Shown here: in pieces, positions 1 to 64,000 of the stretch
Layout: each line of letters begins with the position of its first letter
Numbering within the stretch: the stretch's first letter is position 1
NCBI RefSeq assembly: GCF_030758775.1
Contig: NZ_CP132384.1
Coordinates: 496,001-560,000 of the forward strand
DNA: 64,000 nt
Origin: Bifidobacterium asteroides
GTDB lineage: Bacteria > Actinomycetota > Actinomycetes > Actinomycetales > Bifidobacteriaceae
Direction: 5' to 3'
Translations under genes and position numbers: made by a program
The notes under the pieces: model-generated
What the model was told of the DNA's origin: nothing
The model's database searches: none
The model's input: the letters and a program-made list of their open reading frames with translations, nothing else

Positions 1-114
1 CAGGGCGGTATGGATGATGACCAGTTCGATCGCCTGATGAAGTATGCCATGGCGGGTTCGGAAGGTTTCCTTGGCTTTGCCCGGGAGCAGCTGTCGAGGA
101 TGAGGATGGCCTAG
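1..114 (+). CDS. C-terminal end of an unidentified protein (partial)
   Basis: An open frame enters from the left edge and ends at a TAG at 112-114, leaving 37 residues. The visible tail is mixed charged and hydrophobic (it contains DDDQFDRLMKYAMAG and ends QLSRMRMA). It has no motif I recognise, so I give no function. The next gene starts about 220 bases downstream on the same strand. Confidence 0.5.
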   Translation, partial: QGGMDDDQFDRLMKYAMAGSEGFLGFAREQLSRMRMA

Positions 115-242
115 GACGAAGTGCAGAGTCAGACGTGACCGTGCTTCCGGGAAGGTATACGGAAGATGTCGGTGTCTGATGTCCTTGGGGTCCTGCTTTC
201 GCAGGTGTGGGGCGAACTCCGGCGATGCGGGATGGGAAGAGG

Positions 243-267
243 CCTGCATGAACGGCACTGATGCAGG
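243..267 (+). terminator. Possible hairpin after the partial gene
   Basis: CCTGCAT and ATGCAGG form a perfect 7-bp stem with an 11-base loop. No T run follows, so termination is only a possibility. Nothing else stands out in 115-330. Confidence 0.25.
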
Positions 268-333
268 ACCGGAATCGACGCTCTGGCGGGTCGAGTGCCG
301 GATTTGGGGCTTTGAGCAGGAGAGTGGTGTGTG

Positions 334-1114
334 ATGGCTGATGGTGTTTCCGGTTCCTTGCGGCTTCCTGCGGGGAGGTCCTGGCTGCAGAGCGCGTCTT
401 CGGTCATGTCGCGGGTGGCAGGGTGCGCACGTCATGCGCCCGTGGGGGAGCGTGCCTTTTCCCGTGCCGGTGTGGTGCGCAAGCTGGCGGTGTACGGGGC
501 GGCCTTTCTGGCGGGGTTTGTGCCGGGCTGGGCCTTCCTGTACGACCAGGAGGAGCAGTGGGTGCGCGGCCGTTGCATCCAGTTTCTTCTGGTGGGCCTG
601 TTTTCGGGTTTTGCGATGTGGTGGTTTCTGAGCCGGTTCGAGAGCCGTGGGGGGCGTCCGGGGTTCTGGTGCCTGGCGCTGACGATGCCGATGATGCCCT
701 GCTGGGGGGGTTGTGTTCGGTGCGATGACCGGCGCGAATCCGGGGGTGATGCGTTGGGTGTTCGTGTCGGTGGCTGTGCTGGTGGTTGCCGGGGTGACTT
801 GGCTGCGGTTTGTGTCGGATCTGGTGCGTGTCCGTGTGGCGGCGTGGGCGGCTTCGGCTGCTTCGTGTGTGCTGCCGTCGTGGTTGGTGTGTCTGTTGTT
901 CGGAGGTTCCCCCCTGTCGTGCCTGCCCTGGTGCGTGGCGGTGGGCGCAACCGGAGCCTTGTGGTTTCTGCAGGACCTGTGGGCTATCGATTATTGCGCG
1001 GGCGACAATCGTGACGCCTCCTTCGAGTGGCTGGCGGCCTGGGCGCTGATCTTCGACCTGATGACCCTGGTGGCCGCCCTGGCACGCGGCGGCACCGCTG
1101 CACAAGGGCAATGA
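334..1114 (+). CDS. Multi-pass membrane protein, weakly Bax-inhibitor-1-like, frameshifted at a G7 run
   Basis: The ATG at 334 follows AGGAGAG at good spacing. The first frame encodes hydrophobic segments (KLAVYGAAFLAGFVPGWAFL, then CIQFLLVGLFSGFAMWWFL) up to about 703. The rest of the protein continues in the next frame from about 711 to the TGA at 1112-1114, with further membrane segments and a tail near LWAIDYCAGDN that loosely recalls Bax inhibitor-1/YccA proteins. The switch falls at seven G's at 704-710. Removing one G joins the halves smoothly (CWGVVFGAMTG). Uninterrupted length would be about 260 residues. Either the gene is broken, it is phase-variable, or the base count is wrong. 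The family assignment is tentative; the multi-pass membrane nature is clear. Confidence 0.5.
704..710 (+). repeat. G7 homopolymer at the frameshift point
   Basis: Seven consecutive G's lie exactly where the reading frame of the membrane-protein gene changes. Six would restore one continuous frame. It is shorter than the 11-12 base tracts in the surface-protein genes. Confidence 0.6.
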
Positions 1115-1357
1115 GCTTGCCCCGGGGGGATGCTGCTCTCTGCCCGGCTGAGTAGTGCCAGGTGATGGATAGACGCGGATCGAACGCGCAGCGTGGGAGG
1201 CGGCAGGGTGGCCGGGCTTGCCCTGCCTTCTGGCTTATGCTACTGGGAAGCGCCTCTTTCCCCTTCTGTTGATTTGGGCAGGGACCGTGACTGACAGTGT
1301 GAGGGGGGAGGGGTGTCGCGAGGGTGATGAGTCCCCATCTGCAAGTAGCGTTGAAGT

Positions 1358-2269
1358 ATGTCTGAGCTTCAAACCCATCTGTTGGACAAGGCCCCGTTTG
1401 GGCGGGTCGTGCCGGCCATGGTCACCCCTATGAACCATGACGGGTCCGTGGATTTTGAGGCCGCTGGCAAACTGGCCCGCAGACTTGTCGCTGATGGGGC
1501 GGATGGGTTGCTGGTCAACGGCACCACCGGCGAATCTCCGGCCACCCACATGGAAGAGAAAGTCGATTTGGTGCGAGCCGTAAAGGCTTCGGTGGACGTG
1601 CCGGTCATCTCGGGTGCGGGCTCCAATGACACGGCCCATACGGTTCGTATGGCCGAGATGACCCAGGAAGCCGGGGCGGATGCGCTCCTGGTGGTCATGC
1701 CTTACTATTCCAGACCCTCCCAGGATGGGGTGGTAGCGCATTTCAGGTCCGTCTGCCAGTCTGCGGATCGTCCCATTGTGCTCTACGATGTACCCGGCCG
1801 CACCGGGTTGCACGTGACTGTGGATACCTACCGTCGTCTTGCCGAATTGCCGCATGTCGAGGCGGTCAAGGATGCCACTGGTGATCTGGCCGCAGTTCCT
1901 ATCAAGCGCAAGGAGACGGGGCTGATCTGGTATTCCGGTGATGACGGGCTGTACCTGCCCTTCCTGGCCTTGGGTGCCGTCGGCATCATATCGGTCATGG
2001 CCCATGTGGCCAGCGGCCCTATGCAGGATCTGGCGACTCGGTTCGATCAAGGCGACCTGAAAGGGGCGCAGAGGTTGTCGACCGCCTTGGCGCCGCTGGT
2101 TCAGGCTCTGAACGGCCAAGGGCAGCAGGCGGTAATGGCCAAGGCCGCTTTGAAAGTGGCCGGCGTCTTGGACAGTACGACGATGAGGCTCCCTAATCTC
2201 GGGCCTGGCAAGGACCAGCTGATCCAAGCCGAGAAAGGCATGAAGGCCGCAGGGCTGATGCGTTCCTGA
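1358..2269 (+). CDS. dapA: 4-hydroxy-tetrahydrodipicolinate synthase
   Basis: Condenses pyruvate with aspartate semialdehyde, the first committed step to lysine and meso-diaminopimelate in the cytoplasm. The 303-residue length suits the family. Landmarks of the class I aldolase barrel are visible: NGTTGES at about 54-60 with the Thr pair, the YY at 116-117, Tyr143 and Arg148 in LYDVPGRTG, and the Schiff-base lysine Lys171 in AVKDATGD. The start chosen is the ATG at 1358, giving MSELQTHLL; no strong Shine-Dalgarno precedes it, so a nearby alternative cannot be excluded. Ribonuclease J follows after about 60 bases on the same strand, so the two may be co-transcribed. Confidence 0.93.
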   Translation: MSELQTHLLDKAPFGRVVPAMVTPMNHDGSVDFEAAGKLARRLVADGADGLLVNGTTGESPATHMEEKVDLVRAVKASVDVPVISGAGSNDTAHTVRMAEMTQEAGADALLVVMPYYSRPSQDGVVAHFRSVCQSADRPIVLYDVPGRTGLHVTVDTYRRLAELPHVEAVKDATGDLAAVPIKRKETGLIWYSGDDGLYLPFLALGAVGIISVMAHVASGPMQDLATRFDQGDLKGAQRLSTALAPLVQALNGQGQQAVMAKAALKVAGVLDSTTMRLPNLGPGKDQLIQAEKGMKAAGLMRS

Positions 2270-2331
2270 CAAGCAACCAAGCGTCGCCCCTGTATCAGAC
2301 GGGGGTACAGATAATAGAAACACAAGTGAGA

Positions 2332-4185
2332 ATGGCAAGAAAACAAGAAGAATCAAATACGACCGGCAAGAGTAGAAATCGTCGGTCCTCCTCCAAGAAC
2401 GGCAAGCAGGGGTCAGGCAGGTCCCGGGGCGAATCCCGCAGCCGCCGCAACGGCGCCATCGCCCGCGGCAAGGGGACCCAGACCGAGCAGCATCTGGTGG
2501 CGCCCCCCAAGTACCGCAAGGGATCCATGCGCATCGTTCCCCTGGGTGGCCTAGGCGAGATCGGCCGGAACATGAATGTGATCGAGTACAACGGCCACAT
2601 CCTGCTGATAGACTGCGGCGTGCTTTTCCCTGAGGAGGAGCAGCCGGGCGTGGACCTGATTCTGCCCGACTTCAGCTATATCAAGGACAAGCTGGATCAG
2701 GTGGACGCCCTGGTGCTGACCCACGGGCATGAGGACCATATCGGCGGCGTGCCCTACCTGCTCAAGCTGCGTCCGGACATCCCCCTGATCGGTTCCAAGC
2801 TCACCCTGGGATTCGTCGATGCCAAGTGCGAGGAGCACCATCTCAAGCCCACCGAGGTGGAGGTCAAGGGCCGCGACAAGCTCAAGGTGGGCCCCTTCAA
2901 CTTGGAGTTCGTTGCGGTCACCCATTCCATTCCTGACGCCCTGGCCGTCTCGGTGCGCACTCCGGCGGGTCATATCATCGACACCGGCGACATGAAGATC
3001 GACCCGTTGCCTTTGGACCACAGGCTGACCGACCTGCGCGAGTTCGCCAAGCTGGGCGAGTCCGGCGTGGACCTGCTCATGGTCGATTCCACCAACGCCG
3101 AGGTCCCCGGCTTCGTCAAGCCCGAGATCTCCATCGCCCCCGCCCTGGACAAGGCCTTCGCCGAGGCGCAGCGCAAGATCATCGTGGCCTCCTTCTCCAG
3201 CCACGTCCACCGGGTGCAGCAGGTGGTCGACGCCGCCCACAAGTTCGGCCGCAAGGTGGTCTTCGCCGGCCGGTCCATGGTCCGCAACATGTCCATCGCC
3301 TCCGACCTGGGCTACCTGCACCTGCCCGAGGACACCGTGGTCGACCTCAAGGACGCCCACAGCATTCCCGATGAGAAGATCGTCTACATGTGCACCGGCT
3401 CCCAGGGCGAGCCCATGGCGGCTCTGGGCCGAATCGCCGACGGGACCCACCGCGACATCACCATCAATGAGTTCGACACGGTCATCCTGGCCAGTTCGCT
3501 GATCCCTGGCAACGAGCATGAGGTCTACAAGGTCATCAACAAGCTGGTGCGCCTGGGCGCCAAGGTGGTCAACCGCGACAACGCGGCCATCCACGTCTCC
3601 GGCCACTCCGACGAGGGCGAGCTCTTGCACTTCTACAACATCGTGCAGCCCAAGTGCGCCATGCCCATCCATGGCGAGAACCGGCACCTGGTGGCCAATG
3701 GACTGATTGCCGTCAAGACCGGCGTGGATCCGCAGAACGTGGTCCTGGCCGAGGACGGCGACGTGGTGGATCTCTACCATGGTCAGGCCGCTGTGGTCGG
3801 ATCCGTGCCCTGCGGATACGTCTATGTGGACGGCGACTCCGTGGGCCAGCTGACCGACGACGAGCTGGAGCAGCGCCGGATTCTGGGCACCGAGGGCTTC
3901 GTCTCCGCCTTCGCTGTGGTCGACACCGAGACCAGCAAGGTCGTCTCCGGCCCCAAGCTCTACCTGAACGCCGTGGCCGAGGACGAGAGCGAGTTCAAGT
4001 CCATCAACGCCCAGATCGTCGATCAGCTTGAGGACGCCATGTCCAAGGGAACCACCGGCACCTACCAGCTCCAGCAGATGATGCGCCGCACCCTGGGCGG
4101 CTGGATCTCACGCAAGCTGCACCGCCGGCCCATGATCGTGCCCGTGGTGGCCGACATCGCCACAGACGTGCAGCCGCAGGACTGA
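2332..4185 (+). CDS. rnj: Ribonuclease J
   Basis: Metallo-beta-lactamase/beta-CASP RNase with 5'-3' exo- and endonuclease activity in RNA maturation and decay. A basic, Arg/Ser-rich N-terminal extension of about 65 residues precedes the catalytic core. The zinc-binding motif HGHEDHIGG is near residue 132, the later metal motif falls around DTGDMKID, and the beta-CASP motif GHSDEGEL is near residue 425. About 617 residues. A GTG at 2326 two codons upstream is an alternative start; the ATG was preferred only by codon type, as both have weak ribosome-binding sites. It follows dapA and converges on the dehydrogenase gene, with a strong hairpin between. Confidence 0.92.
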   Translation: MARKQEESNTTGKSRNRRSSSKNGKQGSGRSRGESRSRRNGAIARGKGTQTEQHLVAPPKYRKGSMRIVPLGGLGEIGRNMNVIEYNGHILLIDCGVLFPEEEQPGVDLILPDFSYIKDKLDQVDALVLTHGHEDHIGGVPYLLKLRPDIPLIGSKLTLGFVDAKCEEHHLKPTEVEVKGRDKLKVGPFNLEFVAVTHSIPDALAVSVRTPAGHIIDTGDMKIDPLPLDHRLTDLREFAKLGESGVDLLMVDSTNAEVPGFVKPEISIAPALDKAFAEAQRKIIVASFSSHVHRVQQVVDAAHKFGRKVVFAGRSMVRNMSIASDLGYLHLPEDTVVDLKDAHSIPDEKIVYMCTGSQGEPMAALGRIADGTHRDITINEFDTVILASSLIPGNEHEVYKVINKLVRLGAKVVNRDNAAIHVSGHSDEGELLHFYNIVQPKCAMPIHGENRHLVANGLIAVKTGVDPQNVVLAEDGDVVDLYHGQAAVVGSVPCGYVYVDGDSVGQLTDDELEQRRILGTEGFVSAFAVVDTETSKVVSGPKLYLNAVAEDESEFKSINAQIVDQLEDAMSKGTTGTYQLQQMMRRTLGGWISRKLHRRPMIVPVVADIATDVQPQD

Positions 4186-4199
4186 CGCCACTGCCTGCA

Positions 4200-4260
4200 T
4201 ACTGATACCGAAGGCTCCGGTCGCCCAAATGGACGGCCGGAGCCTTCAGTGTTATCAGTA
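4200..4260. terminator. Bidirectional intrinsic terminator between convergent genes
   Basis: AAGGCTCCGG (4211-4220) pairs with CCGGAGCCTT (4237-4246), a perfect 10-bp stem. It is extended by an outer inverted repeat, TACTGATA at 4200-4207 with TATCAGTA at 4253-4260. It sits between the ends of rnj and the minus-strand dehydrogenase and could serve both. Confidence 0.75.
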
Positions 4261-4272
4261 AATAGGGAGCGT

Positions 4273-5340
4273 TTACATGCTCACGATGATCTTGACGTGG
4301 TTTTCCGCGTCCTCACGCAGCTGGCGGAACCCCTTGTCCACGATGTCCTCGACCTTGATCCGGTCGGTGATGAAGGTGGACAGGTCGATGTTCCGGTCAT
4401 GGATGAGCTTGATGGCGTCAGGATGGTCGTTGGCGTATCCCATGGTACCGCGGATGAACTTCTCGCCGAAGCCCAGCTCTTTGGTCAGGTTCAGCGTAAT
4501 GGGCTTGCCATGCAGGGCTACGACCATGAGCCCGCCAGTGGCCTTCAGGGCCTCCAAAAGCTGGTGGTCGACCGGCTCGGCTCCAGCTGCATCGAAGGCC
4601 AGATCGGCCCCGGCTTCGCCGGTCTCGCGGCGGACCCGCTCCGCCAGGTCCTCCTTGCTGGGATCGACCACAATGTCGGCCGAATGGGACTGCAAGGCCT
4701 TCTCCTTACGAGCCGAGGAGAGCTCCGACATGATCACCCGGACTCCCTTCGCCCGCAGGATGGTGCCGATGAGCAATCCCACTGGCCCGGCGCCGCCGAC
4801 CACTGCGGTCTGTCCTTCTTGGGGATCCATGGCGCGGATGGCGTGATGGGCCACGGCGAAGGGCTCGATCATGGCAGCCTGGTCCAGGGGGATGTCGCCC
4901 ACGGGGAAGACGTGCTCTGCCGGAACCACGATGTGCTCGCTGAGTCCGCCGCCGCCTCCGTTGATGCCGATGCCGGCCAGCTTGTCGCAGTCATTATAGT
5001 TGCCGGCCTTGCAGGCTGGGCATTCGCCGCAGGCGATTTCGGCCTCGACGACCACCGAGTCGCCCACCTTCATGTCAGTGTGCACGTCGTCGGCGATGGC
5101 CTCGACGGTACCCGAGATCTCATGGCCGAAAACCACCGGCAGGGTCTCGCCCGTCAGGGGATGTGGATGGTCGGGCGAATTGCCTCCGCCGTTGACTGCT
5201 CCGTCGTAGTACAGATGGACATCGGAACCGCAAATGCCAGTGAAGGCGGGGTGGATCTTGATGGTCCCGGGTTTGAGCTCAGGCTCGGGCACGTCCTCCA
5301 GACGCACATCTTCCTTGCCGTAGTACATCAACGCTTTCAT
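4273..5340 (-). CDS. Zinc-dependent dehydrogenase, (R,R)-butanediol dehydrogenase-like
   Basis: Medium-chain alcohol dehydrogenase of 355 residues. The start at 5340 (MKALMYYGKEDV) is set by GAGAGGA eight bases upstream. Catalytic-zinc residues lie in GICGSDVH (about 36-43) and GHEISG (about 70). The structural-zinc cysteine cluster CGECPACKAGNYNDC follows, and the nucleotide-binding turn is GGAGPVG. The segment near YYDGAVNGGGNSPDHPHP resembles 2,3-butanediol dehydrogenases; sorbitol or threonine dehydrogenase activity is the main alternative. The product would be a cytoplasmic NAD(P)H-linked oxidoreductase. The lipase-like gene starts upstream in the same direction. Confidence 0.8.
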   Translation of the reverse strand: MKALMYYGKEDVRLEDVPEPELKPGTIKIHPAFTGICGSDVHLYYDGAVNGGGNSPDHPHPLTGETLPVVFGHEISGTVEAIADDVHTDMKVGDSVVVEAEIACGECPACKAGNYNDCDKLAGIGINGGGGGLSEHIVVPAEHVFPVGDIPLDQAAMIEPFAVAHHAIRAMDPQEGQTAVVGGAGPVGLLIGTILRAKGVRVIMSELSSARKEKALQSHSADIVVDPSKEDLAERVRRETGEAGADLAFDAAGAEPVDHQLLEALKATGGLMVVALHGKPITLNLTKELGFGEKFIRGTMGYANDHPDAIKLIHDRNIDLSTFITDRIKVEDIVDKGFRQLREDAENHVKIIVSM

Positions 5341-5455
5341 ATCGTATATCCTCTCTGATATGCGTGTAGATCCTGCACGGACGCAGTTGAATACCCAACA
5401 TGACATCCTTGCTGGTGGGTGACGCTCCTTCGTTGGAGACCACCTGATTCCCATA

Positions 5456-6214
5456 TTACCGCTGATATGCAGCCCCAGTAATGGGAGTTTCAGTAAGGAT
5501 CTCGCCGCCCTGGTCGAAGTCGAAGTCGCCCAGCCAGTGTCCGAACCTGCTGGGCCCCTTGCCGCACCAGACCACACAGGCGCTGCGGTCGGCCTGACCG
5601 CTCAGCAGACGGTTGGCGGTTCCGGTCACCCTGTCGTTGCCCAGACGGTAGTCCAGGAACTTGCCGTCCCCGTAGTGACGGGCCACCCGCTGACGCTGCT
5701 CCTGGTCCAGCACCCGCCATGGGTCGGCGGCGCAGAAGACCCTGGCGGGCAGGTCCTGCTCCGCCGCCTGGATTAGGGCCAGGCCGCCGCCCAGGCTGTG
5801 CCCGGTAAAGAGGACTCCGCGTTCGGTTCCCGCCTTGCGTCGGGCCAGGTCAAGCGCCTGCTTGGCCAGGATGCCTGCCTGCTGTGTCTGTCCTGGTTCC
5901 CCGTTCAGCGGCGGCAGGAAGCAGGTCAGCGCGGCGTGGATGTCATGGCGGGGGTCGTCGCGCAGGTTGGTGCCTGCATAGACCACGATCAAATGGGTGT
6001 AGTCCGGACCGTTCTCCAGGCCCTGGGCGGCGATCATCCCTTCGAAGCCGTTTTCGGGGCAGTAGCGGGATCGCAGCACCCAGTAGCTGCCCAGGGCCGG
6101 ATCCTCGAACCAGTGCAGGCCCGGCCGTGTCTTGGCATCCCCTCGGCCTATCCCGTAGGAATACTGGCAGAGCATGTTGAGCTGCTGTGTGGTAAACCCG
6201 GTCCGGACCTGCAT
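5456..6214 (-). CDS. Alpha/beta-hydrolase of lipase class 3 type
   Basis: About 252 residues. The start at 6214 (MQVRTGFTT) is preferred because AGAAAGGGA lies just upstream; an in-frame start 45 bases earlier is possible. The nucleophile elbow GHSLGGG is near residue 150, preceded by a strand reading THLIVVYAGTN, as in the class 3 lipase fold. No signal peptide or membrane segment is evident, so it is probably intracellular. The natural substrate is unknown. It is transcribed away from pepN, from a shared intergenic region. Confidence 0.65.
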   Translation of the reverse strand: MQVRTGFTTQQLNMLCQYSYGIGRGDAKTRPGLHWFEDPALGSYWVLRSRYCPENGFEGMIAAQGLENGPDYTHLIVVYAGTNLRDDPRHDIHAALTCFLPPLNGEPGQTQQAGILAKQALDLARRKAGTERGVLFTGHSLGGGLALIQAAEQDLPARVFCAADPWRVLDQEQRQRVARHYGDGKFLDYRLGNDRVTGTANRLLSGQADRSACVVWCGKGPSRFGHWLGDFDFDQGGEILTETPITGAAYQR

Positions 6215-6352
6215 GGCGTTCCCTTTCTGCCAGACTCGTGAGGCATCGACCATGACCAACCGCCTTTAGGCCCGACTATTCCCGTCCAGACTGCGCCGTG
6301 AGAAAAGAGGGAAACCGTCCCGCTGGCCCGTCGGCTGGTGACCGCATTAGAC

Positions 6353-6381
6353 TTGACATGCCATATCCATACAGGACCTAT
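6353..6381 (+). promoter_or_regulatory. Possible pepN promoter
   Basis: A perfect TTGACA at 6353-6358 lies 75 bases before the pepN start. The -10 at the expected distance (ACCTAT) is poor, so this is only a candidate. Confidence 0.25.
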
Positions 6382-6427
6382 GCCGATGCCGGTGGGGGCA
6401 CCGACATCCATGCGCGAAAGGAAATTC

Positions 6428-9043
6428 ATGCCCGGAGCCAATCTGACTCGTGTGGAAGCCGAAGAGCGAGCCGTCGTCGTATCCAATGTCAGCTACAAGG
6501 TCAATCTGGACCTGACCAAGGGGCCTGCCACCTTCCCCTCAACCGCCCTGATCGACTTTGATGCCCGGCCGGGGGAGTCCACCTTTGTGGATCTGATCGC
6601 CGACCAGGTCAGCCTGATCGAGCTCAACGGCCAGCGTCTGGACCCGGCCGTGGCCTTCCGGGACGACCGGATTGAGCTTAACGACCTGCGCGAGCACAAC
6701 CAGCTGCGGGTGGAGGCTCTCTGCCGCTATTCGCGCACAGGCGAGGGTCTGCATCGCAGCGTGGACCCCTCGGATGGCAACGTCTACCTCTACTCCCAGT
6801 TCGAGGTGCCCGACGCCCGCCGGGTCTACGCGGTCTTCGACCAGCCGGACATCAAGGCCGTCTTCGACTTCACCGTGGACGCCCCGGCATCCTGGACGGT
6901 CCTGTCCAACATGCCTCCCGCCTCCCATCAGGACCTGGACAGCCGCACCGCCGAGGGAACCCTGGAGGGCGGCCGCACCGAGGGCGTGACCCGCTGGGTC
7001 TTCCAGACCACCCCGGTCATGAGCTCCTACCTGACCGCCTTCGCCGCCGGACCCTATGCCCAGTGGACCAGCGAGTATCAGAACGAGGATGGGCGGACCA
7101 TCCCCATGGGCCTGTACTGCCGCCAGGCGCTGAAGGACTCCCTTGACGGGGATGCCGAGTACCTCTTCGATGTGACCAAGAAGGGCTTCGCCTTCTACGC
7201 CAAGACCTGGGACCTGCCCTTCCCCTGGGCCAAGTACGACCAGATCTTCGTGCCCGAATACAATGCGGGCGCCATGGAGAACATCGGCCTGGTCACCTTC
7301 CGCGACTCCTACGTCTTCGAGTCCAAGGCCACCGGCGCCCAGATCAACCGCCGCGTGGAGACCGTCCTGCACGAGCTGGCCCACATGTGGTTCGGCGACC
7401 TGGTGACCATGAAGTGGTGGAACGACCTGTGGCTGAACGAGTCCTTCGCCGAGTTCATGTCAACCCTGGCCACCGCCGAGGCCACCGAGTGGACCGACGA
7501 CTGGGCCACCTTCTGCTCCGGCGAGAAGAGCTGGGCCCTGACCGAGGACCAGCTGCCTACCACCCACCCCGTGGTGGCCCCCATCCGCGACCTGCATGAC
7601 ACCGAGGTCAACTTCGACGGCATCACCTATGCCAAGGGCGGTTCCGTCTTGAAGCAGCTGGTTGCCTATGTGGGCCGTGAGCGCTTCTTCCAGGGCATCC
7701 ACAACTATCTGACGGCTCATGCCCACGGCAACGCCACCCTGAAGGATCTGCTGACCGAGCTGGAGAAGACCAGCGGCCGCGACCTGGGCAACTGGTCCCG
7801 GCTCTGGCTTGAGGAGGCCGGCATCACCACGCTGACCAGCCAGGTGCAGACCGATGGGCAGGGGATCATCACCGCCATGCGGATCGATCAGACCGCTCCC
7901 GAGGAGCATCCGGTCCTGCGCCCGCATCGCCTGGCTGTGGGCTTCTATGACGAGGACCAGTCCGGCAAGGTGGTGCGTACAGACCGGTTCGAGCTGGATC
8001 TGGAGGGGCAGGGAGCCGAAGTGCCCCAGGCTGTGGGCAAGAAACGTCCGGCCCTGATCCTGATCAACGACGACGACCTTACCTATGCCAAGCTGCGCCT
8101 GGACCAGGACTCCTTGGAGTATGCCACGCAGAACCTATACAGGATCGAGGACCGCCTGGCCCGTGCCGTGGTCTGGCTCAGCTTGTGGGACATGACCCGG
8201 GATGCGCAGTTCCCTGCTGAGCGTTTCATCAGCCTGAGCCTGAAGGCCCTGGCCACCGAGCACCAGTCCACCACCTTCCGCTACGCCCTGTCTCAGATTT
8301 CCACGGCCGCCCACCACTTCACCGCCTCCCGTCGTCGTCAGCCCATGCTGCAGCTGGTGGCCGGCACCCTCTGGGATCTGGCCATGAAGGCCCAGCCCGG
8401 TTCGGACGAGCAGTTCCAGCTGGTCCGCGCCTACCTGGGTTACGGGGACGACGCCGACTTCGAGGATCACGCCCGCGGTCTGCTGAACGGCGACCTGAAG
8501 CTGGAGGGGCTGACCATCGACAACAACACCCGTTGGCTGATCATCCACGCCCTGTCCGCCCACGACCTGCTGGCTGACGGCGAGATCGACCGGGAGCTGG
8601 CGGCGAAAGACACCACGGAGAACCGCGAGTTCGCCATGGGCGCCCGGGCCGCCCGCCCGACGGCTGGGGCCAAGTCCTGGGCCTGGGATCAGGCCCTGCA
8701 CAACGAGGATCTGACCAACTCGCAGATCGAGGCTCTGGCCGACGGCTTCTCCGGCTCGGGGGACCAGGAGCTCTTCGCACCCTACGTGGATCGCTTCTTC
8801 GCAGCCGTGGACGAGGTCTGGGCCCAGAAGACCTTCCACATCGCGGAGACCCTGCTCAACCCCCTGTCGGCAGGCGGGCTCTACCCGGCCAAGGCCGACC
8901 CGGCCGCCCTGGTCAAGGCGGGCGACGCCTGGCTGGCCGACCACGCCGAGGCCCCCAAGGCCCTGCGCGGGATGATCATCCAGAACACGGAGTCCTCCAG
9001 GCGCATCCTCAAGGTCCGCGAATACAACGAGCGTCTGCGCTGA
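6428..9043 (+). CDS. pepN: Aminopeptidase N (M1 zinc metallopeptidase)
   Basis: Cytoplasmic enzyme that trims N-terminal residues from peptides. The 871-residue length fits actinobacterial PepN. The exopeptidase motif GAMEN is at 281-285, the zinc motif HELAH at 315-319, and the third zinc ligand is Glu338 in LNESFAEF, at the expected distance. The C-terminal half is the usual helical ERAP1-like domain. The start at 6428 (MPGANLTRVEAEER) follows GAAAGGA by five bases, better than the upstream in-frame starts. A GC-rich hairpin follows the stop. Confidence 0.95.
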   Translation: MPGANLTRVEAEERAVVVSNVSYKVNLDLTKGPATFPSTALIDFDARPGESTFVDLIADQVSLIELNGQRLDPAVAFRDDRIELNDLREHNQLRVEALCRYSRTGEGLHRSVDPSDGNVYLYSQFEVPDARRVYAVFDQPDIKAVFDFTVDAPASWTVLSNMPPASHQDLDSRTAEGTLEGGRTEGVTRWVFQTTPVMSSYLTAFAAGPYAQWTSEYQNEDGRTIPMGLYCRQALKDSLDGDAEYLFDVTKKGFAFYAKTWDLPFPWAKYDQIFVPEYNAGAMENIGLVTFRDSYVFESKATGAQINRRVETVLHELAHMWFGDLVTMKWWNDLWLNESFAEFMSTLATAEATEWTDDWATFCSGEKSWALTEDQLPTTHPVVAPIRDLHDTEVNFDGITYAKGGSVLKQLVAYVGRERFFQGIHNYLTAHAHGNATLKDLLTELEKTSGRDLGNWSRLWLEEAGITTLTSQVQTDGQGIITAMRIDQTAPEEHPVLRPHRLAVGFYDEDQSGKVVRTDRFELDLEGQGAEVPQAVGKKRPALILINDDDLTYAKLRLDQDSLEYATQNLYRIEDRLARAVVWLSLWDMTRDAQFPAERFISLSLKALATEHQSTTFRYALSQISTAAHHFTASRRRQPMLQLVAGTLWDLAMKAQPGSDEQFQLVRAYLGYGDDADFEDHARGLLNGDLKLEGLTIDNNTRWLIIHALSAHDLLADGEIDRELAAKDTTENREFAMGARAARPTAGAKSWAWDQALHNEDLTNSQIEALADGFSGSGDQELFAPYVDRFFAAVDEVWAQKTFHIAETLLNPLSAGGLYPAKADPAALVKAGDAWLADHAEAPKALRGMIIQNTESSRRILKVREYNERLR

Positions 9044-9051
9044 GCGACCTG

Positions 9052-9089
9052 CCCGCCCCCGATCCGAGTGGCGACGGGTCAGGGGCGGG
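9052..9089 (+). terminator. GC-rich hairpin after pepN
   Basis: CCCGCCCC (9052-9059) pairs with GGGGCGGG (9082-9089), and inside it GATCC pairs with GGGTC. There is no T tract, which is common in high-GC actinobacteria. Confidence 0.6.
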
Positions 9090-9141
9090 GCCATAATGAA
9101 TCTGTCGCCTGTATGCAGAATGGTAGGTTCGGAGGAGAGCA

Positions 9142-10518
9142 ATGCCCAGATTATTCGGTACCGATGGTGTACGCGGTTTAGCCAATAGAGACCTGACTGC
9201 ACAGCTGGCCCTGGATCTGGGCGATGCAGCGGTCCGTGTCCTAGGTCGTGGCGCGGATCGGTCCGCTGGTCGCCGACGGGCCTTGATTGGCCGCGACACC
9301 CGGGTCTCCGGGGACTTTCTGGCCTCGGCCTTGGCTGCCGGCATGTCATCGGGCGGCTTCGACGTGATCGACGTTGGCATCATCCCTACTCCGGGCATCG
9401 CCTACCTGACCAGCGTGCTCAATGTGGAGATGGGGGCGGTCATCTCCGCCTCCCACAACCCCATGCCCGACAACGGCATCAAGTTCTTCGCCCGGGGCGG
9501 GTTCAAGCTCCAGGATTCCAAGGAGGACGACATCGAAGCGGTCCTGGGCCAGGACTGGGAGCGTCCGGTGGGCGAGGGCGTGGGCCGCGTCTCCCATGAC
9601 ACAGTGACCGCCACCAATATGTACATCGACCACCTTGTTGAAGCAGTTGCCCCTGTCGCCCCCGACAAGACCCAGACCAAGCCCTTGGACGGTCTGCGGA
9701 TCGTGGCCGACTGCGCCAACGGAGCCACCTCGGTGGTCGCTCCCGAGGCCCTGCGCCGGGCCGGGGCGGACGTGGTGGTCATCAACGCCTCGCCCGACGG
9801 CTACAACATCAACAAGCACGCCGGATCCACCCACCCCGAGCAGCTGCAGGCCATGGTCCAGGCCTCGGATGCGGTCATGGGCGTGGCCTTCGACGGGGAT
9901 GCCGACCGCTGTCTGGCCGTGGACGAAGAGGGTCACATGGTCAACGGCGATCAGATCATGGGCATCCTGGCCCGCGCCAAGCAGCGCGAGGGCAAGCTGG
10001 CCAACGACACCCTGGTGGTCACTGTCATGAGCAATCTGGGGCTCAAGCTGGCCCTGAAGCAGATGGGAATCGTCACCGTGCAGACGGCTGTGGGCGACCG
10101 CTACGTCCTGGAGGAGATGCTGCGCGGGGGCTACACCCTGGGCGGCGAGCAGTCCGGGCACGTCATCAACCGGGAGTTCGCCACCACCGGCGACGGGACC
10201 CTGACAGCCCTGACTTTGGCCAAGGAGGTCGTGCGCTCGGGCAAGAGCCTCAAGGAGCTGGCCGCTGACTTCCCCCAGCTGCCCCAGCAGCTGATCAACG
10301 TGTCCGGTGTGGACAAGAACGCGGCCCGTACCAACGCCAAGGTCCAGGATGCGGTCGAGGCGGAGGAGCGGATGCTGGGCAGCACCGGCCGGGTCCTGCT
10401 GCGGCCATCGGGCACCGAACCCCTGGTCAGGGTCATGGTCGAGGCGGCCACCCAGGAGCAGGCCGACCAGGTCTGCCAGCGGCTGGCATCGGTCGTGGCC
10501 GACGAGCTGGCCATCTGA
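9142..10518 (+). CDS. glmM: Phosphoglucosamine mutase
   Basis: Converts glucosamine-6-phosphate to glucosamine-1-phosphate for UDP-GlcNAc and peptidoglycan synthesis. 458 residues, full family length. The catalytic phosphoserine is Ser104 in SASHNP, the metal-binding loop is DGDADR at 251-256, and the phosphate-binding loop near the C-terminus is RPSGTEPLVRV. The N-terminus MPRLFGTDGVRG is typical of GlmM rather than phosphomannomutase. GGAGGAG precedes the start at good spacing. Peptide deformylase follows after 30 bases, probably as an operon. Confidence 0.95.
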   Translation: MPRLFGTDGVRGLANRDLTAQLALDLGDAAVRVLGRGADRSAGRRRALIGRDTRVSGDFLASALAAGMSSGGFDVIDVGIIPTPGIAYLTSVLNVEMGAVISASHNPMPDNGIKFFARGGFKLQDSKEDDIEAVLGQDWERPVGEGVGRVSHDTVTATNMYIDHLVEAVAPVAPDKTQTKPLDGLRIVADCANGATSVVAPEALRRAGADVVVINASPDGYNINKHAGSTHPEQLQAMVQASDAVMGVAFDGDADRCLAVDEEGHMVNGDQIMGILARAKQREGKLANDTLVVTVMSNLGLKLALKQMGIVTVQTAVGDRYVLEEMLRGGYTLGGEQSGHVINREFATTGDGTLTALTLAKEVVRSGKSLKELAADFPQLPQQLINVSGVDKNAARTNAKVQDAVEAEERMLGSTGRVLLRPSGTEPLVRVMVEAATQEQADQVCQRLASVVADELAI

Positions 10519-10548
10519 ACCGAAGACCCAGGAAAGGCGGAATCATCC

Positions 10549-11202
10549 ATGTTTGGCAGAAAGGCGGCCTTCGACGCCGATCTCAACCACCGGGTGGAAT
10601 CCATGCTGGCCAAGGCCGGCAAAGAAGAGCTCTTGCCCATCGTGCAGATGGGCGAGCCCGTCCTGCGCCAGCAGGCCCAGCCCTACCAGGGTCAGCTGGC
10701 AGCCAAGACGCTGAACAGGCTGCTCAAGGCCATGCGCACCACCATGCTTGAGGCGCCGGGAGTGGGGCTGGCAGCACCTCAGGTGGGCCTGGGCCTGGCC
10801 ATCGCCGTCATAGAGGACCATGTCCGCGACGACGAAGATGATCCGCGCCAGATCCAAGAACTGCCCTTCAGAGTCATCATCAACCCCTCCTATGAACCTA
10901 TCGGGCAGGAGGCTGCATCCTTCTACGAGGGGTGCCTGTCCCTGGAAGGATTCCAGGCGGTTCGGCGGCGCTGGCTGGACATCACGGCCAGCTGGGAGGA
11001 CCGTTCCGGGCGCAAGCACCGCCAGCGCATGCACGGCTGGCCTGCCCGCATCTTCCAGCATGAGACCGACCATCTATCGGGTGAGGTCTACATCGACAAG
11101 GCCGAGATTCGCAGCCTGTCCTCCGACGACAACCTGAGCGAGTACTGGGCCTACGACCCGGTCCCCACCGAGGCGGCGCGGGAGCTGGGCTTCACCATCT
11201 GA
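10549..11202 (+). CDS. def: Peptide deformylase
   Basis: Removes the formyl group from N-terminal methionine of new proteins. 217 residues, the long actinobacterial form. All three signature motifs are present: GVGLAAPQ at 71-78, EGCLS at 127-131 with the metal ligand Cys129, and HETDH at 171-175 with two histidine ligands and catalytic Glu172. An AAAGGCGG sequence lies upstream of the start. It is the second gene after glmM and converges on the SRAP gene with only 14 bases between stops. Confidence 0.94.
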   Translation: MFGRKAAFDADLNHRVESMLAKAGKEELLPIVQMGEPVLRQQAQPYQGQLAAKTLNRLLKAMRTTMLEAPGVGLAAPQVGLGLAIAVIEDHVRDDEDDPRQIQELPFRVIINPSYEPIGQEAASFYEGCLSLEGFQAVRRRWLDITASWEDRSGRKHRQRMHGWPARIFQHETDHLSGEVYIDKAEIRSLSSDDNLSEYWAYDPVPTEAARELGFTI

Positions 11203-11216
11203 ATCCCAGGAACCAT

Positions 11217-11900
11217 CTAAATTTTCTTGACCCTCTGATCCAGAGCTATATCCTCAGTCAGTTCCGGTCCATCACCCTTCAGGGGCGCCACCGGGTGCAT
11301 GGTCAGTGTCCCAGAGGCATGACGGCCAGGCTCCACAGCCTTGGGCAGGATTTCCTTGCCCTCCATGCCTGGATCCAGCCAGGAGTCCAGGTTTTCATCA
11401 GTGATCAGCAGAGGCATCCGATCGTGCACCCGGGCGGCCTCCGGCGTGGCTTGTGTCGTCAGGATGGTGGCCGTCAGCAGCCAGGGCTGGCCAGGTCTGG
11501 CACGCCACCAGGAGTAGAGGCCGGCGATGCTCAGGGTGTGGCCGTCGGGAGCCTGGAAGTAGTAGGGATGGTGGTCAGGTGTCCACTCGTAGTAGCCGCT
11601 GGCCGGAATGATGGCCCTCTGACTCCTGGCTGAGTCCGCGTAGGTCCGCTTGGTCAGGGCGCTCTCCACTCGGGCGTTGTGGGTGGGGTAGGCCATCTGA
11701 TCGCTGTCCGACCAGGAGGGGACCAGATTCCAGCGGGCCGTATGCAGGTGCCGCTGTCCATGTCGGTCCTGGGCCACCAGGGCGATGGCCGATCCGGGAC
11801 TGATGTTCCATGAGGGCTTGGGCAGTCCCGGAGCCTGCCGGGCACCATAGTGCTCGGCCAGGCTGGAGTAGTCTAGGTCAGCCGCGAATCGTCCACACAT
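11217..11900 (-). CDS. SRAP-domain protein (YedK/HMCES family)
   Basis: This family crosslinks covalently to abasic sites in single-stranded DNA and shields them. The chemistry needs Cys at position 2 after loss of Met, which fixes the start at 11900 (MCGRFAAD), three codons inside a longer open frame. Conserved features are the NARVE segment (about 75-80), GYYEW (about 105) and the active-site histidine segment HDRMPLLI (about 160). 227 residues. Transcribed divergently from the alcohol dehydrogenase gene and convergent with def. Confidence 0.88.
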   Translation of the reverse strand: MCGRFAADLDYSSLAEHYGARQAPGLPKPSWNISPGSAIALVAQDRHGQRHLHTARWNLVPSWSDSDQMAYPTHNARVESALTKRTYADSARSQRAIIPASGYYEWTPDHHPYYFQAPDGHTLSIAGLYSWWRARPGQPWLLTATILTTQATPEAARVHDRMPLLITDENLDSWLDPGMEGKEILPKAVEPGRHASGTLTMHPVAPLKGDGPELTEDIALDQRVKKI

Positions 11901-12031
11901 GGTCCTCATTCTATGGGGGCTTGGAGCCAGCGTCGAGGAAACGCCGGAGGGCCTCTGCTAGGAAAGTTTGTATGGTAGTTGAGGCCTTTCCCTGCTACCA
12001 TAGAAAGTGGTCTGCAACAATGGCGTGTGCA

Positions 12032-12059
12032 TTGAAGACCACCGTGGCTGCAGTACAGT
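12032..12059 (+). promoter_or_regulatory. Possible promoter of the alcohol dehydrogenase gene
   Basis: TTGAAG (12032-12037) and TACAGT (12054-12059) are separated by 16 bases and lie about 70 bases before the start codon. Both match the -35/-10 consensus partially. Confidence 0.35.
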
Positions 12060-12125
12060 ATTTAACGATATACATTTGTCCTGTCGGGTGGAACCGGCAG
12101 GAACATGGTTATTAGGAGATGGCTT

Positions 12126-13244
12126 ATGCCTCAGAAGATCAAGGCGTCGATTGCTTACGGCATCGGCAAGGGATTCGCCCAGCCCGAGGAGATTATCATT
12201 GATGACCCCATCGGCGCGGAGGTCCTGGTGGACGTGCAGGCCTCGGGTCTGTGCCATTCGGATCTGCATCTGGTCGAGGATGACGACAAGTTCTTCCCAT
12301 TCCCGGCTGTGATCGGCCATGAGATCTCGGGCATCGTCGAGGCTGTGGGCCCCGAGGTGTCCGGCATCAAGGTTGGCGACCACGTGGTGGCCTCCTTGGA
12401 GCAGGTCTGCGGACACTGCGCCAACTGCCTCAAGGGCCAGCCTCAGTCCTGCACCCAGCAGCAGGAGTGTGTGCGTGGCGCGGGTGAGAAGCCCCGTCTG
12501 TCCTTCCCCGACGGCCGGCCCATCACCCAGGCTTTCGGCGTCGGCGGCTTCGCCGAGAAGGCACTGGTCCACGAGAACCAGCTGGCCGTGGTCAACAACC
12601 AGGTCAAGTGGGATGAGGCAGCCTGCATCGGCTGCGCCACCATCACCGGAGCAGGAGCAGCCATCAACACCGCCCATGTGCGCCCCGGCGATACCGTGGC
12701 CGTGATCGGCACCGGCGGCATCGGTCTGAACATCATCTCGGGAGCCCGGATTTGCGGCGCCAAGCGGATCATCGCCATCGACCTGCTGGACAACAAGCTG
12801 GAGTTCGCCCGTAAGTTCGGCGCCACCGACGTCATCAACTCCAAGAACGAGGATCCCGTGGCCAAGGTGCGTGAGCTGACCAACGGCGGCGTGGACAAGG
12901 CCTTCGAGGCCATCGGTCTGCCCGTCACCATGAAGCAGGCCTGGGACATACTGGGGGTGGGCGGCACCGCTTACCCGATCGGACTGGCCAAGCCGGATGC
13001 CACAATCTCTCTGGAGATCAACCCGGCCGACCTGCTGGTTCATCAGCGCGGCTTCAAGGGTGTGTGGATGGGCTCCACCAACATCAAGCACGACATCCCC
13101 ATGTATGCCGACTTCGCTGTGGACGGGCGGCTGAACATGCATGACATCGTCAGCCAGCACATCAAGCTGAGCCAGATCGACGAGGCCTACAAGCAGCTGG
13201 TCAACGGCGAGGTCATCCGTTCGGTCATCACCGAATTCGACTGA
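12126..13244 (+). CDS. Zinc-dependent alcohol dehydrogenase
   Basis: Medium-chain dehydrogenase of 372 residues, of the larger class III-like form. The start at 12126 (MPQKIKASIAYG) is chosen because AGGAG lies seven bases upstream. Catalytic-zinc residues are in GLCHSDLH (about 43-50) and GHEISG. The structural-zinc cluster is CGHCANCLKGQPQSC. The Rossmann turn is GTGGIGLN, followed by an acidic residue (IDLLDNK), suggesting NAD. A likely role is alcohol/aldehyde interconversion in fermentation; the exact substrate cannot be read. A strong terminator follows, so it looks monocistronic. Confidence 0.85.
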   Translation: MPQKIKASIAYGIGKGFAQPEEIIIDDPIGAEVLVDVQASGLCHSDLHLVEDDDKFFPFPAVIGHEISGIVEAVGPEVSGIKVGDHVVASLEQVCGHCANCLKGQPQSCTQQQECVRGAGEKPRLSFPDGRPITQAFGVGGFAEKALVHENQLAVVNNQVKWDEAACIGCATITGAGAAINTAHVRPGDTVAVIGTGGIGLNIISGARICGAKRIIAIDLLDNKLEFARKFGATDVINSKNEDPVAKVRELTNGGVDKAFEAIGLPVTMKQAWDILGVGGTAYPIGLAKPDATISLEINPADLLVHQRGFKGVWMGSTNIKHDIPMYADFAVDGRLNMHDIVSQHIKLSQIDEAYKQLVNGEVIRSVITEFD

Positions 13245-13296
13245 TCCCTTCCAACTTAACGGCATGACTGCTGCAGGTTATGCCGAACAAATTACA

Positions 13297-13337
13297 GGGG
13301 CTCCGGGTGCGCAAGGCATCCGGAGCCCCTTTGTTGT
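13297..13337 (+). terminator. Rho-independent terminator after the alcohol dehydrogenase gene
   Basis: GGGGCTCCGG (13297-13306) pairs perfectly with CCGGAGCCCC (13320-13329) and is followed by a T-rich run, TTTGTTGTT. Confidence 0.85.
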
Positions 13338-13358
13338 TCTGCTGATCCGAGGGCTGGA

Positions 13359-14489
13359 TCAGGCCAGGAGCCTGCCGATGTTCTCGGCCACTGCGGCGAG
13401 ATTGTCGGCGGCCTTAGCCATGGCATCCTCAAGGCTGACGGCCCCGGGGCTGATGCTGAAGATGGCGTCGATGCCCAGCTTGTAGAGCTCTTCGGTCCCT
13501 GCTCTCACGCTGCCCGCCAAGGCGATGACCTTGCAGCTGGGGGAGGACTCCTTGACGGCCTGGGCTGTGCCCATGGGGGTTTTGCCGAAACCGGTCTGGA
13601 AGTCGATGCCGCCCTCGCCGGTGAAGCAAAGGTCGGCGCCGCGGGCCAGCTCCTTAAGACGGGTGGTCTCCACGACGATGTTGATGCCCGAGGCCATGAC
13701 GGCAGGAGTGAAGGCCAGGAATCCTGCACCCAGACCTCCGGCGGCCCCCGCGCCTGGTTTGGTTTCCACCTCCCGGTGCAGGTCCTTGCGAATGACGGCT
13801 GCATAGTGAGCCAAGGCCGCATCCAGCGTGGCGATCATGGACGGGTCTGCTCCCTTTTGCGGGCCGAAGACGGCCGAGGCTCCTTCGGGGCCGGTCAGGG
13901 GATTGGTTACGTCTGAGGCCAGACGAATTCGGGTGCGGGCCAGTCTGGGATCCAGTCCGGAGATGTCAATCCGATCCAGCCGGGCCAGTGCTGCTCCTCC
14001 CCGGGGCAGCTCACGTCCCTCGGCATCCAGGAGCCGGGCACCCAGGGCCTGGGCCATGCCGGCGCCGCCGTCGTTAGTGGCCGAGCCGCCCAGACCGACG
14101 ATGATCTCCTGTGCGCCCTGGTTCAGGGCCTTGCTGATCAACTCGCCTGTACCGTAGGTGGTGGTGACCATCGGGTCGCGGGTCTGTTCGTTGACGAACT
14201 GGATGCCGCTGGCCGCAGCCATCTCGATGGCGGCCGTATGTCCGTCGCCCAGGATGCCGTAACTGGCGGTGACGGTCTGGCCTAGGGGTCCGGTGACCTG
14301 GGTCTGGATCATATGGCCTCCGGTGGCATCGACCAGGGACTGGACCGTCCCCTCGCCGCCGTCGGCCATGGGCACAAGGACCATTTCGGCCTTGAGGGGG
14401 CTGCGTCTCAACCCACGTTCGATGGCCTTTGCAGCCTCCTTGGCGGTCAGGCTGCCCTTGAAGGAGTCGGGTGCGATGATGATTTTCAT
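13359..14489 (-). CDS. Glycerate kinase (GarK/GlxK family)
   Basis: Phosphorylates D-glycerate, feeding it to glycolysis. 376 residues, full length. Family features are the N-terminal IIAPDSFKGSLTA, PMADGGEGT at about 40-48, GLGGSATNDGGAG at about 130-142, and PGAGAAGGLGAG at about 275. The start at 14489 (MKIIIAPDSF) is preceded by GAAAGG eight bases away. The same frame stays open about 230 bases upstream and encodes unrelated hydrophobic sequence, which I treat as a separate remnant and not part of the kinase. The gene converges on the alcohol dehydrogenase, with a terminator between. Confidence 0.92.
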   Translation of the reverse strand: MKIIIAPDSFKGSLTAKEAAKAIERGLRRSPLKAEMVLVPMADGGEGTVQSLVDATGGHMIQTQVTGPLGQTVTASYGILGDGHTAAIEMAAASGIQFVNEQTRDPMVTTTYGTGELISKALNQGAQEIIVGLGGSATNDGGAGMAQALGARLLDAEGRELPRGGAALARLDRIDISGLDPRLARTRIRLASDVTNPLTGPEGASAVFGPQKGADPSMIATLDAALAHYAAVIRKDLHREVETKPGAGAAGGLGAGFLAFTPAVMASGINIVVETTRLKELARGADLCFTGEGGIDFQTGFGKTPMGTAQAVKESSPSCKVIALAGSVRAGTEELYKLGIDAIFSISPGAVSLEDAMAKAADNLAAVAENIGRLLA

Positions 14490-14720
14490 GAGTGTGACCT
14501 TTCCTGACTCGTCGCTTCGGAAGACCAGATAGACCAGCATGGCCACCAGAGTCATAGTAAGGCCTACCCGCAATTCAAAGGAGGCCGCCCCCACCGTGCT
14601 CGCCCAGGTCAGGTTCATGGACTTGGTGAGGGAGCTGCTGCCCAGGATGACACTTGTGGAAGTGGCGGCGACCATGAGGATGCCGGCGATGGGTGACAGC
14701 ATGGGTTCGGGCACGACCAT
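14490..14720 (-). pseudogene. Possible remnant of a membrane protein upstream of glycerate kinase
   Basis: The minus strand is open in frame with the kinase for 77 codons from an ATG at 14720. It encodes two hydrophobic stretches (PIAGILMVAATSTSVILG and LTMTLVAMLVYLVF) that do not belong to glycerate kinases. It may be the end of a decayed permease. A neutral open frame in GC-rich DNA is the alternative. Confidence 0.3.
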
Positions 14721-14770
14721 GGAGCAGATGAGGTTTACGATCCGCTTGGGCAGGTCTGGACTAGGTCAGA

Positions 14771-15508
14771 CTAGGCCTGGCTCGGCCCTGCAGCTTTCGC
14801 TGCCTGGTTATCGGCGGAAAGCTGCTTCAGCTCGGCGCGGACCTTCTGGAGCTTGGCGAAGGCTGTGTTGCGGTCCTGGGTGGTTTTGGCCCGGCTATGG
14901 TCTCCTGTCAGCTTGGCCTCCTGGGCCTTGAGCAGTTCGATGCGCTCGCGGACGGCGAGTCGGCTGTCCAGATCTCTGCCGTCAGTCTGGTCCAGGGTCA
15001 CCTGGGCGCACAGGCTGTCCCAGAGCTGGTCCATATCGTCGCCGACCAGGGTCAGACTGGTCTGATCGACAGGACGGGGCCTGCCCAGGTGGAGCGTGTG
15101 CCTGGTCTCATGACCGGCTTTAGTGGGCAGGGCTCGGCGGACGGCCGGTGTGCAGACGAGACCCTCTTCACCCTGGTGAATGGTGATAAAGACCATGCCT
15201 GAGGAGCGCATGGCAGCGATGTGTTCCAGCACATCCTCCGGCACATCGGGGGTCTTCAACCCGATGGCCATGACCAGCACCTCATGGCAGTGCGCGCCAT
15301 CCGTTACAGGGATGGTCCCGGGCCGCAGCAGGGCCAGCATGACGATCTTGTCGACGCTTGTGGAGAAGTGCTGACGCAGCCGTGAAGAGACGGGCGGTCG
15401 CGTGGTAAAAGCTCTTATGGGCAGGTCGCCCTTGGCTGCTGGAATGGCGGTGGTGGGCGGCAGGCCCAGGGAGCGCGCGGATACGCCTTCGTAAGTTGCG
15501 ATTGTCAT
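14771..15508 (-). CDS. DUF4391-domain protein
   Basis: 245 residues with no signal peptide. The N-terminal part (LGLPPTTAIPAAKGDLPIRAF, then VDKIVMLALLRPGTI) matches the look of DUF4391 proteins, whose members often sit near restriction or DNA-processing genes; no such partner is visible here. The C-terminal 70 residues are charged and Ala/Lys/Glu-rich (ERIELLKAQEAKL), suggesting a helical or coiled-coil tail. AGAAAGG six bases upstream supports the start. The biochemical role is unknown. Confidence 0.6.
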   Translation of the reverse strand: MTIATYEGVSARSLGLPPTTAIPAAKGDLPIRAFTTRPPVSSRLRQHFSTSVDKIVMLALLRPGTIPVTDGAHCHEVLVMAIGLKTPDVPEDVLEHIAAMRSSGMVFITIHQGEEGLVCTPAVRRALPTKAGHETRHTLHLGRPRPVDQTSLTLVGDDMDQLWDSLCAQVTLDQTDGRDLDSRLAVRERIELLKAQEAKLTGDHSRAKTTQDRNTAFAKLQKVRAELKQLSADNQAAKAAGPSQA

Positions 15509-15658
15509 CCTTGGCCTTTCTGTCGCTGTTGCCGTTATTCTACCGGCAGGAGTGCGATCAGGGGCAGGAGTGTCCGTCTGCCGGCAATGTATATTGGCTG
15601 TAAACCCACAGGACCGGATGCGAGGAGCTGTGCGGGTTGGAGTGATGAGGACTGAACG

Positions 15659-16693
15659 ATGAGCAACGATGCAGAGATGACGGTAACCGACGAGGAGCGC
15701 GAACTGCTAGAGGGCTGGACCGAGGTCGACGGCGACCTGGAGGGCTGCAGTCCGGATATGGTTCGGGCCGTTCTGGGCTCCCGGCTGACCTTCGGGCGCA
15801 TGGATGCTCCCCGTTCCCGTCACTGGCAGGTGCCCGAGGGGGTGGACTGCTTCAACGACATCGCCTATGTGGACGACGGTTTGCGCGCCCACAAGCTGGA
15901 TCTGTACCTGCCTCATGATGCCCTGCTGCGCAACGGCAGGGTGACCCCGGTCTACATCGATATCCACGGCGGCGGGTTCATGTACGGCTACAAGGAGCTC
16001 AACCGGAACTTCTGCACCCACCTGGCCCAACGTGGCTTCGCGGTCTTCTCCGTCAACTACCGGCTGATCCCCAGCACGGACTTCATGGGCCAGCTGGGCG
16101 ACGTGCTGACGGCCCTGACCTGGATAAAGCACCATCTGGACGAGTATCCTGTCTCGCCCGACCGGATCTTTCTGACGGGAGACTCGGCCGGAGGCACCCT
16201 GGCCCTTTATACGTTGGCCGTCGAGTCCGATGATCAATTCGCGCAAAGGCTGGGGCTGAAGCCTGCCGGTCTGCGGCCCCGTGGCGCTGCCTTGGTTTCA
16301 GGCCTGCTCGATCTGACTCCTTACTTATCGGTGAATCCGGAAGACTTCCATCCGACTGGTTCACCCACCGATGCCTTGACCATGGTTGCTCCATCCTTCT
16401 TCAGAAGCTTCGCGCAGGCTGGGGGCGATCAGGTGGCAGACCTGACGACGATGGTCGACATGGTTCACCTGCCGCCGGTATTCCTGAACACCAGCGCCGA
16501 CGACTTCCTGCAGGGCGACGCGCTCAAGATGGCCGAGATCCTGTGCAGGAAGGGCCGCGACTTCGAGCTGCACGACCTGAGGCCCAACCGTCTGCAGACC
16601 CTGGGACACGTCTATCCGGTGGCCATGACCTGGCTGGAGGAGAGCCGGCAGGCCCTGGACCAGATCCACGATTTCTCCTACGACCTGATTTGA
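15659..16693 (+). CDS. Alpha/beta-hydrolase, hormone-sensitive-lipase-like esterase
   Basis: 344 residues. The oxyanion-hole motif HGGGF is at 103-107, the nucleophile elbow GDSAGG at 174-179 with Ser176, and the rest of the triad is probably Asp281/282 (SADDF) and His317 (GHVYP). This is the carboxylesterase/acetylesterase branch, acting on short acyl esters, probably in the cytoplasm as no signal peptide is visible. GAGGA lies seven bases before the ATG. The substrate is unknown. Confidence 0.85.
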   Translation: MSNDAEMTVTDEERELLEGWTEVDGDLEGCSPDMVRAVLGSRLTFGRMDAPRSRHWQVPEGVDCFNDIAYVDDGLRAHKLDLYLPHDALLRNGRVTPVYIDIHGGGFMYGYKELNRNFCTHLAQRGFAVFSVNYRLIPSTDFMGQLGDVLTALTWIKHHLDEYPVSPDRIFLTGDSAGGTLALYTLAVESDDQFAQRLGLKPAGLRPRGAALVSGLLDLTPYLSVNPEDFHPTGSPTDALTMVAPSFFRSFAQAGGDQVADLTTMVDMVHLPPVFLNTSADDFLQGDALKMAEILCRKGRDFELHDLRPNRLQTLGHVYPVAMTWLEESRQALDQIHDFSYDLI

Positions 16694-16806
16694 GCCTCTG
16701 TGCGCGCCCGGTTCATCCGGTCGCTGGCTATGATGGGAGGAGAAAGGTGGGCATCGATGGCGCAAGGCCCCCGGTGTCTGCACCGCCGCTTACAGAGGAG
16801 TGATTC

Positions 16807-17010
16807 ATGGACGAGAAGACCTTGGTAGAGAAGCTAGGCAACCTGGAGACCATCGACCAGCTGGTTGATCTGTCCAAGGAGATCGGCCAGCCCCTGTCAT
16901 ATAACGACGCGGACCAGCTCTTCGGCAGGATCAACCAGTGCAAGAATGACGTCGCACAGCTGGGCGGCGACACCATCGCCAAGCTGGCCAAGAAGGTCTT
17001 CAACATCTGA
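16807..17010 (+). CDS. Small acidic protein, 67 residues
   Basis: Begins MDEKTLVEKLGNLETIDQLV after AGAGGAG at ideal spacing, so it is very probably translated. The sequence is amphipathic and helical in character, with one Cys at about 45. The spacing of hydrophobic residues around LVDLSKEIGQPLSYNDADQLF loosely recalls Nif11-type small proteins, but no peptide-modifying enzymes are nearby. A terminator follows immediately. Function unknown. Confidence 0.65.
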   Translation: MDEKTLVEKLGNLETIDQLVDLSKEIGQPLSYNDADQLFGRINQCKNDVAQLGGDTIAKLAKKVFNI

Positions 17011-17042
17011 GGCATCAGAATCTGAGGCATCAGATTTCATAA

Positions 17043-17074
17043 GGGCGGGCCGTTGTCCGGTTCCGCCCTCTTTT
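17043..17074 (+). terminator. Rho-independent terminator after the small acidic gene
   Basis: GGGCGG (17043-17048) pairs with CCGCCC (17063-17068), followed by TCTTTT. It lies between convergent genes. Confidence 0.75.
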
Positions 17075-17085
17075 CATGCCCGGTT

Positions 17086-18456
17086 TCATGCCCGGGCCCG
17101 AGCCTCCTGCTCGATCTGGGCCAGGCTCTTGCCACGGGTCTCGGGCACCATGATCCAGGCGAAAACCAGGGCGCACACATTGATCAGGGCGAAGAGCAGG
17201 TAGGTGCCGGTGCCGCCCAGCCGGGCCAGCAGGGTGGGGAAGACCAGGGAGAGCCCGAAGTTGGTCAGGTTCATGGCCACGTTGGCGTAGCCTATGCCGC
17301 GGCTCTTGATCTGCTGGGGGAAGATCTCGGACAGGAGCAGCCAGGTGACCGGGGCCACCAGGCCTTGGACGAAGATCACGTAGATCATCATCATGCCGAT
17401 CATGATCCAGGCGGCCGTTCGTGACCCGCTGCCCGGGGCGCCGACGAACCGGTAGCAGACCCCGATAGCGGCCAGGAAGACGATGGTGCCTGCAAGTCCC
17501 ACAGCCAGAATGACACGGCGGTCGAAGTGGTCGATCAGTCCCAGCCCTCCGATGGTGGCCGCTACGGCGGAGACCAGGATGACGGGGACGGTGGCCACCA
17601 TGGACAGGGAGGGGTCGAAGCCCAGGGTGTCGGTGAAGATGGTCGGCGCGTAGTAGTTGACGATGTTCAGCCCGGTCAGCTGGTTGATCATGGCCACGCC
17701 GATGCCCACGATCAGCACCCGCCGGAGCCAGGGGGCCTTGAAGCTGGCGGTCTTCGCGCTCGCCGTCTGCGACAGCTCCTGCATGGTCACCCGGGCCTCT
17801 GCCTGGTCGCGGGTGGACTTGAGGAAGGCCGCTGCCTGGTCGGGTTGGCCACGGCGGATCAGGTGGGCCGGGCTGTCATGCAGGAAGCAGGCCAGCAGCG
17901 CCAGCAGGATGGCTGGCGGCACGAGGGCCCAGAGCATGGTCCGCCAGTCGGCACCCATCCGGTCCAGGATGGCGTTGACGCTGACTGCCAGCAGCTGCCA
18001 GACCACGATCATGACCGAGTTGACCGAAACCACCCGTCCGCGTTCCGCCGTGCCGACCATGTCGGCCAGGTAGATGGGCACGATGGTCGAGGTCATGCCG
18101 ATGCCGGCTCCGATGATCAATCTGCCCAGTCCCAGCAGGGCCAGGCTGGGGGCCAGGGCGCTCAGCAGGGCTCCCGGGATGGCCAGCAGGGCCCCGGCCA
18201 GGATGATGTGCTTGGGGCCGAAGCGGTCGTTGAACTTGCCTGCCAGGTAGGATCCCAGCGCGGCGCCTATCAGCAGGGCCGAGGTGACCATGCCCTGTTC
18301 GCCGGCCGTCAGGTGTCCGCCCGAGCCGGAGCCCAGGTTCATGCCGATCAGCGCTCCGGAGATGACGGTCAATGTATAGCCGTAGAGGCCGCCTGCCAGT
18401 ACGCCCAGGGCGGTCATCAGTTGCAGATTGCGCCGCCGTCCTTGGATTGCAGCCAT
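17086..18456 (-). CDS. MFS sugar:proton symporter (sugar porter family)
   Basis: 456 residues with about 12 hydrophobic segments. Sugar-porter marks include GKFNDRFGPK after helix 2, GRLIIGAGIG in helix 4, a QLTGLNIVNYY segment in helix 7 typical of hexose or pentose porters, and the C-terminal PETRGKSL. Imports a sugar across the plasma membrane; which one cannot be read. GAAAGGGGAG precedes the start. It is divergent from the nucleoside hydrolase gene. Confidence 0.88.
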   Translation of the reverse strand: MAAIQGRRRNLQLMTALGVLAGGLYGYTLTVISGALIGMNLGSGSGGHLTAGEQGMVTSALLIGAALGSYLAGKFNDRFGPKHIILAGALLAIPGALLSALAPSLALLGLGRLIIGAGIGMTSTIVPIYLADMVGTAERGRVVSVNSVMIVVWQLLAVSVNAILDRMGADWRTMLWALVPPAILLALLACFLHDSPAHLIRRGQPDQAAAFLKSTRDQAEARVTMQELSQTASAKTASFKAPWLRRVLIVGIGVAMINQLTGLNIVNYYAPTIFTDTLGFDPSLSMVATVPVILVSAVAATIGGLGLIDHFDRRVILAVGLAGTIVFLAAIGVCYRFVGAPGSGSRTAAWIMIGMMMIYVIFVQGLVAPVTWLLLSEIFPQQIKSRGIGYANVAMNLTNFGLSLVFPTLLARLGGTGTYLLFALINVCALVFAWIMVPETRGKSLAQIEQEARARA

Positions 18457-18574
18457 GGGCTCCCCTTTCGCCGGATCATCCGGGCATAATTAGGGTAATC
18501 ATAGGCTCCTGGGGGAGCGGTCCGTCGATCCGGCTCGCCATTATGGACCAGGGAATCGCCCGGAAAACCAGCTG

Positions 18575-18596
18575 CTGGATTCGCTATCTGGATTCG
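18575..18596. repeat. 9-bp direct repeat in the divergent intergenic region
   Basis: CTGGATTCG occurs at 18575-18583 and 18588-18596, 13 bases apart. It lies in the 320-base gap between the sugar porter and nucleoside hydrolase genes and could be a regulator site. The remainder of 18457-18668 shows nothing clear. Confidence 0.3.
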
Positions 18597-18668
18597 TCCT
18601 CCGGGCCCTGGTCGCGGGCTAGATGAACATTTGAGGATATTGTCCACGACTTGCGCATGTCATGGGCA

Positions 18669-18695
18669 GCGAAACTGCTCAATTTCGCATATGAT
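18669..18695 (+). promoter_or_regulatory. Candidate promoter and operator of the nucleoside hydrolase operon
   Basis: GCGAAA (18669-18674) and TTTCGC (18683-18688) form an inverted repeat with an 8-base spacer. It sits directly against a good -10 (TATGAT, 18690-18695) about 80 bases before the start codon. The placement suggests a repressor, such as a LacI-type protein, blocking the promoter; no regulator gene is adjacent. Confidence 0.4.
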
Positions 18696-18776
18696 AAACA
18701 AGCATTCACCACAAGGACATCGTGGATGCATACGGCCATGGTTCCATACAGCCATGGCAATGAAAGGAAACATTGT

Positions 18777-19733
18777 ATGCGCAAGCTGATTCTGGATCTG
18801 GACACTGGTGTCGACGACACTCTGGCTATCTCCTATGCCTTGGGCAGCCCCGAAGTTGAGCTGATTGGCATAACCGGCACCTATGGCAACGTGCTGCTGG
18901 AGCAGGGCATCCGCAACGATCTGGCCATCACCGACCTGCTGGGCCACCCCGAGGTCAAGGTCTACCCGGGCCTGCCCCACGCCTCCAAGGCGGATTCCTT
19001 CGAGGTGCTGCCTGTCTCCGCCTTCATCCACGGAGAGAACGGCATCGGCGACGTGGCCATCCCCGACTCGGACCGCAAGGCGGAGACGCAGTCGGCCGTG
19101 GACTTTATCATCGATGCAGTCAACACCTATGGCAAGGATCTGGTCTACGTGCCTACCGGCCCCATGACCAACATCGCCGCCGCCCTGGCCAAGGAGCCTG
19201 ACATCGCCCAGCGCATCGGCTCCATCGTGCTCATGGGCGGGGCCCTGACCGTGCCGGGCAATGTGGACGCCTGGCAGGAGGCCAACATCTCCCAGGATCC
19301 GGACGCGGCCGACGTGCTCTTCCGCTCCGGCGCGCCCGTGACCATGGTCGGCCTGGACGTGACCCTGCAGACCCTGCTGACCTACAAGGAGACCGCCCGC
19401 TGGCGTGAGCTGGGCACCGCGGCAGGCAACTTCCTGGCTGACATGACCGATTTCTACATCAAAGCCTATGAGACCACCTCGCCCCACCTGGGCGGTTGCG
19501 GCCTGCACGATCCGCTGGCCGTGGGCGTGGCCGTGGATCCGACCCTGGTCACCACCCTGCCCATGAACATGAAGGTGGAGACCGAAGGCGCCACTCGCGG
19601 GCGCACCATCGGCGACGAGCAGCGGCTCAACGACCCGAACAAGACCATGCGCGTGGCCGTCGGCGTGGACGTGCCCCGCTTCCTGGACGAGTTCATGACC
19701 CGCATCACCAAGCTGGCCTCCCAGGCCGACTGA
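18777..19733 (+). CDS. Inosine/uridine-preferring nucleoside hydrolase
   Basis: Cleaves the N-glycosidic bond of ribonucleosides to give base and ribose. 318 residues. The N-terminal calcium-binding Asp cluster DLDTGVDD (about 6-13) is intact, as is the GGCGLHDPLAV segment (about 238) carrying the catalytic His-Asp. The start at 18777 follows GAAAGGAAA. It precedes an MFS transporter on the same strand by about 50 bases, suggesting a nucleoside uptake and salvage unit. Base preference cannot be assigned. Confidence 0.9.
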   Translation: MRKLILDLDTGVDDTLAISYALGSPEVELIGITGTYGNVLLEQGIRNDLAITDLLGHPEVKVYPGLPHASKADSFEVLPVSAFIHGENGIGDVAIPDSDRKAETQSAVDFIIDAVNTYGKDLVYVPTGPMTNIAAALAKEPDIAQRIGSIVLMGGALTVPGNVDAWQEANISQDPDAADVLFRSGAPVTMVGLDVTLQTLLTYKETARWRELGTAAGNFLADMTDFYIKAYETTSPHLGGCGLHDPLAVGVAVDPTLVTTLPMNMKVETEGATRGRTIGDEQRLNDPNKTMRVAVGVDVPRFLDEFMTRITKLASQAD

Positions 19734-19784
19734 GGTCCGCCATCCCCGGCAAGTCCACGCAAGAGAAAGAGAATTGACGACATC

Positions 19785-21173
19785 ATGTCCGAAAAGCAAT
19801 CCACCGAGGATTCGACAGCCGTACGATCGCTGATCCTGCTGCTGATCACCTTCGTTCTGGGAACCCTGTGCCTGCAGGGCTTCAACCTGGTCTTCCAGCA
19901 GGTCGGCAAGGACGCCGGCGCTCCGGACCAGGCCTCGCTGATCACGGCCCTGCCCAGCATCGTCCTGGGCATCGTCTGCTTCATCTACGGGTCCCTGGGC
20001 GACTTCGTATCCCTGCGCAAGCTGGTCACCTTCGGCCTGTGCATACTGTTCGTCGGGTCCGTGTACGGATACGTGGCCAACACGATCATGGCCCCCAACA
20101 TCTGGAATGTGATCGCGGCCCGGCTGCTGCAGACTGCCGGCGAGCAGGTGGCTGGCTCGGCCTACCTGGTCGTGGCCACCAAGTACCTCAAGCCCTCCCT
20201 GAAGGTGATCTTCTTCGGCATCTTCACGGCCGGATACCAGGTGTCTGCAGCCATCGGCATCTTCGCTGCCGGTCTGCTCAGCTCCATAGCCTGGCAGTAC
20301 CTCTTCCTGATTCCCGCGGTCACCATCATCTTTCTACCCATCCTGCTCAAGAGCCTGCCCACCGGCGGCGGCAACGGCGAGAAGGTGGACTGGCTGGGCT
20401 TCGTCATCTTCGGACTGGCCACGGCCCTGCTGACCCTCTTCTTCTCTTACACGGCATGGTGGCTGCTGGCGGCCTCCGCTGTCTGCTACCTGATCTTCGC
20501 CGTATACATCAGCCGGGCCCGGAGCCCCTTCATCACCCCGGACTTCTTCCGCAACAAGCGCTGGCTGATGGGCATCGGGCTTATCCTGATCTTCTACTTC
20601 ATGAACTACTGCATGTCGCCCATCTTCAACGCCATCGGGCGTGACGTCTACAAGGTGTCGACCACCACGGTCTCCCTGCATGTGGTCTGGGCCTTCCTGG
20701 TGGCGGCCGTGCTGGGCACCACCTCGGGCGCCATTGTGGACAGGATCGGCCGCAAGCCCGCCATCATTATCGCCGCCTGCCTGATGATCCTGGGCTTCGC
20801 AGGGACGGCCCTGGTGGTCAACTCCGGCCTGCTGGCCCTGACGCTGACTGCCTGCGTCTACTATGCCGGCGTCGGCCTGATGTATTCGCCCATCGTCTCC
20901 ACCGTGCTTGACACCCTGCCCCAGGACCAGTCGGGCCGCGGCGTGGGCATGAACGATCTGGTCATGAACGTGACCGGCTCCATCGGTATCGCCATCATCG
21001 GCGGTCTGATGGGCAAGCCCAGCCTGGAGGGTTTCAGCATCATGGGCGCTACCGGTCCTGCCGCCAACTACAGCAACCTGCTGCTGATCGGGGCTGCCGT
21101 GTCCCTGCTGGGTCTGGTCGTGTATTTGGCCTGCAAGAAGACCATCTACGCCACGACTACTGACCAGCAGTAG
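19785..21173 (+). CDS. MFS transporter, possibly for nucleosides
   Basis: 462 residues with a dozen or more hydrophobic segments, in the style of DHA2 drug/proton antiporters (GDFVSLRKLVTFG after helix 2, IVDRIGRKPA mid-protein). It follows the nucleoside hydrolase in the same operon, so nucleoside transport is inferred from context; drug export is the alternative. It converges on surface gene A. A decayed copy of its 3' end (residues about 360-410) is found 12.7 kb away at 33601-33755. Confidence 0.8.
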   Translation: MSEKQSTEDSTAVRSLILLLITFVLGTLCLQGFNLVFQQVGKDAGAPDQASLITALPSIVLGIVCFIYGSLGDFVSLRKLVTFGLCILFVGSVYGYVANTIMAPNIWNVIAARLLQTAGEQVAGSAYLVVATKYLKPSLKVIFFGIFTAGYQVSAAIGIFAAGLLSSIAWQYLFLIPAVTIIFLPILLKSLPTGGGNGEKVDWLGFVIFGLATALLTLFFSYTAWWLLAASAVCYLIFAVYISRARSPFITPDFFRNKRWLMGIGLILIFYFMNYCMSPIFNAIGRDVYKVSTTTVSLHVVWAFLVAAVLGTTSGAIVDRIGRKPAIIIAACLMILGFAGTALVVNSGLLALTLTACVYYAGVGLMYSPIVSTVLDTLPQDQSGRGVGMNDLVMNVTGSIGIAIIGGLMGKPSLEGFSIMGATGPAANYSNLLLIGAAVSLLGLVVYLACKKTIYATTTDQQ

Positions 21174-21253
21174 AACAGTTGCAGTCGACCGTCCGGGCGC
21201 GGAGAGGAGCTGCTTCCTCTGTTGCGCTTGGGCGGTCGACTGATATGTGTGGT

Positions 21254-21367
21254 GGGGGCGCGGGAGGGAAGTGTCGGCTCTCTTGGGGTTTGAGCCTTCA
21301 GTGGCACGTTTCCTCCCTGCTCCCCCTGTATGGGCCGGGGGCGGGGGGATTGATTCACCGCCCGGCC
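21254..21367 (-). terminator. Double hairpin after surface gene A (type 1)
   Basis: Reading the minus strand, GGCCGGG and CCCGGCC (21333-21367) form a first stem right after the stop codon of gene A. A second nested stem follows, with GGGAGG-type arms at 21262-21318 and inner GGCTC/GAGCC. The same block follows genes B, C and D. No U tract is present. It may also end transcription of the convergent transporter. Confidence 0.6.
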
Positions 21368-21371
21368 GCTC

Positions 21372-24300
21372 TTACTCGTGCGAAGCGTGAAGCAGCTGGT
21401 GTTGTTCTCTCCGGTGGCGGCAGGATGCCAGGACTCCGCTTATGCCGGTCATGCCGGTGGCCAGGGCGAGCAGGATGCCTTCCCCGCCTGCCTGGGGGAG
21501 CACGCCTGCTGGCAGGTACGTGTAGGTCAGCGATTTGTCGGTCATGGTACGTCCCGCGCCGCCCATCGTGTAGTCCACGCTGACCTTGACTAGGCCCGGC
21601 AGGTGTGCAGGCGTGAGCACGGTGATGCTGCTGCCATCGCCGCGTTTCAGGTTCGTGCCGGGATTGGTGTCGAACCTGGCCTTCATGATCACAGGTTGCA
21701 GGTTGAATGATACCGGTACAGGAGTCAAACTCGTTCCCGAATTGCTGCTACCGAGCTCACCAGAGTCATTCCATCCCCATGCCAAGGCGTTCCCACTCGT
21801 GTCGATTGCCAGCGAATGGACATCTCCTGCACTTACTAGTGAAACGTCTAGCCAAGGGCCGGCCGAGTTAGTAGATCGCGCAGAAGCAAATACTTTTACT
21901 GGGGAAAGCTGATCCATTGTGGTGTTGATGCCGAGCTCACCCCAGGTGTTGAATCCCCATGCCCAAGCGTTTCCTTTCTTGTCGATGGCCAACGAATGCC
22001 AGCGTCCTGCGCTTATCTGGACAGCCTTTACTGTGCCCCCGTTGGTAGGGTATTGCACCTTTTGCGGGACAGGGTTTGCAACGTTATAGCTGGTGCTGGT
22101 TCCGTTGCCGAGCTGACCACTGTTGTTTTGCCCCCATGCCCAGGTGTTCCCATCTTCGTCGATGGCCAGAGCATACCAGCCTCCTGCACTTACTTGAGTG
22201 GCTTTAAGCCAAGGATCTGCCGCAGATTTGGATTGGGTAGAGGAGGGCACGCGGTTGGGGATGGTCGAATAGCCACTAGTAGTTCCGTTGCCGAGCTGGC
22301 CGAGGTTATTATAGCCCCAAGCGTATACGTACCCGTCCTGGCCGATGGACAGGTCAAAGGACCAGCTGGTGCTGATCTGTAAGGCATGGAATGCGCCGCT
22401 GGCATCTGAGGGGTCCCTGACCTTGGTGGGGACGATCTGAGGGCTTGAGGAGCTATTATCGTTATTGGTCATGCTACCCCAGGTGTATACGCTCCCATCG
22501 GTGCCCAGAGCCATGGAGTTCCGTGCGCCGGCAGAGACCTGGATTGCTTTGAGGCCTTCGCCGGAGTTGTCTGGGCCATGCACGCGCACGGGTGTAGATG
22601 AATCTGATTTGGTTCCGTTGCCGAGCTGCCCGTGGTCGTTGAGTCCCCAGGCGTAAACGTATCCGTCGCTACCCAAGGCCAGCGAATGCGGGCCTCCGGC
22701 GCTGACCTGTACATAGGTGAAATCCGCCGGCCGGTCCGGATACGTCTTAAGATCAGGCTTTTTCACTACGACCGGCGCAGTCCGGGTGTTGCCGGTTGTC
22801 CCATCGCCGAGCTGACCATAATAGTTGTCTCCCCAAGAATATGAATTCCCGTCACTGCCAACAGATAACGAAGAGCCGTTGTCTCTTGAACTACTGACTT
22901 GATTTAATTTGATGCCGCGACTAGTAGCTGGCGGGGTGATAGTGGTCATCTCATTGCCGAGTTGGCTGCCTTTGTTGGGGCTGATGGTCCACGCTGTGCT
23001 GGGGTTTTTGCTCGTCCAGTGTGCGGTGAGGTTGAGATCTTTGGTGACGGGTTTGCTGAAGTCGTAGGCGATGTTGCCGGTGAACCATCCGTCGAACTGG
23101 TAGCCGTTGCGTGTTGGGTCGGGGGAGGGCCGTCGGACCCTGCCGTATGGGTAGGAGACTTTCTGGTTTTCTGGTGTGGGGGTTCCGCCGTCTATGTTGA
23201 ACGTGACCGTGTAGGGGGCGCCTGGCTCCATGTTTCTGGCCAGCGTCTGGTTGACCGTGTATTTGAGGTTTCTGGTGAAGCGTTGGCCGTTCTGCTTGCC
23301 GGTGATAGTGATGGCGGCTTGTCCTGGTTTGCTGGCGGGTGTTTGCGTCTGCCATGCGCCGGCGGTCTTGCTGAGCGTCAATGTCTGGCCGTCCAGGCTG
23401 GCTGATTTCAGGGTGGGCGTCTGTTTGGTGTCGAATCTTGCTGGCCTGCCGGGATTGCCTTGAGCGTCCAGGCTCCACGCAAGTATGCTACCCTGTCTGT
23501 CGATCGTGGTGATCCTGCTGCCGACGCTGACGGCTTGTATGTACTGTTTGTTCCCGTTGTCTGCGCGCATGGGCGTTTCGCCGGGTTTCCACGCCCAAAC
23601 GCGTCCCTCTGTGTCCGTGATCAGCGCCTGGTCATTGTTTGCGATGACTCGGCTGGTTTTCGCGCCGTCCGGCAGGCTGAGAGCGGTAGGGCCGGTAGTG
23701 CTGTCGGCTAGGTGATGGGCCTGCCCTTCTGTGTCAAGGAGGAGAAATTCTGTGCTGAGAGCTTCGGCTTGGATGATGCGCATGCCAGGGTTTTGTCTGA
23801 CGCGCGTGGGTTTGGCCTTTCCGATGTTGTTCGCGTCCCAAGTCCAGGCTTGTCCGTCCGCGTCCACGATGAGGATCTGGCTTGCGGAGGAGACGGCGGT
23901 GACGGCCTGTGCCTGTCCAGGCAGGCTTGCTGTAGCTTGTTCTCCGAGCTTTGGAGTTGGGTTCTGGGTGTCGGACTGGCTGGCTTGGAAGGTGTGAATC
24001 CCGCTCTTCTGATCTACGGCTAGAAGACGATCATTGTTCATGCTGATGCTGGTAAATTGGGCGTTCTGCCTGGTGTTGAGCATGGTGGGCGTGGCCTGTT
24101 GGCTGTCCCATGTGTAAATGTGCTGGTCGGATCCCAATGCGGCCTGCCATTGGCTGCCGGCTGCGGCCTGCAGGTAGTGGAACCCGTCGGATGCCTGCGC
24201 GGGGGAGTGAACCCGGTTGGGGGTGCCGTCTTGCGTCCATGTGTAGATGCGGCCGTCGCCGGTCAGGCCGATAAACCGGTCTCCTGCGGCTTGGATCTTG

Positions 24301-24924
24301 ACGTAGTAGGGCTCCTGCCCATTGGGCGGGCTGATGATCAGACGAGCGCCGGTGGCGGGCCCGTGGTCCGGGTTCAGCATCCAGTCCGTGGTCTTCGTCC
24401 ATTGGGCTTTCAGGATCGTGTCATGGAGGATAGGAGTCTGGAAGTCGAAAGGCTGGCCGCCGTATGTCCATCCGTCGAACTGGAAGCCATCACGTTGGGG
24501 ATTCTGTTGCGGGGGAGTGGGGAGAGTGCCGGTCTTCACGGTTGACTGCGTTGGCTTGCTTCCGTTATTCGGGTCGAAGCGCACTGTGTGCGAAGCCTGA
24601 TTATTTGTTTTTTCGGCTGTTTTAGTCGGTGAAGTGTCCCTACTGTCAGGTGTTGTCGTCGTCAATGACGGGGTGCCCGGACTTGCTGTTGGGTTTAGTG
24701 GTGTGGTGTTTTGTGTTGGTGAGGGTGATGGTAGTGGTGTGCTGGTTGCGTTGCTGGAGGAAATGCTGGGGGTTTGTTTAGCTACGCGAGGGGTCTGACG
24801 ACCCCCCCCCCCCGGTGAGTATGGGAGCCTCCGCCTGGGCGGATGCGACGCCCAGGCCTGCCAGCAGGCTGACCAGGACGGTCATCATCACACAGATGCG
24901 ACGCAGACGGGAAACTAGATGCAT
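21372..24924 (-). CDS. Surface protein A: double RCC1 propeller, phase OFF (G12)
   Basis: Starts MHLVSRLRR with an Ala-rich signal peptide ending near AQA, then TGGGG encoded by a 12-base G run. Here the frame shifts and stops within eight codons. Removing one G opens a 1183-residue protein. Approximate layout: Pro/Thr/Ser linker; InlB-type B repeat at 111-175 (VRFDPNNG to AQW); degenerate seven-bladed propeller at 182-495, with WTWD/WAWK motifs but lacking GQLG; TIG second half at 498-551; B repeat at 575-638; canonical RCC1 blades at 658-1061 (seven WG motifs); TIG half; LPQAG at 1142; hydrophobic segment and RHRR tail. Predicted sortase-anchored and probably involved in binding; the ligand is unknown. 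AAGGGG lies 10 bases before the ATG. Confidence 0.88.
24802..24813 (-). repeat. Poly-G tract of gene A, 12 G (OFF)
   Basis: Twelve C's on the plus strand (12 G in the coding strand) directly after the signal-peptide region. The downstream frame needs 11. With 12 the reading is GGGGSSDPSRS then stop. Confidence 0.9.
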
Positions 24925-25100
24925 GAAACCAAAACCCCTTCACCACACACTAAGCGGTATCAACACCGCTTGCCTACTAAAGTTCTGCCTGCCAGCGCCA
25001 GCTCCGCATCAAATTGCAAGAGCCAATGGCAAAGCCAGCCGTCTTTTCGACGTCCCCCGCTTTTCACCCTACCACCCAGTTAACAGACAACACACAAGCC
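24925..25100 (-). promoter_or_regulatory. Leader and promoter region of gene A (type 1)
   Basis: About 140 bases upstream of the start are shared in sequence with genes B, C and D. They end at a conserved block that reads on the minus strand GGTGGTAGGGTGAAAA, where TAGGGT (25066-25071) is a candidate -10 and TTGTCT (25085-25090) lies just upstream at less than usual -35 spacing. AAGCGG and CCGCTT at 24952-24971 can form a hairpin. Positions 25101-25230 show nothing recognisable. Confidence 0.4.
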
Positions 25101-25233
25101 AGAGCCAGTCATTCGGCAATAACGATTCTTTAGTTGGGCAGGGTCGTTGTTGCCATCTATTACCTAGATGGAGAGATAAACAGTACAAGATGACTGTGTG
25201 CATGCCTGCCCTCTCTCTGCCTGCGGAAGTGTA

Positions 25234-25350
25234 GTGGGGGCGCGGGAGGGAAGTGTCGGCTCTCTTGGGGTTTGAGCCTTCAGTGACACGTTTCCTCCCT
25301 GCTCCCCCTATGTGGGCCGGGGGCGGGGGGATTGATACGCCGCCCGGCCG
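25234..25350 (-). terminator. Double hairpin after surface gene B (type 1)
   Basis: Near-identical copy of the block after gene A: GGCCGGG/CCCGGCC beside the stop codon and the GGGAGG-armed nested stem beyond it. Confidence 0.6.
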
Positions 25351-25353
25351 CTC

Positions 25354-28300
25354 TTACTCGAGTGAAGCGTGTAGCAGTTGGTGTTGTTCCCTCCTGTGGC
25401 GGCGGGAGGCGAGGACCCCTCCCATGCTTACTGTCCCGGTGGCTAGGGCGAGCAGGATGCCTTCCCCACCAGCCTGGGGGAGCACGCCCGCAGGTAGGTA
25501 CGTGTATTGGAGTTTGTTGTAGGTAAGCATATTTCCTGCGCCGCCCAGCGTGTAGTCCACGCTGACTGTGACCGTGCCCGGCAGGTGCTCGGGCGTGAGC
25601 ATGGTGACGCTATTGCTGTTGCTGATTTGAGTCAGATGTTTAGCGGGGCTGGCATCGAACCTGGTGCGGCTAATCACTGGAGCTAGATTGAACACCACCG
25701 GCTCCGGAACAGAATTCGTCTTAGAACCCCTTGTTGCGTCCTTACCGATCGCTCCATACTGGTTGTTTCCCCATGCTTTGGTGTATCCGTCCGTGCCTAT
25801 CGCCAGCGAATGGTAGTCTCCGGCGCTTGTCTGTGTGGCATTCAGACAGAGGCCTGCAGAGCTTGCAGTCTGCTCGAAGGCGAACACCTTTACCGGGATA
25901 GACTGATTGCTCGTGCTGTTGTCGCCGAGCTGGCCATATTCATTGTTTCCCCAAGCCCAGGTATTGCCGTCCTTGTCGACGGCCAACGAATGCCAGCCTC
26001 CGGCGCTCACCTGCACGGTCTTTACCATCCCCGCATTCGTAGGGTATTGCACCTTTTGGGGAACGGTATTCGTTCTAGCGCTGCTATTGATGTTACCGTT
26101 GCCGAGCTGGCCAGAGTTGTTGCGCCCCCATGCCCATGTGTTCCCGTTGTCGTCGATCGCTAGTGAATGATGATCTCCGGCGCTTACTTGTATGGCTTTC
26201 AACCAAGGTCCGGCTGAAGCTGTGGACTTGTTGGAGGCGAACACACGGTTTGGTTTGGAATGGAAGATTGTGGTGAAATCGCCATCCTTTCTTTTGTTGC
26301 CGAACTCGCCACTGGTGTTATAGCCCCAAGCGTATACGTAATGGTCCTGTCCGATGGCTAAGTTGAAAGCCATGTTGGTGCTTATTTGCGTTGCATGGAA
26401 GACACCGCTTGCATCCGACGAATCCTTAACTGCAACAGGGAGAGTCTGCGGACTAGTGCGGACGTAGTCGAATCCGCTGGCCATGCTGCCCCATGTGCAC
26501 ACTGTCCCATCAGCGCTCAACGCCGTGGAGCTCCATGTTCCGGCGCTGACTTGTATGGCCTGCAGCCCTTTGCCTGCATCAGCGGGGCTGGCAGGGTTGC
26601 GTACGCGCATAGGGACAGACGAATTCGTCTTGGTGTTGTTGCCGAGCTGACCGTAGTTGTTTAATCCCCATGCGTAGATGTATCCGTCGCTGCCTAGGGC
26701 CAGTGAATGCTCGCCTCCGGCGCTGACCTGCACGTAGGTGAAGTCCGCTGGCAGGTCCGGGTACGTGTTGCGGTCAGGTGTCCTCACCCTGACCGGCGTG
26801 TACTGGCTGCTGGTCGTCCCGTCGCCGAGTTGGCCATACTTGTTGTATCCCCAGGCGTAGGCGTTCCCGTCGCTGCCCACCGCCAAGGAAAAACCGTAGT
26901 TAACGTCTACCGACCCGCTGATCTGGCTGAATCGTACTCCTCGGCTGGTGTCTGGCGGGGTGATGGTAGTGGTTTCGTTGCCGAGCTGGCTGCCCTTGTT
27001 TGGGCTGATACTCCACGTGTTGTTCTGTGTGTTGGGCGTCCAGTGTGCAGTGAGAGTGAGGTTCTTGGTGACGGGCTTGCTGAAATCGTAGGCGACATCG
27101 CCGATGAACCATCCGTCAAACTGGTAGCCTTTACGCATTGGGTCGGGTGAGGGTCGCTTTGCTCTACCGTATGGGTAACTGATTTGCTGTGGTTTGGGTG
27201 CTTGGCCTCCTCCGGCTGTATTGAAAGTGACTGTATGGATGGAATCCTGTTCGGCATCCCTTAGCAGTGTCTGGTCGACGGTGTACTTCAGGTTCCTAGT
27301 GAAGGTCTGGCCGTCCTGCCTGCCTGTGATAGTGATGGTGGCTGGCCCGGGCTTGTGGTTTGGAAGCTTTATCTGCCAGAATCTGTCTTCTTTACTCAGC
27401 CTCATTGGCTGGCTGTCCATGCTGGCTGTTTCCAGGATCGGTGTCTGCGTTGTGTTTAGTCTGATTGGTTTGTCTTGAACGTCTGGATTCCACATGGACA
27501 TGCCGCCTTGCCTGTCCAAGGCGGTGATTTTACTGCCCATGCTGATGGCCTGTGTGTAGTAGTGGTTCCCGTTGTCTGCGCGCACGGGTGCCTTGCCGGG
27601 CTGCCAGGCCCAGACGTGGCCGTCCCTGCTTGTGATCACTGCCTGGTTCTTGTTGGTAGTGATTCTGCCGGCTTTCTGGCTATCGGGCAGGCTGATGGCA
27701 GTGGTACTGGTTGCGCTGTCGGCCAGGTATTGGACCTGCCCGTCCGCGTCTAGGAGGAGGAATCCTGAGCTGAGTGCTGTGGCTAGGGTGATGCGCATGC
27801 TCGGATCCTGCTTAATGTGTTCAGGCTTGATGCTGCTATTGTTGATTGCTTTCCATGTCCAAACGTATCCGTCCGTGTCCTGAGCGAGGATCCGGCCGGA
27901 TGAAGTGACGGCAAGGACGGCCTGCGTCTGACTGGGCAGGCCGGTCGTGGCCTGCTCGACTGGCTTCGGGTCGGAATCATTGCCGTCGGTTTGTCCGGCT
28001 TGGAAGGTGTGGATTCGGCCCTGCTGGTCCACGGCTAGCAGTCTGTCATCGTTCAGGCTGATGCTGGTGAATTGGGTGTTCCGGCCAGTGTCGAGGATGG
28101 TGGGCGTTGCCTGTCTGCTCTCCCATGTGTAGATGTGCTGGTCGGATCCTAATGCGGCCTGCGATTGGCTGCTGGTTGCGACTTGCAGATAGTGGAACCC
28201 GTCGGCAGCTTGGGCGGGGGAGGGGACCTGCATGGGTGTGCTGTCTTGCGTCCAAGTGTAGATGCGGCCGTCGCCGGTTAGGCCCACAATTTGGTCTCCT

Positions 28301-28945
28301 GCGGCTTGGATGCTGCTGTAGTAGGGTTCCTGCTTGTCGGGCGGGCTGATGGTCAGCTGGGTGCCGGTGGCGGGCCCATGGTTCGGGCTTAGCGTCCAGT
28401 CTGTGGTTTTGGCCCATTTTGCAGTCAGGGTTATGTCTTGGAGGATGGGTGTCTGGAAGTCATAGGGCTGGTCGTCAAGCGTCCATCCTTCGAACTGGAA
28501 GCTTTCACGTGCAGGGTTGTGTTCTGGAGGGATGAAGAGGGTGCCGGTTTTCACGGTTGATTGTGTTGGCTTGTTTCCGTTATTCGGGTCGAAGCGCACC
28601 GTGTGCGTGGCTTGATCATCCGTCTTGTCGGATGGCTTGGTTGAAGCGGAATTCGTACTGCTGGTAGTAGCTGTCGGCGATGATGGAGCAGATGGATCTG
28701 TTGTTTCGGGATTTAATGGTGATGTGGTTGTCAGTGGTGATGGGGTCGGAAGTGGAGTGTGTGTTGCGTTGCTGGGGAGAGTGCCGGGGGTTCCGTTAGC
28801 TACGCGAGGGGTCTGACGACCCCCCCCCCCCGGTGAGTACAGGAGCGTCCGCCGCGTTTGCGGACGCGACGCCCAAGCCTGCCAGCAGGCTCAGCAGGAC
28901 GATCACCATCGCCAACGCGCGACGAAGACGAGAAACCACATGCAT
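25354..28945 (-). CDS. Surface protein B: double RCC1 propeller, phase OFF (G12)
   Basis: Starts MHVVSRLRRALAMV, with a signal peptide and TGGGG from a 12-base G run that shifts the frame to an early stop. With 11 G the open protein is 1196 residues and uninterrupted. It has the same layout as A: linker, B repeat (VRFDPNNGNKP), degenerate seven-blade propeller, TIG half, second B repeat (VTFNTAGGG), seven canonical blades (for example YAWGYNKYGQLGDG and WAWGNNEYGQLGDN; the third and seventh are irregular), TIG half, LPQAG at 1155, hydrophobic anchor, basic tail. AAGGGG lies 10 bases before the ATG. The downstream frame shows no decay, as expected for a gene switched back on often enough to be under selection. 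Confidence 0.88.
28820..28831 (-). repeat. Poly-G tract of gene B, 12 G (OFF)
   Basis: Twelve C's on the plus strand, with the same flanks as in A, C, D, H and I. One base more than the open-frame length of 11. Confidence 0.9.
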
Positions 28946-29140
28946 GAAACCAAAACCCCTTACCAACACCAAACGAATTCAAATGCCGTTTGTTTGTTTA
29001 AAGTTCTGTCCGTCGGAAAGCCCTTCTGTCCTTCAACGCCAGCCCTGCATCGGATTGCATGAGCCAATGGCGGAAGCCAGTTGTCTTCTCGACGCCCCCA
29101 CGTTTTTCACCATACCACCGGATTAACAAGCAACACACAC
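28946..29140 (-). promoter_or_regulatory. Leader and promoter region of gene B (type 1)
   Basis: Shares the type 1 leader of genes A, C and D, including the GAAACC/AACCCCTT start and the block whose minus strand reads GGTGGTATGGTGAAAA (candidate -10 TATGGT at 29109-29114). It carries about 20 bases of extra sequence relative to A. The rest, to 29320, is unassigned. Confidence 0.4.
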
Positions 29141-29321
29141 GAGCCAGGTCCGAGCCCTGGGTGGCGATGACCTCGATGGTTGGGCAAAGGCGGCTGCTCG
29201 CCAAATCATGAGGAGGGAGGGGGAAGGGAAATGAACAGCGGCCGGCCTGGCCGTGTTTCCTCCTCTCCCGGGCGGGGGCGGGGGCGTGCATGCCTGCCTC
29301 GGCTTCCCCTGCAGAAGTGTG

Positions 29322-29437
29322 GTGGGGGCGCGGGAGGGAAGTGTCGGCTCTCTTGGGGTTTGAGCCTTGACTGGCACTTTTCCTCCCTGCTCCCCCTGTA
29401 TGGGCCGGGGGCGGGGGGATTGATACGTCGCCCGGCC
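29322..29437 (-). terminator. Double hairpin after surface gene C (type 1)
   Basis: Third copy of the type 1 3' block, with GGCCGGG/CCCGGCC adjacent to the stop codon and a GGGAGG-armed nested stem. Confidence 0.6.
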
Positions 29438-29441
29438 GCTC

Positions 29442-32400
29442 TTACTCGAGTGAAGCATGTGACAGTTGGCGTGTTTCCTGCCGGTGGCGGCGTGAGGCGA
29501 GGACCCCGCCCATGCCGGTCATGCCCGTAGCCAGGGCGAGCAGGACGCCCTCCCCTCCGGCTCGGGGGAGCACGCCCAGGGGTGTGTACGTGTAGGTCAG
29601 GGACTTGTCCGTCAGGGTGCTTCCTATTCCGCCCATCGTGTAGTCGACGCTGACCGTGACCGTGCCCGGCTGATGAGCGGGCGTGGTCACGGTGACGTTG
29701 TTGCTGTTGCTGACAGGGTTCAGGCTCTTGGCTGGGCTGGTGTCAAACCTGACTGCGCTGATCACCGGCTGCAGGTTGAACGCTACCGGCACAGGAACAG
29801 TCGATTCCCTAGTGGTGCCGTCGCCAAGCCGCCCATAGTTGTTGTATCCCCATGCTTTGATGTTCCCATCCGTGTTGATGGCCAGCGAATGATGGTTTCC
29901 GGCGCTTATTTGTACGGCATTCAGCCAGGGGCCGGCCGAGTTCGTGGATTGTGAAGAGGCGAAAACTTTCACGGGGTATGAATATTTAGTGTACGTGCCC
30001 CTGCCAAGCTGACCATGATCGTCGTCTCCCCATGCCCAGGCGTTCCCGTCCTTGTCGAGGGCCAGCGAATGAAAGCCTCCGGCGCTGACCTGTGTGGCTT
30101 TCAACCCTTTGCTTGCGTCTGTGGGGCTGTTGGGGTCGCGTACGCGCACAGGAGCATACGAAGAGCTGGAGCTGTTGTTGCCGAGCTTACCAAACCCGTT
30201 GTTTCCCCAAGCATAGGCATATTCGTTGCTGCCCACAGCCAGCGAATAATAGTTTCCGGCGCTGACCTGTGTGGCTTTCAACCCTTTGCTTGCGTCTGTG
30301 GGGCTGTTGGGGTCGCGTACGCGCACAGGCACATACGAAGAGCTGGAGCTGTTGTTGCCGAGCTCACCATTGCCGTTGCTTCCCCATGCCCAAGCGTTCC
30401 CGTCCTTGTCGAGTGCCAGCGAATGATAATTTCCGGCGCTGACCTGAATGGCTTTCAATCCTTTGCTCGCGTCTGTGGGGCTGTTGGGGTCGCGTACGCG
30501 CACAGGCACATACGAAGAGCTGGAGCTGTTGTTGCCGAGCTGGCCATTGTTGTTTAATCCCCAGGCGTAGGCGTATTCGTCGGTGCCCACGGCCAGCGAA
30601 TGATAGCCTCCGGCGCTGACCTGAATGGCTTTCAATCCTTTGCTCGCGTCTGTGGGGCTGTTGGGGTCGCGTACGCGCACAGGAGCATACGAAGGGCTGG
30701 AGCTGTTGTTGCCGAGCACACCATTGGAGTTGCTTCCCCAGGCGTACACGTATCCGTCACTGCCTAGGGCTAGCGAATGATATTGTCCGGCGCTGATCTG
30801 CACATAGGTGAAATCCTCTGGCAGGTCCGGATACGTCTTGCGGTCAGGCGTCTTCACTCTGACCGGCGTGTACTGGTAGTAGGTGGTCGTCCCGTCGCCG
30901 AGCTGTCCATACGTGTTGTTTCCCCAGGCGTACGCGTCCCCGTCGCTGCCCACAGCTAAGGAAAAGCCGTACTCGTAGTTTTCTTTTGACCCGCTTATTT
31001 GACTGACCCGTATGCCTCGGCTGGTGTCTGGTGGGATGATGGTGGTGGTTTCGTTGCCGAGCTGGCTGCCCTTGTCGGGGTTGATCCGCCATTGGTTGTT
31101 TTGCGTGTTGGGTGTCCAGTGGGCGGTGAGGGTGAGGTCTGTGGTGACGGGTTTGCTGAAGTCGTAGGCGATGTTGCCGGTGAACCATCCGTCGAACTGG
31201 TAGCCGTCGCGTGTTGGGTCGGGGGAGGGCCTCTGGACCCGGCCGTATGGGTAGGAGACTTGCTGGTCTGCTGGTTTGGGGGTTCCGCTGTCTGTGTTGA
31301 AGGTGACTGTGTGGGTGGTGTTTGGTTCCGTGTCTCTGGTCAGCTGTTGGTCGACTGTGTAGTTGAGGCTTCTGGTGAAGGTTTGGCCGTCCTGCCTGCT
31401 GGTGATGAGGATGGCGGCTGGTCCGGGCTTGTGTGCGGGGATCGGCGTCTGCCATACGTCGCCGGTCTTGGTGAGTTTGAGCGGCTGGCTGTCCATACTG
31501 GCTGATTCCAGGGTGGGGGCGGTGTTGGTGTTGAGTCTTGCTGGCTTTCCGGGTTTGCCTTGAGCGTCCAGGCTCCACGCGAGCATGTCGCCCTGACTGT
31601 CCAGAGCGATAATCCTGCTGCCGGCTTCGGCGGCCTGCATGTAGTGCTGGTCCCCGTTGTCCGCGCGCATGGGTGTCTTGCCGGGCTGCCATGCCCAGAC
31701 CTGACCGTTCGTATCAGTGATCATGGCCTGGCTGCCGTTGCCGGTGATCGTTCCGGCCTTGCCGCCGTCCGGCAGGCTGACTGCTATCGCGCTGGTGGTG
31801 CTGTCGGCCAGGTAATTGGCCTGCCCGTTCGCGTCCAGCAGGAGGAACCCTTGGTTGAGGGCTTGGGCTTGGATGATGCGGATTCCTTGGTCTTGCTTGA
31901 TGCGTGCAGGTTTGATGCTGCCAATCTTGTTCGTATCCCATCTCCAGGCTTGTCCGTCCGCGTCCACGATGAGGACCCGGCTGCCGGAGGCGGCGGCGGT
32001 GATGGCCTGTGCCTGTCCGGGCAGGCTGTTCGTGATTTGGTCTGTGAATTTCGGGTTCAGGTCCTGGGTGCCGGGCTGGCTGGCTTGGAAGGTGCGGACC
32101 TGTCCTTGCAGGTCCACGGCTAGCAGTCTGTCATCGTTCATGCTGATGCTGGTGAACCTGGTGTTTTGGCCGGTGTCGAGGGTTCCGGGTGTGGCTTGTT
32201 GGTGGGCCCAGGTATAGATGTGCTGGTCGGAGCCCAATGCGGCTTGCCATCGGCTGCCGACTGCGGCCTGCAGGTAGTGGAACCCGTCGGGAGCCTGGGC
32301 GGGGGCGGGAACCTGTGTTGGCCTGTTGTCCTGCGTCCAGGTGTAGATGCGGCCGTCACCGGTCAGGCCCACAATCTGCTCCCCTGTGGCATGAACACTG

Positions 32401-33029
32401 GTAAATTGAGGTTCCTGCCTGTCGGGCGGGCTGATGGTCAGCAGAGCGCCAGAAGCGGGCCCGTGATCCGGGCTCAGCGTCCAGTCCGTTGCTTTGCTCC
32501 ATTGCGCAGTCAAGGTGGTGTCTTGGAGGATGGGGGTCTGGAAGTCGAAAAGCTGGTTGTCGAGTGTCCACCCGTCGAACCGGAAGCCCTCACGTGCAGG
32601 GTTGTGTTCCGGAGGTACAACGAGAGTGCCGGTTTTCACGGCTGACTGTGTTCGCTTGCTCCCGTCGGCAGGGTCGAAGCGCACTCTGTGCGTGGCCTGG
32701 CTATCCGTCTCATTGTTATTGAATGGCTTGGTCGAAGGTGAGCCTGTGTTGTCCTGCGTGCCTGTCGGCGTTGACAAGGTGTTTGGATTTGCTGTTGGGT
32801 TTAATGGTGCGGTGGCTTGTATTGGTGATGGTGTGGGCAGTGGTGTGTTGATTGCGCTGCTGGGGAGAGTGGCGGGGGTTTGCTTAGCTACGCGAGGGGT
32901 CTGACGACCCCCCCCCCCGGTGAGAATGGGAGCGTCCGCCTGGGCGGATGCGACGCCCAGGCCTGCCAGCAGGCTGATCAGGACGGTCGTCATCGCCAGC
33001 GTGCGACGCAGTTGGGAAACCACATGCAT
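29442..33029 (-). CDS. Surface protein C: double RCC1 propeller, phase ON (G11)
   Basis: Open for 1195 residues from MHVVSQLRRTLAMTT; a GTG-type start seven codons upstream is less likely because AAGGGG lies 10 bases before the chosen ATG. The signal peptide ends near ASAQA, then ILTGGGGRQTPRVAKQ reads through an 11-base G tract. The layout is as in A. The second propeller is unusual: four of its blades are nearly identical 59-residue units sharing VRVRDPNSPTDASKGLKA and LGNNSSSSSY. Sorting signal LPRAG at 1154, hydrophobic span, then RRHRQE tail. Predicted to be displayed on the cell wall in the sequenced state. Confidence 0.92.
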   Translation of the reverse strand: MHVVSQLRRTLAMTTVLISLLAGLGVASAQADAPILTGGGGRQTPRVAKQTPATLPSSAINTPLPTPSPIQATAPLNPTANPNTLSTPTGTQDNTGSPSTKPFNNNETDSQATHRVRFDPADGSKRTQSAVKTGTLVVPPEHNPAREGFRFDGWTLDNQLFDFQTPILQDTTLTAQWSKATDWTLSPDHGPASGALLTISPPDRQEPQFTSVHATGEQIVGLTGDGRIYTWTQDNRPTQVPAPAQAPDGFHYLQAAVGSRWQAALGSDQHIYTWAHQQATPGTLDTGQNTRFTSISMNDDRLLAVDLQGQVRTFQASQPGTQDLNPKFTDQITNSLPGQAQAITAAASGSRVLIVDADGQAWRWDTNKIGSIKPARIKQDQGIRIIQAQALNQGFLLLDANGQANYLADSTTSAIAVSLPDGGKAGTITGNGSQAMITDTNGQVWAWQPGKTPMRADNGDQHYMQAAEAGSRIIALDSQGDMLAWSLDAQGKPGKPARLNTNTAPTLESASMDSQPLKLTKTGDVWQTPIPAHKPGPAAILITSRQDGQTFTRSLNYTVDQQLTRDTEPNTTHTVTFNTDSGTPKPADQQVSYPYGRVQRPSPDPTRDGYQFDGWFTGNIAYDFSKPVTTDLTLTAHWTPNTQNNQWRINPDKGSQLGNETTTIIPPDTSRGIRVSQISGSKENYEYGFSLAVGSDGDAYAWGNNTYGQLGDGTTTYYQYTPVRVKTPDRKTYPDLPEDFTYVQISAGQYHSLALGSDGYVYAWGSNSNGVLGNNSSSPSYAPVRVRDPNSPTDASKGLKAIQVSAGGYHSLAVGTDEYAYAWGLNNNGQLGNNSSSSSYVPVRVRDPNSPTDASKGLKAIQVSAGNYHSLALDKDGNAWAWGSNGNGELGNNSSSSSYVPVRVRDPNSPTDASKGLKATQVSAGNYYSLAVGSNEYAYAWGNNGFGKLGNNSSSSSYAPVRVRDPNSPTDASKGLKATQVSAGGFHSLALDKDGNAWAWGDDDHGQLGRGTYTKYSYPVKVFASSQSTNSAGPWLNAVQISAGNHHSLAINTDGNIKAWGYNNYGRLGDGTTRESTVPVPVAFNLQPVISAVRFDTSPAKSLNPVSNSNNVTVTTPAHQPGTVTVSVDYTMGGIGSTLTDKSLTYTYTPLGVLPRAGGEGVLLALATGMTGMGGVLASRRHRQETRQLSHASLE
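30064..30775 (-). repeat. Four near-identical 177-bp tandem repeats in gene C
   Basis: The marker TACGCGCACA recurs at 30141, 30318, 30495 and 30672, a strict 177-base period equal to 59 codons. Each unit is one RCC1 blade. Other family members have diverged blades, so this array looks recently amplified or homogenised. Unequal crossing-over here would add or remove whole blades. Confidence 0.85.
32908..32918 (-). repeat. Poly-G tract of gene C, 11 G (ON)
   Basis: Eleven C's on the plus strand, so the coding frame is continuous through GGGGRQTPRVAK. Confidence 0.9.
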
Positions 33030-33250
33030 GACTCGTAAACCCCTTACCATTACTGGGCATTGTCTGTTGGTTCGCGACGGTCGAACCAGCGAAACAGTGC
33101 CGCTTTGCCTTGTAACGTCTTGTCCATCGAAAAACCGTTCAGCCTTTCAGCGCCAGCCCTTGCATCCAATTGCACGAACCACTGCGGAAGACAGACACAT
33201 TTCCGATGCCCTGTTTTCACACCATACCACCGGGCCGAAAAAACAACACA
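33030..33250 (-). promoter_or_regulatory. Leader and promoter region of gene C (type 1)
   Basis: The most divergent copy of the type 1 leader. The conserved promoter block remains (minus strand GGTGGTATGGTGTGAAAA, candidate -10 TATGGT at 33221-33226, about 190 bases before the start). Positions 33251-33600 hold no gene I can support. Confidence 0.35.
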
Positions 33251-33600
33251 CGAAGCAATCCGTGATAGCCGATCCGCACGGTACGGCGAGCCATCATTAA
33301 CTGTTATGTCAGCGTCGTATTGTCCGATTAATCGCATCACTGTGTCGACTCTTATATCGACCGCCATGTTCAGCATCTGCTCAGCAACGGAACGGGCTGG
33401 CAAATCAGATGTGAGGGAAGCGGCAGTGTCAATCAGGTCTGGATGCTACGGATGGCGGCATCCAATGCCCTGTGTGGGCGAACGTTTCGGTCGAACCTAG
33501 CATGGTGCGATCCGGTAGTTATCATTCTCCGACGGCCAAGGATAGTGCGGTTGAAGAATCCGGAATCTGTTGGTTTTTCCGTCGCTCTCAAAAAGACCGG

Positions 33601-33755
33601 TCAGCTATGCCAGGATAGGCCTGATGCACTTGCCTATCCTTTCGCCTGTGCTTGACACGCTGCCTCAAATGCAGTTGGACCGTGTTGTGGGTATGAATGA
33701 TCGGGCTATGAATGGATCGGTTTGGCCTGCATCACGGTCATTGGCGGTTAAATAA
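33601..33755 (+). pseudogene. Decayed 3' fragment of the MFS transporter
   Basis: The frame reads YARIGLMHLPILSPVLDTLPQ then VVGMNDRAMNGSV. It aligns with YAGVGLMYSPIVSTVLDTLPQ and GVGMNDLVMNVTGS of the intact transporter (20861-21010). About two thirds of residues match, and the DNA also aligns, with small indels toward the end. It lies on the plus strand just before the type 1 hairpin and the end of gene D, the same arrangement as the intact transporter and gene A. This marks it as a duplication scar. Confidence 0.85.
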
Positions 33756-33758
33756 GTG

Positions 33759-33873
33759 TGGTGGGGGCGCGGGAGGGGTGTCGGCTCTCTTGGGGTTTGA
33801 GCCTTGATTGGCACGTTCCTCCCTGCTCCCCCTTGATGGGCCGGGGGCGGGGGGATTGATACGCCGCCCGGCC
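33759..33873 (-). terminator. Double hairpin after surface gene D (type 1)
   Basis: Fourth copy of the type 1 3' block. The outer arms are slightly shorter here (GGGAGG is followed by GGTGTC without the AAG). Confidence 0.55.
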
Positions 33874-33877
33874 GCTC

Positions 33878-36800
33878 TTACTCGCGTGAAGCGTGTAGCA
33901 GTTGGCGTGTTTCCTGCCGGTGGCGGCGTGAGGCGAGGATCCCGCCCATGCCGGTCATGCCGGTGGCCAGGGCGAGCAGGATGCCTTCCCCGCCGGCCTG
34001 GGGGAGCACGCCTGCGGGCAGGTACGTGTATCGGAGAGAGGTGTCCGGCTTTTGGGGTGCGCCGCCCAGCGTGTAGTCGACGCTGACGGTGACCGTGCCC
34101 GGCTGGTGCGCGGGCGTGAGCACGGTCACGCTATTGCCATCGCCACGGGTCAGGCCTGATACGGCGGTCTGGTCGAATCTGACGCCGGTGATCACCGGCG
34201 TCAGGTTGAACGAAACCGGCACAGGAGCCGACTTGCTGTTTGTGGTGTCGTCACCGAGCTGGCCATTGTCGTTCCGTCCCCAGGCTTTTGCGTTCCCGTC
34301 TATGCTGATCGCTAATGAACAATGGTAGCCTGCGCTGATTTGCACGGCTTGCAGCCAGGGGCCGGCCGAGCTTGTGGACTGCGCGGACGCTAGCACCTTC
34401 ACCGGGATAGTCCGGTCGCTGGTGCTGTTGTTGCCTAGCTGGCCATAGCTGTTGTATCCCCATGCCCAGGTGTTCCCCTCCTTGTCAAGTGCAAGCGAAT
34501 GTTTACCTCTGGCGCTGATTTGCATGGCTGTCACGGAGCCCGCATTCGCGGGGTATTGCACGCGCACGGGAATAGGATTCGCACCATTGCTGCTGGTGGT
34601 GCCGTTGCCGAGTGCGCCATAAGTATTTTGTCCCCATGCCCAGGTGTTCCCGTCCTCGCCGATAGCCAATGCGAACCATCCGCCGGCGCTCACCTGGACG
34701 GCCTTCAGCCAGGGGCCCGCAGCAGCCGTGGACTTGCTGGAGGCGAACACGCGGCTGGGCGTGGGGTGGAAGACGGTGGTGCTGGTACCGTCGCTGGTGT
34801 TGTTGCCGAGCTGGCCGTTGGTGTTGTATCCCCAGGCGTATACATACCCGTCCTGGCCGAGGGCCATGTCGAAGGACCAGCTGGTGCTGATCTGCACGGC
34901 GTGGAGGACGCCGCTCGCATCCGAAGGGTCCTTGACCGTTGCGGGCACGGTCTGCGGGCTGGAGCAGTCATAGCCCCATCCTTTGGATATGCTGCCCCAG
35001 GTGTATACGGTGCCGTCGGCGGCCAATGCCATGGAGTTCCAGGCTCCTGCGGCGACTTGGATGGCTTTCAGCCCTTCGCCGGTGTTGCCGGGCCCGTGCA
35101 CGCGCACGGGGGTCGATGAATTGGACTTGGTGTTGTTGCCGAGCTGCCCGTGGTCGTTGAGTCCCCAGGCGTACACGTACCCGTCGCTGCCGATGGCCAG
35201 CGAATGGTAGCCTCCGGCATAGGCCTGCACGTAGGTGAAATCCGCGGGCGCGCCTGCAGGCTTTGGCACCGGTACGGGCGTGTTCTGCTGGGTGGTCGTC
35301 CCGTTGCCGAGCTGGCCGAACTTGTTGTTGCCCCAGGCGTAGGCGTTCCCGTCGCTGCCCACAGCCAGCGAATACCCAGTCTGATCACCCATGACGTATC
35401 CTCCGCTGCTGACCTGGCTGAACCTGATGCCCCGGCTGGCGCTGTCAGGCGGGGTGATGGTAGTGGATTCCCTGCCCAGCTGGCTGCCCTTGTTGGGGCT
35501 GATCCTCCACATGTTGCTTGCGTTTTCTGGCGTCCAGTGGGCGGTGAGGATGAGGTCTGTGGTGACGGGCCTGCTGAAGTCGTAGGCGACTTCCCCAGTG
35601 AACCACCCGTCGAACTGGTAGCCTTCGCGCGTCGGATCAGGCGTGGGCCGCTGGATTCTGCCGTAGACTGGCTGGATGCTCTGGTCCTGGGGGGTCGGGC
35701 CTCCTCCGCTCGCGTTGAAATGGACCGTGTAGGTGGAATCCTGCTGGTCGCCTCTGGTCAGCGGCTGGTCGACCGTGTAGCCGAGGCTCCTGGTGAAAGG
35801 CTGGCCATCCTGCCTGCCGGCGATGGTGATGACGGCTTGTCCGGGCTTATGGGCGGGCATCTCCGTCTGCCAGGAACCGTCTTTCCTGCTGAGCGTCAAT
35901 GCTTGCCCGTCCATGCTGGCTGATTCCAGTGTGGGTGTCTGTGTGGTGTCGAGCCGGTCTGATTTGCTTAGCTGGCCTTGCTCGTCCAGATTCCACTGGT
36001 ATAGGCTGCCCTGCCTGTCCACGGCGGTGATTCTGCTACCGATGCGGACCGCTTGCATGTAACGCTGCTTTCCGCTGTCTGCGCGGGTGGGCGTATCGCC
36101 GGGCTTCCAGGTCCAGAGGCGGTCGTCCGTGCCGGTGATGATGGCCTGGTCCTTGTTGGCGGCGATCCGGCTGGCTTGCACGCCGTCCGGCAGGCCGACG
36201 GCTGCAGGAATGGCTGTGCTGCCAGCCAGGTACCGGGCCTGCCCCTGTGAACCCAGAAGAAGGAACCCTTGGCTGAGGGTTTGGGCTTGAGTGAAGCGCA
36301 TGCCCGGGTCCTGCTTGACGCGTCCGGGCTTGGCTTTTCCGGTCTTGCTCGCCTCCCAGGTCCAGAGGTGCCCGTCCGCGTCCAGGGCGAGGATCCGACT
36401 GGCGGAAGCGAAGGCGAGAACGGCTTGCGCCTGTCCGGGCAGGCTGGTTGCGGCCTGCTCCAAGAATTTCGGATTCTGATTCTGGCTGCCCGTCAGGCTG
36501 TCTTGGAAAGCGTGGACCTGTCCCTGCCGGTCCAACGCCAGCAGCAGGCTGTCGTTCATGCTGATGCTGGTGAACCTGGCATCCTGGCTGGTGTCGAGGA
36601 TGGTGGGCGTGGGCTGTTGGCTGGTCCAGGTGTAGATCCGCTGGTCGGATCCGAGAGCCGCCTGCCGGCGGCTGCCGGCTGCGGCCTGCAGGTAGCGGAA
36701 TCCGTCGGCAGCCTGGGCGGGGAAAGGCACCTGTTTGGGCGGGCAGTCTTGCGTCCAGGTGTAGATGCTGCCGTCGCCGGTCAGGCCGACGGTCTGGTCT

Positions 36801-37441
36801 CCGGCGGCATCAAGGCTGGCGAATTGGGGCTCCTGCCTGTCGGGTGGGCTGATGGTCAGCCTTGCGCCGGAGGCGGGCCCATGGTCCGAGCTCAGCGTCC
36901 AATCAGTGACCTTCAACCATTGCGCTGTCAGGGTCGTGTCCTGGAGAATAGGGATCCGGAAGTCGAAAGGTTGGCCGTCAAGCGTCCACCCGTCGAACCG
37001 GAAGCCATCACGCTCAGGGTTCTGTCGCGGGGGAGCGGCGAGAGTGCCGGTTTTCACGCTCGTTTGGGTGGGTTTGCTGCCGTCGGCCGGGTCGAAGCGC
37101 ACTGTGTGCGAAGCCTGATCAGCTGTCTTCTCGGCTGGTTTGGCCTGGGCGGAGCCTGTGCTGCCGGGTGTTCCCGTCGTCGATGACGGGGTTCCTGGGC
37201 TTGCTGTCGGGCTTAACGGTGTGGCGGCTTGTATCGGCGATGGCGATGGTAGTGGAGTTTCTGGAGTGTTGCTGGGGAGGGTGCCGGGGGTTTGCTCAGC
37301 TACGCGAGGGGTCTGACGACCCCCCCCCCCGGTGAGAATGGGAGCGTCCGCCTGGGCGGATGCGACGCCCATGCCTGCCAGCAGGCTGATCAGGACGGTC
37401 ATCATCGCCATGATGCGACGCAGACGGGAAACCAGATGCAT
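33878..37441 (-). CDS. Surface protein D: double RCC1 propeller, phase ON (G11)
   Basis: Open for 1187 residues from MHLVSRLRRIMAMM. Signal peptide, then TGGGGRQTPRVAEQ through an 11-base G tract, Pro/Thr/Ser linker, B repeat (VRFDPADGSKP to AQW), degenerate first propeller lacking GQLG, TIG half (SASMDGQ to GYTV), second B repeat (VHFNASGGG), and seven canonical blades such as YAWGNNKFGQLGNG and WAWGYNSYGQLGNN. Then a TIG half (ITGVRFDQT), LPQAG at 1146, anchor and RRHRQE tail. AAGGGG lies 10 bases before the ATG. It is the last type 1 member; E onward differ in leader and terminator. Confidence 0.92.
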   Translation of the reverse strand: MHLVSRLRRIMAMMTVLISLLAGMGVASAQADAPILTGGGGRQTPRVAEQTPGTLPSNTPETPLPSPSPIQAATPLSPTASPGTPSSTTGTPGSTGSAQAKPAEKTADQASHTVRFDPADGSKPTQTSVKTGTLAAPPRQNPERDGFRFDGWTLDGQPFDFRIPILQDTTLTAQWLKVTDWTLSSDHGPASGARLTISPPDRQEPQFASLDAAGDQTVGLTGDGSIYTWTQDCPPKQVPFPAQAADGFRYLQAAAGSRRQAALGSDQRIYTWTSQQPTPTILDTSQDARFTSISMNDSLLLALDRQGQVHAFQDSLTGSQNQNPKFLEQAATSLPGQAQAVLAFASASRILALDADGHLWTWEASKTGKAKPGRVKQDPGMRFTQAQTLSQGFLLLGSQGQARYLAGSTAIPAAVGLPDGVQASRIAANKDQAIITGTDDRLWTWKPGDTPTRADSGKQRYMQAVRIGSRITAVDRQGSLYQWNLDEQGQLSKSDRLDTTQTPTLESASMDGQALTLSRKDGSWQTEMPAHKPGQAVITIAGRQDGQPFTRSLGYTVDQPLTRGDQQDSTYTVHFNASGGGPTPQDQSIQPVYGRIQRPTPDPTREGYQFDGWFTGEVAYDFSRPVTTDLILTAHWTPENASNMWRISPNKGSQLGRESTTITPPDSASRGIRFSQVSSGGYVMGDQTGYSLAVGSDGNAYAWGNNKFGQLGNGTTTQQNTPVPVPKPAGAPADFTYVQAYAGGYHSLAIGSDGYVYAWGLNDHGQLGNNTKSNSSTPVRVHGPGNTGEGLKAIQVAAGAWNSMALAADGTVYTWGSISKGWGYDCSSPQTVPATVKDPSDASGVLHAVQISTSWSFDMALGQDGYVYAWGYNTNGQLGNNTSDGTSTTVFHPTPSRVFASSKSTAAAGPWLKAVQVSAGGWFALAIGEDGNTWAWGQNTYGALGNGTTSSNGANPIPVRVQYPANAGSVTAMQISARGKHSLALDKEGNTWAWGYNSYGQLGNNSTSDRTIPVKVLASAQSTSSAGPWLQAVQISAGYHCSLAISIDGNAKAWGRNDNGQLGDDTTNSKSAPVPVSFNLTPVITGVRFDQTAVSGLTRGDGNSVTVLTPAHQPGTVTVSVDYTLGGAPQKPDTSLRYTYLPAGVLPQAGGEGILLALATGMTGMGGILASRRHRQETRQLLHASRE
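37320..37330 (-). repeat. Poly-G tract of gene D, 11 G (ON)
   Basis: Eleven C's on the plus strand; the frame is open across it. Confidence 0.9.
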
Positions 37442-37616
37442 GAAACCAAAACCCCTTCACCAAACACCAAACGGAACCAACACCGCATGCCTATTCAACG
37501 TTCTGCCTGCCAGCGCCCACCCTGCATCAAATCGCAGGAGCCGATGGCGCAAGCCAGCCGTCTTCTCGACATCCCCCGCTTTTCACCCTACCACCCAGCC
37601 CGCCGACAACACACAC
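37442..37616 (-). promoter_or_regulatory. Leader and promoter region of gene D (type 1)
   Basis: Closely matches the leader of gene A over about 150 bases. The minus strand reads GGTGGTAGGGTGAAAA (candidate -10 TAGGGT at 37585-37590). Confidence 0.4.
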
Positions 37617-37692
37617 GAGCCGGAGCCAGGCGTTCGAATGTAGGGAGACCCCAGCCTCCTGTTAAGCATCGCTTCGCTAACCAGTGCTTCAA

Positions 37693-37718
37693 CTTCCAGA
37701 CTCCTATCTGTCTGGAAG
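37693..37718. other. Perfect 9-bp hairpin in the D-E intergenic region
   Basis: CTTCCAGAC (37693-37701) pairs with GTCTGGAAG (37710-37718) around an 8-base loop. No gene flanks it closely and no other copy was noticed. The surrounding 37617-37915 is otherwise unassigned and marks the boundary between type 1 and type 2 genes. Confidence 0.45.
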
Positions 37719-37915
37719 CAAATCGGGCTGACTAATCAAACGAAGGAAAGCGAGGCATGACTGAGGGCACCAATCTGATCTGACAGCCCGTCGGCTCACC
37801 TCATCATGACTGAACTAGCCACCCTTCTCGGCGGTTAATCCCCTGTTTTACGAGGATCGCAAGGGGCAAGCCGGTAGTCAGAGGTAAGGCCAATGCCGTT
37901 CTGGCGGAAGTATAT

Positions 37916-37952
37916 GGGTGGCCCCTTTGTGTTGGGGGAGTTGGGGCCACCC
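37916..37952 (-). terminator. Type 2 terminator hairpin after gene E
   Basis: GGGTGGCCCC (37916-37925) pairs perfectly with GGGGCCACCC (37943-37952). Homologous hairpins follow F, G, H, I and J. The U-rich tail is weak in this copy. Confidence 0.65.
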
Positions 37953-38014
37953 GTGTGGTCCGGGAGTGTGTTGGGGATAGTGATAACCCGGACCTGCTTA
38001 CACGAGGGAAGTCT

Positions 38015-41000
38015 TTATTGTTGTCGGCTGTGGGTTTCCAGCCGGTGGCGCCTGGCTGCTGCGGCGCATGCGAAGGCAAGCAGCTCGGCTATGAGCAGGG
38101 GGAGCAGGCCGCCTCCTCCGGCCCTGGGCAACACGCTGATGGAGTTGTACCGATACGTGTTGCTGGTGTCGGGGGTCTGGGCTGCTCCGTTCAGTCTCCA
38201 TTCGATGGTGACGGTTGACGTACCGGGCATGTGTGCCGGCGTGGTCACCGTCCAGGTACCGTCGGAGTTCTTGGTCAGGTCGGAGGCTTCCACATTGTCG
38301 AACTGGACGTGCGTGGGGATGCCAAGCCTGGGGAAGGTATCCTTTGCCGGGCTGGCGTCCTGAGCGCTGCCGGTGTCACGGCCCAGCTGGCCACTATCGT
38401 TGTCTCCCCAGCTGTAAAGGTTGCCGTCGGATCCCAGGGCCAGGCAGTACGATGCTCCTGCGCTGGCCTGGGTGAAGGTGATGTCTGCTGGGGTATCCAC
38501 CTTGTTGGGCCTGTCTGACGAGGTTTTGCCGCTGTCGCCCCAGGTGTAGAGGTTGCCGTCGGATCCCAAGGCGATGGAATGCGCGCCTCCGGCGCTGGCC
38601 TGGGTGAAGGTGATGCCAGCCGGGGTTTCAACCTTGCCGGGCTTGTCTGCGGGGGTGTTGCTGGTGTCGCGGCCGAGTTGTCCATTGGCAGTGTTGCCCC
38701 AGGTGTAGATGCTGCCGTCGTCGCTTACGGCCACGGAGTGGCTTCCGCCTGCGCTGGCCTGGGTGAAGGTGACCCCTGCCGGGGTGTCGGCTTTGCCGGG
38801 CTTGTCTGCGGGTGTGCTCGTGGTGCTGCGACCGAGTTCGCCGTGGGTGTTGTTGCCCCAGGTGTAGACGTCGCCTTGCGTGTCCACGGCTACCGTGTGG
38901 CCCTGGCCTGCACTGACACTGGTGAAAGTTACGTCTGTCAGGGTGTCCGCTTTGCCGGGCTTGTCTGCGGGGTTGTTGCTGGTGACGGCACGGCCCAGCT
39001 GGCCAGCGCTGTTGTCTCCCCATGTGTAGATGTTGCCGTCCGAATCAACAGCCGCCACATGGGATCCGCCTGCGCTCACCTGGATGAAGGTGAGGCCTGC
39101 AGGTGTCTCCACCTTGTTGGGTCTGTCGGCTGGGGTGTTGCTGGTGACTGTGCGCCCGAGCTCGCCGTGGGCGTTGTCTCCCCAGCTGTAAAGGCTGCCA
39201 TTGGAGGCCAGTGCTACGGAAAATCCGTAGCCTGCGCTGACATGAATGAAGTTGACGCGTGCAGGAGTATCCGCCTTGATTGGATGGCTGTCCTGCTTGT
39301 CGGCGGTGTCGCGGCCCAGCTGGCCTTGGCTGTTGTCTCCCCAGGTGTACAGGCTGCCGTCGGAGCCCACGGCTGCGGAATGGAGGTCTCCTCCGTCAGC
39401 CTGGCTGATGCGGATGCCGCGTGCTGGCGGTGGAGTCAGGGTGACGGTTTGGCCGCCACTTTCAGGCCCGTTGTCCTTGTCGAGTTTCCACTTGGTGTTA
39501 GCTCTGCTCCAGTGGGCGGTCAGGGTCACCTTGTCGGTGACCGGCCTGCTGAAGTCATAGGCTGTGTCGCCGATGAACCAGCCGTCGAACAAATAGCCAC
39601 CCCTGATCGGATCCTTATCGGGGCGTTTCACTTGGTTGCCCTCAGTCACGGACTGCCAGTAGAACCCGAAGCCGCCAGCGGTGTCGAAGGTGGGATGGTA
39701 GGTTTCCAGGTACCTGTAGGGCAAGTGCGCGTCCGGTCGTTCGCCGTTCATCCTCCAGGTAATGACTGCATCCACTCTGCCATGGTCATGTTTTGGCGTG
39801 ATGACGCTCCAGGTGCCGTCCGGGTTGGGGTCGAGGTTGGTGCCGGGCGTCCCGCCGAAGCTCACGTTATCGGGCTTGGGATCTTCGGGGAATGCGACCA
39901 TGCCGGGGCGGCTGTCGTACTTGCCGCTGGTGGGGCGTCCCAATTCGCCGTACTGGTTGTATCCCCAGCTGTACAGGTTACCGTCGGAGCCGATGGCCAG
40001 GGAGTGGGAATAGTCTGCGCTGACTTGGGTGAATTGTGCGACACCTGCTGGTGTAGGCACTTTGCCCGGCTTGACGTCGTATTTGGCTGATCCGGTGTCG
40101 CGACCCAGCTGACCGCAGTCGTTGAGCCCCCAGCTGTAGAGGTTACCATCTGATCCCAAGGCCAGGGAATGCTCGCGTACTGTACTGATCTGGGTGAATT
40201 TCTTGACGCCTGTCGGCATAGTCACCTTGCGTGGTCTGCGGTCTCGAGTTGCTGATCCGGTGTCGCGTCCCAGCTGACCGTATTCGTTCCATCCCCAGCT
40301 GTAGAGGTTGCCATCCAAGCCGATGGCCAGGGATGTCCACTGTCCAGCCATGATCCACGTGTATTTCTTGACGCCTATCGGGGTGGAGACCTTGCGCGGT
40401 GTTCGGTCTTCTTTTTTCAAACCGATGTCGCGTCCCAGCGCCTCGTTAGCATTGCCCCCCCAGCTGTAGATGTCGCCGTCCGAGTCCAGAGCCATGGAGT
40501 AGAAGGGACCTGCGCTGATCTGGGTGATTTTCGCGACACCTGCCGGCATGGACACCTTGCCTGGCTTGGCATCATATGTGGCTGAACCCGTGTCGCGTCC
40601 CAGTTCGCCGTAGCTGTTGTTTCCCCAGCTGTAGAGGTTGCCATCTGAGCCCAAGGCCAGGGAATGCCAGGCTCCTACGCAGGTCTGGGTGAAGTGGACG
40701 CCGGCCGGAGGAGTCACCAGCCCCGGCTGATTGTCTATCTTAGAAGGGGGAGTGGTGTCGCTGACGATTTCGCGTCCCAGTTGGCCTTGTTTGTTGTATC
40801 CCCAGCTGTAGAGATTGCCGTCCGATCCCAGGGCCAAGGAATGAGAGGATCCTCCGCTGACCTGGGTGAAGCGGACGCCGGTCGGCGGGTTGACCAGGCT
40901 CGGTGTACGTTTTTCTTCGTCAGGGGTTCCCGCTTTGTAGTTGTTGTCCCCCCACCGGTAGAGGTTGCCGTCTGAGGCTATGGCCTGGGACCCATCTTCT

Positions 41001-41527
41001 TCTGCTGGGATGATGTGGCTGAAGCGTATGTCTGGTGTGGTTGGCGGGGTCAGGGTGACCTTGGTGTCTCCTCTGACTTTCCCTGAGGTGGGGGAGAGGT
41101 TCCAGGCGCTGGTGCCCTTGGTCCAGTGGGCGGTCAGGGTGAGGTCTGTGGTGACGGGCTGGGTGAAGTCGTAGGCGACCTTGGAGTCGCCCTTGGCGTC
41201 TTTGGTGAACCAGCCGTCGAAGAGGTAGCCGTCCTTGGTCGGGTCTTGCGCGGGTCGACTGGCCTGGGTGCCTTCGGCAATGGTTTGTGAGTCGACACTG
41301 CTGCCGTTGTCGCTGTCGAAGATGACCTGGTACGAGGTTGAGCCTGCCTGAGCGCGGCTGGTTGCCGTGCTGATGGAAGCATCTGTTTGCTGGGGTGGGC
41401 TGATCGGTTTCGCGACGGCGTCGGCCGCGGCGAGGCCGCCGATGATCATGCTGGCTGGAAGAATGACGATGACCTTCAAAAGGTCTACAACAATGGCTGA
41501 CCGGGAAGACACGTCCGGATGGCACAT
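38015..41527 (-). CDS. Surface protein E: double RCC1 propeller, no G tract
   Basis: 1170 residues from MCHPDVSSRSAIVV. AAAGGGG lies 12 bases before this ATG, so I prefer it over an upstream in-frame start. Signal peptide to about residue 36, then a short linker without poly-G. Layout: B repeat at about 62-132, TIG half (LSPTSGKVRGDTKVTLTPP), seven canonical blades of the YSWGxNxxGQLGRDTGSA kind, TIG second half (VSFGGTPGTNL), second B repeat, seven more blades (YTWGDN-type), TIG half, LPRAG at 1133, hydrophobic span and RRHR tail. Both propellers are canonical, unlike A-D. Expression would be independent of the slippage switch. Confidence 0.9.
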   Translation of the reverse strand: MCHPDVSSRSAIVVDLLKVIVILPASMIIGGLAAADAVAKPISPPQQTDASISTATSRAQAGSTSYQVIFDSDNGSSVDSQTIAEGTQASRPAQDPTKDGYLFDGWFTKDAKGDSKVAYDFTQPVTTDLTLTAHWTKGTSAWNLSPTSGKVRGDTKVTLTPPTTPDIRFSHIIPAEEDGSQAIASDGNLYRWGDNNYKAGTPDEEKRTPSLVNPPTGVRFTQVSGGSSHSLALGSDGNLYSWGYNKQGQLGREIVSDTTPPSKIDNQPGLVTPPAGVHFTQTCVGAWHSLALGSDGNLYSWGNNSYGELGRDTGSATYDAKPGKVSMPAGVAKITQISAGPFYSMALDSDGDIYSWGGNANEALGRDIGLKKEDRTPRKVSTPIGVKKYTWIMAGQWTSLAIGLDGNLYSWGWNEYGQLGRDTGSATRDRRPRKVTMPTGVKKFTQISTVREHSLALGSDGNLYSWGLNDCGQLGRDTGSAKYDVKPGKVPTPAGVAQFTQVSADYSHSLAIGSDGNLYSWGYNQYGELGRPTSGKYDSRPGMVAFPEDPKPDNVSFGGTPGTNLDPNPDGTWSVITPKHDHGRVDAVITWRMNGERPDAHLPYRYLETYHPTFDTAGGFGFYWQSVTEGNQVKRPDKDPIRGGYLFDGWFIGDTAYDFSRPVTDKVTLTAHWSRANTKWKLDKDNGPESGGQTVTLTPPPARGIRISQADGGDLHSAAVGSDGSLYTWGDNSQGQLGRDTADKQDSHPIKADTPARVNFIHVSAGYGFSVALASNGSLYSWGDNAHGELGRTVTSNTPADRPNKVETPAGLTFIQVSAGGSHVAAVDSDGNIYTWGDNSAGQLGRAVTSNNPADKPGKADTLTDVTFTSVSAGQGHTVAVDTQGDVYTWGNNTHGELGRSTTSTPADKPGKADTPAGVTFTQASAGGSHSVAVSDDGSIYTWGNTANGQLGRDTSNTPADKPGKVETPAGITFTQASAGGAHSIALGSDGNLYTWGDSGKTSSDRPNKVDTPADITFTQASAGASYCLALGSDGNLYSWGDNDSGQLGRDTGSAQDASPAKDTFPRLGIPTHVQFDNVEASDLTKNSDGTWTVTTPAHMPGTSTVTIEWRLNGAAQTPDTSNTYRYNSISVLPRAGGGGLLPLLIAELLAFACAAAARRHRLETHSRQQ

Positions 41528-41601
41528 GATCGCTACAAACCCCTTTCCCAAGGTAAGGCGGTCCGATGATGAAAACCCCAAGTTTTTTCATCGGCTGCAT
41601 G

Positions 41602-41617
41602 CCGGGTACGTTCCCGG
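41602..41617 (-). promoter_or_regulatory. 5' UTR hairpin upstream of gene E
   Basis: CCGGG and CCCGG with a 6-base loop, starting 75 bases before the start codon. Hairpins at the same place precede F, G, H and I. Confidence 0.45.
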
Positions 41618-41748
41618 TTGCTAAAAAGTACGCTAGCATGCAGGTTCGGGTCTGAAGGGGAGCAACACTCGGTTAAAACGGATAAAAAATATTATGTCAA
41701 GTTGGGAAGCAGATATTTTCCTCTAGGCGCAGAGGTAAAAATGAAAAT

Positions 41749-41785
41749 GGGTGGCTCCCTGATGTTGGGGGGTGCGGAGCCACCC
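41749..41785 (-). terminator. Type 2 terminator after gene F
   Basis: GGGTGGCTCC (41749-41758) pairs with GGAGCCACCC (41776-41785). On the minus strand it is followed by a U-rich run (ATTTTCATTTTT). Confidence 0.8.
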
Positions 41786-41823
41786 ATCATGGCCGGGCCG
41801 TTCTTGGGATGCGGCCCGGCCGT

Positions 41824-44800
41824 TTACTCGAGCGAAGTGAATTCATGCCTGTGGCGTCCGGCTGCCAGAGCACCGGCGGCGGCAAGCAGGCCGGAGGCGA
41901 GCAGAAGGAGTACCCCCGTGTTGCCTGTGAGGGGCAGAATGCCTTTGAAGGTGTAGCTGAGGTGGGTCGGGGTCTGGTTGGCGGTGCCCAGGGACCAGTC
42001 CACGATCACATCGGACAGTCCCGGATTGTGGGCTGGCGTGGTCAGGGTGACCGACCCGTCCGCGTTCTGCTGCAGGCTGCCGGCGGGTGTCTGGTCGAAC
42101 CTGACGCCGGTAATCAGCGGCGGCGGATATAGCGCCACCAGCGTCGGCGTAATGATCTTCGTATCGCTGTTGCTGCCGGTGCCGAGTTGCCCACGATAGT
42201 TGTATCCCCAGCTGTAGAGGTTGCCGTCCTGACCGATGGCCAGGGAACAAGCCGATCCTGCGCTGATCCGCGCGACCGCGAACCTCTTGCCTGCGTTGTC
42301 CTGGCCTGCGGGGGGTGACACTTGTGAGGGGACGAGCAGCTCGGAGGTGCCCTGGTTGCTGCCCAACTGATCAAAGGTGTTTTCTCCCCATCCCCAGGCT
42401 GTGCCGCTCTGGTCGATAGTCAGCGAATATGTGGCTCCGGCGATGATTTGGGCTGCCTGGAATCCCTGGCTGGCATCGGCAGGGTTTTTCACCTGCGTGG
42501 GTGTGAACCGGTCGGTCAGCGTGCCATCGCCGATCTGGCCCGATGTGTTCCTTCCCCATGCCCAGGCTGTGCCGTCCTGACCGATGGCCAGTGCGTGGAC
42601 TTCACCGCTGCTGATCATCCTGGCCTTAAAGGTCTTGCTGGCGTTCTTGGGATCGGGCACGGGAGCTGGGTCGGCAACATATGCGGTGCTGTATTTTCCT
42701 GTGCTTTGGCCGTTGCCGAGCTGTCCGTGGTTGTTGTATCCCCAGGTGTATACGTTGCCGTCGGCGTCCAGGGCCATGAGGAAGCTGTATCTTGTGCTTA
42801 CCTGGACCGCCTTCAGCCCCTTGTCGGAGCCGCTGGGATCCTTGGCCAGGGCCGGCATCAGTTTGGGCGCGCTATAGGTGTCCTGGCCGTTGGTTTCGCT
42901 GCCCCAGACGTAGACGCGCCCATTCAGGTCGATTGCTGCCGAATCGGTGAAGCCGGCGGTCACCTGGGTGGCCTTGAAGGGTTGTCCGTCTGGGCCCTTG
43001 ACGGGCTGTGGCTTGGAGCGGTCTTGCCTGCTGCCGTCGCCAAGCTGGCCATATTGATTTTGTCCCCAGCTGTAGACGGTCTGGTCGGAGCCGATGGCCA
43101 GCACGTGGGTTCCGCCTGCGGCGACCTGCGTGTAGGTGAACCCGGTAGCTGCGCCGTCAGGCAGGGGGACCTTGGTCGGCGCGTACTGTGTGGCCGTCGT
43201 ACTCGGATCCTGGCCCAGCTGCCCGTAGTCGTTGCCGCCCCAGGCGTAGGCATTCCCATCGCTGGTCACCCCTACAGAAAAACCGGCAAAATTATCGCTG
43301 GCGCTTACCTGGTTGAAGCGGATGCCCCGGCCGGTTTTGGGCGGGGTGATGGTCACTTGCTGGCCACCCTGGGCATCGCCGTTATTCGGGCTGATTGCCC
43401 AGCTGCCGATGTCTACAGGGCTCCAATGGGCGACCAGGGTGATGCTGCTGGTGACGGGCTGGCTGAAGTCGTAAGCCACCTTGGATTCGCCCTTTGAGTC
43501 CTTGAGGAACCAGCCGTCGAACAGGCAGCCGTCTTTGGTCGGGTCTGCGATCGGGCGTGTGGCCTGCCTGCCTTCGGTGACGGACTGGGGTCCGGGCATG
43601 CCCGAGGGTGCTGTAGGGGAGTCACTGTCGGAAGAAAAAGTGACATGGTAGGTGTTCACGTATTGGTAGGTCAGGTGGGTGTCGGGCTGCTGGCCATTCA
43701 TGCCCCAGATGATGGTGACATCGGTCTTGCCTGCTGCATGCTGGGGCGTGGTGACGCTCCAGGTGCCGTTCGACTCGGCGATGAGGTTGGTGCCGGGCGT
43801 CCCGCCGAAGCTGACGCTGACGGGTCTGGGATCCTCGGGGAATGTGACTGTGCCGGGGTGGGCGTCAGAATGACCAGTGGTCGTGCGTCCCAACTGGCTT
43901 CGGCTGTTGTCTCCCCAGCTGTAGAGGTTGCCGTCCGAGCCTAGGATCAGGGAGGAGGTATTCTCTGCGTTGATCTGGATGCAGCTGATGCCTGCCGGCA
44001 GGGATACTTTGCCCGGTGTGGCATTTCTCAAGCTGTTGGCATCACGTCCCAGCTGGCCGAATTTGTTGCTCCCCCAGCTGTAGAGGTTGCCGTCCGAGCC
44101 TACGGCCAGGGTGTGTTGGTTTCCTGCGCCGAACTGGGTGAATCTCGTGACGCCTTTGGGCAGCGTCACTTTGCCTGGATCGATGTTTTGTGTGGGTGTG
44201 TCGGTGTCTCGTCCCATCTGGCCGTAGGCGTTGTAACCCCAGCTGTAGAGGTTGCCGTCTGAGCCCATGGCCAGAGAACACCATCCCTGTGCGGAAATCG
44301 CGGTGTATTTCGTAACGCCTTTCGGCAGGATCGCTTTGTTCGGCAGGGTTTCTGGCTGTTCGCTGTTGGTGTTGCGTCCGAGTTCGCCCTCGGTGTTGTC
44401 TCCCCAGCTGTAAATGTTGCCGTCCGAGCCCAGAGCCAGGGAATAGAAGGTTCCCCCGCTGATCTGGGTGCAGGTGATGCCTGTCGGCATTGACACTCTG
44501 CCTGGCGTGGCGTCGTAGGTCGCTGATCCCGTGTCGCGTCCCAGCTGGCCTCGGCTGTTGTCTCCCCAGCTGTAGAGGTTGCCATCCGAGCCGATGGCCA
44601 GGGATTGCGAGTATCCGGCGGTGAACTGGGTGAAGTGGACGCCGGTCGGCGGGGTGACCAGGCCCGGTCTGTCAGCTGGCGTGCTGGCGGTGCTGCGTCC
44701 CAGCTGCCCGCTGTCGTTTAGTCCCCAGCTGTAAAGGTTGCCGTCCGAGCCCATGGCCAGGGAAAGGCTCATTCCTGCGCTGGTCTGGGTGAAGTGGACG

Positions 44801-45525
44801 CCGGTCGGCGGGGTGACCGGGCCTGGGGTGCCTTCTGGCGCCTTGCTCGGTGCGGTGGCTGGTATCTCATTGGTGTCGCGTCCCAGACTTGCTTTGTTTT
44901 CTCCCCAGCTGTAGAGGTTGCCGTCCGAGCCCGTGGCCAAGGTATGCCATAGACCCGAGCTGATGTGGCTGAATCGTACGCCGGGTTTGGCGGGTGGGAC
45001 CAAGGTGATCTTGTCACCTCCGGCGGTTGACCCGGAGGTGGGGGAGAGGCTCCAGGCACTGGTTCCCTTGGTCCAGTGGGCGGTCAGGGTGAGGTCTGCA
45101 GTGACGGGTTGGGTGAAGTCGTAGGCAAGATTGCCGGTGAACCAGCCGTCGAACAGGTAGCCGTCCCGGGTCGGGTCCTTGGCGGGCCGGCTGGCCAGTG
45201 CGCCGTCATCGACGTTTTGAGGGTCGATGCTGCTGCCGTCGGCGCTGTCGAAGGTGACGGTGTGCCTTGTTGAGCGTGCTTGGGGGCGGCTGTCAGGTGT
45301 TTGATCGTGTTCGGGTATGGTGTTCAGTGGCGAGGGTGTTGGTGTCAATGGGGACTGGGGTGTCGTCGGCGTGGCCTGCAGCGTTGGCTGGCTTGTGTCG
45401 GTGTTGGTGTGGGTGTCAGTGTCGGCTGTGGCGAGGCTGCCCATGATCAGACTTGCGAGCAGGATGATGGCAAGCAGAAGGCTCACGGCAATGCATGGCC
45501 GGGCAGAAGCATCCCTATGGTGCAT
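41824..45525 (-). CDS. Surface protein F: double RCC1 propeller, no G tract
   Basis: 1233 residues from MHHRDASARPCIAVS, with AAAGGGG 12 bases upstream. The signal peptide ends near LATAD, followed by a Thr/Pro-rich linker with no poly-G. B repeat (VTFDSADGSS), TIG half (LSPTSGSTAGGDKITLVPP), seven YSWG blades, TIG second half (VSFGGTPGTNL), and a second B repeat with an insertion (ending LVAHW). The next TIG half is followed by seven more blades that resemble those of H, I and J (IRFNQVSASD, YAWGGNDYGQLGQD), then a TIG half. The sorting signal is a canonical LPLTG at 1197, then hydrophobic span and GRHRHE. F appears to be a mosaic: E-like first half and H/I/J-like second half. Confidence 0.91.
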   Translation of the reverse strand: MHHRDASARPCIAVSLLLAIILLASLIMGSLATADTDTHTNTDTSQPTLQATPTTPQSPLTPTPSPLNTIPEHDQTPDSRPQARSTRHTVTFDSADGSSIDPQNVDDGALASRPAKDPTRDGYLFDGWFTGNLAYDFTQPVTADLTLTAHWTKGTSAWSLSPTSGSTAGGDKITLVPPAKPGVRFSHISSGLWHTLATGSDGNLYSWGENKASLGRDTNEIPATAPSKAPEGTPGPVTPPTGVHFTQTSAGMSLSLAMGSDGNLYSWGLNDSGQLGRSTASTPADRPGLVTPPTGVHFTQFTAGYSQSLAIGSDGNLYSWGDNSRGQLGRDTGSATYDATPGRVSMPTGITCTQISGGTFYSLALGSDGNIYSWGDNTEGELGRNTNSEQPETLPNKAILPKGVTKYTAISAQGWCSLAMGSDGNLYSWGYNAYGQMGRDTDTPTQNIDPGKVTLPKGVTRFTQFGAGNQHTLAVGSDGNLYSWGSNKFGQLGRDANSLRNATPGKVSLPAGISCIQINAENTSSLILGSDGNLYSWGDNSRSQLGRTTTGHSDAHPGTVTFPEDPRPVSVSFGGTPGTNLIAESNGTWSVTTPQHAAGKTDVTIIWGMNGQQPDTHLTYQYVNTYHVTFSSDSDSPTAPSGMPGPQSVTEGRQATRPIADPTKDGCLFDGWFLKDSKGESKVAYDFSQPVTSSITLVAHWSPVDIGSWAISPNNGDAQGGQQVTITPPKTGRGIRFNQVSASDNFAGFSVGVTSDGNAYAWGGNDYGQLGQDPSTTATQYAPTKVPLPDGAATGFTYTQVAAGGTHVLAIGSDQTVYSWGQNQYGQLGDGSRQDRSKPQPVKGPDGQPFKATQVTAGFTDSAAIDLNGRVYVWGSETNGQDTYSAPKLMPALAKDPSGSDKGLKAVQVSTRYSFLMALDADGNVYTWGYNNHGQLGNGQSTGKYSTAYVADPAPVPDPKNASKTFKARMISSGEVHALAIGQDGTAWAWGRNTSGQIGDGTLTDRFTPTQVKNPADASQGFQAAQIIAGATYSLTIDQSGTAWGWGENTFDQLGSNQGTSELLVPSQVSPPAGQDNAGKRFAVARISAGSACSLAIGQDGNLYSWGYNYRGQLGTGSNSDTKIITPTLVALYPPPLITGVRFDQTPAGSLQQNADGSVTLTTPAHNPGLSDVIVDWSLGTANQTPTHLSYTFKGILPLTGNTGVLLLLASGLLAAAGALAAGRHRHEFTSLE

Positions 45526-45599
45526 GATGGCTGCGAACCCCTTTCCCCAAACAGGTGGCTCGATGATGAAAATCCCCAAGTCGCTTCACGAGACGTGTG

Positions 45600-45614
45600 C
45601 CGGGGATCATCCCG
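45600..45614 (-). promoter_or_regulatory. 5' UTR hairpin upstream of gene F
   Basis: CGGG(G)AT pairs with ATCCCG, with one bulged base, starting 75 bases before the start codon; same position as in E, G, H and I. Confidence 0.4.
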
Positions 45615-45681
45615 ACAGCTGTATTGCAGTCTATCACGCGCGGACGGGCAAGAGCGGGAGCAACACCAGGGTGAATAAGAA

Positions 45682-45719
45682 GGGTGGCTCCGCTGTGTTG
45701 GGGGATTGCGGGGCCACCC
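45682..45719 (-). terminator. Type 2 terminator after gene G
   Basis: GGGTGGCTCCGC (45682-45693) pairs with GCGGGGCCACCC (45708-45719), with a wobble, followed on the minus strand by TTCTTATT. Confidence 0.8.
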
Positions 45720-45784
45720 TTGTAGGTCCGGATCGTCATGATTTGGGGATAGACGTAATCCGGGCCTGCTTACTCGTGCGAAGT

Positions 45785-48700
45785 CTACTGCTTCTGGCTT
45801 CTGGCCTTTCTCAGGCGTCGCGCTGCCATGGTTGCCATGATGATGAGCAGACCAACGGCGAGGGGCAGGAATATGCCGGCGCCGCCGGCCCGGGGCAGGA
45901 CGCTGATGGAGGTATACAGGTAGGTGTTGCTGGTGTCAGGAAGTTGCTTAACCCCGTTCAGCGTCCAGTTGATGGTTACCGTAACCGGCCCTGGAGTGTA
46001 AGGCGGTGTGGTCACCTTCCAGGTACCGTCATTGTTGTCGGTCGGATAAATTCCGCTCGTATTGCCGAACTGAACGAGTTTGGGAATGCCGACTCCAGGG
46101 AAGATGACCTTGCCTGGATGCGAATCCTGGTTGCCGCTGACGTCGCGTCCCAGTACACCGTCGGCGCTCTTTCCCCAGCTGTAGGTGTTGCCGTCTGATC
46201 CTATGGCTGAGGAGTGATTGTCTCCTGCCTGAGGCTGGATGAGGGTGATGCCGGCTGGAGCCTCCAATTTGGTGGGCAAGTAGTCGGATGTGCTACTGAT
46301 GTCACGTCCAAGTTGTCCATAATCGTTGTATCCCCAGCTGTAGAGGTTGCCGTCCGATCCTGCAGCGATGGCAAAGTACCTTCCCGCCACAAACCGGGTG
46401 AAGTTAACGCCTGAAGGCATGATGACATTGGAAGGGTACATAGATATCATTTGCGAGTTCCCCAACTGACTTTTTAAACCGTTCCCCCAGCTGTATAGAT
46501 TGTTGTCGGAGCCCAGAGCCAGCGAGAAGTTCAGGCCAGTGCTGGCTTGCGTAAAAGTGATGCCGGTTGGGGCCTTCACTTTGCCTGGCAGAGGGTCGCC
46601 TAACGCAGTTAGCGCATTACGTTGGCGGCCCAGTTGGAACGAATCATCGTATCCCCAGCTGTAGAGGTTGCCGTCTGAGCCCAGAGCGAGGACATGCCTG
46701 CTGGATGGCCCTGTGAAAACCTGGGTGAATGTGATGCCTTCGGGTGCAGCTACTCTAAGAGGATTTCTGCTCGTGGCTCCTATCCTGCCTTGCCCTAGTG
46801 CGCCGGCCGAATTGTCTCCCCAGGCGTAGAGGTTGCCGTCTGAGCCTGATGCCAAGGCGAAGCGATCGCCCGCGTAGACTCGAGTGTAGTGGATGCCCGC
46901 AGGCGGTGCGACTTTGTCGGGGGCATTGTAATTGTTGCCAAAGGTGGATCGCCCCAGCTGATCATAAGTGTTGTTTCCCCAGGTGTATACATAGCCGTCT
47001 GAGCCAAGGGCCAGGGCGAAGGTTTGTCCTGCAGCGGCCTGGGTATAGCGGACTCCGGCGGGGGTTTCCACCACGACAGGCTTACCTGAGGTGGTGTGTC
47101 CAAGCTGGTAATCATAATTGAGTCCCCAGCTGTAAAGGTTGCCGTCTGAACCGAGAGCCAGGGAAAAATCATCTCCCGATTGGACCCAAGAGAAGCGGAT
47201 TCCGCGTGTGCCTTGCGGCGGGGTAAGTTTGACGCTCTGGCCGCCGGTTTGCGGTCGCTTCCTTCTTGTCGATGGTCCAGTGCGAGACAGGACTGAAGTG
47301 GGCGGCCAAGGTGATGTCCCCGGTGACGGGCTGGTTGAAGTCGTAGGCTATATTGGAGTCGCCCTTGGAGTCTTTGAGGAACCAGCCGTCGAACAGATAG
47401 CCGTTCTTGGCTGGATCCTTGTCCGGGCGAGCAGCCTGATCGCCATCCATGACCTGCTGGGCCTCTGGTGTTGGTGTGCCGCCTGCGCTGTCGAAGGTGA
47501 CCGTGTACGTGGAACCGTCGTACTGGTAGAGCAGGTGTGCATCGGGCTGATGGCCGTTTCTGGTCCAGGCGACCGTCACGTCCACCTGGCCTTTTTTGTG
47601 TGCAGGGGTGCGGAAGTTCCAGGTGCCGTTCTGGTTCTTGATCAAGTCGGAAATCGGTGTTCCATCCAGCTTGGCGCTGATGAATTTGAATGCTTGTGGA
47701 AAGTCTGCCTTGTTTGGGGTGGTAACTGGCGCACTGCTGGAGGCACCAGTGCCCAGTTGGCTGCTGCTATTGTCACCCCAGCCGTAGAGGTAGCCGTCCG
47801 AGCCCATGGCCAGGACGTGCCTGTACCCTGCAATGGCCTGGGTATAGGTGACGCCGTCGGGCGTGACCGCTTTGCCCGGCTGGTTTGTGGTTTCACCACC
47901 CGTATCCTGTCCCAGCTGGCTGCTGCTGTTGTCTCCCCAGCTATAGATGTTGCCGTCGGAGGCGGTTACCAGCGAGTAGTCGTGTCCGGCGCTGATCAGC
48001 CTTGTCCTGATGCCGTCAGGCAGGGCTACCTTGCTGGGCTGGCTGGTGCCGCCGTACCCCCAGCTGTATGTATTGCCATTTGAATCAACGGCCAGCATGT
48101 GGCGGTATCCCGCGCTGATCTGGCTGAAGCTCATGCCGTCCGCCGTAGTCATCCTGTATGCCCGATCGGCCGGTTCACTGGCGCTGGGTGTACGTCCCAG
48201 CTGGCCGCTACTGTTGTCTCCCCAGCTGTAGACGCTGCCGTCGGATGCGAGTGCAAGGGAGGCCTTGCCGCCTGCGGTTACCTGGGTGATCTTTACGCCT
48301 TTTGGAAGCGGCACCGGGTTCGGGTTCCCGGGTCCATAGTGGGTCGTGGTGTTGCCGACTTCGCGTCCCAGCTGGCCGCTGCTGTTGTCTCCCCAGCTGT
48401 ACACAGTTCCATCCGAGCATGCGGCCAGCACATAGTTTGGTCCTGTGCTGACTTGAACAAAACTTTGGGTGGCATTTACAGATGGGATCACCTGATTTGG
48501 TGGGAGACTTGGTGAGAAGGAGATGCCTTGCCCCGCCTGGCCTTTTTCATTGTTCCCCCAGCTGTATAAATTGTGATTGATGTCGATGGCCACAGCGTAA
48601 TCGTCTCCTGCGCTGATCTGGAGGAAGCGGGTGCCGTTTGGCACATCTACTCGTCCTGGCCGATCGGCGGGTTCGCTGTCAGTGGGGGTGCGTCCCAGCT

Positions 48701-49590
48701 GCCCCTTGCTGTTGTTTCCCCAGCTATATAGCACTCCGAGTGAGTCGAGGGCTAGTGAAAAGTCTTTTCCTGCGCTGAACTGGCTGAAACGAATATCTCC
48801 TATGGCCGGCGGGGTCAGGGTGGCTGTCGTGTTGCCGGCGGTAGGGCCATGATTGGGGCTAAGACTCCAGGAATTGAGACCCTGGACCCAGTGGGCCGTC
48901 AGCTTGAGGTCTCCGGTGACGGGCTGGGTAAAGTCATAAGCGACATTCCCAATGAACCAGCCAACAAAAGAATAGCCTTTGCAGTAAGGGTCCGGGGGAC
49001 GTGTCACCCTGCTTCCAGGGCTGAGTATTAACTTTTGTGTTGACGAACCTATTGTGCTGTCAAAAGTTACTGTGTATGTTGTGGCAAAGCGTGGCCGGAC
49101 CGAGTTTCCGCTGCTTTCGCTCACCTTATCAGAATCCTTGGGATTATTTTCAGACGGGGTGGTGGTCGGAACTGGGGAGGAGTCGGAAGAGGGATTCGGC
49201 TTGGTGGGATTCTGGGGTGCGGTAGTACTTGACGGGGAATCTGAAGTGCCCGGAGCAGTGGAAGGCGCTGAGGGCGCTGAGGGTGTTGTTGAGGTGTTTG
49301 GGGTTGCTGTAGGTGAAGAAGGCGTCGCGGGTTTTGTTGACGGGCTCTGCGAGATTACGGTGCTGGAGGAAGTGCCGGGGTTTTGCTTATCTACCCGAGC
49401 GGTCGGTCGACCCCCCCCCCCCGGTGCCATTTAGAGCAGTCTGCGCGCTCGCGCTGGCTGCTCTAGAATCGTTCGTGACTGGCTCGGCAGTAGCAGCAAG
49501 GCCAGTCAGAAGGCTGGCAGGCAGGATAATCGCGAGCAGAAGGCCAGCAACAGTGGATGACCGAATCTGCTTTTTCCGACGATGACGCAT
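45785..49590 (-). CDS. Surface protein G: double RCC1 propeller, phase OFF (G12) and with a second frameshift
   Basis: Starts MRHRRKKQIRSS, with AAGGGG 12 bases upstream. Signal peptide, then NGTGGGG from 12 G's, after which the frame ends at STDRSGR. The 11-G frame continues as GRPTARVDKQ with a long Ser/Thr/Pro linker, B repeat, seven blades (YSWGDNSSGQLGRE), TIG half and second B repeat. A second shift of one base then falls near 47240-47270, after HWTIDKKEAT. Removing one A of an AAA (47248-47250) restores ATATGGQSVKLTPP and the remaining seven blades, ending in LPRAG. Total length is two bases over a multiple of three, consistent with two single-base insertions and an intended 1267 residues. 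The first shift is switchable; the second makes G a likely pseudogene unless it is a base-call error. Confidence 0.8.
49411..49422 (-). repeat. Poly-G tract of gene G, 12 G (OFF)
   Basis: Twelve C's on the plus strand. Flanks differ from the other six genes (GTCGACC-type), yet both wrong frames still meet a stop within about nine codons. An ATG at 49428-49430 just before the tract is in the downstream frame at 12 G. Confidence 0.9.
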
Positions 49591-49660
49591 GATGGGTGCG
49601 ATCCCCTTCCTCAAAATCAACGGCCCGTTAATAAAAACCCCAAGAAAAACGAGCTACACG

Positions 49661-49675
49661 CCGGGAGCGATCCCG
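49661..49675 (-). promoter_or_regulatory. 5' UTR hairpin upstream of gene G
   Basis: CGGGA and TCCCG with a 4-base loop, starting about 71 bases before the start codon. The remainder of 49591-49921 is the terminator after H and unassigned sequence. Confidence 0.45.
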
Positions 49676-49830
49676 ACTTCTCTTTCATCATGCTACCACG
49701 CTCTGCACACATTGACTGCCGGACTGGAATTTGGCGGGATTGCAGACAAGCAGCTGCTGCACAGTGGGTGTCTATATTTTTTCTGTTGCTGCTGGGTTTG
49801 ATGTGTGAGGGGGATGAAATGAAGAGGGGT

Positions 49831-49867
49831 GGGTGGCTCCGCTGTGTTGGGGACTGCGGGGCCACCC
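49831..49867 (-). terminator. Type 2 terminator after gene H
   Basis: GGGTGGCTCCGC (49831-49842) pairs with GCGGGGCCACCC (49856-49867). Confidence 0.75.
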
Positions 49868-49921
49868 TGTTTGGCCGGGCCATCTTGGGGTATGGTCCGG
49901 CTGCTTACTCGTGTGAAGTCT

Positions 49922-52900
49922 CTAGCTTCGCAGGTTGCGGGATTCGCGCCGGTGGCGTCCCGCTGCTGCAGCGCCAGCAGCGGCGAGCATTCCAGCCGCC
50001 AGCAAAATCAAGGTCCCGCTGCTGCCTGCGTGCGGCAACATGCCTTCGTAGGTGTAGGCCAGGTGCGCTTGAGGCTGTACGATCCCTCCCAGGGTCCAGT
50101 CCACGATCACATCGGCCTGTCCCGGATTGTGGGCAGGGGTGGTCAGGGAGACGGACTGATCAGGGTTCTGCAACAGGGAGTCGACCACCGTCTTGTCGAA
50201 TCTGACACTGGTGATCAGCAGTGCCTGATTGAAGGCCACTGAGGTCGGCTTACGGCTCTGCTGCAGGCTTCCGTTGCCGAGTTGGCCGTATGTGTTGTCG
50301 CCCCAGGCGTAAGCGTTGCCATCCCGGCCGATGGCCAGGGAATGATATTGGGCTGCGCTGATTTGCGTGGCCTGCAGGGATTCGCTGGTGTTGGCGGAAG
50401 AGTCGGTGCTCAGCACTTTTGTAGGCGTTTGCAGTGGATAGACGTCGCCGTTGCCCACTTGCCCATAGGCGTTGTATCCCCATCCCCAGGTGTTGCCTGC
50501 GCTGTCGACGGCCAGAGAGTATATGACTCCTGCGCTGATGCTTACCGCGGTGAAGTTGCCTGTCCTGCCGGGATTCTTCACCGGTTTGGGGACGGGCTGG
50601 TCGTAGGTGGAACCGTTCCCTAATTGGCCGGAATTGTTGTGCCCCCAGCTCAGGACGGCCCCATTCTTGTCGATGGCTAGGCCGTGGTCCGTGCCTGCGC
50701 TGATTTGAGTGGCTTGCAGTCCTTTATTAGGGTCCTCGGGGCTGTTCGGGTTGCGCACCTTTGCTGGTGTGGCTGTGTATGTGCTGCTGGTGCTGTTGTT
50801 GCCGAGTTGACCGTAGTTGTTGTATCCCCAAGCGTATGCGTTGCCGTCCGCGTCCAGAGCCAAGATGAAGCTCCATCCGAGGCTGACCTGCACCGCCTGC
50901 AGTCTTTGGCCGGAGCCGTCAGGGGCGGCTGCTGGGGCAGGTGTCTTCTGTGGCTGGGTGAAGCTGGGATTGAAGTTACCGTCGCGGCTGTTGCCTTCGC
51001 TGCCCCAGGTGTAGACGTTCCCATTTAGGTCGATGGCGGCCGAGTCGTAGGCACCGGCGCTCACTTGGACGGCCTTGAAAGGCCGGCTTGTGTCGGACGG
51101 GTCCGGCACGGATTGTGGCGTGGAATGGTCGACGGTTGTGTTGTCGCCCAGTTGGCCGTGGTCGTTGGCGCCCCAGCTGTAGACGATTTGGTCGGAGCCT
51201 ATGGCAAGCACGTGGAAGCCGCCCGCTACGATCTGTGTGTAGGTGAAGGTGGAGTCCACGCCGTCCGGCAGGGGGATCTTGACCGGCTTGTTCTGCTTGG
51301 CTGTGTTGCCAATGCCGAGTTGACCATGCTGGTTGCTGCCCCAGGCATAGGCGTTCCCATCACTGGCCACTCCTACGGAGAAGCCTTTGGCGTCACTCAT
51401 CTGGTAGCCACCTGCACTGACTTGGTTGAAGCGGATGCCCCGGCTGGTTTTGGGCGGCGTGATGGTTACCTGCTGGCCGCCCATCGAGCTGCCCTTGATC
51501 GGGTTGATCGACCACCCGCCGCTATTGGTTTGACTCCAATGCGCGATTAGTGCGACATCTCCAGTGACAGGCTGGCTGAAGTCATAGGCGACCTTGGAAT
51601 CGCCATTGGCATCCTTGATGAACCAACCATCAAACAGGCAGCCGTCCGCTTTCGGATCGGGGTATGGGCGCACGGCCTGCCCGCCCTCAGTGACGGACTG
51701 GTTTTGGGGCATGTCGGAAGAGGCCGGACAGGACTTGTCTTTGTTGCTGAAGGAGACGGTGTATTTTGGTCCATCATATCGATAGGTCAAATGCACATCC
51801 GGCTGCGACGCCCCATTTATGGTCCATTGGACGGTCACATCCGCCTTCCCCTTTGCATGTGGCGGGGCAGTGGCGCTCCAGGTGTTGCCATTCGTGTTCT
51901 TTGACAGGTCTTTAATAGTGGTTCCGTCGAACTTAATGCCAGTGAGGTCGGGTGTGCCGAGCGTCGACACCACTCCGCGTTCTTTATCGCCGGCGGCGCC
52001 GTGCCCTAGTTCGCCGTAATAGTTGAAGCCCCAGGTATACAGGTAGCCATCTGAGCCCAGTCCCATGGTATAGCCGTTGTTTATGCTGGCCTGCTTCCAG
52101 GTGAAGTCATCCTTGTCACTGTCTGGCTTGGCCACAATTCCCGGGCCGCTTACCGGGGTAGCGTGCCCGAGCTCGCCGTCGCCTCCCGTTCCCCAGCTGT
52201 AAAGGTTGCCGTCTGAGCCGAGCCCCATGGAGTGGTAGTCAGTCGTCATGCAGTCAATGTAATTGACGTTTGCCGGTTTATAGACAGCTGCCGGACGGTT
52301 GGCTGCATTGAGGCTCAGGTCGCGTCCCAGCATGACTTCTTGAAGATCCGAACCCCAGGTATAGATATTTCCATCCGAGCCCAAAGCCATGGAATTATAA
52401 TGGGCTGATCCAGTCTGGAGCCATGTGAAGTCGCTGGGGACACCTGCAGGCTTGTCAATCTTGCCGGGGATGGGATTCTTCCTTGTATCAGTGGTGTCGC
52501 GGCCTAGTTGGTCAAAGTCGTTGTTCCCCCAACTGTAGAGGTTGCCGTCTGAACCGATCGCAATCGTATCGTAGAACCCTCCGTTTGCCTGAATCCAGGA
52601 GAAGTTGGATGATGCATTCGCGGGTTTGTCGACCTTAGCCGGTTCTTTGACTTGCTGAGTTCCCCCATCATGACCCAGTTGTCCATACTCGTTCCATCCC
52701 CAGCTGTAGAGATTTCCAAGGGAATCAAAAGCCATGGCGTGGTTTGCCGCTGCCTTGATGCGGGTGAATTTGATGGTGTCCTGCTTGTCTACAGGTCTTG
52801 GTGTCTGGTCACCGCCGAAGAGATTGTAAACACCATCGCGTCCAAGCTCATAAAAGTCGTTGTCTCCCCAACTATAGAGAATGCCGTCAGAACCGAGAGC

Positions 52901-53803
52901 CAGGGCAAAAGTGTTTCCTGCGCTGACCTGAACCCAGGTGAAGTCGGATGGTACGTTTGCGGGTCTGTCGACCTTACCGGGTGTGGGGTTGGGATCGTAT
53001 AGGCTGCTGCTGGCTGTTCGACCAAGCTGGCCTTTCTGGTTGGAACCCCAGCTGTAGATGTTGCCGTCTGATCCCAATGCCACAGCAAAGTTATTTCCTG
53101 CGCTGATCTGACTGAACCGAATATTGGGTATGACGGGTGGGGTAAGAGTGACTTTGGTGTTGCCGCTCGCTGGCCCATGGACGGGATCAATGCTCCAGGT
53201 ACTGGAGCCTTTTGTCCAGTGGGCTGTTAGGGTGATGTCGCTGGTGACCGGCTGACTGAAATCATAGGCCACGGGTGTGTCACCTATGAGCCATCCGACG
53301 AATATATAGCCGATTCTTGAGGGATTGACGGGTCGGCTTACACGGTTTCCGTCCGTGATTTTTTGTTCTGTGCTGGTTTGCTGTTCAGGGTCGTTGAAGG
53401 TGACGGTATGTTGAGCGGATGAGCGTGGCTGTGATCGGCCGTTTACATGTTCATCGGCAGCGATTCTTTTATTGGGCCCTGGGATGGTGGGTGACGGCAG
53501 CTGCGTTGTGTTGAGCGGGGAGGATGTAGCTAGGGGTGATGGCGTAGAGAGGGGTGTGGTTGAAGGCGTTGCCTTACTGGGGGAAATACCGGAATTTTGC
53601 TTAGCTACGCGAGGGGTCTGACGACCCCCCCCCCCGGTGCCTCCTGCTGTGGCAGGCGCGCTCGCGCCGGACACAGCAGGCTCGCTGACCTCAGTGCTGG
53701 CATCGGCGCTGGATCCGACAAGCAGGCCTAGAGGCAGGATGACAGCCAGCAGTGTGCTGATGGCCATAGCCGGTCCGATAGACGTGTGCTGATGCTGACG
53801 CAT
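49922..53803 (-). CDS. Surface protein H: double RCC1 propeller, phase ON (G11)
   Basis: 1293 residues from MRQHQHTSIGPAMA. This ATG is 12 bases after AAGGGG, like E, F and G; an ATG three codons upstream sits too close to that site. Signal peptide, then TGGGGRQTPRVAKQ through 11 G's, linker, B repeat (VTFNDPEQQTS), TIG half, and seven blades with longer, more varied loops (YSWGDNDFYELGRD). Then TIG half (IKFDGTTIKDL), second B repeat with Cys residues (KSCPASSD, DGCLFDGWF), TIG half, seven blades (YAWGSNQHGQLGIG, WGWGYNAYGQVGNG), TIG half, LPHAG at 1256, anchor and GRHRRE tail. The longest member of the family here. Confidence 0.92.
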   Translation of the reverse strand: MRQHQHTSIGPAMAISTLLAVILPLGLLVGSSADASTEVSEPAVSGASAPATAGGTGGGGRQTPRVAKQNSGISPSKATPSTTPLSTPSPLATSSPLNTTQLPSPTIPGPNKRIAADEHVNGRSQPRSSAQHTVTFNDPEQQTSTEQKITDGNRVSRPVNPSRIGYIFVGWLIGDTPVAYDFSQPVTSDITLTAHWTKGSSTWSIDPVHGPASGNTKVTLTPPVIPNIRFSQISAGNNFAVALGSDGNIYSWGSNQKGQLGRTASSSLYDPNPTPGKVDRPANVPSDFTWVQVSAGNTFALALGSDGILYSWGDNDFYELGRDGVYNLFGGDQTPRPVDKQDTIKFTRIKAAANHAMAFDSLGNLYSWGWNEYGQLGHDGGTQQVKEPAKVDKPANASSNFSWIQANGGFYDTIAIGSDGNLYSWGNNDFDQLGRDTTDTRKNPIPGKIDKPAGVPSDFTWLQTGSAHYNSMALGSDGNIYTWGSDLQEVMLGRDLSLNAANRPAAVYKPANVNYIDCMTTDYHSMGLGSDGNLYSWGTGGDGELGHATPVSGPGIVAKPDSDKDDFTWKQASINNGYTMGLGSDGYLYTWGFNYYGELGHGAAGDKERGVVSTLGTPDLTGIKFDGTTIKDLSKNTNGNTWSATAPPHAKGKADVTVQWTINGASQPDVHLTYRYDGPKYTVSFSNKDKSCPASSDMPQNQSVTEGGQAVRPYPDPKADGCLFDGWFIKDANGDSKVAYDFSQPVTGDVALIAHWSQTNSGGWSINPIKGSSMGGQQVTITPPKTSRGIRFNQVSAGGYQMSDAKGFSVGVASDGNAYAWGSNQHGQLGIGNTAKQNKPVKIPLPDGVDSTFTYTQIVAGGFHVLAIGSDQIVYSWGANDHGQLGDNTTVDHSTPQSVPDPSDTSRPFKAVQVSAGAYDSAAIDLNGNVYTWGSEGNSRDGNFNPSFTQPQKTPAPAAAPDGSGQRLQAVQVSLGWSFILALDADGNAYAWGYNNYGQLGNNSTSSTYTATPAKVRNPNSPEDPNKGLQATQISAGTDHGLAIDKNGAVLSWGHNNSGQLGNGSTYDQPVPKPVKNPGRTGNFTAVSISAGVIYSLAVDSAGNTWGWGYNAYGQVGNGDVYPLQTPTKVLSTDSSANTSESLQATQISAAQYHSLAIGRDGNAYAWGDNTYGQLGNGSLQQSRKPTSVAFNQALLITSVRFDKTVVDSLLQNPDQSVSLTTPAHNPGQADVIVDWTLGGIVQPQAHLAYTYEGMLPHAGSSGTLILLAAGMLAAAGAAAAGRHRRESRNLRS
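53625..53635 (-). repeat. Poly-G tract of gene H, 11 G (ON)
   Basis: Eleven C's on the plus strand, frame open. Flanked by the same 20-odd bases as in A-D and I although the signal peptide differs. Confidence 0.9.
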
Positions 53804-53878
53804 GATAAGCATGATCCCCTTCCCCAGGAACTGTGGCTACATGTCCGGAACTCCCCAGTCCGGATTCCCCGCCGCGCG

Positions 53879-53894
53879 CCGGGCACAATCCCGG
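53879..53894 (-). promoter_or_regulatory. 5' UTR hairpin upstream of gene H
   Basis: CCGGG and CCCGG with a 6-base loop, about 76 bases before the start codon. The rest of 53804-54156 is the terminator after I and unassigned AT-richer sequence where the promoter should be. Confidence 0.45.
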
Positions 53895-54064
53895 TTTCAT
53901 CTGCAACAACTTTATCACTCTGGTGGACATGTCTATTCAAAGCTCTATCGAGGTTCTAGCAAGTTCAGGGAGATTGATCTTGTGCTGCCTGAGGAGTTTT
54001 GTTCTATCTGGTTCTTCTGTCTGGCTTATTGATTCTTCCGGCCGAGCGGAAGCAAAAGAGAAAT

Positions 54065-54102
54065 GGGTGGCTCCGTTGTGTTGGGGGAGCGCGGGGCCAC
54101 CC
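54065..54102 (-). terminator. Type 2 terminator after gene I
   Basis: GGGTGGCTCCG pairs with the GGGGCCACCC side with wobbles, and is followed on the minus strand by ATTTCTCTTTT. Confidence 0.8.
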
Positions 54103-54156
54103 TGTTTGGCCGGGCCACCTTGGGGTATGGTCTGGCTGCTTACTCGTGTGAAGTCT

Positions 54157-57100
54157 TCAGGCTTGCAGGCTGCGTGCCTCCCGCCGGTGGCGTCCGGCCG
54201 CGATGGCGCCGGCCGCGGCGAGCAGCCCGGTGGCAAGCAGGAGGATCATGGTTCCATTGCTACCGGTGTGGGGGAGCATGCCTTCGTAGGTATAGGCCAG
54301 ATGCGCCTGGGGCTGGACGACCCCGCCCAGGGTCCAGTCGACGATGACATCAGCCTGTCCTGGATTGTGGGCGGGGGTGGTCAGGGTGACGGATCTGTCA
54401 GAGTTCTGTTGCAGGGTGTCCACGCCCGTCTGGTCGAAGCTGACGCCGGTGATCAGCAGGACCGGGTTGAAGGCCACCAGAGCCGGAGAGCTGCTCTGTG
54501 TTGTGCTCCCGTCGCCGAGTTGGCTGTATGTGTTGTCGCCCCAGGCGTAGGCGTTGCCATCCTGACCGATGGCCAGGGAGTGGTTTCGTCCTGCGCTGGC
54601 GCGTGCTGCTGAGAGCCCGCTGCCGGCCTTGCCTTGGCCGGCGGGCGGTGATATGCGCGTAGGTGTTAGCTGGTCGTTGGTGGTGTTGGTGCCGAGCTGG
54701 CCGTCGGTGTTCCATCCCCATGCCCAGGATGCGCCGTTCTGGTCGATGGCCAGGGAGTGGTGCACGCCGGCGCTGATCCATGCTGCCTGCAATCCTTGGC
54801 TGGAGTTTGTGGGGCTTGGCACCTGCCTGGGGGAGGGCCGGCTGGTTGTCGTCCCGTCGCCCAGCTGCCCGTGGTCGTTGTATCCCCATGCCCAGGTAGC
54901 GCCATACTGGTTGATGGCCAGGGCGTGGTTGGCTCCTGCGCTGATTTGCGAGGCTTTGAAAGTCCTGCTGGCGTTCCCAGGGTCAGGCACGGGTGCCGGG
55001 TCGGCGGCGTATGTGGTGCTGTATTCTCCTGTGGCCGCGCCGTTTCCGAGCTGCCCGTAGTTGTCGTATCCCCAGGTGTATAGGCTGCCGTCCGTGTCCA
55101 TGGCCATGATGAAGCTCCAGCCGAGGCTGACCTGGGCAGCGTGCAGTCCTTGGCTTGAGCCGTTGGGGTCCTTCGCTAGTGTCGGCGCCAGTTTAGACGT
55201 GCTGTATGCGGTGTAGTTGTTGTTTTCGCTGCCCCAGGTGTAGACGCGGCCCTGCTGGTCGATGGCGGCCGAGTCGTAGGCTCCTGCGCTCACCTGGACG
55301 GCTTGGAATGGCTGGCTTTTGTCAGATGGGTCAGATATGGGCTGCGGCTTGGAATGGCTGGCGGTGGTGCCGTCGCCCAGCTGCCCGTGGTCGTTGGCCC
55401 CCCAGCTGTAGACGATGCCGTCGCTGCCGACAGCCAGCACGTGGTAGCCGCCAGCTGCAACCTGCGTGTAGGTAAAGCCGGCGGCCACGCCGTCGGGCAA
55501 GGGAACCTTGACCGGCGTTTTCTGCGTGGTGCTGTTGGCGGTGCCTTGGCCAAGCTGGCCGTGCTGGTTGCTGCCCCAGGCGTAGGCGTTCCCGTCGCTG
55601 GCCACGCCCACGGAGAATCCGTGGAAGTCACCGGCCTGGTAGCCGCCGGCGCTGACCTGGTTGAAGCGGATGCCTCGGCTTATCTTGGGCGGCGTGATGG
55701 TTGCCTGCTGGCCGCCCATCGAGCTGCCCTTGACCGGGTTGATCGCCCAGTCGCCGGTATTGGCTGGGCTCCAGTGCGCGACCAGCGTGATGTCTGCGGT
55801 GACCGGCTGGCTGAAATCATAAGCCACATTGGAATTACCTTCGGCATCCTTGAGGAACCAGCCATCAAACAGACAACCGTCTACTTTTGGTTCTGGATAG
55901 GGACGCTTTACCTGTCCGCCCTCTGTGATGGACTGGTCCGCTGGCATGTCTGAAGGCATCGGACAGGCAGCGTCCGTGGATGTGAATCCGACGTTGTATT
56001 TGGGCCCGGTGTAAGTGTAGGACAGATATGCGTCCGGCTGAGGTCCGTTCATGCTCCAAGTGATGGTGACATTCACCCATCCCTTGCTGTGCGGCGGAGT
56101 GGTGACGCTCCAGGTGCCGTCCGCGTTGGCAGCTAGCCCTGTGCCTGGTGTCCCGCCGAATTTGACGCTGGTGATTGCGGCATGGTTGGTCAGGGGAATC
56201 GTACCTGGCTGATAAGAATCCCGTTTCTTAGTGTCTCGTCCCAGTTGGCCATTGGAGTTGCGTCCCCAGCTGTAGAGGTTGCCGTCGGAGCCGATTGCCA
56301 CAGCATGATCGCCACCTCCGATAACCTGGGTGTAGTTGACGTTCTTCGCTGGCGGGTCGATTTTAGTTGGTTGGGGATCTGTCGCATTCCAATATGGCCT
56401 TGCTAGTTGTGCATGGCTGTTGTTTCCCCACGTATATAGGATCCCTTTGTCGTCCAAGGCGAAGCCATTCCAGTCTCCCGCGCTGATCTGGATTATGTGT
56501 GTCTTTGTAGGTACGTTGACCTTGCCTCGTGGGTTGATCCTTGTGCTGCCGGTGTATCGTCCCAGCTGGCTGAAATTGTTGTATCCCCAGCTGTAGAGCA
56601 CCCCATTCGAATCCAAGGCCAGGCAGTGCATGCCTTTGGCGATTACTTGTGTGTAGCGGACTCCGGCAGCAGGCGTATCCACTTTCCCTGGACTGCCGGT
56701 CGGTGTAGTGCTGGCGTCGCGGCCCAGCTGACCATGGCCATTGCCTCCCCAGCTGTATAAGTTTCCATCAGTGTCGAAAGCCATGCAGTAGTCATATCCA
56801 GAGGTGATCTGGGTGAAACGGATTCCTGTCGGGGTGTCCACTTTGCCTGGCCTGGTAGTCGGCGTGGTGGTAGTCCCGCGTCCCAGTTCGCCGTCGCTGT
56901 TGTACCCCCAGCTGTAGATGCTGCCGTCCGAGGCTAGTGCTTCTGAGTGGTACTTTCCTGCGCTGACCTGGGTGAAACGAATTCCTGCAGGGGCGTCCAC
57001 TTTTCCAGGAGTATCGGCTGGTGTGGTGTTGGTGTTACGCCCAAGCTGACCATAACTGCTGCTGCCCCAGCTGTACAGGTTCCCTTCTGAATCAAGGGCT

Positions 57101-57961
57101 AGGGAGTGATCGTAACCTGCGCTGACCTGGATGAAGCGAAGTCCGGCTGGGGTGTCTTCCCTACTTGGTTGCCAGTTGTAGTCGGAGCCATACATTTCTC
57201 CCCAGTGGTAGATGCTGCCGTCTGATCCCACTGCCACTGAATATTGGTATCCTGCGCTGAACTGGCTGAAGCGGATGGTTCGAGCCGGAGGTGCAGTCAG
57301 GGTGATTAAAGTGTTGCCAGCTGTGGGTCCTTGAGTAGGTGAGAGGTCCCAGACATCACCGTTTTTGGTCCAACGGGCTTCCAGAGTCATGTCGCTGGTG
57401 ACAGGCTGGCTGAAGTCGTAAGCGGTCAATGTGCCGCTGATGAACCAGCCATCAAACGAATAGTTGGGTCGGGCTGGGTCGGCAGGCCTCAGCGCTTGGG
57501 CGCCTTCATTGACGGTTTGATCAGGCGTGGTGGTTCCGCCCTCTGTATCAGAGAACTTGATGGTGTACTGGGCGGCTGAGCGGGTCTGGGGATTTTCGGT
57601 ATTCGTGCTTGGCGCGGCGGATGCAGTCGGTTGAATTGGTTCTAGGGGCGATGATGTGTTTAAAGGCGATGGGGTTGCCAGTGGTGATTGGGGTGTTTCT
57701 GATGTGGCTGTTGGCGTTGCCTTGCTGGGGAAAATGCCGGAATTTTGCTTAGCTACGCGAGGGGTCTGACGACCCCCCCCCCCCGGCGCCTCCTGCTATG
57801 GCTGGCGCGCTCGCGCCGGACGCAGCAGGCTCGCTGGCGGTGGTGCTGGCATCGGCGCTTGTGCCGGCAAGGAGTCCTAGAGGCAGGATGAAAGATAGCA
57901 GAAGACTGACGGCCGCGGCCGGTCTGATCGACATGTGCTGATGCTGACACCTATTAAGCAT
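54157..57961 (-). CDS. Surface protein I: double RCC1 propeller, phase OFF (G12)
   Basis: The first usable ATG gives MLNRCQHQHMSIRP. Compared with H, the codon that should be the start (12 bases after AAGGGG) is AGG here, leaving an ATG only 3 bases from the site, so initiation may be weak. Signal peptide, then GGAGGGG from 12 G's and an early stop (SSDPSRS). With 11 G the open protein is 1267 residues with no other break: linker, B repeat (IKFSDTEGG), TIG half, seven blades (first one irregular, YHWGEMYG), TIG half (VKFGGTPGTGL), Cys-bearing B repeat, TIG half, seven blades, TIG half, LPHTG at 1229, hydrophobic span and GRHRRE. The second half is very close to H. Confidence 0.87.
57773..57784 (-). 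repeat. Poly-G tract of gene I, 12 G (OFF)
   Basis: Twelve C's on the plus strand; one more than the open-frame length. Same flanks as A-D and H. Confidence 0.9.
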
Positions 57962-58046
57962 GATCCCCTTCCCCAAAGGCTGACCCACCGGCCCCTACCG
58001 GTTGAAATACCCTTGGAGGCTTCTCTGACGTTGCGTATATCCCCAT

Positions 58047-58061
58047 CCCTCTGTGCGAGGG
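58047..58061 (-). promoter_or_regulatory. 5' UTR hairpin upstream of gene I
   Basis: CCCTC and GAGGG with a 5-base loop, about 86 bases before the start codon. Its stem differs in sequence from the CCGGG stems of E-H while keeping pairing. Confidence 0.4.
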
Positions 58062-58199
58062 TACAAGCAGGAAGCCTTGCATCTTTCAACTATACTACGT
58101 GCCGATAAGGTTCTCTCAGGTGGAATGTCGGGTAAGCAATTCTGAGTCGGACTTCAACGTTGATGGGTGCATGACTAGGAATGATCCATTGGCCACTGA

Positions 58200-58865
58200 T
58201 CAGGCAGGCCAACCGGCGATCAGGGCGTGCAGGCCCTTGCGGTAGCTGGTCTCCATAAGGGTGCCTATTCCGTCATCCGTAGAAGCGAAGAGTGTCTTCA
58301 GATCATCGAATCCTTGGGTATCTTCAGCCAGTCTTTTGGCCAGTTCCGTATTGGTCTGGCCACCCGCACCGCCGACCGGGGGAGAGGCCTGGGCGATGGC
58401 ACTGCCCAGGGTCAGTCCTGCAAGGCTGTTGAGCAGGTGGATGGTGTCGGAATCGACCTTGAGTCCGTGGGCGGTCAGCTGGTTCAGCCAGGTGCTGACC
58501 ATGTGGAAGGATTGGTCGGTGTTGATGGGATGCGTGGCCATGAGCGGGAGCGCCCGGGGATGCGAAAGCAGCGTCCGGTGAACCTGGAGCATGACATCTT
58601 CAAGCGCTTGCCGCCATCCCATGCCCTGTGGTATGGAGTTCAGGTCGGTGGCTGACTGCCAGATGAGCTCGACGATCCCATCAAGCAGGGCGGCCTTGCT
58701 GGGCACATGGCGGTAGATGGCCGGCCCCGACACCCCCATTTGCTTGCCCAAGGCGCGGATGTTCAGGGCCTCCAGTCCGTGCTCGTCGACGAAATAGAGG
58801 GCGGAACGCAGAACGTAGTCGCGGTTGAGCGTCGTCTTGACGGGTGCCTTGGGTGGGTCAGCCAT
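58200..58865 (-). CDS. TetR-family transcriptional regulator
   Basis: 221 residues; the start at 58865 (MADPPKAPVKTTLNRDYVL) follows GAGGAAAGC. The N-terminal helix-turn-helix reads ALNIRALGKQMGVSGPAIYRHVPSKAALL (about 32-60), the classic TetR pattern, followed by a helical ligand-binding domain resembling the TetR C-terminal class. It is the third gene of an operon with the ABC exporter, seven bases after the permease stop. It probably represses the operon through the palindromes at 60644-60678 and is released by the exported compound. Confidence 0.88.
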   Translation of the reverse strand: MADPPKAPVKTTLNRDYVLRSALYFVDEHGLEALNIRALGKQMGVSGPAIYRHVPSKAALLDGIVELIWQSATDLNSIPQGMGWRQALEDVMLQVHRTLLSHPRALPLMATHPINTDQSFHMVSTWLNQLTAHGLKVDSDTIHLLNSLAGLTLGSAIAQASPPVGGAGGQTNTELAKRLAEDTQGFDDLKTLFASTDDGIGTLMETSYRKGLHALIAGWPA

Positions 58866-58872
58866 GCTTTCC

Positions 58873-59661
58873 TCACTCCTTCCGCTGTACTCCTCTCTTG
58901 AATAGTACCGTTGCCAGGAGAGCCAGGGCGAGCAGGAAGGCCAGCAGGATACGCAGGTCAGGCCATACATCCGCCATTCCGGCATGGTCGAAATTGATTT
59001 TTCCTATGGCATCCATGGCCCAGTAGACGGGGCTGCCCTTGGCCAGCTTCTGTGCCCATTCCGGGAACCCGGAGACAGGGCTGAGCGCGCCGCCCATGCC
59101 AGCCAGGAGCATGCCAAGAATGTTGTTGAAGGACATGGCCATGTTTTGCGAGGACGAGAAGATGTAGAGCAGCAGGCCGAAGAGGGTCAGCACAACCGAA
59201 ATGACCAGGCAGACCGCGGCCAGGGCCAGGACTGATCCATTGGGCCGATAGTGGTAGAGCGCCGTCCCGATGAGCATGACGACAGCGACCTGGACCACCT
59301 GCACCATGAAGGACACGCTCAGTTTGGCCATGACCAGGTCGAAGAGGGAGACCGCCGACACCCGCATTCTGTCCCAGGTATGCCATTCGTGCTCCTGGAA
59401 GAAGAGTTGGAGGACCAGCTGCAAGGAAAACATGGCGAAAAGGATGGCGAACCCAGGAAGCGCCTGCTCGGATCCGTTGGCGCCCAGATGCCCCTGGGCT
59501 CTCAGCGAGTCCCGGTAGGAGGGCAGCATGAAGGGGATGATGATCAGTGGAATGGCCACGATGACCGCCTGCAGCCAGATGCTTCGCAGCTCGATTTTGA
59601 AATTGAGGCGGAATGTCGCCAAGTATCCGTTGAAATGCACGGCGTTCACCTGTCTTCCCAT
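58873..59661 (-). CDS. ABC-2 type transporter permease
   Basis: 262 residues with about six membrane segments (for example WLQAVIVAIPLIIIPFML, and LLAFLLALALLATVLF near the end) and the ABC-2 style loop with FNNILGMLLAGMGGALSPVSGFP. Forms the membrane channel of the exporter with the ATPase encoded just upstream, whose gene it overlaps by 16 bases, implying coupled translation. Drug or lipid-linked substrate export is typical; the actual cargo is unknown. Confidence 0.85.
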   Translation of the reverse strand: MGRQVNAVHFNGYLATFRLNFKIELRSIWLQAVIVAIPLIIIPFMLPSYRDSLRAQGHLGANGSEQALPGFAILFAMFSLQLVLQLFFQEHEWHTWDRMRVSAVSLFDLVMAKLSVSFMVQVVQVAVVMLIGTALYHYRPNGSVLALAAVCLVISVVLTLFGLLLYIFSSSQNMAMSFNNILGMLLAGMGGALSPVSGFPEWAQKLAKGSPVYWAMDAIGKINFDHAGMADVWPDLRILLAFLLALALLATVLFKRGVQRKE

Positions 59662-60617
59662 GCTCGTGACCCGGCAGGGTCGCTTGAAGATGTGCCCATG
59701 ACGGTCATGTAGGCCGACTCGATGTCAGGCTGGACGATGGTGATTGATGCCAGACGGGCACTTTTCATGACCGGCTCCTGCAAGAGGCGGGCCAACTCCT
59801 GCTCTGGACTGGACACCGGGTGATCGGGCTCCAGGAAGCCGTCTGCCGTCCGCCATCCCGGGACCTGGCCTGGGATCTGATTGACGAATGAGACGCGCAG
59901 GGAAGCCCGGGCATATTTATGGAGTACCTCCTGCAGGGAGCCCTGGACCTGGATCCGCCCGTCGATCAGGAAGGCCAGGTCCGCGCCCATCTCTTCCAGC
60001 TCCTTCAGGTAGTGGGTGGTGTAGATGATGGTGGTGCCCTGCCGGCTCATGGCTTTGACCATGTCCAGTATTCTGGCGCGCGCCTCCACGTCCGCTCCGA
60101 CTGTCGGCTCGTCCAAGAAGAGCACCGGGGGATTGTGGACCATGGCCATGGCGGTATGCAGGCGGCGCTTTTGCCCTCCCGATAGATTCTCGGCTGCTGT
60201 TCCTGACTGGGATCCCAATCCCATGAGCTCTACCAGTTCGTCGGCCCTTTTGCTGCCCTGCTTGGTGCTCAGTCCCTGCAGGCCAGCCATGCCGCGCAGG
60301 TTGTCTCGGACGCTGAGATGGGGATAGATGCCCAGGTCCTGGGGAGCAAGTCCGATGACCCGGCCGAAGATGCGCGAAGGGGTTCGATAAGGGTTGTGCC
60401 CCTCGACTGTGATGTGGCCTGAGTCCGGCTCGCCCAGCCCGGTCAAGGCCGAGATCAGGGTTGACTTGCCTGCCCCGTTCCTGCCCAGCAGGCCCAGGAT
60501 GCTTCCGCACCTGACTTCAAGATCCACACCCTTAAGCACCTGCCTGCTCCCGAATGATTTGCGCACCTGGCGACAGGACAGGGCATATTCCCCTGAGTTG
60601 TTTCTTGCAGGTTGCAA
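59646..60617 (-). CDS. ABC transporter ATP-binding protein
   Basis: 323 residues. Walker A GRNGAGKST at 45-53 (Lys51), Q-loop Gln93, signature LSGGQKRR at 145-152, Walker B VLFLDEPT with Glu170, and H-loop His202. About 100 extra residues follow the nucleotide-binding domain, as in DrrA-like exporters. The start is TTG at 60617, chosen because AGGAGGT lies five bases upstream. First gene of the exporter-regulator operon. Confidence 0.92.
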   Translation of the reverse strand: MQPARNNSGEYALSCRQVRKSFGSRQVLKGVDLEVRCGSILGLLGRNGAGKSTLISALTGLGEPDSGHITVEGHNPYRTPSRIFGRVIGLAPQDLGIYPHLSVRDNLRGMAGLQGLSTKQGSKRADELVELMGLGSQSGTAAENLSGGQKRRLHTAMAMVHNPPVLFLDEPTVGADVEARARILDMVKAMSRQGTTIIYTTHYLKELEEMGADLAFLIDGRIQVQGSLQEVLHKYARASLRVSFVNQIPGQVPGWRTADGFLEPDHPVSSPEQELARLLQEPVMKSARLASITIVQPDIESAYMTVMGTSSSDPAGSRAWEDR

Positions 60618-60643
60618 GGTATACCTCCTGACGAATGTTGCTG

Positions 60644-60678
60644 ATTAACAATGTTAACTATAATAACATTGTTAACTA
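60644..60678 (-). promoter_or_regulatory. Tandem palindromic operator and promoter of the ABC-TetR operon
   Basis: A perfect 13-bp palindrome, TTAACAATGTTAA (60645-60657), is followed by a second, TAACATTGTTA (60664-60674). Between and across them the minus strand reads TATTAT, a plausible -10. The position, 30-60 bases before the ATPase start, suits autorepression by the TetR protein of the same operon. The remaining 60679-61058 holds no gene I can support. Confidence 0.65.
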
Positions 60679-61058
60679 CTCAGTCTCACCATGATTCTGT
60701 GGACTGCGCCGGCTCTCGGATATTCTGACGTGGCGAGGTCGGGATATACGCCTTGCATCGTCTTGGAAGTACTATGCTTACCTCAGCAGTGTTGGGAATC
60801 CGATAATTACTCTTCAACGAAGAAGACCCGGGGGATTGTTCAAGTCCGAGCGGGGCAGGATGCTGTCTATGCCGCTATGCCTTGGTTGGCCGTAGCCCTG
60901 GCTTAGTGATTCCGCAGGCGCCAGTCTTCAGGGTCCCTATGGGCGTGGCAATAGCTGGCGTATACAGTAGCTGGCTTATGACAGAAAAATGTTGGCCCTG
61001 CTTAAGAGGAAGCTCCAGTTGGGGAGCAAAGCAGGAGATTGAAGGAGATTGAAGAAAT

Positions 61059-61098
61059 GGGGTGGCTCCGCAATCTTGGGGGTTTGCGGGGCCACCCC
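61059..61098 (-). terminator. Type 2 terminator after gene J
   Basis: GGGGTGGCTCCGCAA (61059-61073) pairs with TTGCGGGGCCACCCC (61084-61098), a 15-bp stem with a wobble, followed on the minus strand by ATTTCTTC. Confidence 0.8.
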
Positions 61099-61117
61099 GC
61101 TTACTCATGCAAAGAGC

Positions 61118-64000
61118 TCAGTGGCGGCGGCTGCTGGTTTCCCGCTGGTGGGAGGCTGCTGCTGTGGCGCCTGCAGCGGCGAGCAGTCCTGTGGCGAGCA
61201 GGACAAGCAGGCCGGTGCTGCCGGCCATGGGCAGGATGCCTTCATAGGTGTAGCCCAGGTGTGCGGTCGTCTGCGCGACTTGGTCGATGGTCCAGTCGAC
61301 GGCCACATCGACGTGTCCTGCGTCGTGGGGTGGGTTGGTGATACTCCAGGTGCCGTCGTTGTTCCTGTACAGGCTGGTCCCGGGGATGCCGCCGAACTTG
61401 ACGCCAGTGAGAACCAAAGGCGTCGGATCGAAAGCAACCGCCATGGGGGCCGTGCTTTTGACTGCCGTTTGATTGTTGCCCAGCTGTCCGTACTGGTTGT
61501 CACCCCAGGCCCAGAGGTTGCCATCCTGCCTGATGGCCAGTGAATGGAGTTGCCCCGCGCTGCTTCGAACGGCCTTGAATGCTTGGGCCTTATTGGCAGG
61601 GTCCTTGATGAGAGCGGGCTTTGTCTGATTGACGGTGTTGCCGATGCCCAGCTGTCCGTTGCTGTTTAATCCCCATGCCCAGAGATTGCCGTCCTGGCCG
61701 ACCGCAAGGGAGTGATTCACGCCCGCGCTGATCTGAGTGGCTTTAAGACTTTGGCTGGTATTAGTGGGGTTCTGCACGGTTTGAGGCTTGTATTTATCAC
61801 TGGTGCTGCCGTCACCCAGCTGGCCGTACCCGTTGTATCCCCAGGTCCAGGTGTTCCCGTTCGAATCGATGGCCAGGGCGTTCCAGCTTCCTGCGCTGAT
61901 TTGGGTGGCCTGGAAGGACTGGTTGGGCAGTCGGGCCGGATTGGCTGCGTAATTGGTGCTGTTACTGGTGTTGTTGCCGAGCTGGCCATTAGTGTTGTAC
62001 CCCCATGTGTACACGTTGCCGTCGGCGTCTAGGGCCATGACGAAGCTCCAGTTGAGGCTGACCTGGACCGCACGCAAGCTCTGTCCCGGATTGTCCGGGT
62101 CGGCGGCTGGTGCCGGGTTCTTCCTGGTTGTGCTGTATGCAGGCGTCTGCCCCTTGCCTGTGCTTTCGCTGCCCCAGGTGTAGACGCGGCTTTCAGAGTC
62201 GATGGCGGCCGAGTCGGCGACGCCGGCGCTGACCTGTACGGCTTTGAATGGCTGGCCGCTGGTGTCCTTGACGGGCTGAGGCTGGTACCGATCCGTGGTG
62301 GTGCCGTCACCAAGCTGACCATGATCGTTGTGTCCCCAGCTGTAGAGGATGCCATTGGATCCGATGGCCAGAACATGCGAGTCGCCAGCTGCAACCTGCA
62401 TGTAGGTAAAGCTGGAATCCACGCCGTCGGGCAGGGGGACTCTGACAGGGGCCTTCTGCATGCTGGCATCGGCCGGTTTCTGAGCCAGCTGCCCGTACTT
62501 GTTGCTTCCCCATGCATAGGCGTTTCCGTCGCTGGCGACTCCTATGGAGAAACTGTCGACGCTCGCGGTCTGGTAGCCTCCGGCGCTGACCTGGTTGAAG
62601 CGGATGCCTCGGTTGATTGTGGGCGGGGTGATGGTCACATGTTGTCCGCCGAGCACATTGCCTTTTTCGGGGTTCAGGGCCCAGTGCGTGTCCATCTTGG
62701 TCCAGTGGGCAGCCAGGGTGATGTTGCCGGTGACGGTCTGGCTGAAGTCGTAGGCGATCTTGGAGTCGTTGTTGGTGTCTTTGATGAACCATCCGTCGAA
62801 TAGGCAGCCGTTTGCTTTCGGGTCGGGGGAGGGACGTTTGGCCTGTTTGTTCTCGGCGAGGGTCTGGTTTTGAGGCATCCCGGAGGGTGCAGGGCAGGAG
62901 GTGTCCGCACTAGTAAAGGTGACTGTGTAGGAGTCCAGGTACCTGTAGGGGAAGTGAGCGTCCGGCTGTTGGCCGTTCAAAGTCCATGTGACTGCCGTGT
63001 CGACTTTTCCTCGCGCATGCGCGGGCGTGTTGACACTCCACGTGCCGTCCGCGTTCTTGGCTATGTTTGTGCCTGCTGACCCGCCGAAGCTGACAGCAGT
63101 GATTTTGGTAGTCCCAGGTATGTTTACCCGCACGGGGATATACCGCTCTGTGGTAGTGTTGTCACCCAATTGGCCATCGTCGTTGCTGCCCCATGAGTAG
63201 AGGTTCCCATCTGAAGCCAAGCCGAAGGAGGTGTTGTCCCATCCCGAGCTAGCCTGAATCCAGGTCAATCCGGTTGGTGCGTTTTGCGGCGCAGAAACCC
63301 GGACAGGAGTGTTTCGTTGCTCAGTGGTACCGTCGCCTAGCTGGCCGTTTTCATTGCCACCCCAAGAGTACAGGTTCCCGTCATTTCCTATGCCTAGTGA
63401 TGTTTGGGATCGGTTACTTACCTGTTTCCAAGAGAATTGTGGAGATACCCCGTAGGGTTTGGTTGTCCGAGTTGGACCGTATGAATCTTTAGCAAGCCCA
63501 TCGCCAAGACATCCGTTGGGGCCAGCTCCCCATCCATATGCGTTGCCATCAGATCCGATGGCTATAGAAGAGTAGTCCCCCATTTGGAATTGTCTCCAGG
63601 TGAAATTGGAGGGAACCCCTTGCGGTGTGGCAATTCGGACAGCGGTGAGTATGTCGCTAGATATTGATCCGGTACCCACTTCACCGCGGGTATTTGTGCC
63701 CCAGCTGTAGAGCAAGTTATCCGATCCCAATGCCAGAGAATGCCATCCCCAGCCGTTCATTTGCTGCCATGTGAATCCGGAAGGCACTCCTTTTGGTAAC
63801 TTCACTTGGACGGGGGTATGCCGTTCGGTGGTGGTGCCGTCTCCCAGGAATCCATGTATATTGCTACCCCAGCTGTAGAGATTGCCGTCAGATCCTAGGC
63901 CAAGAGTATGCAGGCTACCTGCTGCTGCCTGCTTCCATATGAACCCAGATGGGACATTCGGGGGCGTGTTAACAGGTTCGGGGGTGTGATGCTCGGTTGT
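61118..64000 (-). CDS. Surface protein J: double RCC1 propeller (5' end outside window)
   Basis: About 960 C-terminal residues are visible, and the frame is open to the window edge. Five blades of the first propeller are seen, several in the form PxGVPSxFTWxQ then YSWGxNxxGxLGDGTT. Then a TIG second half (VSFGGSAGTNI), a B repeat with Cys residues (DTSCPAPSG, NGCLFDGWF), TIG half (LNPEKGNVLGGQHVTITPP), seven canonical blades (YAWGSNKYGQLAQK to WAWGDNQYGQLGNN), a TIG half (VKFGGIPGTSL), LPMAG and an Ala/Leu-rich span with SHQRE tail. The start, and so the presence or length of a G tract, cannot be judged. It is separated from I by the ABC-TetR operon. Confidence 0.9.
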   Translation of the reverse strand, partial: TTEHHTPEPVNTPPNVPSGFIWKQAAAGSLHTLGLGSDGNLYSWGSNIHGFLGDGTTTERHTPVQVKLPKGVPSGFTWQQMNGWGWHSLALGSDNLLYSWGTNTRGEVGTGSISSDILTAVRIATPQGVPSNFTWRQFQMGDYSSIAIGSDGNAYGWGAGPNGCLGDGLAKDSYGPTRTTKPYGVSPQFSWKQVSNRSQTSLGIGNDGNLYSWGGNENGQLGDGTTEQRNTPVRVSAPQNAPTGLTWIQASSGWDNTSFGLASDGNLYSWGSNDDGQLGDNTTTERYIPVRVNIPGTTKITAVSFGGSAGTNIAKNADGTWSVNTPAHARGKVDTAVTWTLNGQQPDAHFPYRYLDSYTVTFTSADTSCPAPSGMPQNQTLAENKQAKRPSPDPKANGCLFDGWFIKDTNNDSKIAYDFSQTVTGNITLAAHWTKMDTHWALNPEKGNVLGGQHVTITPPTINRGIRFNQVSAGGYQTASVDSFSIGVASDGNAYAWGSNKYGQLAQKPADASMQKAPVRVPLPDGVDSSFTYMQVAAGDSHVLAIGSNGILYSWGHNDHGQLGDGTTTDRYQPQPVKDTSGQPFKAVQVSAGVADSAAIDSESRVYTWGSESTGKGQTPAYSTTRKNPAPAADPDNPGQSLRAVQVSLNWSFVMALDADGNVYTWGYNTNGQLGNNTSNSTNYAANPARLPNQSFQATQISAGSWNALAIDSNGNTWTWGYNGYGQLGDGSTSDKYKPQTVQNPTNTSQSLKATQISAGVNHSLAVGQDGNLWAWGLNSNGQLGIGNTVNQTKPALIKDPANKAQAFKAVRSSAGQLHSLAIRQDGNLWAWGDNQYGQLGNNQTAVKSTAPMAVAFDPTPLVLTGVKFGGIPGTSLYRNNDGTWSITNPPHDAGHVDVAVDWTIDQVAQTTAHLGYTYEGILPMAGSTGLLVLLATGLLAAAGATAAASHQRETSSRRH

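Follow-up and report, generated by a model that had tools for sequence, protein, structure and literature searches.

A decayed segment of a neighbouring transporter gene within an array of RCC1-repeat surface protein genes in Bifidobacterium asteroides

Organisation of the locus

The DNA that was analysed, hereafter the window, is a stretch of 64,000 nucleotides from a Bifidobacterium asteroides genome (G000; 2,083,947 bases in a single contig), the near relatives of which are honeybee Bifidobacterium of the asteroides complex. In the window, the genes for a nucleoside hydrolase and for an MFS transporter (18651-21173, + strand) are oriented toward a series of - strand RCC1-repeat surface genes, genes A to F included (Table 1). 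Based on their Pfam matches (RCC1 repeats and the Listeria-Bacteroides repeat), A to F belong to the RCC1-repeat surface family of bee bifidobacteria, and the C-termini of A to D carry LPQAG or LPRAG, a hydrophobic stretch and a basic tail, i.e. by eye a putative cell-wall anchor. Orthologues of the transporter (94-99% amino-acid identity) are found in 12 other genomes of the genus. Its closest NCBIfam models are drug-efflux pumps, but the matches are far under the cut-offs (best 163 bits versus 925), so that no drug-efflux function follows from them.

Table 1 Features of the transporter and surface-gene region (positions in the window)
Feature	Position	Strand	Basis or remark
Nucleoside hydrolase (IU_nuc_hydro) gene, 5' of transporter	18651-19733	+	Pfam PF01156, E 9e-91
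Intact MFS transporter of 462 aa, from which the relic derives	19785-21173	+	Pfam MFS_1
Terminator-like stem of the transporter, -50 kcal/mol	21182-21242	+	Fold z -8.1; GGCGGT inside at 21231-21236
Type 1 hairpin element beside gene A	21244-21371	+	92% identity with the hairpin of D
Gene A, RCC1 / Listeria-Bacteroides repeat surface protein	21372-24665	-	ORF and Pfam
Gene B, same surface-protein family as A	25354-28599	-	ORF and Pfam
Gene C, same surface-protein family as A	29442-33050	-	ORF and Pfam
C-D intergenic stretch	33051-33598		94% identical to the stretch preceding the relic in G020
GGTCAGC, join of 287-bp deletion	33599-33605	+	In G020 the repeat occurs twice, 287 bp apart, with the intervening DNA present
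Transporter relic, codons 359-407	33605-33748	+	DNA and protein alignment, shuffles
GGCGGT, possible join of a deletion removing the last transporter codons and terminator	33743-33748	+	The intact gene has the repeat at 21000 and 21231; same end in G020
Type 1 hairpin element beside gene D	33754-33877 (start about 33751)	+	Hairpin comparison
Gene D, RCC1-repeat surface protein	33878-37441	-	Pfam; 3' end of single-unit-array type (transporter-adjacent, four arrays)

At the 3' end of each of genes A to D lies a type 1 hairpin of ~127 bp. The copies of A to C are 92-95% identical to that of D, whereas the genes themselves are about 73-78% identical in blast pieces; the hairpins are thus far more alike than their genes, which suggests homogenisation or selection. 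Ten further copies of D's hairpin (~33751-33877) occur in the genome, nine of them at 91-96% and one at 81% identity. Upstream of gene C, 33113-33251 resembles 28999-29138 upstream of gene B (73%), with similar stretches at three other places, which perhaps represent a shared promoter region.

A transporter relic in front of gene D

Just before the type 1 hairpin of gene D lies a piece of DNA that, as the original prediction had it, aligns with the transporter of the nucleoside operon. When 33001-38500 was compared to the window (blastn), 33605-33712 matched 20861-20968 without gaps (73.1% identity over 108 nt, E 1.4e-11), and in a looser alignment of 33600-33748 with 20856-21005, which is weaker past 33712, 105 of 150 columns are identical with one gap. 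The homology is also visible on the protein level, with 25 of 38 residues identical in the transporter's own frame and no stop (tblastn, E 3e-9). The local score of the relic, 57.5, compares to a maximum of 20 in 300 dinucleotide shuffles. A similarity no better than that to unrelated MFS genes, which was considered along with the prediction, can be set aside: the two other MFS genes of the genome (found with the transporter protein; 43% and 27% amino-acid identity) score 11.5 and 13.0 against the relic, and for nine MFS relatives taken from other genomes the scores range from 11 to 33, being highest for those of 65-66% amino-acid identity. The window's other MFS gene (17086-18456) gave no match to 33001-38500 at E 0.001 (blastn).

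What is left is an inner segment (49 of 462 codons) and not the 3' end of the transporter, as had been proposed; the last 55 codons and the terminator are absent, and the similarity ends at 33748. The presumed likeness in layout to the intact transporter and gene A holds in so far as a transporter fragment precedes hairpin and gene, but the relic directly abuts the hairpin, whereas in the intact gene 70 bp with a strong terminator-like stem separate stop codon and hairpin. Judged by its sequence, 33605-33748 is a degraded, non-functional pseudogene relic of the neighbouring nucleoside-operon MFS transporter: with so few codons left in the window, and two in-frame stops in the longer copy of another species (G020, see below), it cannot encode a transporter. 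Unlike this longer copy, the window relic (33600-33755) is stop-free in its starting frame for 51 codons, which is probably due to chance.

The same relic in a second species

In a survey of 27 genomes of the genus (own included), with 200 bases around the relic as query, 14 genomes gave a match, all 14 at the intact transporter. Further places were matched only in G000 and G020, namely the relic in both and, in G020, additionally the left flank of the relic. Among the 26 other genomes, the relic is thus found at the matching place in one, B. mizhiense (G020), where it stands before the fifth surface gene. The two relics are 82% identical over 145 nt, that of G020 extending about 11 codons further 5', to codon 347-348. 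Upstream of it, G020 has a spacer of ~200 bp (its counterpart in G007, 67% identical over 202 bp at E 9e-8, adjoins a type 1 hairpin directly on the 5' side), followed by ATATGTGTGGT, then by ~44 bp without a match, and then by the relic. The 11 bp of ATATGTGTGGT are identical to the hairpin start beside the transporter, a match that is modest taken alone, since 9 of 500 shuffles score equally. This order suggests that G020 has kept a junction between a hairpin start and the transporter interior, with the ~44 bp left over between them. The missing 5' part of the transporter was sought in the 251 bp of extra DNA of G020, most of which is array spacer, and none was found there (score 14.0 versus a shuffle mean of 14.6).

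The motif GGTCAGC is present once in the window (33599) and twice in G020, where the two repeats bound the 287 bp missing from the window, which means that this DNA was deleted between two short repeats. GGCGGT forms the end of both relics, just 5' of the hairpin. Since GGCGGT is found at 21000 and 21231 in the intact gene, a 231-bp deletion between these positions may account for the absence of the final codons and the terminator. This join is the less certain of the two: its chance occurrence is ~1% by a hand estimate from base composition, and the bases from GGCGGT to the hairpin differ.

Between the two relics, 18% of sites differ; compared with the intact gene of the same genome, the relic of G000 differs at 30% of sites and that of G020 at 34%. 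The two relics share 27 changes at sites where 11 core transporters agree, from which it follows that much of the decay predates the parting of the two. By codon position, the differences between the relics number 12, 8 and 6, and the shared changes 7, 7 and 13 of the 27. The third-position lean of the latter is compatible with chance (P 0.08, or 0.20-0.34 if a GC-to-AT mutation bias is allowed for), so that codon positions neither date the duplication nor demonstrate a selected period. Upstream of the transporter, G004 is closer to the source genome (94.6% over 10 kb) than G020 is (94.4, 92.3 and 90.6% in three pieces), yet its unit 2 is not preceded by a relic; loss or transfer between strains must therefore be assumed.

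Transporter tails in other arrays

The DNA 3' of the transporter was read for up to 20 kb in the 12 other genomes with 94-99% transporters (40 kb in G020; contig ends limit G009 and G010). Counting G000 as well, ten of the 13 genomes have type 1 hairpins 3' of the transporter, with none in the stretch read of G009, G011 and G025. Counted by hairpin, the DNA read holds five units in G007 and G020, four in G000, G008 and G022, two in G004, and one in G003 and G019; G010 has one unit and then its contig ends, and G012 has one unit in an assembly with N runs.

Before unit 3 of G007, G008 and G022, decayed transporter codons ~408-462, a stop codon and the terminator are seen, i.e. the part that is missing from the relic. 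The decayed transporter end as a whole (tail, stop and terminator, in register) scores z 6.5, 7.0 and 6.0 in these three genomes versus -1.4 to 3.3 in 11 control units, and the terminator alone z 10.6, 9.1 and 7.7 versus -1.0 to 3.9 in 38 hairpin units from other loci. Altogether, the terminator piece was scored in 66 hairpin units, of which the 10 first units reach z 19.8-34.7; one unit from another locus (G020_C3 8490; z 3.6 and 3.9) beat the terminator shuffles in one of two runs. The 700 bp before the unit 3 hairpins do match intergenic stretches of the window (z 8-38). That the tails are ordinary intergenic DNA was nevertheless rejected, as their tail part aligns with the transporter (z 5.2, 7.4 and 4.9 in G007, G008 and G022); in six of the 11 control units, this tail-part score is -1.4 to 0.8.

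Unit 4 of G008 and of G022 probably carries a transporter relic as well, judging from the tail (z 3.3-3.4) and the terminator (z 5.2-7.9, that of G022 not being above the best shuffle in one run). Unit 4 of G007 was not counted (terminator z 4.5 and 4.2, beating the shuffles in one of two runs; transporter end z 1.0), and neither was unit 2 of G004, which at z 3.3 is above its own shuffles but has a tail at -1.4 and a terminator at -0.4. Hence, of the 18 non-first units, five have a clear relic (the inner segment at D and unit 5 of G020; tail, stop codon and terminator at unit 3 of G007, G008 and G022), two a probable one and 11 none. Clear transporter relics are held by five of the six arrays with at least two units at the locus, G004 being the exception, although G008 and G022 are near-identical (unit 3 99%) and should count as one observation.

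The first and last units were likewise compared for flank relics at a second array (G000 762-782 kb, L106), which has hairpins at 4457 and 12647, and at the corresponding arrays of G004 and G020. The ~120 bp before the first hairpin recur before the last unit fetched, at 88-93% identity in G000, G004 and G020 (L106, L115 and L111, respectively). In G000, the match stops short of the neighbouring Bax1-I gene.

Relation of gene D to genes A to C

In blast pieces, gene D is 75% identical to A, 73% to B, and 74 and 78% to C, while it is 74% identical to its positional counterpart in G020, which indicates that old gene relations have become blurred. Gene D cannot be shown to be a copy of A, since neither whole-gene identities nor half-gene trees single out A. 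The copying of a block with transporter end, hairpin and surface gene, as originally predicted, is supported for the transporter piece, which is duplicated before D (and in G020, with tails in G007, G008 and G022). For the surface gene it cannot be demonstrated, as the gene bodies are mosaic and D shows no greater similarity to A than to the other two genes, B and C.

At the 3' end of the genes, over the 450 bp adjoining the hairpin, D and unit 5 of G020 fall into a split of 9 of the 28 units (support 0.974), together with the first units of G003, G010, G012 and G019 and the interior units G004_2, G020_2 and G007_5. Outside this split are A, B and C, as well as six of the ten first units (A, G004_1, G007_1, G008_1, G020_1 and G022_1). 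The next 500 bp into the gene give other groupings, in which D goes with G020_3 and G007_4, and D's hairpin is nearer to those of A to C than to those of the single-unit arrays. Genomes with a single surface gene beside an intact transporter, which the prediction had called for, do exist: G003, G012 (with assembly gaps) and G019 have a single type 1 unit there, and G010 has one unit before its contig end. What comes after the transporter in G025 and G011 is a GH127 gene, and the stretch read there holds no type 1 hairpin. The 3'-end split and the layout of G025 and G011 fit a history in which the transporter at first had one D-type gene beside it and A to C were placed between the two later. 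From these sequences, it looks like D is the older neighbour of the transporter and A to C are later arrivals. The idea that A to C came to lie between the two transporter copies thereby gains some support from the single-unit genomes and the 3'-end grouping of D, tempered by the three interior units that the split holds and the six first units that it omits.

The GH127 (beta-L-arabinofuranosidase-like) gene separates the type 1 units from gene E in G003 (L064:6426-8849; Pfam) and, by matching residues, at the same place in G012, G019 and G022, while it is directly 3' of the transporter in G025 (L067:1571-4075; Pfam) and G011 (matching residues). Between D and E in the window (37442-38014) there is no room for it, and it is absent there in G004 and G020 too.

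Origin of the relic

It is likely that a block event left the transporter relic inside the array, after which the useless tail decayed. Recombination without long homology would have linked the start of a type 1 hairpin, at the edge of the surface-gene block, with the interior of a transporter copy, no later than codon 347. The product would have read intact transporter, hairpin, A to C, hairpin start joined to transporter tail, terminator, hairpin and D. It could have been reached either through tandem duplication of a block running from the transporter to a later hairpin, or through uptake of a donor block with an intact transporter and new surface genes. The transporter tail would then have decayed, with loss of the last 55 codons and the terminator (in G020 too), perhaps between the two GGCGGT repeats, and the source genome lost its 287 bp between the GGTCAGC repeats.

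Alternatively, a short internal piece of the transporter may have been copied into the hairpin region during repair (i.e. a templated insertion), without any block duplication. The relic being internal only, in the window as well as in G020, would agree with this, as would the hairpin-start sequence that seemingly occurs on both sides of the relic in G020. Such an insertion is however unlikely given the tails before unit 3 in three genomes, which include the stop codon and the terminator and are in register with a hairpin, the fact that the source gene is the array's own flanking gene, and the 3' end of D, which is of the transporter-adjacent type in four other species. Even less probable is an origin from another transporter paralogue that was once functional beside gene D and of which the relic would be the tail. 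The relic is 25-36% diverged from 13 close transporter orthologues (108-nt core) and third codon positions are slightly favoured among the changes that the two relics have in common, but this lean is within chance, the two paralogues of the genome score at background, and no intact second transporter copy is present at the relic site in G000 or G020. Chance similarity, for which only a short match at 70-73% identity would speak, can be dismissed in view of the E values for DNA (1e-11) and protein (3e-9), the same strand, the matching place in G020 and the shuffles.

More generally, the type 1 hairpin might be the opening point of the arrays, where new units enter beside the flanking gene and carry along the end of that flank. 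We consider this reading doubtful; were it true, the flank relics inside each array would form an ordered fossil record of its growth.

Comparison with known systems

Homology-facilitated illegitimate recombination exists in bacteria, and by analogy could explain how a donor block was joined inside a resident copy of the same gene. In yeast, the parts of the CUP1 report that were available describe tandem arrays that arose by non-homologous unequal recombination (PMC4232551). There, as may be the case here, arrays result from a join of non-homologous flanking sequences; CUP1 however is a yeast metallothionein gene, whereas the present join is bacterial, decayed and partly deleted.

The closest known system is that of the tandem RCC1-repeat clusters of honeybee bifidobacteria, which, according to the available portion of the source, grow as genes duplicate and diverge, their proteins in general not being positional orthologues (PMC4449606, 2015); 19 such surface-protein genes are reported for one strain in the accessible part of an earlier paper (PMC3447821, 2012). 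The gene family (RCC1 and Listeria-Bacteroides repeats) and the host clade are, as far as these portions go, the same as here. A relic of the flanking transporter and a probable order in which units joined are described here, and are not mentioned for the clusters in the accessible parts of those two papers; nor did the open-access literature searched, in its available text, contain a report of a flanking-transporter relic in such arrays. While the relic leaves knowledge of the proteins themselves unchanged, it is a physical marker of array growth in a bee symbiont, setting a probable older neighbour apart from later genes where the gene bodies are too mosaic to reveal the order of arrival alone. 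It is, in this sense, a small new detail on arrays whose growth by duplication is already described (PMC4449606).
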